This document shows, in pieces, positions 1-56,029 of a DNA stretch of 56,029 nucleotides. A program made the translations under genes and the position numbers. Numbering within the stretch: position 1 is the first letter of the stretch; every line of letters starts with the position of its first letter. Under the pieces are notes generated by a model that saw only the letters and a list, made by a program, of their open reading frames with translations, was not told the DNA's origin and did not search any database. This stretch comes from a virus: IMG/VR virus record IMGVR_UViG_3300010153_006010, positions 1 through 56,029 of that record, one strand, 5' to 3'.

Positions 1-32
1 ACCATATGTTCTTAGTAGGTCAAGAAGTTTTT

Positions 33-452
33 TTAATCTTCTTGGGCATCAAGATAGGCAGCTACTGCCATCTCTTTTCTTTTCTTTTTTGACTTTCCCT
101 TAAACTGTGGGGCGTCAGAGTCTCGGAAGTCATCGAAATAATCCTTGGGTTTAGCATTTTTATCAAGCACTTCCCCAAAACTACCAGCGGATTCTTCTCT
201 TTTTTCTTTTTCTGGTTTCGTGAGTTGGCGTTCGGACTTGAGCCCTGCGGCAACATCCTGGTTTCGTCTGAATGCTTCTTTAGCTTTGTTTATGGTCGCT
301 TCAGGGTTGATACCTTCGCCTTTTACTTGTGACAAAATATTAGCAATTTGGTTGATGGCATTCGTTTCTATTTCCGAATCTGTTACTTCAGACATCAGTT
401 TAGATATTTCTTCTTTAATGAGGTTGCGGATTATGTCTTGAGTTAGGTGCAT
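33..452 (-). CDS. Small charged protein of unknown function
   Basis: I do not recognise this 139-residue protein. It begins with an amphipathic stretch (TQDIIRNLIKEEISKL), has a middle rich in Lys, Glu, Gln and Asn, and a very basic patch near the end (KGKSKKKRKEM). There is no signal peptide or membrane segment. Its N-terminal helix resembles the helix-rich N-terminus of the acidic protein at 54586-55356, suggesting a shared small interaction motif. It lies 15 bases downstream of the RuvC-like gene in the same transcriptional direction and is probably co-transcribed with it. A virion-internal or scaffold-associated role is possible but is inference only. The reading frame is open with a normal ATG, and the tight spacing supports it being a gene. 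Confidence 0.6.
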   Translation of the reverse strand: MHLTQDIIRNLIKEEISKLMSEVTDSEIETNAINQIANILSQVKGEGINPEATINKAKEAFRRNQDVAAGLKSERQLTKPEKEKREESAGSFGEVLDKNAKPKDYFDDFRDSDAPQFKGKSKKKRKEMAVAAYLDAQED

Positions 453-467
453 ATAGTAAATAGTTTG

Positions 468-1043
468 TTAATCTACTAACGTAATCTTATCCGTTAAATA
501 TCCTTTGTTGTCCTCATTTTTTATAAGGAACTCGCCTGCCCTAGCAATGACTGCCGCATCGGCTCGATCATCGGTACCCTTCTTATAATTCTTTCCGCCA
601 CGAGCCATCTCAATTGTAAAAGCTGTTTTCTCTTTTTCTTTTACAGCCTCAATAACCATCTTCTTTCTTTGCGGTCCTTTCGTTCCTCGTGGGAAAGATA
701 AGCCGTAAAGTGTTCTGGCGGTGTTCACGTTGATAAAAGTAGGGGCTTCGCCAAAGGTATCAAAACAAAGCCAGGAAACAATCCCGTTAAACTTGGCTAG
801 TTTTATAATGGTGTCTGCCCTAGACTTGCCTGGGAAGAATTTCTTGAGGGCTGTTTCTATGAACACCTTCTCAATTTTATATTCTGTTTTTAGTTCCCAT
901 AAAAGTGAGCCGACCATTTCAGCTTTCTCGAACAAGGTTTCCTGTTTCGAGATGTCCCAGTGGTGGCTTACTATTAGGCTGCCCTCGTCGTTGATTAGGG
1001 CAACTCCAATAATGGTAGTAGATATGTCGAGTCCCAGTATCAT
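468..1043 (-). CDS. RuvC-like Holliday-junction resolvase (RNase H fold)
   Basis: This 191-residue protein has the arrangement of RuvC-family nucleases. The first strand carries the catalytic Asp (LGLDIST, Asp6), a second strand carries a Glu (VFIETAL, Glu63), and a C-terminal helix carries an acidic cluster (TDDRADAAV, Asp158/159/162). These acidic residues bind the two metal ions that cut branched DNA. In phages such enzymes resolve replication and recombination intermediates before packaging; T4 itself uses the unrelated endonuclease VII. The length fits the family (about 150-190). It sits directly downstream of the last tail gene, which is unusual company for a resolvase but consistent with late expression. 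Substrate specificity cannot be read from sequence. Confidence 0.82.
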   Translation of the reverse strand: MILGLDISTTIIGVALINDEGSLIVSHHWDISKQETLFEKAEMVGSLLWELKTEYKIEKVFIETALKKFFPGKSRADTIIKLAKFNGIVSWLCFDTFGEAPTFINVNTARTLYGLSFPRGTKGPQRKKMVIEAVKEKEKTAFTIEMARGGKNYKKGTDDRADAAVIARAGEFLIKNEDNKGYLTDKITLVD

Positions 1044-1056
1044 CTAGGAGATTATA

Positions 1057-2244
1057 CTACATGTCTAGAGTTAGTTTAAATGTATAGCTATCAGCTTCTT
1101 TCTTTTGGACAGGGTTCGCTAGTTTTGCCACACCTAAAAGATTTTTGTTCTTGTCGTAAATGCCTACTTCAGTTATATAAGTTTGTTTCTGGAATTCGTC
1201 CTCATAACTACAGTACCTACTTTCGATTGTATTCTTAATTTCTGTTTTGTTTGGTTCCATATATCCAGATGGCCCGGAGGCGGTGCGGTTCTTCCAGTTT
1301 GAGTCGGAAGAAGAAATCCAGGTTGGATTCAAAGAATTGTTTAACTGACCTGGCTGGGCAGTTGAAAACATTGTCATAACAGGTACTTTTTGTGTGCCTT
1401 CAAATTCAACAGAAAATAAACTTGCGGTGGCGAAATTAGTAACACCAGTTGACAAAGAATCGTATGCTCCAAAGTGTTGCCAATTGGCTGTGGCAAGTGT
1501 TCCGGTACCCAGGTAGTCATCTTCATTGGAGCTTATTTCTACCGAAGAAGTCAATAAAATAAAACCTTCCCGATATAAAACCACCCCCACAATAGATCCA
1601 CTAGTACCGCCCATTGTCGAGATTAACTCCCCGTTCTGCCGGGAATCAACCGCCTCGTCGATTAAAGACCCCGTATAATAGAACTTCAAATTAACCGTTC
1701 CTTTTTTTATCTGTTCGCCGTACATGATAGAGGGAATCTGGAGCATGTTGACCGCACCCGACACATAACTTCCGCTATAATGAAATTTATCGCTGGAGAA
1801 TCGATTATAGTTCATGGTGTTTTGAAGTGCTATTAGTTCTCGACGAGAAATTGAATATGTGTCTTTCTCAGCAGCGGTGCCGTCGGGGAATGGATACTTG
1901 GTAGCCGCATAGAACTGCCGATGCATAGAAGAAGTTAAGGGATAACTGCCAGACAAAGAAAAGTGTCGATAGGGGGCGTAGTCAGAAGGAGTCATGCGCT
2001 CGGTCCTAAAGGTCAACCCAGCATTTGGAGATAAAAAAGGTGTGATTAAACTTTGATCAGCCCCATTGCGGTCCACATTGTATTCAAAAAGATTCACATT
2101 ACCAGTTACAATGTTTTCGCCCAGCACGGGACCATCATTGTTTAAGTAAGCCGAGCCACTGTACATTACAAAGTCCGTCTTTGGACGGGTTACAATGCGA
2201 TTTGTGAATATGTCGTCTGGACCGAAAGTGAAGAGGTAAGGCAT
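1057..2244 (-). CDS. Virion structural protein, paralogue of 2257-3315
   Basis: A 395-residue protein rich in Ser, Thr, Gly, Asn and Tyr, with predicted beta character throughout and no signal or membrane segment. Its last ~50 residues (YITEVGIYD..., then NLLGVAKLANPVQKKE) match the end of the next upstream gene product (YVTTVGLYS..., LLAVGKMSEPIRK). The two therefore share a C-terminal domain and probably arose by duplication. It is the last of the tail-region genes before the RuvC-like gene, separated by 12 bases from its paralogue. The specific role (distal tail, fibre attachment or baseplate periphery) is not visible. A tail function is inferred from context and composition. Confidence 0.72.
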   Translation of the reverse strand: MPYLFTFGPDDIFTNRIVTRPKTDFVMYSGSAYLNNDGPVLGENIVTGNVNLFEYNVDRNGADQSLITPFLSPNAGLTFRTERMTPSDYAPYRHFSLSGSYPLTSSMHRQFYAATKYPFPDGTAAEKDTYSISRRELIALQNTMNYNRFSSDKFHYSGSYVSGAVNMLQIPSIMYGEQIKKGTVNLKFYYTGSLIDEAVDSRQNGELISTMGGTSGSIVGVVLYREGFILLTSSVEISSNEDDYLGTGTLATANWQHFGAYDSLSTGVTNFATASLFSVEFEGTQKVPVMTMFSTAQPGQLNNSLNPTWISSSDSNWKNRTASGPSGYMEPNKTEIKNTIESRYCSYEDEFQKQTYITEVGIYDKNKNLLGVAKLANPVQKKEADSYTFKLTLDM

Positions 2245-2256
2245 ATTTACCCCCTA

Positions 2257-3315
2257 TTAATAATCTAGTCTTACCCGGAAAGTTGCCTCGGTGCCTGACG
2301 ATTTTCTTATTGGTTCACTCATTTTTCCCACAGCTAACAAAGCGTTATCTTCGCTATACAAGCCTACAGTTGTTACATAAGACACGGGATTGTCAGTCCT
2401 CAGCGTTTTCACCCTAATCTGGCTTGAACTTAGATAGGTTGGGTTACTACTATAATTAAATTCTGTAGCGTTTAAGCGGCAAAAATAGATTGTTGAGTTA
2501 AGCTCTGTTGTGTTATTGAAGCTAATGTTTTGAACTCGGTGTCGAAGAGAAGTACAAGACCCGCTTATGGAACTGCTCACAAACATTTGATCTATAGTTT
2601 GACCATCTGTGGCGTCCATAAAACAATCCTCTACATATTCACTCTTGAATACAGAAGAGGTTAAAATAGCTACACCTGCTTGATAAAACAACAAACCACA
2701 CGGGCGCTCAGAAGCTGCTGGGAATCCAGATCCAGTGGCATATAAAATATTAAATTCGCCAGCCGGGGAATTGGTTTTCAAATTTGTTCCGTCTTTGTCA
2801 TAAACTGTAAGAGTTTTCGTAAAGGGGTTGTTATAAGAAGCACTGACTCCCAGAGTCATAGAAAACCCGGTAGCAGAAGGTTGAATTTCATCTTTTGTTA
2901 AAAGCCGGGCAAAATTAAGAACAAGAATTTCTTCCATCTTATCCACCGCTGTATTGCTCCCAAAGTTACCGCTTACATCCAGCTTATTGATACTGCCCGT
3001 GGTGTTATAACCAGCAAGCATCTGTGCCATCTCGTTATAAACATCATTCTTTTTGTTTCTTAGGGTGATATTTGACGAAGCAGAAAGCGGGGAATCGGTA
3101 GCCCAGGCAGCAGTAAAATCAATAATATGATTAGCTGATGAACTCAGATAAGGATAATCATAAATACTCTGGAACATGCCGTGAGTATAATTCTTAATAT
3201 TATTACCACTGTAGGTTCCCGACAAAATAGTTCCTGTTAAGGGAATTGCCTCGTGGAGTTTTGTTTGAGTGCGTTGCGAGTCATTAACATTCAATGATTT
3301 AAAACTGGTTGCCAT
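2257..3315 (-). CDS. Virion structural protein with shared C-terminal domain
   Basis: This 352-residue protein is beta-rich and Ser/Thr/Asn-rich, like the other proteins of the tail module. The C-terminus (YVTTVGLYSEDNALLAVGKM) is clearly related to that of its 395-residue neighbour, while the N-termini differ. That pattern suggests a common docking domain carrying different heads. It begins with ATG 10 bases after the stop of the 345-residue gene, consistent with one transcript. I see no enzymatic motif. Trimeric fibre or baseplate-periphery proteins often look like this, but no specific T4 counterpart is recognised. Confidence 0.72.
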   Translation of the reverse strand: MATSFKSLNVNDSQRTQTKLHEAIPLTGTILSGTYSGNNIKNYTHGMFQSIYDYPYLSSSANHIIDFTAAWATDSPLSASSNITLRNKKNDVYNEMAQMLAGYNTTGSINKLDVSGNFGSNTAVDKMEEILVLNFARLLTKDEIQPSATGFSMTLGVSASYNNPFTKTLTVYDKDGTNLKTNSPAGEFNILYATGSGFPAASERPCGLLFYQAGVAILTSSVFKSEYVEDCFMDATDGQTIDQMFVSSSISGSCTSLRHRVQNISFNNTTELNSTIYFCRLNATEFNYSSNPTYLSSSQIRVKTLRTDNPVSYVTTVGLYSEDNALLAVGKMSEPIRKSSGTEATFRVRLDY

Positions 3316-3325
3316 ATCTTAATTC

Positions 3326-4363
3326 CTACGATGTGTATTTAAGTAGTTTGAGCGGTACTTCAACACGGTATCCTGTGCTGAAGCCGGTGATTCTAATTAC
3401 TGTGTTGATAAAAGAGAAGGGGCTAGAGGTCCCCGAGCCGGGTACTATCTCCACTGAGGTTGTTCCGCCCATCTGAGTGAATAAAGTATTGGTTGTTTGC
3501 AAATTAAGAGAAGACCTTAGGCCAAAAATTAGTCGAGACCCAAGGCGGCCGGTAGTGGAAGTAGGTCCAATCATAGAATTATTGATTCTTCGACCATTTA
3601 TACCGTCGTCGAGACTAAAGGCAGGCGTCGCTGTGCCGCCTCGACCGCCGGCTGACTCAGCAAAATAAGCATTGCCGCCGTCATTACCCAAAGCAAACAT
3701 ATAAGTAGCTATACTATCATCGTCAATAAAGCTGGGTGTTGCCATCTGACCTTCTTGTTCTGGGGTAGTGAGACCTAAAAGCCTATTATCTACCTCCACA
3801 AGATACCCAGTTTCTAAAAGATTCCTTTCGGACGCCAGATTATTAAGATAACCCAGTGCTAAATTTGCTGAGTCTATGCCCTGATCATATATCATCTGAG
3901 TATGTATGTTTGCTGCTGAGTCATCCGCATACCGGTAACCCAAAGAGGTTACAGCGGTTTCTTCCGCTACCTGGTTAATATACTCTGTGGTGACGGAATC
4001 TACAGAGACATAATATCCGCCCACAGGTCCTGTCGAAGTTGATACTGTTGGATAAAATTTATTATTCAACTTAACAACTGGCAAATATAACAAGGTATTA
4101 TCAGTATAAGTCAGTAAGCGGTTTTTAAGAGAAGTAGTGTTATTGGTAAAAGCCTCGAATACAGGTAGTTGAAGTATTCGTTGATCTTCGTAACCTGAAC
4201 CACTGCTGGGTGTCTTATCATAAAGTGAGTAATCTATTTCATCATCACCTAGCGCAAATTTGGTAATTCTAAAACTACCATCACCCAATGCTAATCTTCT
4301 TCGACCCTCATCGGTCAAAACAGCATCAAGTATAATATCACCACTATTGTCTAAAAAAGCCAT
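3326..4363 (-). CDS. Virion protein with LTDEGRRRLA N-terminal motif
   Basis: This 345-residue protein opens with an Ile/Leu-rich strand followed by LTDEGRRRLALGDG and then ITKFALGDDEIDY. I associate this N-terminal signature with structural proteins of T4-like marine phages. A weaker version (ELTPYGKQQFAGGTF, YYAFYD) starts the 300-residue protein at 11128-12030, so the motif seems to be a small reusable baseplate or tail attachment module. The remainder is Ser/Thr/Gly-rich without catalytic motifs. The start is supported by an AGAGGA-type ribosome site a few bases upstream (AAGAGGAAACGTT-ATG). The 75 bases separating it from the preceding gene form one of the larger gaps of the structural module. 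Confidence 0.75.
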   Translation of the reverse strand: MAFLDNSGDIILDAVLTDEGRRRLALGDGSFRITKFALGDDEIDYSLYDKTPSSGSGYEDQRILQLPVFEAFTNNTTSLKNRLLTYTDNTLLYLPVVKLNNKFYPTVSTSTGPVGGYYVSVDSVTTEYINQVAEETAVTSLGYRYADDSAANIHTQMIYDQGIDSANLALGYLNNLASERNLLETGYLVEVDNRLLGLTTPEQEGQMATPSFIDDDSIATYMFALGNDGGNAYFAESAGGRGGTATPAFSLDDGINGRRINNSMIGPTSTTGRLGSRLIFGLRSSLNLQTTNTLFTQMGGTTSVEIVPGSGTSSPFSFINTVIRITGFSTGYRVEVPLKLLKYTS

Positions 4364-4438
4364 AACGTTTCCTCTTAACGAACCACTGTATTAATATTAG
4401 TTCCTAGTAAATAGTTCGTATTATTCAATTTTGTTTTT

Positions 4439-7400
4439 TTATGTTTCGCCGTTGATAGGTCGTCCATCAACTTTGATTACAAAGTCAAGCTTCAAATCAA
4501 ACTTTCTTCCTGTGTCTTTTGAAGTGAATCTTATTATATAGGCATCATCTTCTATAGAACTTCCAAGAGTCGAGGCTAAACTTCTGGCGCTGACAGTTTC
4601 ACCATCTCTGTTTTGAATATACGGAAATGTTTGAATATTCGAAGCATCAATCTTCACAAATCTCGCCAAATCTTTATCAGGAACTTGTTTAGATGTTCCC
4701 GCTGGAAGAACAGTTGAGATTTCTGGTATGACCATACCATTTTCAGAAACCAATTTTATCCGATAAATCACACTGGGGTTTGATATTTGTTCATGAATGT
4801 CCTTTGTAATACAGGTGTAGTAATAATCTACATTGGGCTCGATATTATCATCTAGATCATAAGACAATATATAAGATAGAGTTTCATCTTCTAGGGCCGC
4901 CAGCCTGTCATCAGTAAACTCTCTCACTAGAACGTCATTTTGAGTATTTGGGTTGAAGTCTTTGTATAAATCGTCGTAATCATCAACATCTAAATTTAAG
5001 TTTGTGGTGCGATAAAGAATAATACTCTTTATTTGTGTTTGGCCCTTGTTCCTAAACATCATTGTATTTTCAGGAAGGTTCATTACCGTCCTTTGATGAG
5101 CATATGATCGATCGATCGTTTCGTTATTATCGCCTATCCTCACAATTTTAAGAGTGTTGGCATAGGTGCCGTAATCAGGGATAATAGTACCCTCTCTTCC
5201 AGACTCAACATCAATATTTAACATTATTTGGTTATCTTGGTTAAGTCGTGGGAAAAATTGTAGAGTAGGAGCCGTAGGAGGGAGGTCCAAAACACTAAGA
5301 CGAGGATATGAAATGCCGCCAGCGCCTCTATGTTTGTCTGATAAGCTAAGCAAAGCCGGTCTGTTCCGATCGATCAAAGTGGTCATATTTTCAAAAACAT
5401 TTACCCTATTCCACTCCGAATCATATACTGGTATCTGAACTAGCTTAACATTAGATCCGCAAGAGATCATACTCTTAAAGGCAAATGAGGCACCCACCAG
5501 TCGCTCTTCAAAGTATTCTTCTGGATCATCGTAGAGATTCCTCGGAAGAACGTGCCCATCATCAGGACCCCCTATACCAAGATAATACATCATTAACTTA
5601 AGAGGAATATCTCTAGAGATTGTATATTGATTATAAGGGGTATCATAAATAAAGCGATACTCGGTAAGAGTATAATCGTAATCTCTTCCATAGGCTACTT
5701 GGCTATCTCGATAAACCTGAGACCCTACTGGGTTTCCTACTAATATTTCTTGGAGGGTTTCGGGGGCGTTGGCTCTGCTTTTTCCTATTTGATATCCCAG
5801 CACCTCGCTTTTTGTATTATGATGACCATAAATAATATTCTCGTAGCGGTGGCGAGAGCGGAAAAGGGCATTTCTTAGTAAAAACTGTTTAGCAGTGAGC
5901 ATCTCCTCTTCGTTGGGGAGCATGGGTTGGCGCTGGAGCAGTGTAGCTGTATAAGAAGATGCCTCCGGGGTGTTGTCGAAAATATATGAAAATTCACCCA
6001 TATTAATCGGATAAACTCGTAAATTAACGTTATTTTTGAGCGTGGTATTTGTTACGTCATTATATAAATATTCTGTAGAATAGAGATATCCTTGAGACAA
6101 CTCAGGCTGGTCTGGATCGACAGTGTCGTATGTTGCGAGGTTTTGTAGCGCAGCAACACTTGTGTCGCTGTATTGCTCCCGGCCCACGTTGTTTCTCTCT
6201 AGTTCATATCGTTGATAATCATTAACTTCGGAACCTCCTTCGTTGAGGCCTGACGCACCAGCGGCTGAAAATTTAACATTCATGCTCATGGCGGCACCGG
6301 GGCTTCCGAAAGCGCCACCTGGGCGTCGAGCCTCCTTAAGACCCATAATAAAAAGTTTGTTACTATTTTGGATGACCGTAGAGACATCGAAGCCTTCCTC
6401 AAGAAGTTGACCATACAGAGAGTAAAAACGCTCAGGGTCGCCGCCATTCATCGCAGTTAATAAATCTCGGTAGAACTCGGTCCCAAATAGATTTTCTATA
6501 AACCTAGCTGAATCACTGAGTTTTAGTAAATTTTTATATTTAGTAATCCTGGCAATTTGGAGGGGCTGATATTGTCGTGTAGTGCCTCGGTTGCTGGACA
6601 ACTGAGTGTACTGTCTTACATAAAGATTAGGAAGAATCTCTTCTGAGGGGTCAGTTTCTCTTATCGCTCTCTCATATTTATCGTTATAGACAGTATACTG
6701 TGAAGTCAGAGCCGCACTCTGGACGGGGGACCGGCTCAACCAGCTTGCGTTCTCTATATTTTTGACATACGGAGTATTAACCTTAACCTCATCTTTCGAA
6801 AACTCATACTCCCTCTTCCGACTGATTGAACTAAAAACTTGAAATTCAGTGATGAGTTCAGCATCTAAAAGTGCTCTTAATAATGTTTGCTGTAGGATTG
6901 CCAGGTGCGCTTCGGATATGCCATCAGCAATAGCTTGATCTATAGACCCATAAACCATCGCATAAACATTGCCAGTGCCCAAGTTCTCATATCCCCCAAC
7001 AGACAAGCCAGGCGGGTAGCCGGGTCGGGTCACGTTGCGGAAGGCACGATCAACTGTCCGCTCAAGGAGATTAGGGCTGATCCCCAAGTTGGCTAGGTAG
7101 TCGTTCATAGTCCCATAAGGCAGATCGATCACGCCGCTGTCCCTGGCGATGGTGACCACCGTGCGGTAGAAGGTCGTGGTCTGGTCGAGGGTTTTGAGTT
7201 TCAAACGAAAGAAGTCGTCATCCTTGGTTAAAGAAAAAACGCTTGACGCCGTATTAATAATAGTTTTAAGAATATCCGTAGCGAAGTTTTTGTATTTAAC
7301 CTCGTTACCCTGGGGCGATTCGAGGCGGTATGACGGGTTTATATACACATACTTGCCTAGAAAATTATACTCTTCTTGAGAGTTAGGAGGAAGCTCGCCG

Positions 7401-7714
7401 TGATACAGATATCTTAAGCCTTCTTGGTTTTGAAGTTCTGGATTGAGAGCCTTGAGAAAACCGACAAGTTCGTCCTCGCCCCTAATTGTATAAATCGTCT
7501 GCTGGTCAACGAAACCAGGCACGATATGAAAAGTGAGGTAGGGGTCCCGACCATGGAGATTATAGCCTATGTACTGATCATCCAGATAATGTTCTATTGT
7601 TTGCCGGGACTTTACCCAAGATGCCAGAGGATCTAGATGACTGGCTTCGATAGTGTATTCCCTGGTCGCCTCGTTATGTGTCAAGATATTGTTGTTTTCG
7701 TCGTTCTGTGCCAT
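4439..7714 (-). CDS. Large virion protein, 1091 residues, function unknown
   Basis: I do not recognise this protein as a known family. It is 1091 residues, soluble, without signal peptide or membrane segment, and rich in Tyr, Asn, Asp and Thr. The N-terminal third is charged and helical in appearance. A middle stretch is Ala/Gly/Ser-rich (around residues 470-500). Residues roughly 840-1030 are beta-rich with a DYYYTCITKD segment, resembling a fibronectin-type fold of the kind common in phage tails. It is followed after only 6 bases (in transcription order, preceded) by the 1130-residue gene, and the two are probably translated together. Its place downstream of the gp25/gp6 pair suggests a large baseplate component. 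Confidence 0.68.
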   Translation of the reverse strand: MAQNDENNNILTHNEATREYTIEASHLDPLASWVKSRQTIEHYLDDQYIGYNLHGRDPYLTFHIVPGFVDQQTIYTIRGEDELVGFLKALNPELQNQEGLRYLYHGELPPNSQEEYNFLGKYVYINPSYRLESPQGNEVKYKNFATDILKTIINTASSVFSLTKDDDFFRLKLKTLDQTTTFYRTVVTIARDSGVIDLPYGTMNDYLANLGISPNLLERTVDRAFRNVTRPGYPPGLSVGGYENLGTGNVYAMVYGSIDQAIADGISEAHLAILQQTLLRALLDAELITEFQVFSSISRKREYEFSKDEVKVNTPYVKNIENASWLSRSPVQSAALTSQYTVYNDKYERAIRETDPSEEILPNLYVRQYTQLSSNRGTTRQYQPLQIARITKYKNLLKLSDSARFIENLFGTEFYRDLLTAMNGGDPERFYSLYGQLLEEGFDVSTVIQNSNKLFIMGLKEARRPGGAFGSPGAAMSMNVKFSAAGASGLNEGGSEVNDYQRYELERNNVGREQYSDTSVAALQNLATYDTVDPDQPELSQGYLYSTEYLYNDVTNTTLKNNVNLRVYPINMGEFSYIFDNTPEASSYTATLLQRQPMLPNEEEMLTAKQFLLRNALFRSRHRYENIIYGHHNTKSEVLGYQIGKSRANAPETLQEILVGNPVGSQVYRDSQVAYGRDYDYTLTEYRFIYDTPYNQYTISRDIPLKLMMYYLGIGGPDDGHVLPRNLYDDPEEYFEERLVGASFAFKSMISCGSNVKLVQIPVYDSEWNRVNVFENMTTLIDRNRPALLSLSDKHRGAGGISYPRLSVLDLPPTAPTLQFFPRLNQDNQIMLNIDVESGREGTIIPDYGTYANTLKIVRIGDNNETIDRSYAHQRTVMNLPENTMMFRNKGQTQIKSIILYRTTNLNLDVDDYDDLYKDFNPNTQNDVLVREFTDDRLAALEDETLSYILSYDLDDNIEPNVDYYYTCITKDIHEQISNPSVIYRIKLVSENGMVIPEISTVLPAGTSKQVPDKDLARFVKIDASNIQTFPYIQNRDGETVSARSLASTLGSSIEDDAYIIRFTSKDTGRKFDLKLDFVIKVDGRPINGET

Positions 7715-7720
7715 GTTGTT

Positions 7721-10700
7721 TTAATATCCTAACGCTAACGGGTTTGGTGACGTAACGGAAACCTCTTCAACTGTTACTGTTTCAGTAGTTTCCGGCTGAG
7801 ATGGTATGCCACTTATATAGAAGTACTTATTATAAGTTGGAAGTTGTAATACTTGTTTTTGTTCAAAGTAATTAACTAACCTGTGCTGTTGCTCAGAAGT
7901 AGTGAATTCTTTTATCATATTTAAGTAGTCATCAGCATTTAACAAACGAGTTCGGCAGAGGATTTTGCCAGGCTGATTTCTTAATTCTTCTGCTATAGTG
8001 GGAGACATAGGTTCCCATGTGGACAGCTTTAACCGCCGGGGGTTGAAATCATTTTGAACTTGCTGGTGCGGCTGGATGATAGTACCAAAGCCGCTCAAAT
8101 ACTCAACAACAGCTATCTGTCTATAGTTCATCCACAATGTTAAAAATGTGGCATATGACTTCATAGGATCAGGTATTAAACTATAAGACTTGTTACCCTC
8201 TGTGGATATAACCTTGCCGCCTTCAAAAAAGCTCACCAAATCATCACCTTCCGTTACGCCAGGAATGTTTAATGTAAACCTTCGGGCGTCGAGAATTTCG
8301 TTCCCTTCTGAACTCTCTCCCGCTAACGGCTGAGTGGTAGAAGCTATTATTATCATGCTTTGTAACTGCGCAGGCAAATGACTCAACACAGAGCCCTGAA
8401 GCATGGATGGTAAATTTTGTTCCGAGATGCCCAAAATTTTGGACAAAGCAGTCATAGAATTAAAAGTCGGCTGGACGTTTCGATCGGTTTGGGCTATTGT
8501 CTTGTCTATAGTAAGTTCGCCAAGGATAGCAAAGGGTAATCGGATTGCCCTGTCCTTTAAGTCTTGTTTTTTCATTATCTGGTCGATGTCACCCTTTAAT
8601 AGTTGGGTGTTTTGGTTTTTGATATTTAAATCTACCGCATCGAGATAAACAAAAGCAGCAGAAGATGGATCTGAATCAGTCCCGATAACACTTTTGATTA
8701 GGGCGGGGCCGGCGTTGGTTCCACAGTTTTCTTTATCTCTAAAATTATATATAGTTGATTTAACCTTGTCCACAGAAACCCTAGGAGGAGAAAACTGGAC
8801 GGGAGCGGACTCGCCTATAGAGATACTGAAATCTTCGGACAACAATGTCCTAATGTCTGAGTATATTTGGTTATTTTTGCTTTGTTGTAGGGCGATGGAA
8901 GACAAAGACGGGTATACCATACCAATTTTCTGTTGGTTTTTTATAGACACCAAATCAGAATATAGCTCAGCATAACGGTCGAAATCATATTCCACCGACT
9001 GAAGGGTAGCTGTTGAAACTTTAGCCTGGTCGATTATTGATCTAGAGGGGGTCTTAATTATTCTAGGGGTCATGTAGGCATAAGACACTTCTTCATAAGC
9101 ACCGACAGGGCTAACCAAAGCACCGCCGGATGGCTTAAAGAAATATTTATTAAATTCCATTACTCGCCTTGTGTCGTAACTATCAATATTTATTTCAGAG
9201 AAACTATCGGACTCAATATCTCCAAAAATATAATCGATGCCGAGGTGGTTATCCTCTCCTGTCTTATACACTTCTTTGTAGCGGTTTTCAACCAGAAGGA
9301 CATTGTTTTTAATGGATCTGCTCATGTTTTGATCGAAAGTGTTCTTTCGAATACTATCGAGCATCCCAAAAGGGTCAGAAGGAAAAATGCTCACAAGTTT
9401 ATCGTGCAAAAATCTAATCCCGAGATCAAGCAGCATCTCAATATCCGTTATCAATTGAACGTTTATGATGCCTTGGTTTGCCTCAATAAAATTCTTGTAA
9501 TAGGATGTGAGATCGATACCTGCGCCGGCAGATAAACTGCCCACTATCTCTTGATAAGATAATAATATTTTCATGATTTCATCGTAGGCGAGGACCTGCT
9601 CGCCGTCAATATTAATATTAATTGATCGTATATCTTGAGTGGTCTTAGCCTTGGCAACATCATATAAAGGCTTTCTTCCAAACATCTTGCTAGTATTAAG
9701 TGAGATATAATCACGGATCGAAGATAAAATTCTTTTTTTATCATAAAGTACGTCGGTTAGTCGCCTTAATAGTTGAGGAGAATTATCCAATACCGAGAGC
9801 TTGACCGAATACTGAAAGCTTTCATCTATTTGTCTGTCCTTCACATCTGCCGTTGAAAATTTATCGCACCCTTCAAAAAAAGTCAAAGAATTAGAGGCCA
9901 GGTCGTTCGCCTCGGCGGATGGAAGGCTTATCTGTACTTTCTTTATATTTTCTGTGGGAATTGGCAGTGTGGTACGATCCGGGTATCCGGGTCCCATCGT
10001 TCCTAGATCATTTATCGCATGGAGACCAGTAGAAGAAACATTGTGGCGAAATACCTCAACTGAAGAAACAGAGGATGGTGTATGTGGTGAAAATTCTTCG
10101 GAGTCGGAAAAAATCGCATGGTTAAGCAAGTTATTTTTATATACAAACGGAAATAAAGAATTGTCTGCTAAGAAGTTTTGTATATCAAAAGAAAAGATAA
10201 AACGGTTATTCTCCTTCTGATCTCTTGACAACCAAAAATCTGTAAAGTAGTTGCTTCTTTTAATTACCTTGTTTAATTGTTTGCTCTGTCCTAGCCGGGG
10301 GGTCTGAAACAGTCTGACCATACTATCAGATAAATGAGAGTATCCCTTAATAACAGCCTCCGTAGGCACTAAATTTATCTGTTTTAGATTATTCCCCTCG
10401 GGGCTTATAGTTTGTTTTGGGTTAACCATAGAGACAAGTGGTCGGTCGGGGAAAATCTCGTCATAACTGATGTGAGTGCCCTTATAGGTTCCTCTAGCAA
10501 CATGACCCATTCCGGTTACTAAAGAAAAGTTAGAAGAAGCCTCTTCAGAAAATAAGTGGGGAATTTTGTTGTCGTATACATAACAATAGCACGATATCTG
10601 GTCCATTCTTACGTTGGGTAACGATAGGTTGACTGTCTTTAAAATATTTTGTCCCGACCTGGGAGAGAGTATTAAATTCTCTAAAGGTAAGTCAAATATA

Positions 10701-11113
10701 ATAATCCCCTCGGGAATACTCCCGCCGGTACCATATGAAGATACCCCTCTTGTGATGACTAGGTTACGAGATTCCATATTAGTTGAATATGGAGAAAAGG
10801 GGCTGTTGTTAGACAAATATTGCACCTTGTCACCGAGGGATAACATCAAAAACTGATTAAATTGATCCTGAGCTATTGACCCGGCTTTACCGTCCAAGAA
10901 TTCATTATACCTCTGACTTAAAAAGTCTAGCACCCCTGAAGACTCCTGGGTAAGGCTGACAAAGAGTCTGAAATTGTATTTTTCTATAGCAATACTGTTT
11001 GATACCAGATTCAAGGAAGTACTTACAGATATCCTACCTGGATTAGAAGAAGTACTTCCTTTAGATTCGAGCAATACAGTGTTTATTTTCAGATCTCTAA
11101 TATTTTTTATCAT
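7721..11113 (-). CDS. Large virion protein, 1130 residues, function unknown
   Basis: A 1130-residue protein that I cannot assign to a family. It has mixed alpha/beta character with many Asn, Ser and Ile residues, no catalytic motif, no membrane segment, and a short C-terminal tail rich in Val/Thr/Pro. It starts with ATG 14 bases after the 300-residue gene and ends 6 bases before the 1091-residue gene, so it is part of the continuous tail operon. Together with its neighbours it forms a set of five proteins above 1000 residues downstream of the needle and wedge genes, far larger than T4 baseplate proteins such as gp7 (about 1030). A baseplate or peripheral tail role is inferred from location only. 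Confidence 0.68.
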   Translation of the reverse strand: MIKNIRDLKINTVLLESKGSTSSNPGRISVSTSLNLVSNSIAIEKYNFRLFVSLTQESSGVLDFLSQRYNEFLDGKAGSIAQDQFNQFLMLSLGDKVQYLSNNSPFSPYSTNMESRNLVITRGVSSYGTGGSIPEGIIIFDLPLENLILSPRSGQNILKTVNLSLPNVRMDQISCYCYVYDNKIPHLFSEEASSNFSLVTGMGHVARGTYKGTHISYDEIFPDRPLVSMVNPKQTISPEGNNLKQINLVPTEAVIKGYSHLSDSMVRLFQTPRLGQSKQLNKVIKRSNYFTDFWLSRDQKENNRFIFSFDIQNFLADNSLFPFVYKNNLLNHAIFSDSEEFSPHTPSSVSSVEVFRHNVSSTGLHAINDLGTMGPGYPDRTTLPIPTENIKKVQISLPSAEANDLASNSLTFFEGCDKFSTADVKDRQIDESFQYSVKLSVLDNSPQLLRRLTDVLYDKKRILSSIRDYISLNTSKMFGRKPLYDVAKAKTTQDIRSININIDGEQVLAYDEIMKILLSYQEIVGSLSAGAGIDLTSYYKNFIEANQGIINVQLITDIEMLLDLGIRFLHDKLVSIFPSDPFGMLDSIRKNTFDQNMSRSIKNNVLLVENRYKEVYKTGEDNHLGIDYIFGDIESDSFSEINIDSYDTRRVMEFNKYFFKPSGGALVSPVGAYEEVSYAYMTPRIIKTPSRSIIDQAKVSTATLQSVEYDFDRYAELYSDLVSIKNQQKIGMVYPSLSSIALQQSKNNQIYSDIRTLLSEDFSISIGESAPVQFSPPRVSVDKVKSTIYNFRDKENCGTNAGPALIKSVIGTDSDPSSAAFVYLDAVDLNIKNQNTQLLKGDIDQIMKKQDLKDRAIRLPFAILGELTIDKTIAQTDRNVQPTFNSMTALSKILGISEQNLPSMLQGSVLSHLPAQLQSMIIIASTTQPLAGESSEGNEILDARRFTLNIPGVTEGDDLVSFFEGGKVISTEGNKSYSLIPDPMKSYATFLTLWMNYRQIAVVEYLSGFGTIIQPHQQVQNDFNPRRLKLSTWEPMSPTIAEELRNQPGKILCRTRLLNADDYLNMIKEFTTSEQQHRLVNYFEQKQVLQLPTYNKYFYISGIPSQPETTETVTVEEVSVTSPNPLALGY

Positions 11114-11127
11114 TGTATTATTTTATC

Positions 11128-12030
11128 CTAGGTATCATAAGCAAATGGCAATGTTGCTTCTAATATGGCACATGGATCTTGAGGTCTGTTATCCAAATTC
11201 TTCTTATACAATACCGAGTTTGCCGGTAAATCTAAAAGGTTTATCTCAGAATCACACGATATATCTAAATAATATTCGCTATATGTGTCATTTAAAATAG
11301 GAAAAGTATCGTTTATTTGTTTATCCTGACCATTTATGCTGTATGCTAAAAGATAAGGGTCGGTCTGCCTGCTAAGGGTTTTTCCCCCACGGGATTCTGT
11401 GTTTATAAAACCTAAAGAAGTCAACTGTCCATCTGATCCCGATTTATATACTTCAATGTCAAAATTCCCATTACTCTTCATAATAGTGTTAAGTTCTTGA
11501 ACACTCAAGAATAGAGAATCCGAGTCTAATAGATTATAATTAACTGGGTCATCGCCGATGGTTTCATATTGAATATCTAAAGTTGCTGACATTTGTGGTA
11601 TCATGCCATCCACGTTGTAAGTGACTCCCTCATTCAAACCTTTGTCACTCAAGCTTAAAACTGATATATCCCACGCTGGGGCGTAATTTGAATTTGGGTC
11701 GCTATTTCCCAAGGTTCGCATAAAGGGAGCACTAAAGGCAGCGTTTTGTGCCATTTCGTCTCTACTGTTAGAAGTAATAAGAGAATATACCGAACCAGGG
11801 GTGGAGGTAGATTTTAAATTTGATCTAATTCTTGGCGTTAAGTTACTAATTCTATTGGCTATTTGATTCTGTGTTTCTGCTATCTGGGCATACATCCCGT
11901 CATACAAAATAGATGTATCATAAAAGGCGTAATAAGCCGGCAAAAAAGTACCTCCAGCAAACTGTTGTTTACCATAAGGAGTCAACTCAATAGAAATTAC
12001 TTCTTCTTTTTGATTAAAAAAACGGACCAT
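11128..12030 (-). CDS. Virion protein with LTPYGKQQFAGG N-terminal motif
   Basis: This 300-residue protein begins with MVRFFNQKEEVISIELTPYG followed by a Gly-rich turn and YYAFYD. This is a degenerate copy of the N-terminal module of the 345-residue protein at 3326-4363 (LTDEGRRRLALGDG ... ITKFALGDD). The shared pattern is Leu-Thr, acidic/polar, Gly, basic, then Gly-Gly-x-Phe and an aromatic/acidic ending. The rest is beta-rich with no enzymatic signature. It is packed between the 2177- and 1130-residue genes with gaps of 23 and 14 bases. I infer a connector-type tail protein that uses the module to dock onto a larger partner; no direct T4 counterpart is recognised. Confidence 0.7.
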   Translation of the reverse strand: MVRFFNQKEEVISIELTPYGKQQFAGGTFLPAYYAFYDTSILYDGMYAQIAETQNQIANRISNLTPRIRSNLKSTSTPGSVYSLITSNSRDEMAQNAAFSAPFMRTLGNSDPNSNYAPAWDISVLSLSDKGLNEGVTYNVDGMIPQMSATLDIQYETIGDDPVNYNLLDSDSLFLSVQELNTIMKSNGNFDIEVYKSGSDGQLTSLGFINTESRGGKTLSRQTDPYLLAYSINGQDKQINDTFPILNDTYSEYYLDISCDSEINLLDLPANSVLYKKNLDNRPQDPCAILEATLPFAYDT

Positions 12031-12053
12031 ACTCTAAATATTACCATTCATTA

Positions 12054-15000
12054 TTATTTTTTACTTGTCTTGCTATCAAGAGCTGTTTGGTTATAAACAT
12101 CAGCCACTTCACTATACTCTTTTTCCAAATCGGGTCGGAAGCCGACCTTGGAGTTTATCTTAACCGATTCTATCAGAGAACAATAGTCATAAGGCCAGTT
12201 ATAGGTTGGGTCGGACAGAGAATGTTTTGATATGTACACATTCTTAGCAAAGTCATCCCGCTCACCCAATATTTTATCAACTTCGGCGGGCGGAAGCCCC
12301 TGGAGAGACATAAATTGCTTGGCATTATTATAACTTAGGGCGTCGGGACCATCTACCTCTTGAATAATCATTTCGCCATAAGTAGAGACCCCTCGCTCTT
12401 TAACCTTAAAGACAAGCCATTTGATTTCTGGAAAGAATCCTTGTTTACATGCTTTTTCGGCAACATCTAAAAGATCATACCGGGGATGACCATCCCGGTT
12501 CGCTCCGATATTTATTTGTTCTTTTAATACTTCCGGGAATTGGGATACTACTTCATTAATATTGTCACCGGGCATATAGTGATCGATAGCGGAGAAACTA
12601 AAACTTAGTTTTCTAGAGAGGTCAGGCATTATATTTTGCCAGATATCGGATAGATCTTGCCTAGTGAGATTAACAGTGTGCTCCATTAAGTAAACGACAG
12701 GGATTTGACGAATATCTTCTCCTGTTAGAATGGCGTCGTAATCATCCCCCCCAAACGGATTGATTGTGCTGGGTATACTAGGATAACCGCTCGGCACCAT
12801 TCCTAGAAGCTTTTGAGCCAAGGTGGGTGGCAGAGAGTATTTGGTAAAGTTTTTGCGGAACTCTTTTATTTTCGGTCCCAGTTCAGTTGGGGAAGCCTGT
12901 AAAGTTATTAGACTTGGTGTGCCCGTTTCATCAAGATAAAACGGCAGTGCCAATATAGCTTCCGATATCGAATTTTCATTATCCTCAGCTAACTCTCCTA
13001 GTCTTTTAGCTTTCTTAGGATCAAACCCCTTTCTTATGATCTCGTTAGAGTCAAAACCGCAAAGATCAGCCATCGATCGAACTTCCCGCTTAGAATCAAT
13101 CACAAAAGAAGGTATTTTCTTAACCTGAGTAGTGTTAGTGAGATAAGTGCTCGTGGTTGGACCAGTATAAAAATATGTACTAACGGTATCGTATTCCTCA
13201 TCCGCTCCGGTGGGCAGATCTTTAATATACATGTATACCCCTTCCCCTTCAGATGGCATTATACCGTATTGGTGCCACATGCCGTTCGTGGACCCAGTAA
13301 ACTCACCAGGAGTAACGGAAGATGAGAAATTATAATGAGGAGTGGCAGAGCCGGACCTATTGGGAAAATCTAATACCGGGCACTCCCACTTGGGCATGAT
13401 AGTCCACTTGTTGGGATCGACCGATCTGTATGATGAGCCAGCAGAAGTTGGGAACTCATTGCCCACATTTATAGAAGCATCAATATCCATTCGGTTTTGC
13501 CAAGCCCTGTTCCATTGATAAGCCGGGGTGGTGTTCGTAGATATCGGTACCCCCTCTGCCGTATAAAAGGTCTCTCCAATATTAGACATATCATAATAGC
13601 TGGAGCTTTCATTGAGATAGTTGACAAAAACCTCACCCCTATCGTTGTTTAGAATCTCATGTAGAGTATACTCCGACTTATCTCCATTGGGCATAAATGT
13701 AATTCTCATTACAGAGGGTCCATAATAATAAGGAGGAGTAAATGGGGCAAATTCACCAAGATGTTTGGGCCATTCAGGGAATGTAGTGGGTCCGTTACTT
13801 GCGCCGAAAGTGGAAGTCCACTGCGGACTTAAGTAATAACCAGTTGCTGTCGCAGGACCGAATGCCGCTGGATTACTGTATAGGTTAAATTGATCTGTTT
13901 TCATTAGACCAATCTCCATCATATAAGCAGCGTTAGGATCTACACTCAGAGTTCTTTCTGCGGTTGAGGCTTCTTGGGAGCCCTTTGGGGGGTTGCCAAA
14001 TTGGGACACAAATTTAGTTAATTTACCCGGAGAACCATATCTGTTCTCTTTAGTCTTGAGGAAAAACTGTGGGACATTGGCTAAAAAGTTAGACACAGCC
14101 TTCTTATAAAGATTGTTAGAGTCTACTTCGCCCTCAAGGAAAGACGCTGTTACGTCCAAAGAAAGAAATATATTAATATCGGAGATAACGGTTGGAATAG
14201 TTCTGGAGCCGTTTGAAGCGGAGGCATATATAGGATCTACGGCTAGATAATCCTCTGGTGCCAAAATCGATTCGAAGGGGAGCTTGGCTGCCCACAAACT
14301 CTGATCCATAGCCGTTGTCCAGTCTCCAGATCCTACCTCCACTGCTCGGCGGCGGTCGGGAAAAGGATCGGTAACTTCCCCGCCCATATTCCCATACAGG
14401 GCACCAAACAGAGGATACCCCAGATCAAACCCCGGCAAGCCCGTGTCCCAAATGGTGGAATCAAATGGCGCAAAACTACCTGTATTTCTATGAGCACGCC
14501 TAATAGGGTAATTGACAGCCACACCAGATTTTACAGAATTATACAAAATTCCTGGGGCAAAGAAGGGGCGGTGTAATGATCGCCACTGACTGTCTGCGCC
14601 GATGCCGCTGCCTGTAAAGTTTGTATAAGGACCATAAGATTGAGAATATAAAGTTGCCAAATCGAGGGTTCTATTGACCGGGTAAAAGCCATTATACGGC
14701 AACAACTTAACAATAGCATCAGAATTTAATTCAAAGTGGCGGGGATAATCGTTAAAAATATAGTTGACATCTCCTTTATCATAGGACATAAAGTCAGGTA
14801 AGAACTCCATTGCCTCAGTGGTGGCATACCTATTGTAGAAATCTGTATTGGTTCCGTCAAAATTATTTATACTTCCTCCGGTTATTTCCAGGGACGATGA
14901 GATCACCGAAAATACAGAATCATTGGATTTAAACTCAGATATATGTTCACTTATTCTGTATTCTGGTATTATTGTATGGGATTTACCCACTAAGCGTACA

Positions 15001-18000
15001 TCAGCCGCCCAATTTTCATAACTATTATAAAACGGATAAGCTGATTCCGCTAAATCACCCCTGTCGTTTCCATCCACATTTCGTCGTAAAGATCCCGCAC
15101 TCCAGGGTGGTCTAGAAAAAGCGCCGCCAGGTATCCTGGGTTCTATATTTCTAGTACCACCAAACCATGTGCCGGTCATAAAAGCTATATTATAAACATA
15201 CTGAGAGGATACAACGTCAGAAGTGTCATATGAACTTGTGCCAAAATTGTAAGCTACTGTATAGTCGGTAATTGTGTCATCAACACTACCATAATTAGTG
15301 CTCAATAATTCCCCACAAGCCGTAATAGCCTGCTCGCCCAGGATCACTGCTGCGGACAAGGAGCCTGTTTCATAGGTAGAATAAGTCTCGGATAAATTAG
15401 ACCACAAATAAGAATCCAAAGGCCACATTGAGGTCGTGCCGGCACCCGCCAGTTTGGGAGTATATGGATTATTGACATTATAGGGAGTTTGATCCCCATA
15501 AGTTTTTGAAGATCCTTGAGAATTTTCATATGGTGTGATCAATCTTGGTGCCTGAGGGTTGTCTCTGGTTACAATTGATGGTACGTAAAACAGGGTATCA
15601 AAATTAACATAGTAATATGTTACAGGCTCAATATGAGCATCATTACGCCAATAAGAATTTGTGAAAGAAAGCCGGGCTCGGCTCCCAGAAAGATAAGTGT
15701 ATATTTCTTTTGGGTAAATGGTTTCACCATAAGCAAACATTTTTATCATGTTCATGCCGTTTAGAGAGCGAGATGTAGGATCCTTTGCTTGCTGCCGTAG
15801 CGCCTCATAGGGTCGTTTGATTTTATTAAAATCAAATTTTATATCACCAGCAACTCGCCTGTTAAGTTCACGGTGGGCGAAACCCATTAAGGAGTTGCCA
15901 TAACTGTATTCTAGATTAAGTGTTATTTTTTCATCTGTTGCTTCAGAAGGCGAGCCAATAAATGTCTCAATCTGATGTACTAATGGTTGATAGCGAGTCG
16001 TTACGGGCGGGTCGATGAACTGTTCCGAGTAAAAATTGGTTATTACATTGCCTGCTTGATCTGTAGTCGTTCGTGTCTGAGTAGAAGCGGCGTTACTAAA
16101 TGAATTGTTGGACGATACCCTTTCTGGGGGCAGTTCATATAAATTATGTTTCTTCAGATATCTCGCTGCGTTTTTATATTTTGATCCCAACTGAGCCCAC
16201 GGAGCACTATAAGGAGTTCCATAATCCGCCCAAACAAAATGAATTAGACCATCAGATCCCGTGAAAGCAGATTTTCCCCAAGTTGTACCTACCTGATCAA
16301 CGCCGCCAGCAAATTTGACCTTATCGATAAGACCCAAGGCCTCTACCGAACCCGTGATGCCTGTATTGCCAGCAGCGCCGGCGAGCGATTGCGTAAGGGA
16401 AACAGTCGAAACGGGGACAAAACCCCCATTGTCAGAAAGAATGTTAAGTACACCGTCGTATTGCGCTACAAAAATCCCCATATTTACTTGAGTCGCCATA
16501 TCAATAGTTGTGCCGATGCCCTGGATCCCAACGGTATAATTTGTTAGACCCATTCGGCTTATTGTGCCAGGAGTTTTTGAAGTTATATATTCAAAGTTTA
16601 CAGTCGTGCCCGCTGTGTCGGTTAGATCAAGAGTTTGGTTGTCCCAGTTGGCTGCGGTTCCATTCACACATTCTATAGAGCCGGAAGCGACCACAGGAGG
16701 AATCGGCGCAGGTTGCCCCACTGTGTGACTAAGGGTTATATTTTCGGGATAACGTGAGCGCCTAACGACATATTCAGAATATGTTTGAGTATTAGAGCCC
16801 GAATTAGCAAAAAACCACTGCGTGCTGTCTCCTGCTGGGATAGGTCTCGTAACAAAATAATTATCATAGACATTTCCCGTCACATATGTGGAGTCAGTTC
16901 CAGACAACTCTATCCTTTGGGTTTCGTTTCTTTGAGTTTGATAAACAGCGGCAACAGTTGAGCCCTCGGATTCATATCCTCCGAACGCTGTGTGGACTCC
17001 TAGTTTTGCAAGATATGGATTTCGAACTGCCAAGTTACGAAAAGGCAAAGCACTGTTTGGAGATAATTGATCTGAAGTGACATCCCTAAATTGCTGCTTA
17101 GAATCTGCTTTGTCGCCTGGGGCAGCAAAACGGGTCACAAAGACATTATCGTTTATCTGAGTCGATGGTTGCTCACGAGGCGCAGGATAATCTGCCGAAC
17201 CTGTAAGACCCAAAGCTCTTCTGTCCGGAGGGGTTACAAAATAACTGGGAGCACTGTAGTTGTATTTTGCTGTATTAAAAGCCAAATCCATATTAGTGGA
17301 TCTTCGGTCAGATGTTTGAACAACCTCATATCCTTTCAAATAGTTGCCAACAACCCGAACACTATCCGAAGTAAATAAAGTCTTTATGTTTTCAATATTC
17401 ACGGGTGCCTTTGCGGCGGAGCCACGCAAATAATTACCCTGGGGACTGCCGACAGTTGGCGAGTTCATCGACCGGATTGTGGCAGAACCGCCACTAAAAC
17501 TTGTAGCCGAGATACCCTGGTCAAATGAGTTGCCAGCAAAACTAGTCCCGTTATCTGTAGTTCCAGTCGTAGTGCCAGCAACGTTAATACTGCGCTCTTC
17601 CCCAAGAACTGGCGTAGGAATAGCGATTGGGAGACTGTCCCCTGAAATAGCAGCGGACAGGCTGGCTATAATTGCCAAGGCAATATCATCTTCGTCTATC
17701 GCATCGCTAATACCAATTAATGTCTTGGTAGAAGATGCTCGGACTACGGTTTCATCAAAGTCGGCATCATAAGCGATACCACCAAGAGTCAATGTTAAAG
17801 CTGTACCATCAAGGTCTTCGGTAGCCGCACCGGGGGCAACAGTGAGTACACAGGAAGCGGGCATCGCTGGGGACAATGTAATATTAAACGATTCTTGTCT
17901 TTCGGTTGTACGCAGAGGGGCGTTATGCCTTGCTAGAATACCTCCCACAAATCTCTCTGTGAAAGGTCCCTGCATAGGTATTTCGCCATCATACGCCTGT

Positions 18001-18587
18001 ACTCTATCATCATGTAGGTTAGCAAAATCTACATTTCCAAAGCCGTTTGCAGCTAATTCAGATTGATATCCGGTTGTAACACTAGAACTAAATAAACTGA
18101 AGGGGACAGTCTGGTCACTAGTATATGTTACTCCATCTAGTGTAACTCCGAAGGATACTCGTTTTTTGGTATTTGGATATATAATATCCGTGATGTCCAA
18201 TTCAGTATCAAAAGCAGTAAAAGTCTTATTTCCCAGGTGATATTTTTTATTAACGGGCTGATTACTTCCCCCATGAATAGCGTTATCAATATTGACGTCA
18301 AAAGTGTACAGCCGACCATGATCTAAGTTTCGCATTGCTTCACGCTTATATGCCTGGCGTGAATAAAGATTACCCCCGGAAGAGGACAAAGGGGCGAGAT
18401 AACGTTCTGCTCTGTGTTTCCACCAAAGAGCATTGTTTGCCTCATTAAGATCGACAGGAGCATGGTTATAAGACCACCCCTGAGAAGCCTGTAGATTAAA
18501 CCTAAGCTTACTCCTCTGGGTAGAGCCCCCAATAATTCTCTTGGATGGCTCTGGTGGTGCTGAATTTATAATTATTTTATTTGCCAT
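12054..18587 (-). CDS. Giant virion protein, 2177 residues
   Basis: At 2177 residues this is the largest protein in the window. It is soluble, Tyr/Ser/Asn/Thr/Gly-rich and has no recognisable enzyme motif. Two regions (about residues 245-370 and 635-762) look like inserted beta domains of one family. Each has an LTLT/LDLT strand, a Gly- or Thr-rich turn, an AGNT/TDNGT segment and an Ala/Ser-Gly-Gly end. Domains like these occur in marine phage tail proteins, where they are thought to be exposed. The C-terminal ~300 residues are less repetitive and more helical (VVYLMEHTVNLTRQDLSDIW) and may be the part that docks into the baseplate. It lies between the LamG protein and the 300-residue tail protein. 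Probably a baseplate or fibre component; exact role unknown. Confidence 0.7.
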   Translation of the reverse strand: MANKIIINSAPPEPSKRIIGGSTQRSKLRFNLQASQGWSYNHAPVDLNEANNALWWKHRAERYLAPLSSSGGNLYSRQAYKREAMRNLDHGRLYTFDVNIDNAIHGGSNQPVNKKYHLGNKTFTAFDTELDITDIIYPNTKKRVSFGVTLDGVTYTSDQTVPFSLFSSSVTTGYQSELAANGFGNVDFANLHDDRVQAYDGEIPMQGPFTERFVGGILARHNAPLRTTERQESFNITLSPAMPASCVLTVAPGAATEDLDGTALTLTLGGIAYDADFDETVVRASSTKTLIGISDAIDEDDIALAIIASLSAAISGDSLPIAIPTPVLGEERSINVAGTTTGTTDNGTSFAGNSFDQGISATSFSGGSATIRSMNSPTVGSPQGNYLRGSAAKAPVNIENIKTLFTSDSVRVVGNYLKGYEVVQTSDRRSTNMDLAFNTAKYNYSAPSYFVTPPDRRALGLTGSADYPAPREQPSTQINDNVFVTRFAAPGDKADSKQQFRDVTSDQLSPNSALPFRNLAVRNPYLAKLGVHTAFGGYESEGSTVAAVYQTQRNETQRIELSGTDSTYVTGNVYDNYFVTRPIPAGDSTQWFFANSGSNTQTYSEYVVRRSRYPENITLSHTVGQPAPIPPVVASGSIECVNGTAANWDNQTLDLTDTAGTTVNFEYITSKTPGTISRMGLTNYTVGIQGIGTTIDMATQVNMGIFVAQYDGVLNILSDNGGFVPVSTVSLTQSLAGAAGNTGITGSVEALGLIDKVKFAGGVDQVGTTWGKSAFTGSDGLIHFVWADYGTPYSAPWAQLGSKYKNAARYLKKHNLYELPPERVSSNNSFSNAASTQTRTTTDQAGNVITNFYSEQFIDPPVTTRYQPLVHQIETFIGSPSEATDEKITLNLEYSYGNSLMGFAHRELNRRVAGDIKFDFNKIKRPYEALRQQAKDPTSRSLNGMNMIKMFAYGETIYPKEIYTYLSGSRARLSFTNSYWRNDAHIEPVTYYYVNFDTLFYVPSIVTRDNPQAPRLITPYENSQGSSKTYGDQTPYNVNNPYTPKLAGAGTTSMWPLDSYLWSNLSETYSTYETGSLSAAVILGEQAITACGELLSTNYGSVDDTITDYTVAYNFGTSSYDTSDVVSSQYVYNIAFMTGTWFGGTRNIEPRIPGGAFSRPPWSAGSLRRNVDGNDRGDLAESAYPFYNSYENWAADVRLVGKSHTIIPEYRISEHISEFKSNDSVFSVISSSLEITGGSINNFDGTNTDFYNRYATTEAMEFLPDFMSYDKGDVNYIFNDYPRHFELNSDAIVKLLPYNGFYPVNRTLDLATLYSQSYGPYTNFTGSGIGADSQWRSLHRPFFAPGILYNSVKSGVAVNYPIRRAHRNTGSFAPFDSTIWDTGLPGFDLGYPLFGALYGNMGGEVTDPFPDRRRAVEVGSGDWTTAMDQSLWAAKLPFESILAPEDYLAVDPIYASASNGSRTIPTVISDINIFLSLDVTASFLEGEVDSNNLYKKAVSNFLANVPQFFLKTKENRYGSPGKLTKFVSQFGNPPKGSQEASTAERTLSVDPNAAYMMEIGLMKTDQFNLYSNPAAFGPATATGYYLSPQWTSTFGASNGPTTFPEWPKHLGEFAPFTPPYYYGPSVMRITFMPNGDKSEYTLHEILNNDRGEVFVNYLNESSSYYDMSNIGETFYTAEGVPISTNTTPAYQWNRAWQNRMDIDASINVGNEFPTSAGSSYRSVDPNKWTIMPKWECPVLDFPNRSGSATPHYNFSSSVTPGEFTGSTNGMWHQYGIMPSEGEGVYMYIKDLPTGADEEYDTVSTYFYTGPTTSTYLTNTTQVKKIPSFVIDSKREVRSMADLCGFDSNEIIRKGFDPKKAKRLGELAEDNENSISEAILALPFYLDETGTPSLITLQASPTELGPKIKEFRKNFTKYSLPPTLAQKLLGMVPSGYPSIPSTINPFGGDDYDAILTGEDIRQIPVVYLMEHTVNLTRQDLSDIWQNIMPDLSRKLSFSFSAIDHYMPGDNINEVVSQFPEVLKEQINIGANRDGHPRYDLLDVAEKACKQGFFPEIKWLVFKVKERGVSTYGEMIIQEVDGPDALSYNNAKQFMSLQGLPPAEVDKILGERDDFAKNVYISKHSLSDPTYNWPYDYCSLIESVKINSKVGFRPDLEKEYSEVADVYNQTALDSKTSKK

Positions 18588-18641
18588 TTAATAACTAGTC
18601 TCTTTCTTATATCTTTACTGTGAATATCCGTGAGGAGGCGC

Positions 18642-21600
18642 TCAAGGAGGCCATCGAAATTGGCGGTTAAACTCTTCCTCTTCTGCGGGTGGCGGTGGAT
18701 CGTCGTCTTTCTTGCCGGCGTCTTCGTCGCCGCCCTGGAGGCGGGGAGGCGGGTCGTCGTCGGGCTCGCCGTTGCCGAAATCAATCCCAGGCTGTTCTCT
18801 TGGATTGTCCTCCCCTGGTCTTAAAGGAGGAAGGGTCTCGATGGCGTTGGGGTCGCCGCCGACGCCTATTAGTTCATCCTCGCCATTGACACCCCCACCG
18901 AAATTCCGAATTCTGCTCGGATCTTTAATGTAAGCTAAAACTGGAGGAGCATACTTTATTTTATTGCGCTCCAGGGTATGACTCTCTACCATGTTGCGAG
19001 TGTCGCTCGCATATCGAGCCGAAGCAGGCATCAATTGATCAAGCATCCGAGTCATGGCGGAATCTAACCATTTATAATAATCAAGATACTTTTGAAGATC
19101 TGGTATTTCATTTTGAACCTTCCGGAAAAAGATTTCTCTAATTTTTTCCATGCGCTTATAATTGATTCTGTATTGGTTTACGGGCTCCCCTATCAAATTA
19201 TTAAAATCTTTAATAGAAGCAAACAAATGGAGCATACGAGTAGAAATGCTCCGATACATACTCTTCTCTATCGCAAAATATGTATTAGAGGGTTTCTTAA
19301 ATGTTTTAAATACTTGATCATCAGAAGATAAAACCTTAACCATTTCGCTAGAATTAATATATTCTGGGGGGATTAGCTTATCAGCATAAGAATAGTGCTT
19401 TAGAGATGGCTGAGACAGTGATGTAAAAAAGTCTCCCAAGCCGGTGTGTTGTCTTAGGTTAATTTTACTAAATGTATCTCCCTGGTAAGTAGATTCATAA
19501 TTTGTGCCCGCAGAACCAGAAGAAGCATCAGACGCTATAAACCTACCACTTAAATCTGAACCTGTTATCTCGGCGAATTCCCAATTCAAAGCCAGTGTCT
19601 GAATATTGGGGATATAAACATGTGCGCTTGCTGTCTGGAACAAATAAGAATTTTTACCCGGATGTAATGAGCCGTGAGTATTTATTTCTCGTGCCTGGAT
19701 GTCTACAACAGCGGGGGGAATATAATCTGTCCAATACCGAATACTTGATGCTTTAACATCAGTGGAGGTAAGAGTTGTTCCACTAAAATTATTTCGATGA
19801 GCACCCGTATAGATTCTTTTTGCTAATCCGATGGTGGAAGACCCTGATAAATAGCTTATGTCGCTCTTTACAGAGAAAGAGCCCTCTTTGTTTCCGGCGG
19901 CGAAGTTAGTCCCATATAACTCAAGCTCGTAGCCAGTTAGCGAAACAGATGAGCCCGTAACCTTATTCGCAAAAGGGTATTTCTTGGGCTTTACGCTTAG
20001 AGAAAAATTCCACCTCTCATTATTATAAACGTTGCGATATATGTCGGATTGAAGTAAAATATCTCCTGCTCGGTTTTCAACCACAAAATAAGCATCTTTG
20101 ACCTTGTAGGCTGGACTAATCACTTCGGCATATGGTGCGGGGGTCTTTACCGCATATACTTGAAGACCGTAATCGTCTGTAGAGGTCGCCCAGTTTAAAT
20201 CTACAGAGGTAGGACTGGCATCATCCGGTGTGTGGAAGCCAAATAAAGAGGAACTTACCACCTGCGGAAGGTGGTAAGGCAATGTATCCTGTTGGTCTTT
20301 GTTGGGAAAAATAAACTCACCCTGTAAACTAAAAGCGTACTCATCTAATTGAGAGGATGATTGGATTAGACCGACAGAATTGGGATTAGAAGAGTTATAA
20401 TATTGATAAACTACAGCGTCAGAATCACCTATGTTCCGTAAAGCTGAAAAATCAATGTATTTTTTTGTAGTAACCGAAGTCTCATAATTACTGGTAAGCT
20501 CAAAGTCAGTTTGGTCACCGTACACATTGAGAGATAAGATGTCCTCCCCTATGCCTAAACACCTAATAAAATTTCTGACCGCTTTTTGATTACCCTTAGA
20601 TTTAAGAATAAAATTAAGATTGTTATAGATATTTTTATAAAGAGAATTCTTAATGTCATTAAGTTGTTGATCAAAATTAATTTGTTCATCACGTTGTAAA
20701 AATTGAGCCAATATATCTGAATTTTCAAATAATTCTGGAGCATTAACTCCGAAGTTGTCTATAAGGCGGTCATTATACGGAAACTCGTCGATAGAATCAG
20801 TCATGCTACCGCTAACGTAGTCCATGTATTTAATCTTCTTAAGAGCCGTTATCTGATTATAGAGGGTGTCAAAATATCCAGAAATAATTTGAGTCAAATT
20901 TAAAAGTTCGCTCTCGTTCTCCTCGTCTTCCTCAACAATCCAATTAGGCAAATGGTTGAGAAGTCTCGAACTGTTGCCGTCATCATATACTGACCCACTC
21001 TGTTCATAGATTAATTTAGTTGAAAGATAAGTTGGGTGGTTCGTCCGGATGATGGGATCCCCTCGCTCAGAAACCGACTCTATCTCCAACTGGTTAATCG
21101 CAGAACCTGTATTTCGTGCTACATCTACTGCGGAACTGTAATTAACGTAATTGCCATTAGAGACTCTTCCCGAATAATCTAAGATAGTTTGATCGACGGA
21201 GGAGGTTTGAGTGATTCCGGCATTGAACTTATAATAGACCCCCAGTGAAACATTGGCATCATATTTGTCGCTTCCGCCCTCAACGTTGGTAAACCAATAT
21301 CTCCCCACCTGTTCCGCATTTCTTGCTTTTTTCCAAAATCGAAACTCGTCCAAAGAAGCCGATAGTTTTCCGGAACCCTCTGGTATTGAAGAAAAAGTAG
21401 ACGGTGCCTCACGCAGGGCACCCACATTACCGACCATAGTTCCTGTTACCGCACCAATAAGCTTAGCTGGGTCAATATCAGTAGCAGCAGAGGCCGTAAT
21501 GCCGGTCTCAACACACACACCATTCATATAGAAATCTATAGTTGCGGGCTGCTTTGAAGTGTTGAAAACAAAGGAAAAATTCCTCCATGACCCATCAGAA

Positions 21601-22364
21601 ATTGTAACCTGATCAGCGGTGGATGGAACAGGTGTCTCAAGAAAGCCGTTGGTCCCAGAAAGCATCGTGACATGAAACTGTGTTTCAGATCCTGAGTGTA
21701 TCGCTATCCTTAATCTTCCGTAATCCGCACTGCTAGAGTTGGCAACTGCCACGCCGTTTGTGAGGTCAAAAATGGCCATATTTCTTGCCGTTTCAGCAAC
21801 TCCGTTAGGATTTATTAGAGTGTCTTTTTTAAGAAAAAATTCAACAGTAGTACCATTTGGACCAGCAAATTCCAAATTTGAGGTTCGGTCTTTTGATTCG
21901 TCAAATTTGGTATTCACATGGGGACCACCCTTAGCCTGTATATAATTGGCTGTATCTACCTCATCATACTTAGAACTATTAGTAGCAGCTATAGTATAAG
22001 GGGAGCCAATTGTCACAAAACCAGTAGAACGGGGGTATTTTACCTCTAACATGTACTTCTCTAGAGGGTTTATGTCGTTATAAAAGGTTGTCTTCTCCAG
22101 TCCAGAGCCGTCGTATGGATAGTTAGCGGCAATATATTGAAAAGCATTTTGATAATATTTCTCAGCAGAGCCGAACTTTACAAAATTTTCAGGTACAGCG
22201 TAATCGATAGGAGGGAGGAAATACTCATTCCTCGTCACCAAAGATTTTAAATGGGCTTGGGATTCTACCCCTTCTCCTAGAGTATCCGGAGCACTGCTCT
22301 TAAGATATTTCCCTACAGTAGCGCCACTTTTATTATTTTGATATAAACTCTTTAGGCTGCTCAT
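18642..22364 (-). CDS. Baseplate/tail protein with LamG-like domain and acidic-proline tail
   Basis: A 1240-residue virion protein. Residues about 140-365 look like a concanavalin/LamG jelly-roll: VEFFLKKD, then GSWRNFSFVFN, then IDFYMNGVCV, and ending in LDEFRFWKKAR followed by a short helix. Such domains usually bind carbohydrate. The middle is mixed alpha/beta, including a helical part (QLNDIKNSLYKNIYNNLNFI). The last ~90 residues are disordered in appearance and rich in Pro, Asp, Glu and Gly (DDDPPPPAEEEEF), encoded by a visibly GC-rich stretch. Its ATG overlaps the stop of the preceding gene as ATGA, so translation is probably coupled. Position after gp6 is where T4 has gp7, but I see no decisive gp7 similarity. 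Confidence 0.74.
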   Translation of the reverse strand: MSSLKSLYQNNKSGATVGKYLKSSAPDTLGEGVESQAHLKSLVTRNEYFLPPIDYAVPENFVKFGSAEKYYQNAFQYIAANYPYDGSGLEKTTFYNDINPLEKYMLEVKYPRSTGFVTIGSPYTIAATNSSKYDEVDTANYIQAKGGPHVNTKFDESKDRTSNLEFAGPNGTTVEFFLKKDTLINPNGVAETARNMAIFDLTNGVAVANSSSADYGRLRIAIHSGSETQFHVTMLSGTNGFLETPVPSTADQVTISDGSWRNFSFVFNTSKQPATIDFYMNGVCVETGITASAATDIDPAKLIGAVTGTMVGNVGALREAPSTFSSIPEGSGKLSASLDEFRFWKKARNAEQVGRYWFTNVEGGSDKYDANVSLGVYYKFNAGITQTSSVDQTILDYSGRVSNGNYVNYSSAVDVARNTGSAINQLEIESVSERGDPIIRTNHPTYLSTKLIYEQSGSVYDDGNSSRLLNHLPNWIVEEDEENESELLNLTQIISGYFDTLYNQITALKKIKYMDYVSGSMTDSIDEFPYNDRLIDNFGVNAPELFENSDILAQFLQRDEQINFDQQLNDIKNSLYKNIYNNLNFILKSKGNQKAVRNFIRCLGIGEDILSLNVYGDQTDFELTSNYETSVTTKKYIDFSALRNIGDSDAVVYQYYNSSNPNSVGLIQSSSQLDEYAFSLQGEFIFPNKDQQDTLPYHLPQVVSSSLFGFHTPDDASPTSVDLNWATSTDDYGLQVYAVKTPAPYAEVISPAYKVKDAYFVVENRAGDILLQSDIYRNVYNNERWNFSLSVKPKKYPFANKVTGSSVSLTGYELELYGTNFAAGNKEGSFSVKSDISYLSGSSTIGLAKRIYTGAHRNNFSGTTLTSTDVKASSIRYWTDYIPPAVVDIQAREINTHGSLHPGKNSYLFQTASAHVYIPNIQTLALNWEFAEITGSDLSGRFIASDASSGSAGTNYESTYQGDTFSKINLRQHTGLGDFFTSLSQPSLKHYSYADKLIPPEYINSSEMVKVLSSDDQVFKTFKKPSNTYFAIEKSMYRSISTRMLHLFASIKDFNNLIGEPVNQYRINYKRMEKIREIFFRKVQNEIPDLQKYLDYYKWLDSAMTRMLDQLMPASARYASDTRNMVESHTLERNKIKYAPPVLAYIKDPSRIRNFGGGVNGEDELIGVGGDPNAIETLPPLRPGEDNPREQPGIDFGNGEPDDDPPPRLQGGDEDAGKKDDDPPPPAEEEEFNRQFRWPP

Positions 22365-23845
22365 ACATCTTCTTCTTCTATTTTAAATTTGAACACTTCA
22401 GGCTGTTCTTTATATTCACCCTGTAAATAATAAGCAAATTTAATCCCATACATATATCCAGGTTCTAAATATGAAGTATCTAATTCAAAATAGTTCCCGC
22501 TAACGTCATACGATAGGCGGGTGAAGTTATTGTTTGAACTCCCAGTTCCAAATGGGATTATTTCTAAATTATCAATTGATCTGAAAATGCGATAGTAGGC
22601 ATCATCTATTATCGTAGTATCAACCTTTGAGCTTGCTACCGTATAAATGTTTGGTTTCCAGTTTTTGTCTCTTACAAAAACTCGTAAACGAGGTTTTTGC
22701 CCTTTAGCATAACTGCTATTAAGATTTGTAATAGTTGTCAAATAAACGGTATCATACAAAAGGTCTGCGGTCTCTACTTCAATTGGTTCATAGGATCCTG
22801 TATAATAGTTTATTCTAGGGGACGAGCCCGTGTGCCAAACATCAAATACCGTATCGTAAGAACTGGTCGAAGCAAATGAGGCGGTATATATACCAGTGGT
22901 CGTGGTACCGTTCTCTACAAGGAGACCCGCAGTTAGGGAGGTGGTCATTACATTATCAGAATTAATCACGCTCAATGGATCACCAAGAGGTCCCGTGCTG
23001 CCAGAATAAATTTCCACTTCTAAAGTGTGTCCTTCTAGTCCTGGGATATTTGTAAGCTGACCTCTTACTATGTTATATAAGTACAGCGTGTTTAGATTAT
23101 CGCTTGCCGGCACGACGCTACTACTAATATAGAAATTTCCCCTGTTATCTCTTCTGGTCGAGTCCCACCGGGCTTCAATAGTGGGCTGATAGAAATAGAA
23201 CTCGCTCGTCCTAGAGAAAAACATCTTTGTATACAAACTCTCTGATCCAGAAACCGAACTGTCTGGGAATCTCAGAAGGAGACCGTCATTGTCAGTAGAG
23301 TCGAGCCACTTATATACTTGTTCGGAAATATCTATTGTTATGTCTTCTAACCCCGTAGGGAAATATATGCTAGCACTAGTATTTATTCCCGTATGATAAG
23401 AGCCACCTTCTAGAGCCCAGCCATTCCCAGACGAGGCAGAAATCCAGTTTGATACACCTAAGTCAGAATAGTTGTCCATGTCCAAACCCCGACCCTCTGT
23501 CCAGCTTTGAGATAACATATTTAGCTCTAGAGTAAAATCTGACGGCGTGCTGCTCCCGTGAGGGGCATTATATATATTAAGATGGAACTTGAGGCTACCG
23601 GTAGCAGTAGGGAGAACACCCGAGGACATATCTTCTTGGATCGTGTCTATGGGGAACTGTATAATAAACCTGCTCTGTTCAGCATTTTCAGGACTAATAG
23701 AAGCAGAAGTCTGACCTTGTATTACAAAGGTTTCTAAGATGTCCGCAGCGCCCATATTAGACCCCGTAGCCTTAATAAGGAGATTGTTCTTATAGGCATT
23801 TGAAATCGTATTGTCTTGTGTTGCGTGATATTTCTTTATACCCAT
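22361..23845 (-). CDS. Virion protein with DNRLRE/CBM96-like N-terminal domain
   Basis: A 494-residue protein if started at ATG 23845, which follows the gp6 stop codon closely; an upstream TTG at 23854 is possible but less likely. The first ~220 residues resemble the DNRLRE (CBM96-like) fold: SQSWTEGRGLDMD, a Trp/Gly-rich loop (GNGWALEGG), then ITIDISEQVYKWLD and GLLLRFPDSS. These beta domains occur in fibre and carbohydrate-binding proteins. The C-terminal half has two or three further beta sandwiches with many Ser/Thr/Tyr and no catalytic motif. It is translationally linked downstream (ATGA) to the LamG protein. I infer a baseplate or fibre-attachment protein that may contact cell-surface sugars. 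Confidence 0.72.
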   Translation of the reverse strand: MGIKKYHATQDNTISNAYKNNLLIKATGSNMGAADILETFVIQGQTSASISPENAEQSRFIIQFPIDTIQEDMSSGVLPTATGSLKFHLNIYNAPHGSSTPSDFTLELNMLSQSWTEGRGLDMDNYSDLGVSNWISASSGNGWALEGGSYHTGINTSASIYFPTGLEDITIDISEQVYKWLDSTDNDGLLLRFPDSSVSGSESLYTKMFFSRTSEFYFYQPTIEARWDSTRRDNRGNFYISSSVVPASDNLNTLYLYNIVRGQLTNIPGLEGHTLEVEIYSGSTGPLGDPLSVINSDNVMTTSLTAGLLVENGTTTTGIYTASFASTSSYDTVFDVWHTGSSPRINYYTGSYEPIEVETADLLYDTVYLTTITNLNSSYAKGQKPRLRVFVRDKNWKPNIYTVASSKVDTTIIDDAYYRIFRSIDNLEIIPFGTGSSNNNFTRLSYDVSGNYFELDTSYLEPGYMYGIKFAYYLQGEYKEQPEVFKFKIEEEDV

Positions 23846-23846
23846 T

Positions 23847-25643
23847 TTATACAATTACTCCCAAAATGTCTGTGTCAGGCAATAAAATTTCTGCCGCTGC
23901 ATCGGGCGGAAGTTTTAAATAGCGTCCATCATTAGACATATTTTTATTAATATCATAAGTATAGCCGCTATAAACACCGCCGACAATGTTATAAAACTCA
24001 ACATTCTGTGCGTCAGTAACGCCGGGAACATCGTTAAGAATCTTTAAAACATCGGTTACATATACAGATTCACCTAAACCAAATTTTATAGTCAAGAAGT
24101 CATTTTGAAGTGCCTGAGTACATTTCTCTATAAGATCAAATCGATTAATGTCCACGTCCGGTATTATCTCATATTTAATTCCAATATTTATAACTTTGCC
24201 ATCCAGGATATCTATCGTGTCATTAATCATACGATAGTTGTTTAGCCATGTTTTAAGGTTGTCTTTCAGGACAGAATTGGGAGCAATTAAATCGCCAGTT
24301 GAGGATTCTGACAAGACATACATATTAAGGTTGCGGCGGATTGAATCAGGATCCCTTACCACTGTTGCCCTTTTAATTTTGCCGAATTTAGAAGGCATCC
24401 GGTAAGCTAAATTCATATAATCTTCCCTAGTTACCGCACGGTCTTGAGAAGCATAACTTCCATATGCCCTAATCTTTATTTCGTCTGCTAAAAGTGGAGC
24501 AGAGTCCCCAGTGATAGGAGACTCATTATCCACCTCAATAGAAGATAACATAATCTCGACAATTGCCTCAGACAACTCTTGACGATTAGCAAATAATAAT
24601 TTTGGGCTTACAATCTTAGTAATTGTCGAGACCGAGGCGTTGGAGATGTTGGTAGTATTGGCCGTATACACCACAGTTAATGTAGTATTCGTGGGCACGA
24701 CGCCGAATTTATCAGTCTTAATCAAATTAGTCGGGTCAAAAGTTGTTTCAGTAACATACGGCTTACTATCCACATTTAGAACTACATCGGCTGGGTCTGC
24801 TACCTTATCTCCTGTTAAATTATTCTCGGAGCCGTACCCAAATTGTATAGTTGTCGAGCCGTCTATATTATGCTTTGTGACAAATCGACGAGGAGCGGGA
24901 AGAAGGCGCATACTATAAGGGGCCTGAACCTTTGTTGAGCTATCTACATTTTTTATTTGGGACATTATCACGTCTTGTGACAAATTGCCCACCTGATAAT
25001 ACTCGTTACCTTGAGAATCCTTCACCGAAATGACCTCGGTAATGCTTGATCTTCCCAATTCCAAGGTTAAAAACCGTTGATAATCCGTCACCGCAAGTTG
25101 GTCTTCAAATTGTTGACCCGAAACTACTTGCCCATAAGCTTTTACGGCAAAATAAGTAGGGTTACCAGTTACTGTATCAGTTCGAGCAACAGTGATTTCA
25201 TTACTGGGATCGGAAAAGTCGATGTCGCTTATTAGGGTATATGTGGCTCCATTCTCGCCGCTCACAATAGTACCTCTTTGTATAATTGGCAAATAACGAG
25301 AGTCAGGAGACCTTGAGGTTGGTGATACAGGGACCAGCATAAATACCGCTACCTGACCAGTAGACTTAGCTGCGCCTTGGTTTTTAAACCCTAATGTTTC
25401 CGATAATTTTACGACGCTATCATATCTTATGGCACTATCCAAAAAACTCTCGTTTGTTTGGAAATCAGCATAAAAAGATAGTTGATCGCCGACATAAGCC
25501 ACCATATCTAACATTAATGAACCAAAAGACGCCTCACTAAAGTCCTTGAAAGTACTGGGATAATATCTTTTGGCATAGTTTTCCAAATCATTTTTAATAG
25601 ACTCGAAATCTCTGCTTGTATAGTTTATTGGTCTTTTAGCCAT
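23847..25643 (-). CDS. gp6: Baseplate wedge protein, T4 gp6 / J-like family
   Basis: This 598-residue protein is recognisable as the gp6/J-type baseplate wedge. The N-terminus reads YTSRDFESIKNDL, followed by TFKDFSEASFGSLMLDMVAY, then an aromatic stretch and TNESFLDSAIR. The central part has the J-like region (RAYGSYASQDRAVTREDYMNL) and the C-terminal part ends with a YDINKNMSNDGRYLKL strand. In T4, gp6 forms the inner ring joining the wedges around the hub and contacts gp25, gp7 and gp53. T4 gp6 is 660 residues, so the length fits. The gene follows gp25 after a 17-base gap, the same order as in other T4-like phages, which strengthens the call. Confidence 0.88.
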   Translation of the reverse strand: MAKRPINYTSRDFESIKNDLENYAKRYYPSTFKDFSEASFGSLMLDMVAYVGDQLSFYADFQTNESFLDSAIRYDSVVKLSETLGFKNQGAAKSTGQVAVFMLVPVSPTSRSPDSRYLPIIQRGTIVSGENGATYTLISDIDFSDPSNEITVARTDTVTGNPTYFAVKAYGQVVSGQQFEDQLAVTDYQRFLTLELGRSSITEVISVKDSQGNEYYQVGNLSQDVIMSQIKNVDSSTKVQAPYSMRLLPAPRRFVTKHNIDGSTTIQFGYGSENNLTGDKVADPADVVLNVDSKPYVTETTFDPTNLIKTDKFGVVPTNTTLTVVYTANTTNISNASVSTITKIVSPKLLFANRQELSEAIVEIMLSSIEVDNESPITGDSAPLLADEIKIRAYGSYASQDRAVTREDYMNLAYRMPSKFGKIKRATVVRDPDSIRRNLNMYVLSESSTGDLIAPNSVLKDNLKTWLNNYRMINDTIDILDGKVINIGIKYEIIPDVDINRFDLIEKCTQALQNDFLTIKFGLGESVYVTDVLKILNDVPGVTDAQNVEFYNIVGGVYSGYTYDINKNMSNDGRYLKLPPDAAAEILLPDTDILGVIV

Positions 25644-25660
25644 TTTGTTCCGCCCTGATC

Positions 25661-26065
25661 TTAATTAGTCATTGTGGTAGTTATTATTAGCTGATCGCTG
25701 CCAGCAAAGGGTAATATATTGTATCTAATTACTGTTCTTACATCGTTTAAGCCCAAAGTAGGATCCTCATCACTTGTCAAAAAAGTCACTTCTTCTAGGT
25801 TAAGTGCGGGGATATGTCTTCTGACTTGTTCATTAATTTTTTGTGACACTTTAGAAAAAGTATCTCCATGTAGAGGTTCGAATAGAAATTGGTGTAAACC
25901 TACTCCAAATTCTGGGAGCATCACTCTTTCGCCGGGACCAGTAAGAATTAGCATCTTTAAATTTTGACGAATCGCAGCCTTCAGCGTTTTATTAAGCTGG
26001 TAGGGTCCGTCGGTGCTGCCATATATCAGCGGTAATTTCGGCGAAATGCCCTGTAGTTTACTCAT
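25661..26065 (-). CDS. gp25: Baseplate wedge protein, T4 gp25-like
   Basis: This 134-residue protein matches the GPW/gp25 family in length and in its core: LKAAIRQNLKMLILTGPGER, then MLPEFGVGLHQFLFEP. In contractile systems gp25-type proteins sit in the inner baseplate and nucleate sheath assembly, contacting gp6 and gp53. The family was once called lysozyme-like, but the role is structural. The gene overlaps the end of the 1970-residue gene by 8 bases and is followed by gp6, the conserved wedge order. Start at ATG 26065 gives the usual short N-terminal arm before the conserved region. This is one of the most secure assignments in the window. Confidence 0.92.
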   Translation of the reverse strand: MSKLQGISPKLPLIYGSTDGPYQLNKTLKAAIRQNLKMLILTGPGERVMLPEFGVGLHQFLFEPLHGDTFSKVSQKINEQVRRHIPALNLEEVTFLTSDEDPTLGLNDVRTVIRYNILPFAGSDQLIITTTMTN

Positions 26066-29000
26066 CGTTCTTAATTAGTATCTCCAAAATTCTTTTCTCT
26101 TCTCTGATGTGGGGAACCAGGTCGGGTCGTACACCAGATTCGAAAATCCAACTACCTAACCAAAGCCCAGCAGGGGTGAGGGTCAGGCCGTCGGTGAATT
26201 CTTCATAACCCTCCTCTATCAATTCAGGCCAGATCCAGTCTTCGGGTGTTCGACCTCGATGGAAGTTCACATAATCTTCAAAAAACCGGTGCCATGCCGG
26301 CCTTGGCTGGCTGTCATACTCTTCGTGGTCACGAGGCAGGTAGGATAGCGGGACAGGGGGGCCGTCTTGGTTCCTGCCGATTTCTCTGTGGCCATCAATT
26401 ATGTGGTTGAAATTAAAGTTTCCATTGTTGGCAACACGGGTGAGGCGACCATGAGGGTGTCCTGGGTCAGTGGCTGTCAAGTCTGCGGCGAGGCGGAACA
26501 AGCGATCGAGGGTGAAATTGTCATTGTTAACTATATTTTTAAAATCATCCACTGTAAACCGTACCGCCGAGCGGCCGTCGTCGGCGATCCAATGAAGTTT
26601 GTTGGTGAAACCCCAGAAATCTAACTCACGTGTTTCGTTGGTATAGCGGTCCACATAGGCTTTCAGGGCATGTGTCATGATCGCTCCTAAATAAGTTGGG
26701 TAACTGTATTTCCCCGATTCATCCCGCTCGAAAAAAGGTATCTGGTCCGCATAGCTTAAGAGCCCCATTGATTGTCGCCAATCCACTCGTTGGGCTCGAT
26801 TATCCAGCAAATTTTGTAAATTTTGTATGCGTTTCTCTGCCTCTTCCTGATTATAATAAGTTATACTTAAAGCAACAGTATCAAATTGGTCTCGCTCATA
26901 TGTTATATTGTATGCGGAATCAATCTGGATCAGACTCGGGTGCATTTGAAGATGATTGTCAACCACCACCGGGAAACCGGAATATCGAGACAAGAACTTG
27001 GTTACTGCCTGACCTTTGACTGCGGATAACACGCTGTCATCAATCGCAGCTTCTTCCAGAACTAGTCTATAGGCGATATCACTATAGCGTTCAGCGAATC
27101 TTATTCCTTTATCCATATACATCATATAAGAAGCTATCTGAAATGCTATAGGAAAATAATATGTTCCAACCATAAGACCTAGGTCGGTCACTTTGAGGGA
27201 GTCACGACCACGACCGGTGACGAGTTGGGTGATGAGACCGTTGAACTCGCCTAATCCGTTTTGTCGATCTTTTTGGATTTGAGACAGGTATGTGCTAGGG
27301 GATCGTCTGAAGCGGTCATACATAGTTGCCAACAAAGACTTATATTTTCCCAGACCACTGCCGTTCGGGTCGAACACAGATAGGTTCACCTGGTTATACT
27401 CGGAATATGTAGCTATATTATTCAACATGCCCACATATACACAACGAACAATGGATTTTAAATTATGTTTAGCGGTGTGGCGGCTTAAAATTAAAGGATT
27501 GTTGATAAAATCGGGGTCTGTGTCATCGTGGGGGTATACTTTTTTTAGGTCCGGTATCAAAGTGCTGAAGGGTCCCAACAGATCTTTGCTCTCAAGGTCC
27601 TCAAGCAATTCTCGATGTAAGTAATCTGTGATTGTTTCAACGGTGCCGACACTTCTCCAATTTGGATAAGCTTGAGCCATGGGCATTATGTTTAGAAAGA
27701 AAGTGCCCATTTTAGTTTGTATTTTTTTAAGGGCAACTTCCGCACGATGCCGCTCTTCAGGTGTTATACATATGTCATCCGAGATTTGTAAAGCTGGTCT
27801 GTTTAAGGAAGATATATATCTCGGCATTCGGCGGGTGCCGATTTCGTTTATAACCGAGTTATTTATCAGTGAATCTATCCTCGTTGTATAATTTTGAATT
27901 ACCTGGACGTCTTTTCGACGCTCGCCGATGGGAACACCAAGCTGCCATTCCCCCGGCGGGCCGCCGAATTGCTGGGGCAACACCCCTATAGATAACCCCT
28001 GGTATAAATGTATATAAGCAGAGGTATACATGGGAGGCATTAAGACACCCCCGACCTCTAGGATATTTTTTTGCGATCGTGGGTCATCACCAGGGATAGG
28101 AACAGTCCGAATATAGTGGTCAAAATTGCCGCTACTATAGGTTGTACCATTATAAATCCTATAATCTATTGCCTCATAATTGCCCCTTTGAGAGGGCGGG
28201 AGAGAGGATGACACCTCATGATAAAGCCCTGCTTCTGGTTGATAATAACTTAGCATAGGAAAGGTGTAAGGACGATTGGCGTAAAAGGTGCGAATGTCGC
28301 CGCCGCTCGCATTGGCGCATCGAAGATAGGTTGCGCCAGTGAAGCCCGTATACGGGGAGTGAGTTTCGACTTTTTGAAGGTAATCAAAAGTTTTCTGACT
28401 TATGCTACGAAGAACTCCACTTTCCGCTTCCGTGACCCTTTTGCTGCCGTAGGCGATCTCCCCCAGGTTTATTGGGGTAAGGTAAAAGGCAAGATCTTTT
28501 CTCAACGGGGGGGGCGAATTGGGAATTGAATAATATGCTGCGTCCCTGCTATCAACATGGACCACTTCAGGATGGCGATACTGGGGAAGATCTAATCTTG
28601 GAGGAGAAACATAAGTTCCAGTGCGTGAATCTGACCATATATATTTATAAACGTAGTCTTGGGTATATGCGTTCTTTCGTGCGCCGAAGTTTCCTTGGAC
28701 ATTCCAAGAGTCCGGGTTTTGGAACCAATCATCTTCGCCGGCCGTCGTCACAGAGTATCCAATCCGCTCGCCACTGAAACTGGATGGTGTTATAAAATAT
28801 TGAGTACCCCGAGCAAAGCCTGAGAAATAAAGTTGGTTTATTAAAACTTCTCTTAAACCCCAGAATATTTGATAGAATAGCTCGGTACCCATTTTGGAGT
28901 TATATAAATTATATTCGGTCCCTTGAACTGTGGTTTGCTCTTGACCAAATAACGCAAGGAACTTTTTAGCTACCCAGGCCGCAAACGCATTGCTGAGATC

Positions 29001-31970
29001 TGCTATGTCTTGTAGTAAGTCACTGTAATAATCTAGCATAGGCAAATTTTCTAAAAGGCGGGCTAATTGAAGTTCTATATTTGTTAGATCTCTAAGGAAT
29101 CCGCAGAGACTATTAATCTTAGCTATCTTACTATTGACTATTTCATTATATTGGGCTTCTATCTCGGGTGCGGATAGGTTCAAAGTTAAAGGATTTACAA
29201 AACCGTCCTTCTTGCTACAAAAAGCTTCCAAAGGAGAATTAAAGCCAGCGTCACCTAAATCATCTAATGCTCCCTGCATCGCTGCTCCGACAGTTATAAA
29301 AAATAACTTTATATTGTCCGTAGTAAAATTAATCGAGTTATACACGCTGGGAATAATAGTATCAACGACTTTTGTAACCACTTCAGTATCGTCCAAGCCT
29401 CTTGTTCTTCTAAACCATTCCTCACTGTTTAGGTCAACTACTTCTGTTTCTATAATCTCCACTTCATCGTCGCCTGTCACGGTTTCGTTCAAATGAATTA
29501 AGAGATCATAAGAGGCGTCACCAGTTAAAAGTTGCTGGAGTTCTACGGGAGTGGACATTAGGGATACATCTTTAACAAATGCGGATATCTGAGCCAGATT
29601 AACATCTCGACTTAGTTCATTAGAAGTATCCTTAAGACCGACAAGATCAGCAATGCCAACTAAGTCAAGTTCCTCCACATATTCTAGGAGGTTAATAAAG
29701 CCATAATCCTCTTTCCGGAAAGGGTTAGCCAATTCGACTTCTGGGTCGTTGGGACCACACCCCAGCAGCGCCCTAATAAAATCTTTGGCCACGCCGGCAG
29801 CAATAGATTTAACAAAGTTCAGAAGTACAACCTCTATCATTTTTTGATATATTTGAGATTGAGTTGGCATTAGACCGACCATTTCGCACTTCTTAAACTC
29901 AATAGCCGGTAATGTATCAATAGTGGTGCGAGAGAGTGTACTGGAGGGAGGAGGCAAGCCAAGCGGGTCGAGAAATTGATCCTCTAAAAAATCCCCCAAA
30001 ACATCAAGGGAACAATATATTTGTTGATTTACGTAATTTTCTATATCTCTTGTAACCCGTCCGGGATCCTGGACATATCCTGCTCCCTGAGTGAGATACC
30101 TTTTGTTGGTCTCATCTTCCACCACTTCATCACGTAAAAGGATAATTACCTGACGAATTACTGATTGAATTCTTGTTTTGCCCATGGCAGCTTGCCAGAA
30201 CTTTAAGCCATATCCAATGACAGCCGCCTGACCACTATCGCAATCCATGTTTTGTAGTGTTGAATTAAGAGTGTACCACGCAGGGCGGTTAGAATACATA
30301 AATTCAAAATCCCTAGGATTTCCTTGGGTGATGCGCTTATATGTTTCAAATACTTTGTTCTTCTGGGCTCTTTGTTCTCTCTCTAATTCTGCCATCTTGG
30401 CTTGTTTGTTTTTTATTTTTTCCAAATCTGGCTTGGGATACATATACTCTGTCATAAAAGCTAGAGCATTTGGGTAATTCTCTGTGGCTGTTGTTTTGCC
30501 CAGTTCATATATCCTACGCATACTCTCAATTAGAGAAAAGGTGGTGGGAGTTAAAATTGAAAAAGCGTTCAAGACACGAGCATATTCAGTCTCTGGATCA
30601 AGGTAAGTGCGGGTGCCGGTTGCTTGATAATAAAATGATCCGTTAATTACAATATGATCAAGCTTATAATCTTCCGTAAAGAACATTTCTACTCGGTCAC
30701 TATCAAGCAACGCTATTTTATTGTAATTACAAAACAACGTCAACAAACTCATAAAACTTCGTAAATTACCTGTTTCACGAGAGAAATCGATGCCGCCGAT
30801 GAGGTCCCTTATCCCTATATCAAATACCGCATTATCATACCCCTTTAAGACATCCCTAGTAACAGCCAGATAGCGCAGACCATCCTCTACTAAGAACTGT
30901 ATTCTTCTAGAGCTTTTGTTCGCACTACTTATAAGGATTTTTGCTTTGGCCAGAGAGCTTAACTCTGATTCTTCTCTCGATGGCTCTAAGCTTTCCGCAT
31001 CGGGTAAAGAATCTACATCCCCACTGTCAATCTTGACAGCATATATCCACCTTGAGCCAGGTCGGCTCTCAAGTCGATTATATAATGGGTAGCGGCCCGG
31101 TGGCATATATTTCTCAACAAGCTTACCATAATTTTCCTGAGAGTATTTTCCCGAGGCTAACAGTATTTGTTCTAAAGCTGTTTGGACTATGCCGGTATAT
31201 AAACTCTTTCCAGATTCGGGGAGTTCAAGCCATCGTGGTTCGCCCGATCCGGATATGGATTCCATACGCATCGTGTTAAACTCATAATCTCCCATATAAT
31301 CTATATCGGCTTCATCTGTCCTATTTGTATAATAATATTTTAAATCTATACTATTGTAATATACATTCTCGGACGCACCGGGAAAACAGTTTTCTCTCCA
31401 ATCATATAAATCAACGTTGGCATCTGAAATAATATAGGTACTGACCTGAGGAGTTAAAGGTATGTTATTGAGACTTACGTCAGAACTATATTGGTGCTTA
31501 GGTAAAGAAAGGGCTAGCCTTAATTTATTTTTATAAGCCTGAGAATGTGCTGGGGGTATGGCAATTAAATTAGCTACATCCTGGTTTTCCTCAAATTCGG
31601 GAAGGTAAGACACCTCTGATGTTTTAGAAGAATACTTCCCCAACTGTCCGTCGGCTTGGAGCGCAGCGGCAATTAGGCGTAGCTGGTTTATTTGTTCATC
31701 GTGACTTATTTCAACTGCCTTATCATCACTTATTGTGCCGTTTTGTGGGTAAAGAGCAAAATAAGCCTCAATGTCCTCTCGTTGGATAATAGCATTTTCG
31801 ATATTATCGCTAGGTGACACATTTAGTGCCTCTCCAATTTCAGGGTATTGGAAAAAATATAAATATTTTTCATGTATAGCATCTATAACAAACCTATTTC
31901 TGCGAGCATCGTAATCATACCCCGCAGCATAAGGGTTTACTATTTGTTTTTGGCGAGGGGTGATGGACAT
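26058..31970 (-). CDS. Giant virion protein, 1970 residues, between spike and gp25
   Basis: I cannot assign this 1970-residue protein to a family. The N-terminal ~500 residues are mixed and Tyr/Arg-rich. The middle (about 700-1050) is helical and acidic, with a hydrophobic helix pair (LENLPMLDYYSDLLQDIADL). The C-terminal third is again mixed, ending in a charged helix (HIREEKRILEILIKNDE). No signal, convincing membrane segment or enzyme motif is seen. It occupies the slot between the spike gene and gp25, where T4-like phages normally have no gene of this size. Two possibilities remain: a baseplate hub or wedge scaffold, or a central-tail component packaged with the needle. It is not laid out like a classical tape-measure coiled coil. 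Confidence 0.68.
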   Translation of the reverse strand: MSITPRQKQIVNPYAAGYDYDARRNRFVIDAIHEKYLYFFQYPEIGEALNVSPSDNIENAIIQREDIEAYFALYPQNGTISDDKAVEISHDEQINQLRLIAAALQADGQLGKYSSKTSEVSYLPEFEENQDVANLIAIPPAHSQAYKNKLRLALSLPKHQYSSDVSLNNIPLTPQVSTYIISDANVDLYDWRENCFPGASENVYYNSIDLKYYYTNRTDEADIDYMGDYEFNTMRMESISGSGEPRWLELPESGKSLYTGIVQTALEQILLASGKYSQENYGKLVEKYMPPGRYPLYNRLESRPGSRWIYAVKIDSGDVDSLPDAESLEPSREESELSSLAKAKILISSANKSSRRIQFLVEDGLRYLAVTRDVLKGYDNAVFDIGIRDLIGGIDFSRETGNLRSFMSLLTLFCNYNKIALLDSDRVEMFFTEDYKLDHIVINGSFYYQATGTRTYLDPETEYARVLNAFSILTPTTFSLIESMRRIYELGKTTATENYPNALAFMTEYMYPKPDLEKIKNKQAKMAELEREQRAQKNKVFETYKRITQGNPRDFEFMYSNRPAWYTLNSTLQNMDCDSGQAAVIGYGLKFWQAAMGKTRIQSVIRQVIILLRDEVVEDETNKRYLTQGAGYVQDPGRVTRDIENYVNQQIYCSLDVLGDFLEDQFLDPLGLPPPSSTLSRTTIDTLPAIEFKKCEMVGLMPTQSQIYQKMIEVVLLNFVKSIAAGVAKDFIRALLGCGPNDPEVELANPFRKEDYGFINLLEYVEELDLVGIADLVGLKDTSNELSRDVNLAQISAFVKDVSLMSTPVELQQLLTGDASYDLLIHLNETVTGDDEVEIIETEVVDLNSEEWFRRTRGLDDTEVVTKVVDTIIPSVYNSINFTTDNIKLFFITVGAAMQGALDDLGDAGFNSPLEAFCSKKDGFVNPLTLNLSAPEIEAQYNEIVNSKIAKINSLCGFLRDLTNIELQLARLLENLPMLDYYSDLLQDIADLSNAFAAWVAKKFLALFGQEQTTVQGTEYNLYNSKMGTELFYQIFWGLREVLINQLYFSGFARGTQYFITPSSFSGERIGYSVTTAGEDDWFQNPDSWNVQGNFGARKNAYTQDYVYKYIWSDSRTGTYVSPPRLDLPQYRHPEVVHVDSRDAAYYSIPNSPPPLRKDLAFYLTPINLGEIAYGSKRVTEAESGVLRSISQKTFDYLQKVETHSPYTGFTGATYLRCANASGGDIRTFYANRPYTFPMLSYYQPEAGLYHEVSSSLPPSQRGNYEAIDYRIYNGTTYSSGNFDHYIRTVPIPGDDPRSQKNILEVGGVLMPPMYTSAYIHLYQGLSIGVLPQQFGGPPGEWQLGVPIGERRKDVQVIQNYTTRIDSLINNSVINEIGTRRMPRYISSLNRPALQISDDICITPEERHRAEVALKKIQTKMGTFFLNIMPMAQAYPNWRSVGTVETITDYLHRELLEDLESKDLLGPFSTLIPDLKKVYPHDDTDPDFINNPLILSRHTAKHNLKSIVRCVYVGMLNNIATYSEYNQVNLSVFDPNGSGLGKYKSLLATMYDRFRRSPSTYLSQIQKDRQNGLGEFNGLITQLVTGRGRDSLKVTDLGLMVGTYYFPIAFQIASYMMYMDKGIRFAERYSDIAYRLVLEEAAIDDSVLSAVKGQAVTKFLSRYSGFPVVVDNHLQMHPSLIQIDSAYNITYERDQFDTVALSITYYNQEEAEKRIQNLQNLLDNRAQRVDWRQSMGLLSYADQIPFFERDESGKYSYPTYLGAIMTHALKAYVDRYTNETRELDFWGFTNKLHWIADDGRSAVRFTVDDFKNIVNNDNFTLDRLFRLAADLTATDPGHPHGRLTRVANNGNFNFNHIIDGHREIGRNQDGPPVPLSYLPRDHEEYDSQPRPAWHRFFEDYVNFHRGRTPEDWIWPELIEEGYEEFTDGLTLTPAGLWLGSWIFESGVRPDLVPHIREEKRILEILIKNDE

Positions 31971-31977
31971 AGAATAC

Positions 31978-32889
31978 CTAGTTTACGTGGTTATATTTAC
32001 TACGAAAATTATATTTAGCAAAGGGATTCGCAGAACTATAATTCATTTTATGAAAGGCAAAATTTTTCTGCTGACAGGATAGATTCATAATTTGTATGGG
32101 GAGTTGGAGCAATAAAAACTGGAGTTTGGCGGCAGCGAGACCACTAGGGTCAACATTAGCAGCAATTTGAGTCGTCTGAAGCTCTAAGGCAAAGGCAGCA
32201 GAATTATGTGTGTCTTTGATGAGTTCCAACAAATTATCTAAAATGTGAGCCAAATCGTCACCCTTTACCATGGGTTGTAATCCGGCATCATCATTTCCGG
32301 CTATAATGTCAACCCCCTGTATATTATCCCCAATATTAAGACCGGAAGCTCCGCTTCGGGTATCTGAACTTGTTACTATTTTTATACCTTCTCTTCCTAT
32401 AAGTCTCACGGAATCTGCCTTAATGGCAATAGCGGAGCGCCCTTTGAGGTGACCCACATTGCCTTTGGCGAGGTGAAAATATTCTTTGGAATCAATATCA
32501 GTAGCGTGCTGCGAAATATAAATTTTCGCTGAATCAAGGTGCGGGCTCGGGTTCATCACCACTCGCTCGCCACGTTGATTTACCTCCGCAGCAGTCATTC
32601 CACCAAGGCCCGCAATAATTTGGATACAACCCACATTCATAACAGGTTTAGCGCCTTCACCGGAGGTCTCGGATCGGGGGCGATCTCGACCCATAATAAT
32701 ATATGTATTTTCCTTGCCTCGAACTATAGTCTCGGCAGGTCTGTCATTGAATGTAGGGTTAGGAGTTAAAGACTGCCTCTGGTTAATACCATCCTTCTCA
32801 ACAGCAACGACTGCCTTTGGACCGGCTTCTTTAAGCTTCTTTTTTTCGGGTCCCACCAGCATATTGGGATTGGTTTTGGGTTTTGCCAT
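31978..32889 (-). CDS. Central spike / needle-tip protein (beta-helix-like)
   Basis: A 303-residue protein with the look of a contractile-tail spike. A run of alternating strand residues around 110-180 (AKIYISQHATDI, AIAIKADSVRLI, REGIKIVTSS) has the spacing of the triple-stranded beta-helix of gp5 or VgrG tips. A short Gly-rich stretch (IIAGLGGMT) precedes it and a helical segment (LAHILDNLLELIKDTHN) follows. T4 gp5 carries OB-fold, lysozyme and spike in one chain. Here the spike is a separate gene immediately downstream of a protein that seems to hold the OB-fold and a peptidase. ATG has an AGAGG site upstream. It probably forms the membrane-piercing tip; metal-binding or PAAR-like features are not visible. 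Confidence 0.72.
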   Translation of the reverse strand: MAKPKTNPNMLVGPEKKKLKEAGPKAVVAVEKDGINQRQSLTPNPTFNDRPAETIVRGKENTYIIMGRDRPRSETSGEGAKPVMNVGCIQIIAGLGGMTAAEVNQRGERVVMNPSPHLDSAKIYISQHATDIDSKEYFHLAKGNVGHLKGRSAIAIKADSVRLIGREGIKIVTSSDTRSGASGLNIGDNIQGVDIIAGNDDAGLQPMVKGDDLAHILDNLLELIKDTHNSAAFALELQTTQIAANVDPSGLAAAKLQFLLLQLPIQIMNLSCQQKNFAFHKMNYSSANPFAKYNFRSKYNHVN

Positions 32890-32914
32890 TAATGTCTACC
32901 TCTCTCTACAAATA

Positions 32915-34213
32915 TTACCATTTTCTTCCACGCCTGGGCAAGCCTTTCTTTTGTCTCTCATTCTTTTTATTCTTTTTGGCGGCGGTGGTATCTGTGAAAA
33001 AAGCTCTTCTAAAGAAATCTGTTTCAGGGTCCTTGCTTACCTGTCTTTTGCTGCCTTTTTGCAGCATTTGATTAACCGTCTTAATGCCTGTAGGATCTAC
33101 AAGGTATTCAAAATGTAAATGAGAGCCGTCTCCTGGTCCTTTGGTTTTTACACCGCTGTTACCGCCCGTGGCTATAGTCTGAGATCTCGTGACCTGTTGT
33201 CCCACTGATACTAATATCCCTGTTTTGCTGTTTGTCCCCAAATGAGCAAACAAGGTATAAAATACCACCGGGTCAGCGTCTGCCTGTATAGAATATTGAG
33301 TGTGCTTAATAACTACAACATTTCCATATCCGGACAGGGGCCGAGCGACCACAACCTTCCCAGCCAGCGGAGCCAAGATAGCATCGTCGATAGAACACTC
33401 ATAGTCTGTCCCCAAGTGAGGTCGAGGGCGCTTATAATGTGCTAAATTGCGTATTTTTCCCCATTGAGAATTAACTTTATAGGGAGCATCAACAGGATAT
33501 CTTGGAAATACAATATCTTTCTTATTTGCGGCAGCATTTGCTTTAACATCTTCCATATTAAAATCTTTCATATTTCCAACTATCAAACATGGATCACCGA
33601 GCATGGATTTTGTGTCGGAGTCTTTACCCTGAGAGGGCAGAGGGGGTAAAGTTACATTAGTACACCTTCTTCCCGGAATATAATCGCCTATATTATTCAT
33701 GTGACCTGATTTACCCAAGATAACTGCCGTGTCTAGATAACTGGAATATTGCCCCTCGACGTCTTTCATTTGTATATCTACAATATCCCCCACCTTAAGG
33801 GGTGAGGCGGTTTCGCCGACTGGTATATTGTGTTTAGCCAACGGATGGAGGCTTATTTTTTCGTGATCTGCCGAAGATTTAGGCTCCGGGATCCAATAAT
33901 GACGGCGGTCGCTGAGAACCCTAAACCTTACAAGTTGAGATTTATTTTCTGTATCCTGTCCCTCGGCAATAATATATAGTGGCTCAAACCCTTCTTCAAT
34001 TTTGAGAATTTGACCCAGTACAATGTTCTTATCCTTTGAAGTATTAGCAGTATGATGAAGGCGGATCATATTTTTCAAAGTGCCCATAGGGGTAGAGCGT
34101 TCTAAATCCCACGCCGGGGTCGAGGTGCTCTGATTGAATGCTTCGTCTTCTAGAAATCTTTTAGCTTTTTCTCCACTAAGTAAGTCGGAGGTAACTTTGG
34201 GCGTACTCGTCAC
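32915..34213 (-). CDS. Tail needle protein with OB-like region and M23 endopeptidase
   Basis: I start this 432-residue protein at GTG 34213 because AAGGAGG lies six bases upstream. The longer frame would overlap the previous gene by 98 bases. Residues about 60-170 are beta-rich (IVLGQILKIEEGFEPLYII, VRFRVLSDRRHYW, VGDIVDIQM) and resemble the gp5 OB-fold that joins needle to hub. The C-terminal part is a complete M23/LytM zinc endopeptidase: RPHLGTDYE (His266, Asp270), AHLG (His324) and GSHLHFEY (His365, His367). M23 enzymes cut peptidoglycan peptide cross-links. In T4 the corresponding protein carries a glycosidase, so this phage appears to open the wall with a peptidase instead. The product probably acts in the periplasm at injection. 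Confidence 0.82.
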   Translation of the reverse strand: MTSTPKVTSDLLSGEKAKRFLEDEAFNQSTSTPAWDLERSTPMGTLKNMIRLHHTANTSKDKNIVLGQILKIEEGFEPLYIIAEGQDTENKSQLVRFRVLSDRRHYWIPEPKSSADHEKISLHPLAKHNIPVGETASPLKVGDIVDIQMKDVEGQYSSYLDTAVILGKSGHMNNIGDYIPGRRCTNVTLPPLPSQGKDSDTKSMLGDPCLIVGNMKDFNMEDVKANAAANKKDIVFPRYPVDAPYKVNSQWGKIRNLAHYKRPRPHLGTDYECSIDDAILAPLAGKVVVARPLSGYGNVVVIKHTQYSIQADADPVVFYTLFAHLGTNSKTGILVSVGQQVTRSQTIATGGNSGVKTKGPGDGSHLHFEYLVDPTGIKTVNQMLQKGSKRQVSKDPETDFFRRAFFTDTTAAKKNKKNERQKKGLPRRGRKW

Positions 34214-34214
34214 T

Positions 34215-34505
34215 TTATTCCTCCTTGATGATATCAAATAATTGTTTTTTATCATCCTCCGATAACCCGGCGTGATGGCTTGCTTGGTCTTTTTTGTAGA
34301 CCAAGGTGGCAAGCTTAACTAATTGTTCGTTGCTTCTTTGTAGGGTTTCGACAAACTTAGCTGCCGTCGGTCCAGAGTCCGAGTATCGGTCTTTTGAAAC
34401 GCTCATATACTCCTTTAAGTTATCTAAGAGTATTTCTGTTTCTTGTCTGTCCTTGTTTATATTATCAAGGGCTTGTTCTATTAGAGAATTAAGATCTTTT
34501 TTCAT
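34215..34505 (-). CDS. Small coiled-coil protein next to the late sigma gene
   Basis: A 96-residue, mostly helical, charged protein (DNINKDRQETEILLDNLKEY, then VETLQRSNEQLVKLATLV). It ends with a short acidic helix (LSEDDKKQLFDIIKEE). I do not recognise it with certainty. Small proteins of similar size and helical pattern occur near the late genes of T4-like marine phages, and a packaging or small-terminase-like role could be imagined, but nothing here proves it. It lies between the sigma factor gene (15-base gap) and the needle peptidase, whose ribosome site overlaps its last codons. That coupling suggests co-expression with late genes. Confidence 0.65.
   Translation of the reverse strand: MKKDLNSLIEQALDNINKDRQETEILLDNLKEYMSVSKDRYSDSGPTAAKFVETLQRSNEQLVKLATLVYKKDQASHHAGLSEDDKKQLFDIIKEE
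34220..34226 (-). promoter_or_regulatory. Strong Shine-Dalgarno site fixing a GTG start
   Basis: The minus strand reads AAGGAGG here, six bases before GTG at 34213, a near-perfect ribosome site. It lies across the stop codon region of the 96-residue gene and decides the start of the needle peptidase gene. Confidence 0.85.
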
Positions 34506-34520
34506 ATCATAAATAGGATG

Positions 34521-35243
34521 CTAGCTAATTTCTCCCTCGTTCCATTTTTTCTTGAACGTCCTATATCTTTCACGCATCTTGTTTAAGGCACTAACAATCT
34601 GTTTTGTATTGAGACCCGTTATTTCTCTCATATACAGATAGACAGCTTTTTTGTTAAAAATCTCTATCTGGTCTATATTTTCCATAAGGGTTAAAACAGC
34701 ATCTAAAACCTTTTGTTCGTTGGCTTTTAGTTTGAGTTTTTGCCAACTATTGATCTCGGTTAAAAGGGAATTCCAAAATTCTCGCTCCTCAATCTCACTC
34801 ATCAGATCACCATTTGAGCTAGATGAAACGGCCTCTACTTCCCGGACCATTTCATCATAGTTGACTTCTCGGCGGTTTTTCTTTGTTTGTTTTTTGGCCT
34901 TATGAGTAAACCAATTTTTTGTTACCACGGAAAAGTAAGAAAATGCCTTTTTACCCTGAGAGGGGTCAAACTTTCCTAATATAGTAGTAAGCCATATCTT
35001 ACAGTCATCCTTATGATACTCAATATTTTCAAGCGATGTAAATTTATATGTATAAACTATCTTATTTACAAGCTCATCGAAGGCGGGCTGAATGTGTTCT
35101 ATATAAAGCTGAGACCTTTCAGATAACATTTCTGTTTTACAGTAATCTACTATGGCTTTTTCAGTGACCTCGGTAAAATAATAGTTATTCTTTTTCTTTT
35201 TCTTCGCTCTAGGCATCGGGGTTCTCAACAGTGAGTTGTTCAT
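34521..35243 (-). CDS. gp55: Late sigma factor, T4 gp55-like
   Basis: A 240-residue protein with a lysine-rich N-terminus (PRAKKKKKNN) and a sigma region 2-like core at about residues 60-120: DDCKIWLTTILGKFDPSQGK, then AFSYFSVVTKNWFTHKAKKQ. The pattern of an aromatic-rich helix ending in a basic stretch is that of the minimal phage late sigma factor gp55. That protein replaces sigma70 on host RNA polymerase and reads late promoters with the sliding clamp. T4 gp55 is 185 residues, so this one is longer. A hydrophilic C-terminal helix (MRERYRTFKKKWNE) follows. Two starts are possible: ATG 35243 (used here) or ATG 35216, which overlaps the previous gene by only 8 bases. It probably drives the tail module. 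Confidence 0.7.
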   Translation of the reverse strand: MNNSLLRTPMPRAKKKKKNNYYFTEVTEKAIVDYCKTEMLSERSQLYIEHIQPAFDELVNKIVYTYKFTSLENIEYHKDDCKIWLTTILGKFDPSQGKKAFSYFSVVTKNWFTHKAKKQTKKNRREVNYDEMVREVEAVSSSSNGDLMSEIEEREFWNSLLTEINSWQKLKLKANEQKVLDAVLTLMENIDQIEIFNKKAVYLYMREITGLNTKQIVSALNKMRERYRTFKKKWNEGEIS

Positions 35244-35508
35244 TGACCTCTAAAAACTTTTGTACTTCGTCTGCCATTTCGGAGGTGTGGCTTAAGAGTT
35301 TTTCAAGGGTAGCATCCCCATAAAATGTATCCCTATTATATACCTCGGTGAGATGAGTCTCATAAGATGCCATTGAAGTTAGCATCGACCTTGTTTCGTC
35401 GTTTGTCATCTCAAGGTAGTTTAGGAGGTTTCTGGTATACCAAACAAATATAAAGTTAATTACAAGGGAGGAAATCAGTCCGGCGGATAATATCAATTCT
35501 AAAATCAT
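35209..35508 (-). CDS. Small membrane-anchored protein
   Basis: A 99-residue protein with one N-terminal hydrophobic helix (residues about 2-25: LELILSAGLISSLVINFIFVW) followed by a positively charged residue and an acidic, helical tail. This is the topology of a signal-anchor protein with a cytoplasmic or periplasmic coiled tail. The family is not recognised; holin-like and host-takeover membrane proteins of phages often look like this, but there is no specific evidence for either. It overlaps its upstream neighbour as ATGA and its downstream neighbour (sigma) by 35 bases, so it is clearly within the same translated cluster. Confidence 0.65.
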   Translation of the reverse strand: MILELILSAGLISSLVINFIFVWYTRNLLNYLEMTNDETRSMLTSMASYETHLTEVYNRDTFYGDATLEKLLSHTSEMADEVQKFLEVNEQLTVENPDA

Positions 35509-35768
35509 TTTTTCTTGTAAACCCTTTGCTGTTGCTTCTCTTTAAAAGTTTTAATTTCTTCTCGGCCTTCGCTAATAGCCTTTTCCACCTCATTTCCTGG
35601 TGGCTCTTTGATATTATAACATTTTTTGGCTAATTGTAAAACATTAGACAAGTTTTTCTTGATATTTACTGACATGCATTTTATGCATTTAATATCTTTA
35701 GCCCCGTAAGAGTGGCGAATATCCATATACTCTTTACAATCTAGACAATTGTAAGCATATAAGGGCAT
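35505..35768 (-). CDS. FmdB-type zinc-ribbon protein
   Basis: An 87-residue protein beginning MPLYAYNCLDCKEY, with two CxxC pairs (Cys8/11 and Cys28/31) separated by 16 residues: the CxxC...CxxC zinc ribbon of the FmdB family. After the ribbon comes a short helix and a basic tail (KEKQQQRVYKKK). Members bind one zinc ion and are thought to act as small regulators or adaptors, often of unknown target. Its start codon shares a base with the stop of the 54-residue gene (TAATG), so translation is coupled. Being next to the late sigma gene, a role in transcription is a reasonable guess but is not shown. Confidence 0.75.
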   Translation of the reverse strand: MPLYAYNCLDCKEYMDIRHSYGAKDIKCIKCMSVNIKKNLSNVLQLAKKCYNIKEPPGNEVEKAISEGREEIKTFKEKQQQRVYKKK

Positions 35769-35932
35769 TATTCAGTGTCAAACTTAAAAGAAGGGGGGTT
35801 AAGTACGACAATCTCGTCGCCCTGTACCTCAAGGTCCCACTCTGATAAAAGTTCTGTTATGTCTGCCTGTTCTGACAGGCATTTTTGCAAAGTGAGCAAC
35901 AAAGCGCCCACTGCTTGATTTGAAAATTTCAT
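35768..35932 (-). CDS. Small 54-residue conserved-looking protein
   Basis: A short gene with a strong AAAGGAG site six bases before its ATG and a TAATG junction to the zinc-ribbon gene. The 54-residue product starts MKFSNQAVGALLLTLQKCL, continues with an acidic helix (SEQADITELLSEW) and ends with a hydrophobic-proline stretch (VVLNPPSFKFD). I believe a short protein of this form recurs in T4-like marine phages near transcription genes. A relationship to the late co-activator gp33 is possible but unproven, because it lacks a recognisable clamp-binding tail. The strong ribosome site and tight packing are the evidence for it being real. Confidence 0.7.
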   Translation of the reverse strand: MKFSNQAVGALLLTLQKCLSEQADITELLSEWDLEVQGDEIVVLNPPSFKFDTE

Positions 35933-35933
35933 T

Positions 35934-36266
35934 TTATTCTCCTTTGTTTTCCTCTAGAAAAAAGAACTCTCTAGAATTAATAGCTTTGTCACAGATAAAG
36001 AGGTCATAATATGGCTTACCTAAAGATATTCCGTGGTTTAAAACTCCCCATTTTTTTAATTGTTGTTTCGTTAATTCTTCCCAGTCCAGCCCAGTCTTAG
36101 AGCCCCTAGCTGTCCAATATATTATAGTATGACCACTCTCATATAAGGAGTTCATTTTAGAGATATTTTCTAAAATAGGTACAGACCTAGAATAATCTGG
36201 GGAAGTGGAAGGGCCAACACTAGCTTGAGTACATATTGTCTCATCTATATCAACATAAATAATCAT
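35934..36266 (-). CDS. HAD-superfamily hydrolase, capsule-type phosphatase
   Basis: A compact 110-residue HAD-fold protein. Motif I is VDIDETIC (Asp6, Asp8), motif II is IIYWTARGS (Thr52), motif III a lysine in LGKPYYD, and motif IV an aspartate in FICDKAI. All four catalytic elements are present, so it should be an active Mg-dependent phosphatase. Short HAD proteins of this type occur in capsule and lipopolysaccharide clusters, where they remove phosphate from sugar intermediates. It is the last gene of the carbohydrate island and overlaps its neighbour as ATGA. The substrate is unknown; a sugar phosphate used by the island is the natural guess. Confidence 0.8.
   Translation of the reverse strand: MIIYVDIDETICTQASVGPSTSPDYSRSVPILENISKMNSLYESGHTIIYWTARGSKTGLDWEELTKQQLKKWGVLNHGISLGKPYYDLFICDKAINSREFFFLEENKGE
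35939..35945 (-). promoter_or_regulatory. Shine-Dalgarno site for the 54-residue gene
   Basis: AAAGGAG on the minus strand, six bases before the ATG at 35932. It sits inside the last codons of the HAD gene (coding for Lys-Gly-Glu) and shows that the short downstream frame is translated. Confidence 0.75.
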
Positions 36267-36964
36267 TTGCCCGCTGTATTTACAAAGTGCTGAGGGAGGG
36301 GCTTAACAAACATTGTTCGTGTCATGCGTTTTGCAAAACAAGCCATAAGAGCATCATTAGGAATAGTAGATTGGTAAGATCCCGCTTCCATCTGAAACCC
36401 TAAACTTGTTGGGGAAGAAAATCTCAAATATGTATGCTCTGGAGAGTATTCCTCCCAAGCCCTAGAGAGCCTCGTCTTTGTGGCACAATATAATATTTCA
36501 AAACCATTAGAGTTATAAAAATCTCTGAATAAAGCTGGACTTAAAGAATAAAACCCTCTGCCATAAAACCCTGATATATTGGATGTGTGTAGTATCTTCC
36601 CCTTGTCCGATAAAAGATCTAGTATATTTTTCCAAACTGTAGAAATATCAAAACAACAATAAAGGGTGCCCGAATCTATTATCCAATCATAAGAGTTTTT
36701 CAACTCGTCCGGTATTTCCTCATTTAGATTTATTTTATGTGTAGGGTTTCCAACTACATCAAAAGTATGAACCGTGTCGAAGCCGAGCGATTCACCAAAC
36801 TCTATCAGTGAAGAATACCCACCAATGTTACAAACACGATCCTTTTGAATTACTAAACCAAGATTATTTCTAACGTTATCTCCCAATATAGCACAAGAAG
36901 TGCCACCAGGATGTTGGGACCTTAGTTCCCGGATAAGGCTTAAATCTTCTTCCTCTATAGCCAT
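36263..36964 (-). CDS. Methyltransferase-like protein of the glycan island
   Basis: A 233-residue protein with a class-I SAM-methyltransferase-like outline. A first strand and Gly loop (VCNIGGYSSLIEFGES) are followed by an acidic end of strand two (VHTFDVVGN), then a WIIDSGTLYCC strand, a helix, and KGKILHTSN as the strand after the turn. The Gly-rich loop is weaker than in classic members, so this could be a degenerate or unusual family. Methyltransferases in sugar clusters usually methylate hydroxyls of the finished glycan. It overlaps the dehydratase gene upstream by 10 bases and the HAD gene downstream by four bases, so it is firmly within the operon. Confidence 0.6.
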   Translation of the reverse strand: MAIEEEDLSLIRELRSQHPGGTSCAILGDNVRNNLGLVIQKDRVCNIGGYSSLIEFGESLGFDTVHTFDVVGNPTHKINLNEEIPDELKNSYDWIIDSGTLYCCFDISTVWKNILDLLSDKGKILHTSNISGFYGRGFYSLSPALFRDFYNSNGFEILYCATKTRLSRAWEEYSPEHTYLRFSSPTSLGFQMEAGSYQSTIPNDALMACFAKRMTRTMFVKPLPQHFVNTAGK

Positions 36965-37800
36965 TTTGATTCTCTCTTTCTAATATAAAAATTATTAAGC
37001 ATAATTTTTATAGCGTCAATATCCGGGGTTTTTACCTCGATGTCGTAAAAAATTTCTTCTTCTTGTTTTTCTTGGGAAATATCCTTATATTCTACTTGGT
37101 TAGGATATGAGTGGTACTCCTTATAAGCCTCACATAATTTATGAAGATGAATTTTATAACACTTCTCATTAAATATATACGTGGATTGGCTGCCCAAACA
37201 TGAACTAATTTTTTCAACGACCTCTCGGATGGGGACAAAATATCTAACCATGTCTCTATTGCTAACAGAAATTGGTTTTCCCTGGAGGCGCTGTTTATCC
37301 CAAATGTCCAAAACACTCCCAGTAGAAAAGAAAAAATTAACTCCTTGAAATACTGAGAAGTTGTGGTCTAATAATAGTTTTTCCGTAAGATATTTCGTGA
37401 CTCCGTATACACAAGAGGGATTAGTCGCTTTATCTGTGCTTATTCCTATTACGTTTTTAACATTATTTTCTAAAGCTGCTTCAATAATATTCTTGGTCCC
37501 AATCACATTAACTTCTATAGCTCTCGTTGGGTTTTGTTCACATATTTTAACGTGCTTCATAGCTGCTGTGTGAACAACATAATCGATATTATACTTTCTT
37601 AGTATATGGGAAATTTTATGTTTATTGGTAGAGATATCCAAATTATAGAGATTTAGTTTATTAGTATCGCTGTGAAAATTAATCTCTTGAGAGCGGGATT
37701 CTGAATTTGTTAATCCCACCACATGATGACCCGCCTCAATAAAGTGCGCTACTAATTCTCTCCCTAAAAATCCAGCAGCGCCAGTAATCAAAATATTCAT
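36955..37800 (-). CDS. NAD-dependent sugar dehydratase/epimerase, PseB/CapD-like
   Basis: An extended short-chain dehydrogenase of 281 residues. The Rossmann motif is ITGAAGFLGREL, the HTAAMKHVKICEQNPT segment and the ISTDKATNPSCVYGVTK region contain the Ser-Thr-Asp-Lys and the Tyr132-x3-Lys136 pair. An AAxKHV followed by STDKA is characteristic of the CapD/PseB family, which makes UDP-4-keto-6-deoxy sugars from UDP-GlcNAc, the first step to pseudaminic or legionaminic acid and to several O-antigen sugars. At 281 residues it lacks the large N-terminal membrane part of CapD and is somewhat shorter than PseB (about 330). The exact product cannot be told, and an epimerase function is an alternative. 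Confidence 0.82.
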   Translation of the reverse strand: MNILITGAAGFLGRELVAHFIEAGHHVVGLTNSESRSQEINFHSDTNKLNLYNLDISTNKHKISHILRKYNIDYVVHTAAMKHVKICEQNPTRAIEVNVIGTKNIIEAALENNVKNVIGISTDKATNPSCVYGVTKYLTEKLLLDHNFSVFQGVNFFFSTGSVLDIWDKQRLQGKPISVSNRDMVRYFVPIREVVEKISSCLGSQSTYIFNEKCYKIHLHKLCEAYKEYHSYPNQVEYKDISQEKQEEEIFYDIEVKTPDIDAIKIMLNNFYIRKRESKWL

Positions 37801-37812
37801 TAATTATTCCAA

Positions 37813-38568
37813 TTAAAAACAGTTTGCTTCGGCGGGGATGCCGAATTTATTGTTAATTTCATCAAAAATCTCAGACGCAACAGAACTTTCGGTATAAAAG
37901 CCTTCAATGCAACTGTCCCAAGCATAATAGCCCCTTTGGTGTTCCTCTAGATCTATGCTAGTATAACACTGGAGTAGGCTATCTTTTAATTCGGAATCTA
38001 CTTTATACTGATAATATTTGTGCGGGATTGTTAAGTTATTATATTCTATGCCACTGAGTTGCTGACAAAATACGTCATTGACCAAGTGAGTTTTATCGAA
38101 GCGGCGGGCAGCACGCTGACATGGTATCATAGCGAAATATGGTATTGTCATAAAAGAAAAATAAGAAAAAGGAACACTTTCTTTAGAACAATATTCTCTG
38201 ACTACATTATATAATTGTTTATGCTGGATATGTAAGTGTTCATCGCCATAGAAAGAATGAGTAATTATAAGGTCATACCCTATGGATCCTAAATTTTCTA
38301 AACCCTCCTTGATGATTTTTTCGGGGGAACTGATTAAAACGCCTCCAACTCTTACTAAATCATTCTTAAAATGATGCCAAGACTGGATATTTAATTTCCT
38401 CATGACCTCTCTGAAAGAAGATGACCTCGCAGGGTCCAGACCACCGGTCATACACAGAACACTAACATCCACCCCCTCCAGTTGACTTAAAAAATTTAAA
38501 GTTCCGCCGATCCACAATGACTCGTCGTCTGGGTGGGCGACTACAAATAATATTTTCTTATTACTCAT
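37813..38568 (-). CDS. LmbE/PIG-L-type deacetylase
   Basis: A 251-residue protein with the complete zinc site of the LmbE family: VVAHPDDESLWIGG near the N-terminus (residues 11-16) and a downstream THSFYGDEHLHIQHKQL (His116). The family removes N-acetyl groups from GlcNAc-containing molecules; examples are GlcNAc-PI deacetylase, MshB and BshB. In this island it could expose an amino group on a sugar nucleotide or lipid-linked sugar so that a different acyl group or another modification can be added. It is translated in overlap (ATGA) with the glycosyltransferase that precedes it. Substrate is not predictable by eye. Confidence 0.85.
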   Translation of the reverse strand: MSNKKILFVVAHPDDESLWIGGTLNFLSQLEGVDVSVLCMTGGLDPARSSSFREVMRKLNIQSWHHFKNDLVRVGGVLISSPEKIIKEGLENLGSIGYDLIITHSFYGDEHLHIQHKQLYNVVREYCSKESVPFSYFSFMTIPYFAMIPCQRAARRFDKTHLVNDVFCQQLSGIEYNNLTIPHKYYQYKVDSELKDSLLQCYTSIDLEEHQRGYYAWDSCIEGFYTESSVASEIFDEINNKFGIPAEANCF

Positions 38569-39629
38569 TTATTAAAACCTCTGAGATGTTGAAAAAATAT
38601 AGTAAATTTCTCCATATCCTTTACGTGTCCATTATAATGACGGCTTTTAACCCATGGCAAATTAACATAATGAGCTGGTAGGCGACTTACAAGATCATCC
38701 ACATTCAATAATTCTCCATCAAATTGTTGACCACCGGCAGCGTACAACTGTGTGAAATATTTCTTCAGTAATTTTATCGAAGACTCTTCTCTCAAAAGAT
38801 CGGCTTGAGGTGTTTTGTGGGACTCATATTTTTTATAATTTTCAACCGCATATATGAGAGATTCATGAGCAGTTTCATATGAATCAAATAACACAGAATT
38901 TTCATTAGTTAAGAAATCTAGCGAGCTTCCTTTTTGGTCTTTCCATATCACCGTGGGAAGACCACATAACATCCCTTCAGGTATAACTCCTGGAAATCCT
39001 TCCATTTGGGAAAATAATGTATTAACTTTCGAAGATTGATATAGGAAGGCTAATTGCTTTTTACTCAAGCCCTTGAACTCTAAGTCTTTCCCTAAGCGCA
39101 GAAGAGTAAACATATCACGTTCTGTGTCAGTGAACATGTCATAATATACATCTGCTATATCAACAAAGTGATCTTGAGTTGTCTCTTCATCTCTTGACGC
39201 ACAAACCAGCAAAATATTGTATTGATGCCCTAGAGAATATATTTTTTTAACTTCTCTAAAGAAGGTTTGGAGTTGTTTTACGTTTCCATTTCTGGATACA
39301 TTAATAATGTCCCAATACTTTTGGGCTGTAGGATTTAGATGGAACTTAGAGGAGGTAAAATTACCACTCGCCATGGGGATATGAAATATATGCGGATTTC
39401 TATCACTAATATCTACTACTGAAGGCAATCCCATGTAAAAATCAAAAGCTGGTGGTAGATTAACTCCTTTAGAAAATCCTCCATAATGCACACCTACAAA
39501 ATAATATTCTGTCATCTCTAGAAAGAGATTTTGAGCGTCAGTATTTGTTAAAATCCATCCCGCTTCTTGATGCGTGAGGACAACAATACCTTTATTATGA
39601 GAATCAGGGTGTTTAAATATGTGAGCCAT
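38565..39629 (-). CDS. Glycosyltransferase, GT-B fold (GT4-like)
   Basis: A 354-residue protein whose C-terminal half has the nucleotide-sugar site of GT4-like enzymes: LFSQMEGFPGVIPEGMLCGLPTVIW, with the E(x7)E-type arrangement, after a KQLAFLYQSSKVN helix. The N-terminal half shows a Rossmann-like start (GIVVLTHQEAGW) and an IFHIPMASGN loop. It has no membrane segment, so it probably works at the cytoplasmic face on a lipid- or protein-linked acceptor. Donor and linkage cannot be predicted. It sits 12 bases downstream of the PhyH-like gene and overlaps the LmbE gene. Confidence 0.75.
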   Translation of the reverse strand: MAHIFKHPDSHNKGIVVLTHQEAGWILTNTDAQNLFLEMTEYYFVGVHYGGFSKGVNLPPAFDFYMGLPSVVDISDRNPHIFHIPMASGNFTSSKFHLNPTAQKYWDIINVSRNGNVKQLQTFFREVKKIYSLGHQYNILLVCASRDEETTQDHFVDIADVYYDMFTDTERDMFTLLRLGKDLEFKGLSKKQLAFLYQSSKVNTLFSQMEGFPGVIPEGMLCGLPTVIWKDQKGSSLDFLTNENSVLFDSYETAHESLIYAVENYKKYESHKTPQADLLREESSIKLLKKYFTQLYAAGGQQFDGELLNVDDLVSRLPAHYVNLPWVKSRHYNGHVKDMEKFTIFFQHLRGFNK

Positions 39630-39641
39630 GGTTTTTTTATC

Positions 39642-40364
39642 TTATTGCGGGCGGCAATGTAATAAGACAACCTTTCTTGGTTTATTTGGTTCCAAAACAA
39701 TGCCGCCATAATGAAGAATGTCAGTATGAACGATTAAAAGGTCGCCCACGCCACCATCATACGAAACAGCATCCTCTTGTTTATATTTTGGATTATCGTC
39801 ATAATCACTAGGTTGGTGCTTACAGCCATTGTTCCAACCAGTTAAATCATGGAGATCCATTTTTTCAGTTCTATACCGTGCACCTTCAGAAATACTCCCA
39901 GGAATAGCATGGAAAGAACCATTGGCGGTATCTGTTTCAGAGAGATAAAGGATAAATTTTAATGATTCGTATGGATCAAAATGAAGCAGCGCATTTCTGG
40001 GATAAGCCTCTTCATTAACCAGAGGGTTATATTCAGTTGACATAAAGATTTGCATACCATATTTGTGCTCGCCTAAACACCCATGCGCTATCTCTTTTAA
40101 CGTCTGATTTTCAAATAAGTTATGAATGTTAGGTATAGTGATATAGGCGGGGGGCTGTACCCTAAGATGCTTTCCTAAATCGTAAGAGCCCGGCTCTTCT
40201 AGTTCGATATAATTTGGCTGATTTAAATAAGCCTGAGTTCTGTTTGGGATATTCGAAAAGATTGTATCGAATTCCTTAAGGACTGGATCAGGTTCTTTTA
40301 AAAAATTGTTGACAACATATATGCCATCTTTATTTACTTGTTCTATAATTTTATTAGTATTCAT
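39642..40364 (-). CDS. PhyH-type Fe(II)/2-oxoglutarate dioxygenase
   Basis: This 240-residue protein has the phytanoyl-CoA-dioxygenase-like core. The iron-binding facial triad is visible as His128-x-Asp130 (LLHFDPYES) and a distal His218 (DILHYGG), and Arg230 (NKPRKVV) is suitably placed to bind 2-oxoglutarate. A GSFHAIPGS segment between them is typical. Such oxygenases hydroxylate small molecules and, in glycan and natural-product clusters, sugar or lipid moieties. It overlaps the NeuB-like gene by the ATGA junction, so its substrate may be the nonulosonate or something linked to it. This is inference. Length fits the family. Confidence 0.8.
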   Translation of the reverse strand: MNTNKIIEQVNKDGIYVVNNFLKEPDPVLKEFDTIFSNIPNRTQAYLNQPNYIELEEPGSYDLGKHLRVQPPAYITIPNIHNLFENQTLKEIAHGCLGEHKYGMQIFMSTEYNPLVNEEAYPRNALLHFDPYESLKFILYLSETDTANGSFHAIPGSISEGARYRTEKMDLHDLTGWNNGCKHQPSDYDDNPKYKQEDAVSYDGGVGDLLIVHTDILHYGGIVLEPNKPRKVVLLHCRPQ

Positions 40365-41182
40365 TTTCTAAGGGTCCCTTTTTTCGCTAACTCACTTTGG
40401 AGGAGCACTCTAGGCTCTTTATTGCCCAAGGAAAGCTCTATATCTCTAATGCCCTTGACAAGTTTAAGAAGCCCATGCGGCTCGACAGAAGCCAACTGAT
40501 CGCTGCCCCACATTGTTCGGTCTAAGGTCACATGTCTTTCAACCCAATTTGCCCCCATTGCGGTGGCGGCGAAAGTAGTCACCAAGCCGTATTCATGACC
40601 ACTATAGCCTATTTCTGCGTTTGGCCATTTATCTTTCAAATATAAGATATAATTAAGATTAAGTTCAGCAACTGGGGATGGGTAACAGGAATTAGTATGC
40701 ATGATCACATCCGGGTTACAGGTTGTAATACATTTTTCTATTTCCTCTTCCGTGCTCATTCCCGTGGAAATGATAAGCTTATCAAAATTTTTCCTTACGT
40801 GGCGACATAATTCTAAATCCGATATTAGAGCGGAAGGTATTTTAGCAATATTGGTATACTCCCGCATAAATCTGGACGAATCAACATCCCATACAGACGC
40901 AAAACATTCTATATTTCGGTCTTTACAATAAGCAAATATCTCATCATACTCTTTCTTTTCGAACTCTATCTTTTTTTTATAATCAAGATAAGTCATCTCT
41001 CCCCAAGGAGTTTCCCTTATTTTGTTTTTTTGGTGCTCCGGAACACATATATCAGGAGTTCTTTTTTGAAACTTTACATAATCACACCCTGCTAATACAG
41101 AGACATCTATAAGCTTTTTCGCTATATCCAGAGACCCATTATGATTGATGCCTATCTCAGAAATAATTGAACATTTATTCAT
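40361..41182 (-). CDS. neuB: NeuB-type nonulosonate synthase lacking SAF domain
   Basis: A 273-residue TIM-barrel enzyme with the family signatures in order: SEIGINHNG (9-16), VKFQKR (37-41), IISTGMSTEEEI (about 137-148), NSCYPSP (164-170), GYSGHEYG (192-199) and ERHVTLDRTMWGSD (215-228). NeuB enzymes condense phosphoenolpyruvate with N-acetylmannosamine or a related hexose to give a nine-carbon sugar acid (Neu5Ac, pseudaminic or legionaminic acid). Usual members are about 340 residues with a C-terminal SAF (antifreeze-like) domain that reaches into the partner's active site. This chain ends straight after the barrel. It is followed by the PhyH gene (ATGA overlap) and preceded by the CMP-transferase and sialyltransferase. 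Confidence 0.9.
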   Translation of the reverse strand: MNKCSIISEIGINHNGSLDIAKKLIDVSVLAGCDYVKFQKRTPDICVPEHQKNKIRETPWGEMTYLDYKKKIEFEKKEYDEIFAYCKDRNIECFASVWDVDSSRFMREYTNIAKIPSALISDLELCRHVRKNFDKLIISTGMSTEEEIEKCITTCNPDVIMHTNSCYPSPVAELNLNYILYLKDKWPNAEIGYSGHEYGLVTTFAATAMGANWVERHVTLDRTMWGSDQLASVEPHGLLKLVKGIRDIELSLGNKEPRVLLQSELAKKGTLRK

Positions 41183-41194
41183 TTATAACCCTTG

Positions 41195-41827
41195 CTAAAA
41201 ATTTAGTTTTTTATAATCTTCTAGTGTGTCAACATCGACAACATCGCTTATGCGATAAAAGATCGTGTCCTCATTATACAAGTTATCATTGAGTCTGTCA
41301 AGGTGGTCGGCATTAAAAATACAAATATAGTGACTCAATCTAAAACAATTTGGATAATCTTGACGGCGGTAAAGATTATGGGCGACAACTTGTTTGCCCC
41401 GATTATCGCCCACAGACTCTAAACACAAATAAGGGTGATCAATTATTTCATGACGACATAATAAGCTATAAGCCTCACATTCAGCGTAATAATCGTAAAT
41501 ATTCTTTATATCAGTAGTTTTTCTTTCAGGATACGTCAAATATAAAAGAATAATATCCGCCGAACTTATGCCTTTGTCTTTTATTATTTCTCTCACAGCT
41601 TCCTTCATAGATGCTGTATCACTGCTATTGTATGAACTTCTAATGTGAACGTCTATACCGAATTTATGGGACATCTTGATAATTTCTTGATCATTAGTGC
41701 TCACAATAACATTGGCATATTCTTCTTTTGGGATTTGCTCTATAGTATATTTGAACAACTTCCTATTCTTATCAGGAAAACCCTTAGAACCAGAGCGAGC
41801 AGGAATTATATAAATACGTTCATTCAT
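41195..41827 (-). CDS. neuA: NeuA-type CMP-nonulosonate cytidylyltransferase
   Basis: A 210-residue protein with the cytidylyltransferase start [16 protein letters not shown], where the Arg and Lys bind CTP, followed by [10 protein letters not shown] and [15 protein letters not shown], and ending with [14 protein letters not shown]. These are the marks of NeuA/PseF/LegF enzymes, which activate the nine-carbon acid with CMP. The region equivalent to LLQPTSPLR is altered ([14 protein letters not shown]), so substrate preference may be unusual. The gene overlaps the sialyltransferase stop by 8 bases and precedes NeuB in the transcript, so activation, synthesis and transfer are encoded in three adjacent genes. 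Confidence 0.87.
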
Positions 41828-42419
41828 ATAAAGTAATTCTTCCTTCAGTGTGTAATGATCTAATTTTTTGCTCTTCTTTATTCTTTGCGTGGTTTTGTTC
41901 GTAAGGTATTACACTCTCAAAATAATGAAATTTTGCTGGGTCCTGGAAAAAAGAAAACCCATAACAACTTACTTTGTCAAAGTTCTCTAGTGCATACTGT
42001 ATTCCCAAATAACCCATTGTTGGGTCGCCGCCCAATTGAGATGAGTGTTCTTTTAGCCACTCGTCCGAAATATGCTGGATTTTATTGCCACGATTGATCA
42101 AATCATTATAAAGCGATGATTTACTATTAAAATTCGGGAGTGATTTGATCCATAATTCCTCATTCCTCATTTGGTTTATAAATTCATTATCATACTCTGG
42201 GAAGTATTTCGTATGTTCCTTGAGGTGTAACTCATCTAGAGCACACAAAATCGGATGACAGTTCATGAACCGAAGTGTTCTCTTAGAGCCTACAAACTTT
42301 TCATAACCAGTAGTTTCGGCGATGTTAAATCGGACAACTACATCATGAGAATCAATTTCTTCCCCGTTTTCCTTCTCTAGTATAATTGGTGAATTACCTA
42401 CAACAGCACACGAAATCAT
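41820..42419 (-). CDS. GT29-type sialyltransferase, compact catalytic domain
   Basis: This 199-residue protein carries all four eukaryote-style sialylmotifs in order. Motif [16 protein letters not shown], then [12 protein letters not shown], then [17 protein letters not shown] (residues 4-52). Motif [17 protein letters not shown] and VSCYGFSF (about 132-157). Motif III: HYFE (165-168). Motif VS: a His177-x4-Glu182 pair in [15 protein letters not shown]29 enzymes transfer sialic acid from CMP-sialic acid to a glycan end, using the motif VS His as base. It lacks the N-terminal transmembrane anchor and stem of animal enzymes, so it is a cytoplasmic minimal catalytic domain. The ribosome site GAGAGG precedes ATG 42419. 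It sits next to the CMP-donor genes, which supports the function. Confidence 0.85.
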
Positions 42420-42422
42420 TTT

Positions 42423-42800
42423 TTACCTCTCTAAAATCTTCTTAAATTCTTTATAGTCTCGAATATAGTTGTCTTCTGTATATTTGGAATTAGCAAAAAC
42501 CAACAGAGAAGTATTAGATTCTATATATTCTAATATGAGCCATTCCAACTCTTTTTGGTGATATACTTCACCTCGGTTCATGGTGAACTTGACGATACCA
42601 GATCTATCTTCCTTAGTGACATTTACAGAACCGTTTAGACAGATTAGATAATGTTCTTCGTTTTGGTGGGCATGATTACCACGGATGTCTCCAGGCTCAA
42701 CATTTTGAACGAAAAAGAACCTCTCTGGCTTAAATGGTAATCTATCTATTTCACAAGGAATTAAAAACCCATTAGAATTTTGTTTAACTTCTAGTTGCAT
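42423..42800 (-). CDS. dTDP-4-keto-6-deoxyhexose 3,4-ketoisomerase, FdtA/QdtA-like (WxcM cupin)
   Basis: A 125-residue cupin. The motif EPGDIRGNHAHQNEEHYLI contains the RGxHAH signature (40-45) of FdtA/TylM3/QdtA ketoisomerases, whose His pair shifts the keto group from C4 to C3 of dTDP-4-keto-6-deoxyglucose. A PFKPERFFFV strand and the later VNVTKEDRSGIVKF fit the fold. In other bacteria the reaction precedes transamination to dTDP-3-amino-3,6-dideoxyhexoses (Fuc3N or Qui3N). The next gene product is a DegT-type aminotransferase and an RmlB-like dehydratase lies upstream, so the pathway is consistent. Which stereoisomer results cannot be read from motifs. Confidence 0.86.
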   Translation of the reverse strand: MQLEVKQNSNGFLIPCEIDRLPFKPERFFFVQNVEPGDIRGNHAHQNEEHYLICLNGSVNVTKEDRSGIVKFTMNRGEVYHQKELEWLILEYIESNTSLLVFANSKYTEDNYIRDYKEFKKILER

Positions 42801-43719
42801 TTTCTTTCACCAAATTAATAACTTTATTCACCTCTTGATTTGTCATCTTTTCGTGAAATGGGAGTGATATAGTAGTGCGCCCTTCTTCTGAAGAATAGGG
42901 GAGATCTAAATAATCAACAAAATTGGGGTTATAAATTGTATTCTCATGTAAAGCGCCATAATGGATGCCAGTTTGTATTCCGTCTTTTCCCATCAAAGTT
43001 ATAAGCTCACCCCTGTTAATAACGTTTATTCTATACAAATGGTTGCTAGTATTATTTAACCCAAAAGATTTATCATAAACTGCTCTGATTTCGGATAGTC
43101 TATTGTTTTTCTCATCAAGAATTTCTAAATTACGTGTGGCGATAAAAGCCTGTAAAGAATTCATATACATTTTATATCCTGGGAATTTGATCTTTCTATC
43201 CCAATTGTGTTCTGAGAAGGTCATACCATTAAGAGTTGATTCCTTAAATCTTTTTATTTTTTCCCAATCATTAGATACTATGATTCCGCCGTCGCAGGAC
43301 CCTACTGGTTTCGTCGGGTAAAAACTGAAGATCATTAGATCTTCATCGTTCGCCTCGGTGGAGAATTGATTTCTTTCAACTTTCTGTGCTGAATCTATTA
43401 CTTTATAATTGTCAAACTCGTGTAGGACATAAGAGCCCCCGACCCAGCCTACATTATCTACAAAATTTATCTTATTTCCTCCAGTAATAAGTCCATTACA
43501 AACGACAGGCGGGATAATAGAGGGAACATTCACCGTGAGCATCTTATTAAGAAATATTAAAAAGATTGCGTTTGTCGCACTATTGACAGAACACGCATAT
43601 TTTGCGCCAACATATTCACAAAACTTATTCTCAAAATTGTCTACCACCTTGTCGTGTAAAAGGTGAGAAAATTTAGATGTGTCTATGGTGTACGAAGGCA
43701 CATTAAATAGACTTATCAC
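42784..43719 (-). CDS. PLP-dependent sugar aminotransferase, DegT/FdtB-like
   Basis: A DegT/DnrJ/EryC1/StrS family aminotransferase of 311 residues if started at GTG 43719, which overlaps the preceding stop as GTGA; a TTG nine codons upstream is the alternative. Key parts are ENKFCEYVGAKYACSVNSAT near the N-terminus, DSAQ as the cofactor-contacting region, and the FYPTKPVGSCDGG segment that carries the PLP lysine. The usual family length is about 370, so it is short. Being fused in overlap to the FdtA-like gene suggests it aminates the 3-keto sugar; alternatively it could act as the PseC-type enzyme for the nonulosonate. I favour the first. Confidence 0.84.
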   Translation of the reverse strand: MISLFNVPSYTIDTSKFSHLLHDKVVDNFENKFCEYVGAKYACSVNSATNAIFLIFLNKMLTVNVPSIIPPVVCNGLITGGNKINFVDNVGWVGGSYVLHEFDNYKVIDSAQKVERNQFSTEANDEDLMIFSFYPTKPVGSCDGGIIVSNDWEKIKRFKESTLNGMTFSEHNWDRKIKFPGYKMYMNSLQAFIATRNLEILDEKNNRLSEIRAVYDKSFGLNNTSNHLYRINVINRGELITLMGKDGIQTGIHYGALHENTIYNPNFVDYLDLPYSSEEGRTTISLPFHEKMTNQEVNKVINLVKENATRS

Positions 43720-44507
43720 TGCTTTAATCCCATATAACAAATCCAAGTGTAGGAAGGGGCCTCTTCTAAGTATGTAGGATATTTATCGCCTGTATCTAAA
43801 TCTAACAAAGGTGGAGGGGAATTATATGTATCATCGTCCCAAGTGTCTCCCCACCTTGTATTGGGAATTTTATATATGGGCGGCATCTCTTGATAGACCT
43901 CTACTCTATCATCAAACGCTTGATACGCTGCGTATGAATATTTATGATGAGTTCTATCCCCGGCGTGGTCCATGATATAATCCCTACAAGCTAATATTTT
44001 TTTAGGAGAAAAAGTATCTCCTTGTGTTGTTGGATAATTATCTTCATATAAAATGTGTTGGATGCCGAGGCCATGTACATATTCCAGGCGCTGTAAAAAA
44101 TCCTGATGATCATCTAGGAACAAAAGTATGTCGTTTTTAGATATATTTTCTTCTGTTTCCATCTGAGAAAACAAATCGTCCCAATCATATGATGTCATAT
44201 CTTGGTCTAAATAAATCGCTTTATCACTTTTATATATAAGATGTTGATAAGTTATATCAATAGAGATTATTTTAGCCTCGGGCACTGCTTTTTCTATTAT
44301 CCAAGTTCCGAGACCCTTCCACACACCGCTCTCTATGACAACTTTAGGTTGTAATTGCTTCAAGGCATACCATGTATTAAACAAATGGGGTGATTTCATC
44401 CCTCCTTGATTATCTTTGATGGGTCTTTCCGCATAAATACTGTAAAACTCATCTAGACTATTTTTTACTTGTTCGAAATCATCATATTTTATCATATTGT
44501 TCTTCAT
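43716..44507 (-). CDS. SAM methyltransferase-like protein (cephalosporin-hydroxylase/sugar O-MT type)
   Basis: A 263-residue protein with a class-I methyltransferase start (KVVIESGVWKGLGTWIIEKA), then IISIDITYQH at the end of strand two and ILLFLDDHQDFLQRL at strand four. This arrangement resembles small sugar- and macrolide-type methyltransferases, where an acidic residue binds metal. The C-terminal half (YEDNYPTTQGD, KYSYAAYQAFDD) is not diagnostic. It is encoded between another methyltransferase-like gene and the aminotransferase, both by ATGA/GTGA overlaps. Likely substrate is a hydroxyl of the phage-directed glycan; this is inferred from location. Confidence 0.7.
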   Translation of the reverse strand: MKNNMIKYDDFEQVKNSLDEFYSIYAERPIKDNQGGMKSPHLFNTWYALKQLQPKVVIESGVWKGLGTWIIEKAVPEAKIISIDITYQHLIYKSDKAIYLDQDMTSYDWDDLFSQMETEENISKNDILLFLDDHQDFLQRLEYVHGLGIQHILYEDNYPTTQGDTFSPKKILACRDYIMDHAGDRTHHKYSYAAYQAFDDRVEVYQEMPPIYKIPNTRWGDTWDDDTYNSPPPLLDLDTGDKYPTYLEEAPSYTWICYMGLKQ

Positions 44508-45109
44508 TGTGCTTCATCCTTTCGAAACAGAAATGTGCGGTGGTTGCTATTATATGGGAACGATTGACACTCTTCCACAAGCCCAAACCCATTAAATCTA
44601 AATGTATTCATCAAATTTTCATAATTCAATATTGTTTTGATAGTCGGAAGGTTGCCATATGTTGTGTAATTGTCAAGATGAGTTTCCGTATTTGTTATTT
44701 CTTGGCGATGAATTAAAATATCACCTTCACTATGAAGTAATATTTTATTAAGTATAATATACCATTCCGGCACTTCACTGAGAAAACTGTTCATCAATAT
44801 TAAGTCATACTGTTTAGTAAATTCAAAATTGGTTTCATTGGCATCGATAGATATATATTTTCCCGAAGGGTTGGACACCTTAGACACTTTCTCTATGATG
44901 TGAGGTAAATCGGCTCCGGTATAGTCCCACTGAGGAAAAGCCGCAGAAGCTTCGGCAGTGCCACAGCCGATGTCCAACAAAGTTCTTCCGTCGGATAGTT
45001 CCACACATCGACTAAGAGAGGCAAAATGATCTGATTCTTGTAAAGGTCGAAAGCCCGCAGTTAACATTGATGTGGGAAGAGCGTCGGTGTTATACCAAGC
45101 TGTTTTCAT
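44504..45109 (-). CDS. SAM-dependent methyltransferase, class I
   Basis: A 201-residue protein with the clear class-I motif TLLDIGCGTAEASAAFP (Gly-rich loop), a following DYTGADLP strand whose Asp binds the SAM ribose, and YDLILMNSFLSEVPEW as motif IV/post-I helix. This is a standard small-molecule or sugar methyltransferase. It begins at ATG 45109, overlapping the GT2-type gene by 20 bases, and ends in an ATGA overlap with the next methyltransferase-like gene. No substrate-specific features are visible. It likely caps or trims the glycan made by the island. Confidence 0.83.
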   Translation of the reverse strand: MKTAWYNTDALPTSMLTAGFRPLQESDHFASLSRCVELSDGRTLLDIGCGTAEASAAFPQWDYTGADLPHIIEKVSKVSNPSGKYISIDANETNFEFTKQYDLILMNSFLSEVPEWYIILNKILLHSEGDILIHRQEITNTETHLDNYTTYGNLPTIKTILNYENLMNTFRFNGFGLVEECQSFPYNSNHRTFLFRKDEAQ

Positions 45110-45995
45110 GATTATCTAACTCCATATCTATTCTCCTTTTCAGGGAATTCATATTTTTGGCTATAGCTTGGGGGTGTCTACCTTCGAACTCTGCCGTATA
45201 ACATTCACCTCTATATTCAGCCTTGAATTCGTGTACTCCTTCATATTCTTTTTCTAGGTGGTACCTTTCGAATGGTTCAAGTTTCATCCACGGTAAATAA
45301 ACCCTATTATAATAATCGTCTATACACTTAGACATGCTTACTTTGGCTTTATAATATTCAATCTTGTTTTTTACCTGTTTTGGAAAAACGTAAGAATAGT
45401 GATACATCTCAATGCCGGTTGTTTGATACAGTGTCTCGCTATCTATGTGTTTCTTTGTGATAGATGAAGAAGTGGGGTATTTTATAGTAGGAGGACGGTG
45501 AGTTAGCCAGGTACTTCCAGGAGTAACCCTAAACACTCTTAAAAAATTATCCCTGTTTAACTCAAAACCTGTTAGATAATTGTCAAAACCGCCGTAAAAA
45601 CTTTTACTTCGAACACCTACACTGGTTGGTTTCACCTCGTCGAGAAAATCTAACATTTTTTCTATGTCGGATTGTAGATATAATTCATCACTGTCTAAAT
45701 TCCACAGATAATCTATGTCATCCCTCAAATGAGATAGATAAGCGTTACACTGCTCATCTTTTTCTTTATATTGACCATGTACAATTTGAATTTTATTATC
45801 AGGGTCTGGAAAATTAGTTAATATTTCGTTAGTCCTATCAGTAGAAGTTGTTCTCCCACGATCTTGCCAATATTTTACGGGACCCTCGGCGATTAAAATT
45901 TGTGTAGCATAAGGGTAAACCTGTTCGAGACATTCTTGGAGGACATAATCCCCCTCAAAGACTATCATTCCGAATGCTATTTTTGGTTTTGTCAT
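45090..45995 (-). CDS. GT2-family glycosyltransferase
   Basis: I start this 301-residue protein at ATG 45995 because AGGGAAG is well placed before it; an upstream ATG at 46013 would lengthen the overlap. The chain shows a GT-A start (IAFGMIVFEGDYVLQECL), TSTDRTNEILTNF, and the metal-binding WNLDSDELYL. The remaining residues are Tyr- and Lys-rich. GT2-like enzymes use UDP-, dTDP- or CMP-sugars to extend glycans. Its gene overlaps the GT8-like gene, so the two probably act in sequence. Acceptor and donor are unknown. Confidence 0.78.
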   Translation of the reverse strand: MTKPKIAFGMIVFEGDYVLQECLEQVYPYATQILIAEGPVKYWQDRGRTTSTDRTNEILTNFPDPDNKIQIVHGQYKEKDEQCNAYLSHLRDDIDYLWNLDSDELYLQSDIEKMLDFLDEVKPTSVGVRSKSFYGGFDNYLTGFELNRDNFLRVFRVTPGSTWLTHRPPTIKYPTSSSITKKHIDSETLYQTTGIEMYHYSYVFPKQVKNKIEYYKAKVSMSKCIDDYYNRVYLPWMKLEPFERYHLEKEYEGVHEFKAEYRGECYTAEFEGRHPQAIAKNMNSLKRRIDMELDNHENSLV

Positions 45996-46884
45996 GTGCT
46001 TCCCTGAGATCATTATAATATTGATCTGCTATAAGTTTAATAAATTGTTGCTGGTGCGCTGAATGAGTTGGTTCTTTGAGGAACCCATGGCGTGGAGCTA
46101 GTTCATATGAATTTATATCATACTTTGGTTTAAAATTTGAAAAATGGCAATACAATAATTCTTGCTCTTTTTTATTCCAGACTATTTTATTATTTGTATA
46201 TCCATGATAATTGAAATTCCACGGAGCTAAATGACCTATATCCTCATCTAGGACTTTAACGTTGGTGGATAATTGTTCAAATACTTCTAGATATTTTTGA
46301 TCGCCGCAGGTGCCATGAGTTTGAAAATATTCATTATCATGTCTTAAAAGACAATTTTTCCACCATGTTAAAACTTTATATCCCTCGAAATCATTTTTAA
46401 AATAGACTATACCAACATTATACTTTCCATTAACTGGGTTATAGGGACATCGATGTTCTACTATTCCCACACTACAATCTTCTACAGATTTTTCAAGGTC
46501 TTCTAGTCCTCGGAGAAAATAAATATCTGAATCTATGTATAAAATATCATCTACTTCTAAATTCTCTAAACACCACCAACTAAAATAGGAAGCAAGTGCC
46601 CAAAGAAATTGTAATTTTTGTGCTTGAAGAAAATCGTTTCCAGTGTTTAGCAAAGCCTCCCTTGATGGTGGGTTCGAGCGAGCAGTTCGTAAATTAACGT
46701 CTTCTCTTAATAGATCTGATATCTTATACTTCTTTATATTTGGTTCATTACATTTTCTATATATCTCGTCATCTACACACAATAAATGTAAAACGTAATT
46801 TTCCTGATGGCGCTTCAATGAGGTATTAAGAGCTAATACCTTTTCTGTGAAGTTGTTATCAGCTAAGGTACAGAAATTATTCAT
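45955..46884 (-). CDS. GT8-like glycosyltransferase
   Basis: A 309-residue protein. Features that suggest a GT8-type fold are FCTLADNNFTEKVLALNTSL at the N-terminus, the metal-binding ILYIDSDIYFLRGLEDL with its DxD, KYNVGIVYFKN, and a GDQKYLEVF segment. GT8 enzymes are metal-dependent retaining transferases using UDP-galactose or UDP-glucose. A Trp-rich helix (FLWALASYFSWWCL) lies between and may bind the acceptor. There is a 79-base gap before it, the largest inside the island. The start is ATG 46884 with only a weak GAGAA ribosome site. Substrate is unknown. Confidence 0.75.
   Translation of the reverse strand: MNNFCTLADNNFTEKVLALNTSLKRHQENYVLHLLCVDDEIYRKCNEPNIKKYKISDLLREDVNLRTARSNPPSREALLNTGNDFLQAQKLQFLWALASYFSWWCLENLEVDDILYIDSDIYFLRGLEDLEKSVEDCSVGIVEHRCPYNPVNGKYNVGIVYFKNDFEGYKVLTWWKNCLLRHDNEYFQTHGTCGDQKYLEVFEQLSTNVKVLDEDIGHLAPWNFNYHGYTNNKIVWNKKEQELLYCHFSNFKPKYDINSYELAPRHGFLKEPTHSAHQQQFIKLIADQYYNDLREAHDKTKNSIRNDSL
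46001..46005 (-). promoter_or_regulatory. Ribosome site deciding the GT2 start
   Basis: AGGGA on the minus strand, five bases before ATG 45995, inside the last codons of the preceding GT8-like gene. It favours the second methionine over the first (46013). Confidence 0.65.
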
Positions 46885-46963
46885 AATCTATTGTTCTCAG
46901 CTTATGTTTTTAAAATAACACAAATAGCATCCCATAAATGAACCGACAGAGTGTTACTGGTCT
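46885..46963. other. 79-base gap inside the glycan island
   Basis: No gene is supported here. Read on the minus strand it follows the stop of the RmlB-like gene, whose end overlaps a TATATAAA string. Any frame is very short (a 12-codon one starting ATGGGA has no ribosome site). The gap could hold a weak internal promoter, as a similar TATATAAA stands upstream of phoH, but eight-base AT-rich strings occur by chance in this genome. Confidence 0.4.
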
Positions 46964-47857
46964 TTATATAAATTTAATTATTCCTTGGTTTTTTTCTATC
47001 GTAAAGCCGGTGTTATCTAGCTTTTCTGAATCTATTGAATATCTTACATCTTGGCCGAGCCTGTTTTTTACATATTTAACATGCGGATTGATATCATCAA
47101 TATTATACCATGAACACACCTGACTGACAACTTCTATGTTGGTTAAATGATTATCAGCCGCAATATTGAATACTTCATTTCTTTCGCCGCTGAGAATAAG
47201 ATGATAAATAGCCTTAACATTATCTTCCACCCGAACCCAGTCTCGTATATAAGACCCGTCGCCATGAATAGGAATACAAGTCTTGTTTTCTAAACATTCT
47301 ATAATTTTGGGAATCAATTTTTCTGAATATTGTCTTGGTCCATAGTTATTTGAGCTTCGAGTTATTAGATACTCTAGTCCGTAAGTTTTATTATGAGAGA
47401 ATACAAACATTTCGCCCGCTGCCTTACTAGCAGAATAAGGATTGCTAGGTAAAAGCATGTCCCTCTCGTAAAATTTCTTATCCCTTGTATCTCCATAAAC
47501 TTCATCGGTGCTTATTTGTACAAAAAGAGGCGGGTTATAAACCTTAGCCCTCACTAGTTCCAAGAGATTGAATACCCCTCGGGCATTACTATCAAAGAAC
47601 ACCTTAGGAGACTCAATAGAATTATCTACATGAGATTCGGCAGCGAAGTTAACCACCACATCACATGGCGGCAGGTGGGTCATAGTAGATATATCTTCTT
47701 GGCGTAGTTCATATTTGGGGTCATCATCCCAGGGTAATTCTTTATTAGAAGCATAAGTCATCTTGTCGATATCAATTACTTCATGCCCCTTCAATAATAA
47801 TAATTCCACGAAGTGACTCCCAATGAAACCTCTTCCGCCCGTAACAACAAACTTCAT
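46964..47857 (-). CDS. rmlB: dTDP-glucose 4,6-dehydratase, RmlB-like
   Basis: I use ATG 47857, which follows the upstream stop by one base, rather than the longer frame that adds 41 unrelated residues. The resulting 297-residue protein is an extended SDR: VVTGGRGFIGSHFVELL, NFAAESHVDNSI, then ISTDEVYGD (Ser116-Thr117-Asp118-Glu119) and NPYSASKAAGEM (Tyr141/Lys145). The Asp-Glu pair after Thr is the mark of 4,6-dehydratases, which turn dTDP-glucose into dTDP-4-keto-6-deoxyglucose. The usual length is about 350, so some C-terminal substrate-binding residues may be shortened. With the FdtA- and FdtB-like genes it forms a pathway; no RmlA is present, so dTDP-glucose must come from the host. Confidence 0.88.
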   Translation of the reverse strand: MKFVVTGGRGFIGSHFVELLLLKGHEVIDIDKMTYASNKELPWDDDPKYELRQEDISTMTHLPPCDVVVNFAAESHVDNSIESPKVFFDSNARGVFNLLELVRAKVYNPPLFVQISTDEVYGDTRDKKFYERDMLLPSNPYSASKAAGEMFVFSHNKTYGLEYLITRSSNNYGPRQYSEKLIPKIIECLENKTCIPIHGDGSYIRDWVRVEDNVKAIYHLILSGERNEVFNIAADNHLTNIEVVSQVCSWYNIDDINPHVKYVKNRLGQDVRYSIDSEKLDNTGFTIEKNQGIIKFI

Positions 47858-47858
47858 A

Positions 47859-49856
47859 TTATGATCCTTGTAAAAAAAGTTTTTGGTATGTTTTGAATAT
47901 CGAAAACTCCTCCTTCTGTTTCTTTTTTTCTGTTTCCTTATTGGTGGAAATACCTGTTGGGTTAACATAGTACAAGCCAAGGATCTTGTTTAAGCATAAA
48001 AATTTCGAACCGGCGAAAGCAGCACGGAGCCACATCTCCCAATCACCGGCACTAAAATATTCGTTGTTAAAGATGCCATATTTATCATGGAGTGTTTTCC
48101 TCCACATTGGATTGTTGTGAGGCGAATTGGATTTTAGTAAGGTTTCCTTGCCTGTGTAGGCAAAAGGTCTTAATTGTCTCCACGATGGATCATTATCTTC
48201 AAACTTTTGATTTGGTGTATCAGTTACATAACAGTCGGCGTAAACGAGATCCACATCATCATTTACACACAAAGTTTTGGCGTGATATTCTAGAGAATCA
48301 GGACTCTTACGATCGTCAAGGTTAGCATTGGTTAAATACTCCCCAGTAGAGATCTCAACGCCCATATTCCATACCGCATATATGCCTGGGTCTTCTTCCA
48401 GTCGCCGGTACACGATATTATCTGGGTATTTTTTTATGTATTTATTAATAACATCTTCTTCATTACCAGGAGAATTAGCGTTGATCAATATGAGTTCACA
48501 CTTTTCCTTAAAAATGCTTTGACGAGTTATATCCTCCATAAACCCATCGATATAATCATCACCATCATAGACAGAAGTAATAATAGAAATTTTAGGAATG
48601 CGAGTTATTGGGATATCATCATAATTGGTTAAAGATAAATCTTTTTGTAAAAATTTACTGTATTTATCTCGGACCACTGATATGTCTTGGGTTTCTCTGA
48701 GATATTCGGTTAAACGACTGACATCAAAATCTAAAAAACGACTGCCTTTTCTAATACTTTTTAAATGTTTTTTAAATGATTCTTCTCGTGGATAAGCCCA
48801 CTCACACTTTTCAGTTATCAAGCCAGGCATTAAATGATGAGGCTTCACCTTTTCAATATCGTAACCAACTTTCATAAAATGACTTTTTATCTTTTTCTTC
48901 TTGGACTTAGAAAGCACAGGAATTCGTAAGAAATCTAAATGACCTGACCAATTGGTGGCTATTACCGGAATATTATTACAGGCAGCCTGAAAGAGTGGTA
49001 TTCCGAAACCTTCGCCGTGTGTTGTGGAAATATAACATTTAATAACGTCTGGGTTATAAAGAGATTCCATCTCTTGACTGGATAAACTCCCATGTACCAG
49101 ATAAACTCTACATTTTCTTTCCTTGCAAATTGTATCCAAGAGACCATTTAGTCGATCCCTGGTATGATGAAAATCCACAGTACTATTATTATGGGCATAA
49201 GTTTTTATAACCAAACCGACATCTTCATCATCCTTGAATTCCTCGATAAACCATTTTAACATATTGTCAAAGTTTTTACGGGGAGCCATTTGTAAGACTG
49301 TAAGAAAATTAAATTTTGTAGTTAATCCCATGGGGGTATAAATGTCTAGTTTTTCCTCGGCTTTATAACCAAAAGGAATAATACTAATAGGAGTTTTTAT
49401 TCTCTCACCACTATCAGATTTCGTGTTCTTGAGATTATTTTGAGCATGTTGAGAAACAACCAAAATATGATTCATCAAATTACACGGAGAAACCCACTCA
49501 GAAGGGGCAAAAGTAGTTTCTAAAGCAGCAGTAACTCCGATATCATTCTCGGACATCTGTTGAAATTCGTTGGGGGGTCTTACTTGATATGTCGTGTCAA
49601 ATAGTCCCGCAATATTTATTTCCCCATTAGGATTCGCTCTTTGTTGAAACAACGTAGTAGTTTTATGAATATATTCTTCGTACTTTGCGGCATACTTATG
49701 ACTGCGAGTAGCCGAAGCCCATTGTGTATCTTGGATATAAAGATCTATTTGGTTCCCCAGACTGATGAAAGCATCAGCGATCGTCCTAGCATGTTCGCTG
49801 TAGCCCGAAATATTACACACTGGTCCGATAATAAGAACTTTTGGAATAGTTGTCAT
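47859..49856 (-). CDS. Bifunctional glycosyltransferase, GT4-GT2 fusion
   Basis: A 665-residue protein with two transferase domains. The first ~390 residues form a GT-B unit: GPVCNISGYSEHARTIADAF, LTVLQMAPRKNFDNML, and the nucleotide-sugar loop THGEGFGIPLFQAA. After a linker, residues about 425-640 are a GT-A (GT2) unit: ISIITSVYDGDDYIDGFM, ELILINANSPGNEED, AVWNMGVEISTGEYLTNAN and a Leu-Asp-Asp metal site. The fusion could add two sugars in one step. It is the second glycosyltransferase gene of the island in transcription order and overlaps its neighbour as ATGA. Donors unknown. Confidence 0.83.
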   Translation of the reverse strand: MTTIPKVLIIGPVCNISGYSEHARTIADAFISLGNQIDLYIQDTQWASATRSHKYAAKYEEYIHKTTTLFQQRANPNGEINIAGLFDTTYQVRPPNEFQQMSENDIGVTAALETTFAPSEWVSPCNLMNHILVVSQHAQNNLKNTKSDSGERIKTPISIIPFGYKAEEKLDIYTPMGLTTKFNFLTVLQMAPRKNFDNMLKWFIEEFKDDEDVGLVIKTYAHNNSTVDFHHTRDRLNGLLDTICKERKCRVYLVHGSLSSQEMESLYNPDVIKCYISTTHGEGFGIPLFQAACNNIPVIATNWSGHLDFLRIPVLSKSKKKKIKSHFMKVGYDIEKVKPHHLMPGLITEKCEWAYPREESFKKHLKSIRKGSRFLDFDVSRLTEYLRETQDISVVRDKYSKFLQKDLSLTNYDDIPITRIPKISIITSVYDGDDYIDGFMEDITRQSIFKEKCELILINANSPGNEEDVINKYIKKYPDNIVYRRLEEDPGIYAVWNMGVEISTGEYLTNANLDDRKSPDSLEYHAKTLCVNDDVDLVYADCYVTDTPNQKFEDNDPSWRQLRPFAYTGKETLLKSNSPHNNPMWRKTLHDKYGIFNNEYFSAGDWEMWLRAAFAGSKFLCLNKILGLYYVNPTGISTNKETEKKKQKEEFSIFKTYQKLFLQGS

Positions 49857-51112
49857 AGTTTTTCTACCCTAATATATTGGTAATTTTTTCTCGTCGTCCA
49901 AGACCCCTGGTCGGCGTGCAAATTAAGCATGAAGTTGACCCACTGAGAATTAAATTTCTCAAAGTTATAATTTTCCTGAACATGTTTTTGTCCTGCGACG
50001 CCGAGAGCCTCACGTTCTTCTGGGGATGATTTGTACATTTTTACTAGCGCATCGAGGAAATCTTTCTTGGCAAGTCTGTCTTCATAAATATAGGGAACCT
50101 GCTGGGATCCTATAATAGCCTTAGAAGCAGGCTCTAAACCAATACCAAACCACTTTTTGCCATCCGTTACCTGTTCTTGCAAACCACCTGTCATATTGAC
50201 AATAATAGGGGTACCACAAGACAAGGATTCAAGAGTAGCTAAACCAAAACCCTCAGCATCTGATATGTTAATTGTACACCCGGCCAGATTATACAATAGA
50301 CTTAATTGTTCAGCCGGCAACTTCTGAGTAGATAACACCATCTCCCCGTCTTTGAACCCTAAATTATTAGCTAAGTAATGAAGAGGTTGACCGTGAGGGT
50401 CGTTAGGATCTGTATGCATGAATAAGCACACCTTATCTCGCTCTATCCCTTCCAGGTCCAAAAATTCTCTAAACCAATGAATTAAACTACCAGTTTGTTT
50501 GCGTCGGGCATTTCTATTATTCCAAAAAAAGATAAATCGACCATCCAAAGCAGGGTTGTTTTTCCTTACCTCCGATAACTCTTTTTCCGATTTTTTACAA
50601 AAGATTGAAGAATCTACCGCATGAGGAATATACTCCTCTTTAACTGATGGAGCTACTGTTCTAACAATATCACTGGTCACTTTTGAGATGCTAGCAATAG
50701 CATCATTGGATTCATAAAATCTCTTATTAAAGTTAGGATATGGATAATTATCCCAGACATGGTAATAAACCATAGGAATATTCTCCCGTATGGTATCATC
50801 CATAGACCATAACCACTCATAAAACCTAGGATCAGTCATAAAATAGAGAATATCTGGTTTTCTATCTCTGATAAAAGAGTTTATTATCTGAGCGTTGCCA
50901 TAACCATCAATTGGGAAGATCTCCCAATCATCGCCGTATTGTTCTACCTTTTTTGGAGTGTAGTCTTGATGTTTGATCGCCCCCCCTAAGGAAATTACAT
51001 TAAATTTACCACTAGCCAGTAATGCTTCAATCATATATTTTGTTTGAGTAGCTACCCCAGAAGGTAATAAAGGGTGATCACTAATCGTGAGAACTGTTAT
51101 TTTTTTATCCAA
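49853..51112 (-). CDS. GT4-family glycosyltransferase
   Basis: A 419-residue GT-B enzyme. The start is TTG 51112, since it is the codon just before the conserved KKITVLTISDHPLLPSGVATQTKYM; no upstream ATG exists before the neighbouring stop. The C-terminal half shows FFWNNRNARRKQTGSL and the E(x7)E-like INISDAEGFGLATLESLSCG, which bind the sugar nucleotide. An Arg-Lys-rich patch after the first domain may contact a phosphate. It is the first gene of the carbohydrate island in transcription order. Donor and acceptor are unknown. Confidence 0.84.
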   Translation of the reverse strand: MDKKITVLTISDHPLLPSGVATQTKYMIEALLASGKFNVISLGGAIKHQDYTPKKVEQYGDDWEIFPIDGYGNAQIINSFIRDRKPDILYFMTDPRFYEWLWSMDDTIRENIPMVYYHVWDNYPYPNFNKRFYESNDAIASISKVTSDIVRTVAPSVKEEYIPHAVDSSIFCKKSEKELSEVRKNNPALDGRFIFFWNNRNARRKQTGSLIHWFREFLDLEGIERDKVCLFMHTDPNDPHGQPLHYLANNLGFKDGEMVLSTQKLPAEQLSLLYNLAGCTINISDAEGFGLATLESLSCGTPIIVNMTGGLQEQVTDGKKWFGIGLEPASKAIIGSQQVPYIYEDRLAKKDFLDALVKMYKSSPEEREALGVAGQKHVQENYNFEKFNSQWVNFMLNLHADQGSWTTRKNYQYIRVEKL

Positions 51113-51126
51113 CTTTTTTTTGATCC

Positions 51127-51966
51127 TTATTTACAGTACTCAGTTTTATAAAACTCACAGGTTCCGGGACGAAGTTTACAACTAGTACACGAATTTCTAT
51201 TCTTAATATATCTCTTATTTGTAATATTGTATAGAGCAGTTGTTAAAGATTTTAAAGCATCCGTGGTTCGTTTTTTGGCTGCTGTAATTCTGACGAATTC
51301 CACTTTCGAGCCGGGCTTTGCCGTCCTCTTAAGAAGAACAAAGTGACAATCCAGATCCTTTGGGTCCACATCGTATTTTTGAGAATAAAAATGTTTATAC
51401 ATCACAAGTTGATATGCCAGCGTTTTGTCACTCTTTTTTTCACGACGCCATCCCCAAGAACAAGTCTTCCAATCAATCAGGTGAACCTTTTCATCTTTCT
51501 TGGAGTAGACCACGAGGTCAATAAAGCCTTTGAAGTTTTTTTCTGCTTCCGTGAATTCAGGAATTGGTTCATATAAAAACTCTTCAGCAGCTAAAACGTG
51601 CCAATCCTCACCTAATTTTCCAAACTTTTCTACAAGAGATCTATAGAGATCTGGAATAATTTCGATGCCATGATTTACCCATTCTCGAAGGTTGAACTCG
51701 GTGGCAGCTCTTTGTTGCTCTTCAATGGGTAGAGACTTCAGTTCTTTTACAAACTGCTCTTTAAGCAGGGTAATGATTTTTTCCTGAGAGCGATACTGTT
51801 CAGTTTTTGTGAGAGTTTCTTCACATAAGGTATGTAAAGCCTTTCCAAAAGCAGTGTAAATATTACCCTGAAATTGTTTAACTTTATCAATATAGGTGAG
51901 TTTGTGGTAGTGGGGGCAAATAAGCCAATTCCTCCACTCAGAATAAGAGATGTGTTTTCCAGCCAA
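51127..51966 (-). CDS. PD-(D/E)XK nuclease with cysteine cluster (Cas4/RecB-like)
   Basis: A 279-residue nuclease of the RecB/Cas4 type. The core is FKGFIDLVVYS (Asp150), VHLIDWKTCS (Asp165-x-Lys167) and YQLVMYKHFY, the motif III helix. A single Cys17 near the N-terminus together with Cys260, Cys263, Cys270 and possibly Cys278 at the C-terminus matches the iron-sulfur staple of Cas4 and AddB-type nucleases. These are 5'-3' exonucleases used in recombination or DNA processing. It lies between the glycan island and a metallopeptidase-like gene. A role in host-DNA breakdown or in recombination-dependent replication is plausible. Confidence 0.83.
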   Translation of the reverse strand: MAGKHISYSEWRNWLICPHYHKLTYIDKVKQFQGNIYTAFGKALHTLCEETLTKTEQYRSQEKIITLLKEQFVKELKSLPIEEQQRAATEFNLREWVNHGIEIIPDLYRSLVEKFGKLGEDWHVLAAEEFLYEPIPEFTEAEKNFKGFIDLVVYSKKDEKVHLIDWKTCSWGWRREKKSDKTLAYQLVMYKHFYSQKYDVDPKDLDCHFVLLKRTAKPGSKVEFVRITAAKKRTTDALKSLTTALYNITNKRYIKNRNSCTSCKLRPGTCEFYKTEYCK

Positions 51967-51981
51967 TGTATAACCACTTTC

Positions 51982-52641
51982 TTAGTTGTTGACGACTTGA
52001 TCAATCTTGTTATATAGTTCGGGGCTAATTTTCTTTAATTTTTCTTTATCTTCTAAAAAGTATGCCTCAAAACCAGTAGCGAAATATTCTCGGAGCGAAA
52101 TCGAAGCATAGGGGCGTATAAAAATACCAGCAGTCATCATCTTTAAAAGGTTGCTCCCAATACGCTTATACAATAATACGTCCAATTCCGAATCATATTT
52201 GAGGTCCTTAAAATCATACTCTTTTGTCCAATATCCTTCAGATCTTAATTCAAACTCTAATTGCGATCGTTTTTTAAGAAACTCATCCTTTAACTTTTGG
52301 TCAGCATATAATTCTTCTGGATATAGCATCTCAACATGATGTGCAAACTCGTGAACTATATCGTTTATTAAATCGGTGGCGTCATCCTGCTCGTGAGTAA
52401 TATAAAACACGCCATCGTCATAAAGAGCGTTAGCGTCACGGGTTTTGAAACTTTCCTGATGACCTATTTCTACACCTTTTAAACCTCTGAAAAACTGTGC
52501 CGGAAGCAAGTTTTCGATAGACCTAAAGATTGCTTGTGGGTTTATATCTCCTGGTAGTTCTTCTCTTTGTATTACAGGCACATTGCCAAATTTAAAGTGG
52601 CGGGGGGTGTCTTTAACTTTTTCGAAAATATAATCCCTCAT
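51982..52641 (-). CDS. Zinc metallopeptidase-like protein (HEFAHH)
   Basis: A 219-residue protein with HEFAHH at residues 97-102, a classical HExxH zinc site in a helix preceded by TDLINDIV. A downstream helix contains YFATGFEAYFLED, whose Glu could be the third ligand as in gluzincins. The rest is charged and soluble, with no signal peptide. The function is not known. Candidates are processing of a phage structural protein or cutting of a host regulator. It overlaps the PIN-PhoH gene as ATGA and the nuclease gene lies 15 bases downstream. Confidence 0.72.
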   Translation of the reverse strand: MRDYIFEKVKDTPRHFKFGNVPVIQREELPGDINPQAIFRSIENLLPAQFFRGLKGVEIGHQESFKTRDANALYDDGVFYITHEQDDATDLINDIVHEFAHHVEMLYPEELYADQKLKDEFLKKRSQLEFELRSEGYWTKEYDFKDLKYDSELDVLLYKRIGSNLLKMMTAGIFIRPYASISLREYFATGFEAYFLEDKEKLKKISPELYNKIDQVVNN

Positions 52642-53942
52642 AAAATCTCCGAGGCTAAAGTAGCTAATTCTGACCTCTCGCCTTTAGTCAGGGTGATATG
52701 TCCGGCTAAATCGTGTTCCTTGAATTTTTCCACCGCATGAGTGAGTCCATTTGAAACAGAATCAACATAAGAGTTATCAATCTGTTGAATGTCACCTGTA
52801 AGTATCAATTTGGTTCCGTGTCCTACTCTAGTTATTATAGTCTTTAATTCGTGTGCCGTTAAGTTCTGCGCTTCGTCAACTATCATAAAAGCATTAGCAA
52901 TGGAACGACCTCTAATATAGGTCATCGCCTCTATTTCGATAGTCCCTTGCTCTATCTGCATATCTAATGCTGAGCGATCGCCAAAAAGGTGTTCCAAATT
53001 ATCTCGGATAGGAGCAATCCAGGGCATCATTTTCTCCTCTAAAGTTCCAGGTAAAAATCCAATATCCCGACCCATTGGTTGAACAGGCCTCGTAATAATC
53101 AATTTATCATACCCTCCTTTGGCTCCAGTAGTATTAATTACTTGCTCCAGAGCACAAGCGGTAGCTAATAATGTTTTACCAGTACCAGCCGGTCCTGTCA
53201 AGGACATTATATGAACATCTCTATCAAAAAGAAGATCCATGGCGAACTGCTGCTCTTTATTTCTTGCCGATAATCCCCAAATGTTCTTGTATTTATTTAT
53301 CTTTTTAAGCGGTTTTTCTTCGCCCATATATCTACAAATAGCTGATTTATTTACCCCCTCATCTTTCAAAAGAAGAAATTGATTGGGGTATAACTTTTTT
53401 TTATGCTTTTCCAAAGTGACGGGGGCACCATTATAAAACTGATCTATTACACTAAACTCTACTTCTAATTCTTGAGTTCCAGTAAATAAATTCTCTACTG
53501 AACTTATTACCTTTTGAGGTTGATAATCGTAACATTCAATACCATGGGCATCGCATTTTACTCGCATGTTTAAATCACGAGAAATAACTACGATTTCGTG
53601 ATCTTTTTCTTTTAATCTTAAAGCAATGGCTATTATCTTATTGTCCGAATCATTTTGGTCCATCCCAGGTGGCATATATTTATCATCAAAGTGAGCGGCG
53701 AAAACTTTACCTTTCCCTCGTCCCAAAGCAACCCCTGACATAAGACTACCTTTGGATCTCAAAGAGTCTAAAACACGATTCATCGTCCTAGCGTTTAAAC
53801 CGGCAGTATCTTGACGGTGCTTATGTTTGTCTATTTCATCTAATACGATGGTTGGTATAGCAATATTGTTTTTACCGAATGCTAATATAGAACCTGCTTC
53901 TGTAAGATACACGTTAGTATCTAAAATGATGGTTTTCTTCAT
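52638..53942 (-). CDS. phoH: PIN-PhoH protein (PhoH2-like RNA helicase/ribonuclease)
   Basis: A 434-residue fusion. The N-terminal PIN nuclease domain has the acidic residues Asp8 (ILDTNVYL), Glu36 (LDEIDKHKH), Asp100 (DNKIIAIAL) and Asp123 (SRDLNMRV). The C-terminal PhoH ATPase has Walker A GPAGTGKT (250-257), IITRPVQPMGRDIGFLPG and Walker B AFMIVDEAQN (351-360), followed by LTGDIQQID. This is the PhoH2 layout, a sequence-specific RNA unwinder and cutter in bacteria. Many phages carry phoH, often with an RNA-metabolism role. The ribosome site GGGGA precedes ATG 53942. It lies just downstream of the tmRNA terminator, so it probably has its own promoter, perhaps in the TATATAAA around 53964-53971. 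Confidence 0.92.
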   Translation of the reverse strand: MKKTIILDTNVYLTEAGSILAFGKNNIAIPTIVLDEIDKHKHRQDTAGLNARTMNRVLDSLRSKGSLMSGVALGRGKGKVFAAHFDDKYMPPGMDQNDSDNKIIAIALRLKEKDHEIVVISRDLNMRVKCDAHGIECYDYQPQKVISSVENLFTGTQELEVEFSVIDQFYNGAPVTLEKHKKKLYPNQFLLLKDEGVNKSAICRYMGEEKPLKKINKYKNIWGLSARNKEQQFAMDLLFDRDVHIMSLTGPAGTGKTLLATACALEQVINTTGAKGGYDKLIITRPVQPMGRDIGFLPGTLEEKMMPWIAPIRDNLEHLFGDRSALDMQIEQGTIEIEAMTYIRGRSIANAFMIVDEAQNLTAHELKTIITRVGHGTKLILTGDIQQIDNSYVDSVSNGLTHAVEKFKEHDLAGHITLTKGERSELATLASEIL

Positions 53943-54001
53943 ATATTCCCCGAAAAAAGTGGGTTTATATAATTAGTTCCCAGAGCAAACTTAAAGGTAA
54001 T
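53943..54001 (-). promoter_or_regulatory. Leader between tmRNA terminator and phoH
   Basis: Short AT-rich interval containing a TATATAAA string about 25-30 bases before the phoH start and a GGGGA ribosome site. Because a strong terminator lies immediately upstream, phoH needs a promoter here or must rely on read-through. The AT-rich box is a candidate but no -35 consensus is evident, so a phage late or middle promoter is possible. Confidence 0.4.
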
Positions 54002-54023
54002 AAAAAAGCCGCCCGAAGGCGGC
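54002..54023 (-). terminator. Rho-independent terminator of the tmRNA gene
   Basis: On the minus strand the sequence is GCCGCC-TTCG-GGCGGC followed by six T residues. The six-pair GC stem is closed by a C(UUCG)G tetraloop, the most stable loop known, and the run of U completes a textbook terminator. It begins directly after the tmRNA CCA end. Confidence 0.95.
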
Positions 54024-54348
54024 TGGTGGAGGTAGGGAGAATCGAACTCCCGTCTTGCCTAGTTCCATAGAAAGGTCATTCACAAGGTTAGAACTGTTTT
54101 TTTCGTCGGACAGACCACTTGACTAGATCGTTTTATTGCGGCTAAAACAATCAAAAGCACTTAGGGCACCCAAATACGGCTTTCTGTTTATTGGCTGCCG
54201 TCGCCTCAAGAGAGGTCAGGTTTTTAAGCCGCCATCTCCATGTTAAAATCGTCGTTTGCGATTAAAAGTTTAAGCGTTTTTAGTGAGCCACGCTTCCCTC
54301 ACCCTTGCACCTGTTCTATTTTCCCATCAATCGATACCGGTTACCCCC
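54024..54348 (-). ncRNA. ssrA: tmRNA (ssrA), one-piece
   Basis: A complete 325-base tmRNA. The 5' end GGGGGTA pairs with the 3' TACCTCC to make the acceptor stem, with a G-U at the third pair, the alanine-identity wobble, and the 3' end is ACCA encoded in the DNA. The T-arm is GGGAG-TTCGATT-CTCCC. After the 5' arm a pseudoknot can form (GTGAG with CTCAC and AAGCG with CGCTT), as in bacterial PK1. The resume region TAATCGCAAACGACGA matches the Escherichia coli type, leading into the tag frame. tmRNA rescues stalled ribosomes by adding a degradation tag. It has its own promoter and terminator and lies between two phage modules, so it is part of the phage genome. Confidence 0.95.
54224..54259 (-). 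other. tmRNA tag reading frame, ANDDFNMEMAA
   Basis: The frame starts at the GCA resume codon and reads Ala-Asn-Asp-Asp-Phe-Asn-Met-Glu-Met-Ala-Ala, then TAA. The first residues resemble the common AND(E/D)N start. The end is Met-Ala-Ala, not the Leu-Ala-Ala or Val-Ala-Ala read by ClpX in most bacteria, and two methionines are present. The change may alter or slow degradation of tagged proteins. Confidence 0.9.
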
Positions 54349-54357
54349 TCAGGTATT

Positions 54358-54386
54358 CTTATACCTCACGTCTATATAGTTGTCAA
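54358..54386 (-). promoter_or_regulatory. sigma70-type promoter for the tmRNA
   Basis: Minus strand TTGACA (54381-54386), a 17-base spacer, then TATAAG (54358-54363). The tmRNA 5' end at 54348 lies ten bases after the -10 box, so the start site would be at or just before the mature end. This is a near-perfect host housekeeping promoter and implies expression early in infection, before the late sigma factor appears. Confidence 0.88.
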
Positions 54387-54585
54387 GTTTTTGTGTAGCA
54401 GATTTTACAAAAAACCCATTAAGATTACTGAAGAAGTTATCATAACGATAAACAGCACAGAAAGAGTAGTAAGAAATAAGAATAAAAAAGAAAAAGTAGA
54501 GAAAGAGCTAAGTAAACTGTTTAAGTTGTTTAAAGCTTGCAAGCTATTATACCGAAACCTGATAAAGCGTTAAGAGGGGAATGAA
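54387..54585. other. Interval upstream of the tmRNA promoter
   Basis: About 200 AT-rich bases with no supported gene on either strand. A 12-base palindrome AGCTTGCAAGCT (54534-54545) is the only clear symmetry. A plus-strand frame that starts inside the tmRNA runs to 54573 and becomes Lys/Glu-rich, but has no ATG of its own outside the tmRNA. No terminator is obvious for the preceding gene. Confidence 0.5.
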
Positions 54586-55356
54586 TTAAATTTCCGATTC
54601 CATGTCCACGGACATATCAATATCGTCGGTAGGATCTTCTTTTTCCTCTTCATATTCTGGAGTAGAAATAGAGGAGAGATCGTTCTTGAGTTCATCTTCA
54701 AATTTGTCAAAATAGAGAAGGATATTCGTCAACAGATAATCATAAAAAACATCCTTATCTGTTTCATCTGCCAACATGTCATAAGCATCAACGATTTGCT
54801 TTTCTACTCTCTTATAAGACGCTTGAGCAAAGTTACGACCTGTTTCGTTTTGATCATCCAGTTGAACGAATTCATCTGATTCTCCTTCGTCGTCAATATC
54901 GATAAACTCACCTTCTACAGATTGGGCTTCTTTACCATCCAGTTGGGGATCCAGATCTATTGATAATTTTTCGAGAAGAGTTCCTTCATCAACTTCGTAA
55001 GTAATGTTCTCTGTTTGTTTTTCTCCCTGAGCCGATGCCTCAATGGGTCTTAGTGAATTTTCCATCGCATGAAGAATATGGTTTTTAAAAGACTCTCTTT
55101 GTTCCTCAGAGGTTGTAAGCATCTTGTAATCGTCTTCTAGAGTGGGAACAATATTTTGTAAGAGATCAGCCAGAACATTAATGCCGGTGCTCCGACTAGC
55201 TTCTTCGGTACCTGTTTCAGCTTCAATAAGCTTTCTTATTACTTTACGGATTTTCGCTTCCGCCAAGGTTTGTTTTTTTAATTTTTTAGATATTCTTTTA
55301 CGAATATGTTCCCTGATCATCTCTTCCGCAATAAACTGGTTTCGGTCAATAGTCAT
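54586..55356 (-). CDS. Acidic, scaffold-like protein
   Basis: I start this 256-residue protein at ATG 55356, which follows the stop of the upstream nucleotidyltransferase gene; the longer frame (from 55452) overlaps that gene by 86 bases. The N-terminus is basic and helical (IREHIRKRISKKLKKQTL, then KIRKVIRKLIEAE), and the rest is strongly acidic (DIDDEGESDEFVQLDD, EYEEEKEDPTDDIDM) with helical stretches between. Such a basic head and acidic body recall phage prohead core or scaffolding proteins, but no specific family is recognised. The basic helices resemble the N-terminus of the protein at 33-452. No enzyme motif is seen. Confidence 0.7.
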   Translation of the reverse strand: MTIDRNQFIAEEMIREHIRKRISKKLKKQTLAEAKIRKVIRKLIEAETGTEEASRSTGINVLADLLQNIVPTLEDDYKMLTTSEEQRESFKNHILHAMENSLRPIEASAQGEKQTENITYEVDEGTLLEKLSIDLDPQLDGKEAQSVEGEFIDIDDEGESDEFVQLDDQNETGRNFAQASYKRVEKQIVDAYDMLADETDKDVFYDYLLTNILLYFDKFEDELKNDLSSISTPEYEEEKEDPTDDIDMSVDMESEI

Positions 55357-55366
55357 AGTATTGTAA

Positions 55367-56029
55367 TTATCTCCGTCTTTGACGTTTTGCTCTGCTAACT
55401 TTTGGTCGGCTAGTTTTGGAGCGTTTTTTTCCGGGGTAGGTAGGTGCCACACCTAAAGGAAGAGAATACCCTCCAGCAGCACCTGCACTTCCCATTTCTT
55501 CAATTGTGTCGTCAATCATAGAGTTTAATCTTTCCGTTTGCGGGATTAACGAGTTCCATAGAGCTTCACCATCTACAGAGGGCGGAGCATAAGATAGGAA
55601 AGTTTCCTTGTCACCAGTAGCAATTGCCTCTCTCATATCACGAGCACTATAAACAATACCATCCTTAGATTGGACAGGATCTTCAACGATGTCCTCTACA
55701 TTTACACCGGGGTTATGCCGCTCAGCATACGATTGCGCACGATCAAAGCGAGTATCCCCTATGTCTTTACTGCTCTTCACTAAAAGAACTGTATCTCCTT
55801 CTCTGGCGGAAACTGGATCAGCAATAAATTCATAGACTGCCTGAACTGGACTAGGATAGTCAGCGATTTTAGCGGTGATGTTTGGTTCACCGTTTTCAAG
55901 ATACTCTTCCCAGATACGCAAACTTTGCGCATTGCTTACTTCTGGATAATAACCGGGAGAAATCATAATAACGACTTCATCAACATCAGGACGTTTGGCA
56001 ATCTTATTTACATAATCAAAGTGACCACG
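55367..56029 (-). CDS. Nucleotidyltransferase-like protein, 5' end outside window
   Basis: The frame is open to the window edge, giving 220 residues without the true start; the ATG at 55966 is internal. The first visible residues RGHFDYVNKI and VDEVVIMISPG fit the GRFQPPTxGH...-ISP layout of NMN/nicotinate adenylyltransferase and cytidylyltransferase proteins, with the (T/H)xGH motif cut off by the edge. A central part with repeated acidic residues and SYAPPSVDGE follows, then an unusual basic tail (KKRSKTSRPKVSRAKRQRRR). Such tails suggest binding of nucleic acid. Some T4-like phages carry a NadR-like enzyme for NAD salvage; that is one explanation. It lies directly upstream of the acidic scaffold-like gene. 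Confidence 0.68.
   Translation of the reverse strand, partial: RGHFDYVNKIAKRPDVDEVVIMISPGYYPEVSNAQSLRIWEEYLENGEPNITAKIADYPSPVQAVYEFIADPVSAREGDTVLLVKSSKDIGDTRFDRAQSYAERHNPGVNVEDIVEDPVQSKDGIVYSARDMREAIATGDKETFLSYAPPSVDGEALWNSLIPQTERLNSMIDDTIEEMGSAGAAGGYSLPLGVAPTYPGKKRSKTSRPKVSRAKRQRRR

Follow-up and report, generated by a model that had tools for sequence, protein, structure and literature searches.

GT29 is treated mainly as a eukaryotic sialyltransferase family, to which a small bacterial group is added. The stretch of viral DNA analysed here (the window, 56,029 nucleotides) raises the question of whether a bacteriophage encodes a member of this family, and which sugar such an enzyme would transfer. 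An earlier note, made from the sequence alone, had described one gene as coding for a compact, animal-type GT29 enzyme lying beside CMP-donor genes.

The window is a 56-kb virus record with baseplate wedge genes, a RuvC-like resolvase, a phage-type PhoH and an M23 endopeptidase that resembles phage endolysins. Its PhoH is about 37% identical to those of the best-ranked annotated phages (all below 60%), and 70-89% identical to those of many uncultured viral contigs; by these distances, the annotated phages searched appear to include no near relative of the lineage. A marine origin is suggested by relatives that include a seawater single-cell virus. The gene in question belongs to a cluster located between the baseplate and M23 genes and a block containing phage PhoH and a tmRNA. 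This cluster is collinear in a second viral contig, and contamination by cellular DNA is therefore unlikely. The tmRNA (54024-54348, minus strand; Rfam RF00023, 83 bits) adjoins PhoH and encodes the tag ANDDFNMEMAA. Of 20 related viral contigs, 14 have a tmRNA next to PhoH according to ARAGORN, and their tags include ANDDFQLAQAA and ANDDFEMEMAA; annotated phages match the tmRNA of the window over the last 34 nt only. Also in the window, the 219-residue product of 51982-52641 (minus strand) shows a weak Peptidase_M90 match, barely above the cut-off, and a match to the ATLF domain family below it; judged by sequence, it is likely a zinc metallopeptidase.

The gene and its sialylmotifs are as follows.

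41820-42419, minus strand: GT29 glycosyltransferase, 199 aa (PF00777, predicted fold, motifs and conservation)
Residues 3-52 of the product: motif L
Residues about 131-158: motif S
Residues 165-168: motif III, HYFE
Residues 177-182: motif VS, H177-x4-E182

This ORF encodes a genuine GT29 family member. It starts with ATG, the opposite (plus) strand is rich in stops, and its limits are exactly those proposed earlier, when the strand had been left out. Family membership, which the earlier note had derived from motifs, is borne out by a strong match to Pfam PF00777 (Glyco_transf_29; 7.9e-32, 111.2 bits, curated cut-off 23) that spans profile positions 55-271 of 272. Among PDB sequences, phmmer ranks pig ST3Gal1 first (2.5e-12), followed by ST6GalNAc2, ST6Gal1 and ST8Sia3. 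The AlphaFold model (pLDDT 91, pTM 0.87) adopts the sialyltransferase fold, the GT29 variant of GT-A; its best 30 PDB matches in Foldseek are all mammalian GT29 sialyltransferases, with TM-scores by query of up to 0.68, and the next are the GT42 enzymes CstII and Cst-I. GT42, which includes Campylobacter CstII (1ro7), has a related fold and a CMP-sialic acid donor. However, its match to the window protein is much weaker by fold (4.6e-5, against 4.9e-11 for GT29) and by profile (33 against 107 bits), and membership of that family was rejected. All the motif strings quoted in the earlier note are present in the ORF, and in the profile alignment HYFE and H177-x4-E182 fall on motif III and on the H-x4-E of motif VS in ST3Gal1, ST6Gal1 and ST8Sia3. 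Neither of the results that the earlier note had named as fatal to its reading, a missing GT29 HMM hit or a different fold with the His177/Glu182 pair out of place, was observed. In an alignment of 122 sequences (119 prokaryotic or viral relatives and three animal proteins), the catalytic histidine is kept in 83 of 86 phage, 29 of 33 bacterial and all three animal sequences. Compared with a 72%-identical relative, differences at codon positions 1, 2 and 3 amount to 0.27, 0.16 and 0.53, a third-position bias that marks a protein-coding gene under purifying selection.

The protein shares with the vertebrate enzymes (ST3Gal, ST6Gal, ST6GalNAc and ST8Sia) the Pfam family, the fold, motifs L, S, III and VS and the catalytic histidine. 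By contrast with them, it has no anchor, stem or disulfide pair, is shorter by about 54 N-terminal profile positions, and would be located in the cytoplasm of the infected bacterium, encoded beside donor genes. The absence of an anchor and stem had been claimed from the sequence and is upheld, as the protein begins at motif L and its highest 19-residue hydropathy is 0.59. Of the two cysteines that join motif L to motif S, both present in the three animal sequences, Cys4 is found here and the partner position is occupied by Phe147. Bacterial GT29 proteins (23 in PMC5811610, and that of the Bdellovibrionales locus L082) are likewise devoid of anchor and disulfide, the latter in agreement with the same survey, which placed the 23 at the base of the family and did not mention viruses. 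Most of them are longer than the window protein (median ORF 352 aa).

The scores against PF00777 group the window's clade with L082 (about 93-123 bits; 111 for the window and 123 for L082), while the other bacterial GT29s tested reach 26-64 bits. The nearest relative found in a cellular genome is that of L082, with 36% identity over residues 3-197, and the L082 locus also holds NeuB, a CMP-synthetase and PIG-L; its NeuB-SAF is fused to a xylose-isomerase-like barrel. A 54-row tree placed the animal GT29s within the phage-dominated side (support 99/92). With more bacteria this support was lost, and a phage group held apart from the animals was not rejected (AU test, p=0.57); the placement of the animal GT29s among those of phages was thus withdrawn. 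These trees contain only three animal sequences, taken from the profile-alignment output. Direct transfer from an animal is not accepted as the origin of the gene, given that its nearest relatives belong to phages and Bdellovibrionales. The description "animal-type" therefore holds at the level of the family, but not beyond it, since the nearest relatives are phage proteins and one from Bdellovibrionales, the disulfide pair is missing and the tree resolves no animal link.

The enzyme is not an isolated case among viruses. The alignment search of IMG/VR gave 79 loci, and GT29 was confirmed by HMM in at least 77 viral loci (the IMG/VR set plus a 484-kb phage), with a median ORF of 196 aa against the 352 aa of bacteria. 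Within the annotated phage collection, a GT29 match is confined to one record, the 484-kb uncultured phage (LR756508). Four GT29 ORFs occupy positions 7186-12007 of this phage (locus L003); three are arranged in tandem and overlap at their ends, and the adjacent NeuB is 53% identical to that of the window. In two phages with close PhoH relatives (L280 and L281, minus strand), proteins of 630-660 aa show a partial GT29 match, to the motif L region, about 370-430 residues in. Bacterial GT29 are scattered: at least 37 loci were found in about 85,000 genomes scanned with one motif pattern, which makes this count a lower bound, and Pfam detects the family in 2 of 46 Bdellovibrionota genomes and in 6 of 369 and 2 of 385 genomes from the classes of Pseudoalteromonas and Pseudovibrio. 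The earlier view that GT29 is rare outside eukaryotes fits the sampled bacteria, but at least 77 viral loci hold the gene. As far as the available part of the sources goes, coccolithovirus and chelonid herpesvirus 5 also bear GT29 genes; these viruses, however, infect eukaryotes that have GT29 genes of their own, whereas the window is from a bacteriophage. The sialyltransferase of Azotobacter phage TayeBlu was considered as a further phage GT29 and set aside, as its name (alpha-2,3/2,8) suggests GT42 instead (PMC12772287; by name only). PHROGs returned no GT29 family for the window protein and its nearest phage relatives, NCBIfam has no model matching the window protein, and no paper describing GT29 in bacteriophages was found in the literature searched, a search that was not exhaustive. 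The enzyme family itself is known, and the novelty lies in its occurrence in a phage, in the minimal size, in a cassette that brings along its own donor supply and in the natural exchange of the latter.

The donor supply is found in the surrounding genes. Between 35934 and 51112, the minus strand carries a nearly gapless run of glycan genes of ~15 kb, comprising two nucleotide-sugar dehydratases, FdtA, a DegT aminotransferase, PIG-L, PhyH, at least one methyltransferase, several GT4/GT2 glycosyltransferases, NeuB, a CMP-sugar synthetase and GT29. Apart from GT29, the following were annotated.

36955-37800, minus strand: nucleotide-sugar 4,6-dehydratase-like, PseB/FnlA-like, 281 aa (PF02719, 2e-46; NCBIfam PseB 126 bits, below cut-off)
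37813-38568, minus strand: PIG-L family de-N-acetylase (PF02585, 3.5e-09)
38565-39629, minus strand: glycosyltransferase group 1, GT4-like (PF00534, 3.3e-08)
39642-40364, minus strand: PhyH-like dioxygenase (PF05721, 3.4e-06; adjoins GT29 in contig L248 too)
40361-41182, minus strand: NeuB-family nonulosonic acid synthase, 273 aa (PF03102, 1.3e-63; NCBIfam best NeuB_NnaB, 205 bits, cut-off 400)
41195-41827, minus strand: CMP-sugar (nonulosonate) synthetase, NeuA/PseF-like, 210 aa (PF02348, CTP_transf_3, 5e-13; NCBIfam best PseF, 57 bits, below cut-off)
42423-42800, minus strand: FdtA-like dTDP-4-keto-6-deoxyhexose isomerase (PF05523, 6.9e-25)
42784-43746, minus strand: DegT-family sugar aminotransferase (PF01041, 1.5e-32)
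44504-45109, minus strand: methyltransferase (Methyltransf_11, 21.6 bits, barely passing the cut-off of 21.2)
45090-46013, minus strand: GT2 glycosyltransferase (PF00535, 2e-09)
45955-46884, minus strand: possible GT8-like glycosyltransferase (YIDSDIYF by sequence reading; no Pfam match)
46964-47857, minus strand: dTDP-glucose 4,6-dehydratase, RmlB-like (PF16363, 8e-56; NCBIfam 296 bits; start set by comparison with contig L002)
47859-49856, minus strand: two-domain GT4-GT2 glycosyltransferase (PF00534 and PF00535)
49853-51112, minus strand: GT4 glycosyltransferase (PF00534, 1.1e-11)

The CMP-donor neighbours asserted earlier are thus confirmed by Pfam and NCBIfam, with GT29 overlapping the synthetase by 8 nt and a gap of 12 nt between the synthetase and NeuB. 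The NeuB consists of the TIM barrel only, with no SAF domain. Neither it nor the synthetase reaches an NCBIfam equivalog cut-off, which does not fix the type of sugar: with NeuB nearest to NeuB_NnaB and the synthetase nearest to PseF, both well below the cut-offs, the sugar would be a nonulosonic acid (NulO) of one type or another. The cluster yielded neither a UDP-GlcNAc 2-epimerase nor a full Leg/Pse pathway, and the substrate of NeuB must therefore come from elsewhere.

Whether GT29 and the donor genes belong together was assessed across the viral records. Among 50 GT29 viral records, NeuB is present in 14, a CTP_transf_3 gene in 25 and a KdsA-family gene in nine. However, NeuB is no commoner there than in a background of marine phages chosen by PhoH (13 of 50), and co-occurrence over whole records alone proves nothing. 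In the reverse direction, GT29 occurs in 13 of 50 NeuB records against 3 of 50 in the PhoH set (p=0.012), sets that represent different phage lineages. The window's own GT29 clade has NeuB on the contig in all 10 members, three of which (L248, L228 and L234) were fetched through NeuB and are hence not independent; when only records fetched by GT29 are counted, NeuB is found in 5 of 5 from this clade against 9 of 45 others (p=0.001). The two genes lie within 1.5 kb of each other in 7 of 14 records where 1.6 are expected (p=0.0001), under a random placement that ignores the clustering of glycan genes; since these genes form islands, the test overstates the linkage. Gene order offers a further line of evidence. 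L248, from a contig of 200 kb, shows the order PhyH, GT29, synthetase, NeuB, with overlaps among the last three, and L228 and L234 have NeuB, synthetase and GT29, abutting or overlapping by a few nt. The association of GT29, NeuA and NeuB in differing orders argues for a functional bond.

The closest comparison is provided by L002, a viral contig whose GT29 is 72% identical to that of the window over the full length. Its cluster is collinear with that of the window, and the neighbours compared are 67-87% identical as proteins and about 70-72% as DNA. The exceptions are the synthetase, 36% identical over no more than 77 aa, and NeuB, 28% identical over 226 aa; the NeuB of the window has 273 aa, whereas that of L002 has 487 aa and includes a cupin domain. 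The DNA match ends about 50 nt short of the stop codon of GT29 and restarts at the first PhyH codons, limits which make NeuA and NeuB exactly the two genes that differ.

40351-41873, minus strand: segment exchanged between the window and L002, NeuA and NeuB being replaced by non-orthologous homologues (protein and DNA comparison; limits converted from blastn pieces)

The two clusters represent a natural exchange of the donor module beside a transferase that is kept. The NeuB of L002 (9341-10804) carries a cupin/lyxose-isomerase-like domain as a fusion. The long NeuB-cupin form also occurs in L006, the third clade member compared, where it is 53% identical to that of L002. The swap raises a testable question, namely whether one GT29 works with two donors or two modules lead to the same donor.

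In GT29 enzymes the transfer is inverting and metal-independent, and the histidine of motif VS is the general base in the animal enzymes. Built on the family, fold, catalytic residues, coding conservation, packed gene run and recurrent linkage to NulO genes computed here, the reading that we consider probable is that a minimal cytoplasmic GT29 transfers a nonulosonic acid, from the CMP-NulO made by the adjoining genes, onto a phage-directed oligosaccharide built by the cluster. NeuB would condense a hexosamine, supplied by host or phage, with phosphoenolpyruvate to give the NulO, which the adjoining synthetase would convert into CMP-NulO. GT29 would then transfer it in an inverting, metal-independent reaction, with His177 as the general base, to an oligosaccharide produced by the other glycosyltransferases of the cluster. 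Judging from this context, the donor would be CMP-NulO, and the product would be displayed, in the course of infection, on proteins of the virion or on the surface of the host.

These two destinations are variants of the same explanation. In the first, which we rate as a serious possibility somewhat short of an even chance, the oligosaccharide is built in the cytoplasm and put on a capsid or tail protein, and GT29 adds a charged cap. The cluster contains at least six glycosyltransferases together with sugar-modifying enzymes, and by hydropathy none of its proteins has a membrane segment (highest 19-residue mean 1.74), so it would lack its own flippase, polymerase and ligase; this tips the balance slightly towards assembly in the cytoplasm, either on protein or on lipid-linked precursors of the host. 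However, the host export machinery could serve, and for this phage no virion protein is known to be glycosylated. In the second, a surface polysaccharide of the host is remodelled during infection, for example against adsorption of competitors. The genes epaA and epaB of Acinetobacter prophages, which change the nonulosonic acids of a bacterial surface glycan (PMC12053666), offer a precedent, but their carriers are prophages and no lysogeny gene was seen among the window genes examined; this destination is credible too, if not quite an even bet.

A different donor, CMP-Kdo or another ulosonate from host lipopolysaccharide synthesis, would leave NeuB to serve another transferase. The plant GT29 RCKT1/MGP2 is a likely CMP-Kdo transferase for RG-II, and no sialyltransferase activity is discernible in plant GT29s (PMC11288761); unlike the window's enzyme, it is a Golgi enzyme for pectin with a Kdo context rather than NeuB. 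Three of the nine phage GT29 records with KdsA-family genes (L008, L011 and L015) form one GT29 clade, located with KdsA-type and CTP-transferase genes, and their GT29s are candidate phage Kdo transferases. This clade, in keeping with the plant members, suggests that more than one ulosonate probably serves as substrate for the GT29s of phages. For the window such a donor is improbable: it has NeuB, none of the cluster proteins scanned gave a KdsA-type match, its clade has NeuB throughout, and the Kdo-linked clade stands apart from it in the trees. The sialic-acid-like sugar proposed earlier thus agrees with the adjoining donor genes, but it is deduced from context, and some phage GT29s go with Kdo genes. 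That GT29 is an inactive or non-enzymatic relic, as its 199 aa and lack of the N-terminal part of the animal domain might suggest, is very improbable, as the catalytic motifs are intact, the codons are under selection, viral GT29s usually have about 196 aa and the gene is kept in L002 although its neighbours were exchanged.

A wider proposal, bolder than the transfer of a nonulosonic acid favoured above and rather doubtful, is that phages hold a large and largely undescribed radiation of minimal GT29s, with subclades matched to different CMP-ulosonate donors (NulO or Kdo) and donor cassettes that are exchanged while the transferase next to them stays. These enzymes, instead of the longer bacterial GT29s, may be the nearest kin of eukaryotic sialyltransferases. 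With the phage GT29s, new sequences can be brought to the disputed question of where the family originated; at ~200 residues and anchor-free, these proteins also represent natural minimal catalytic domains for glycoengineering. For the biology of the phages themselves, a GT29 encoded beside its own donor genes is evidence that they may attach sialic-acid-like sugars during infection.
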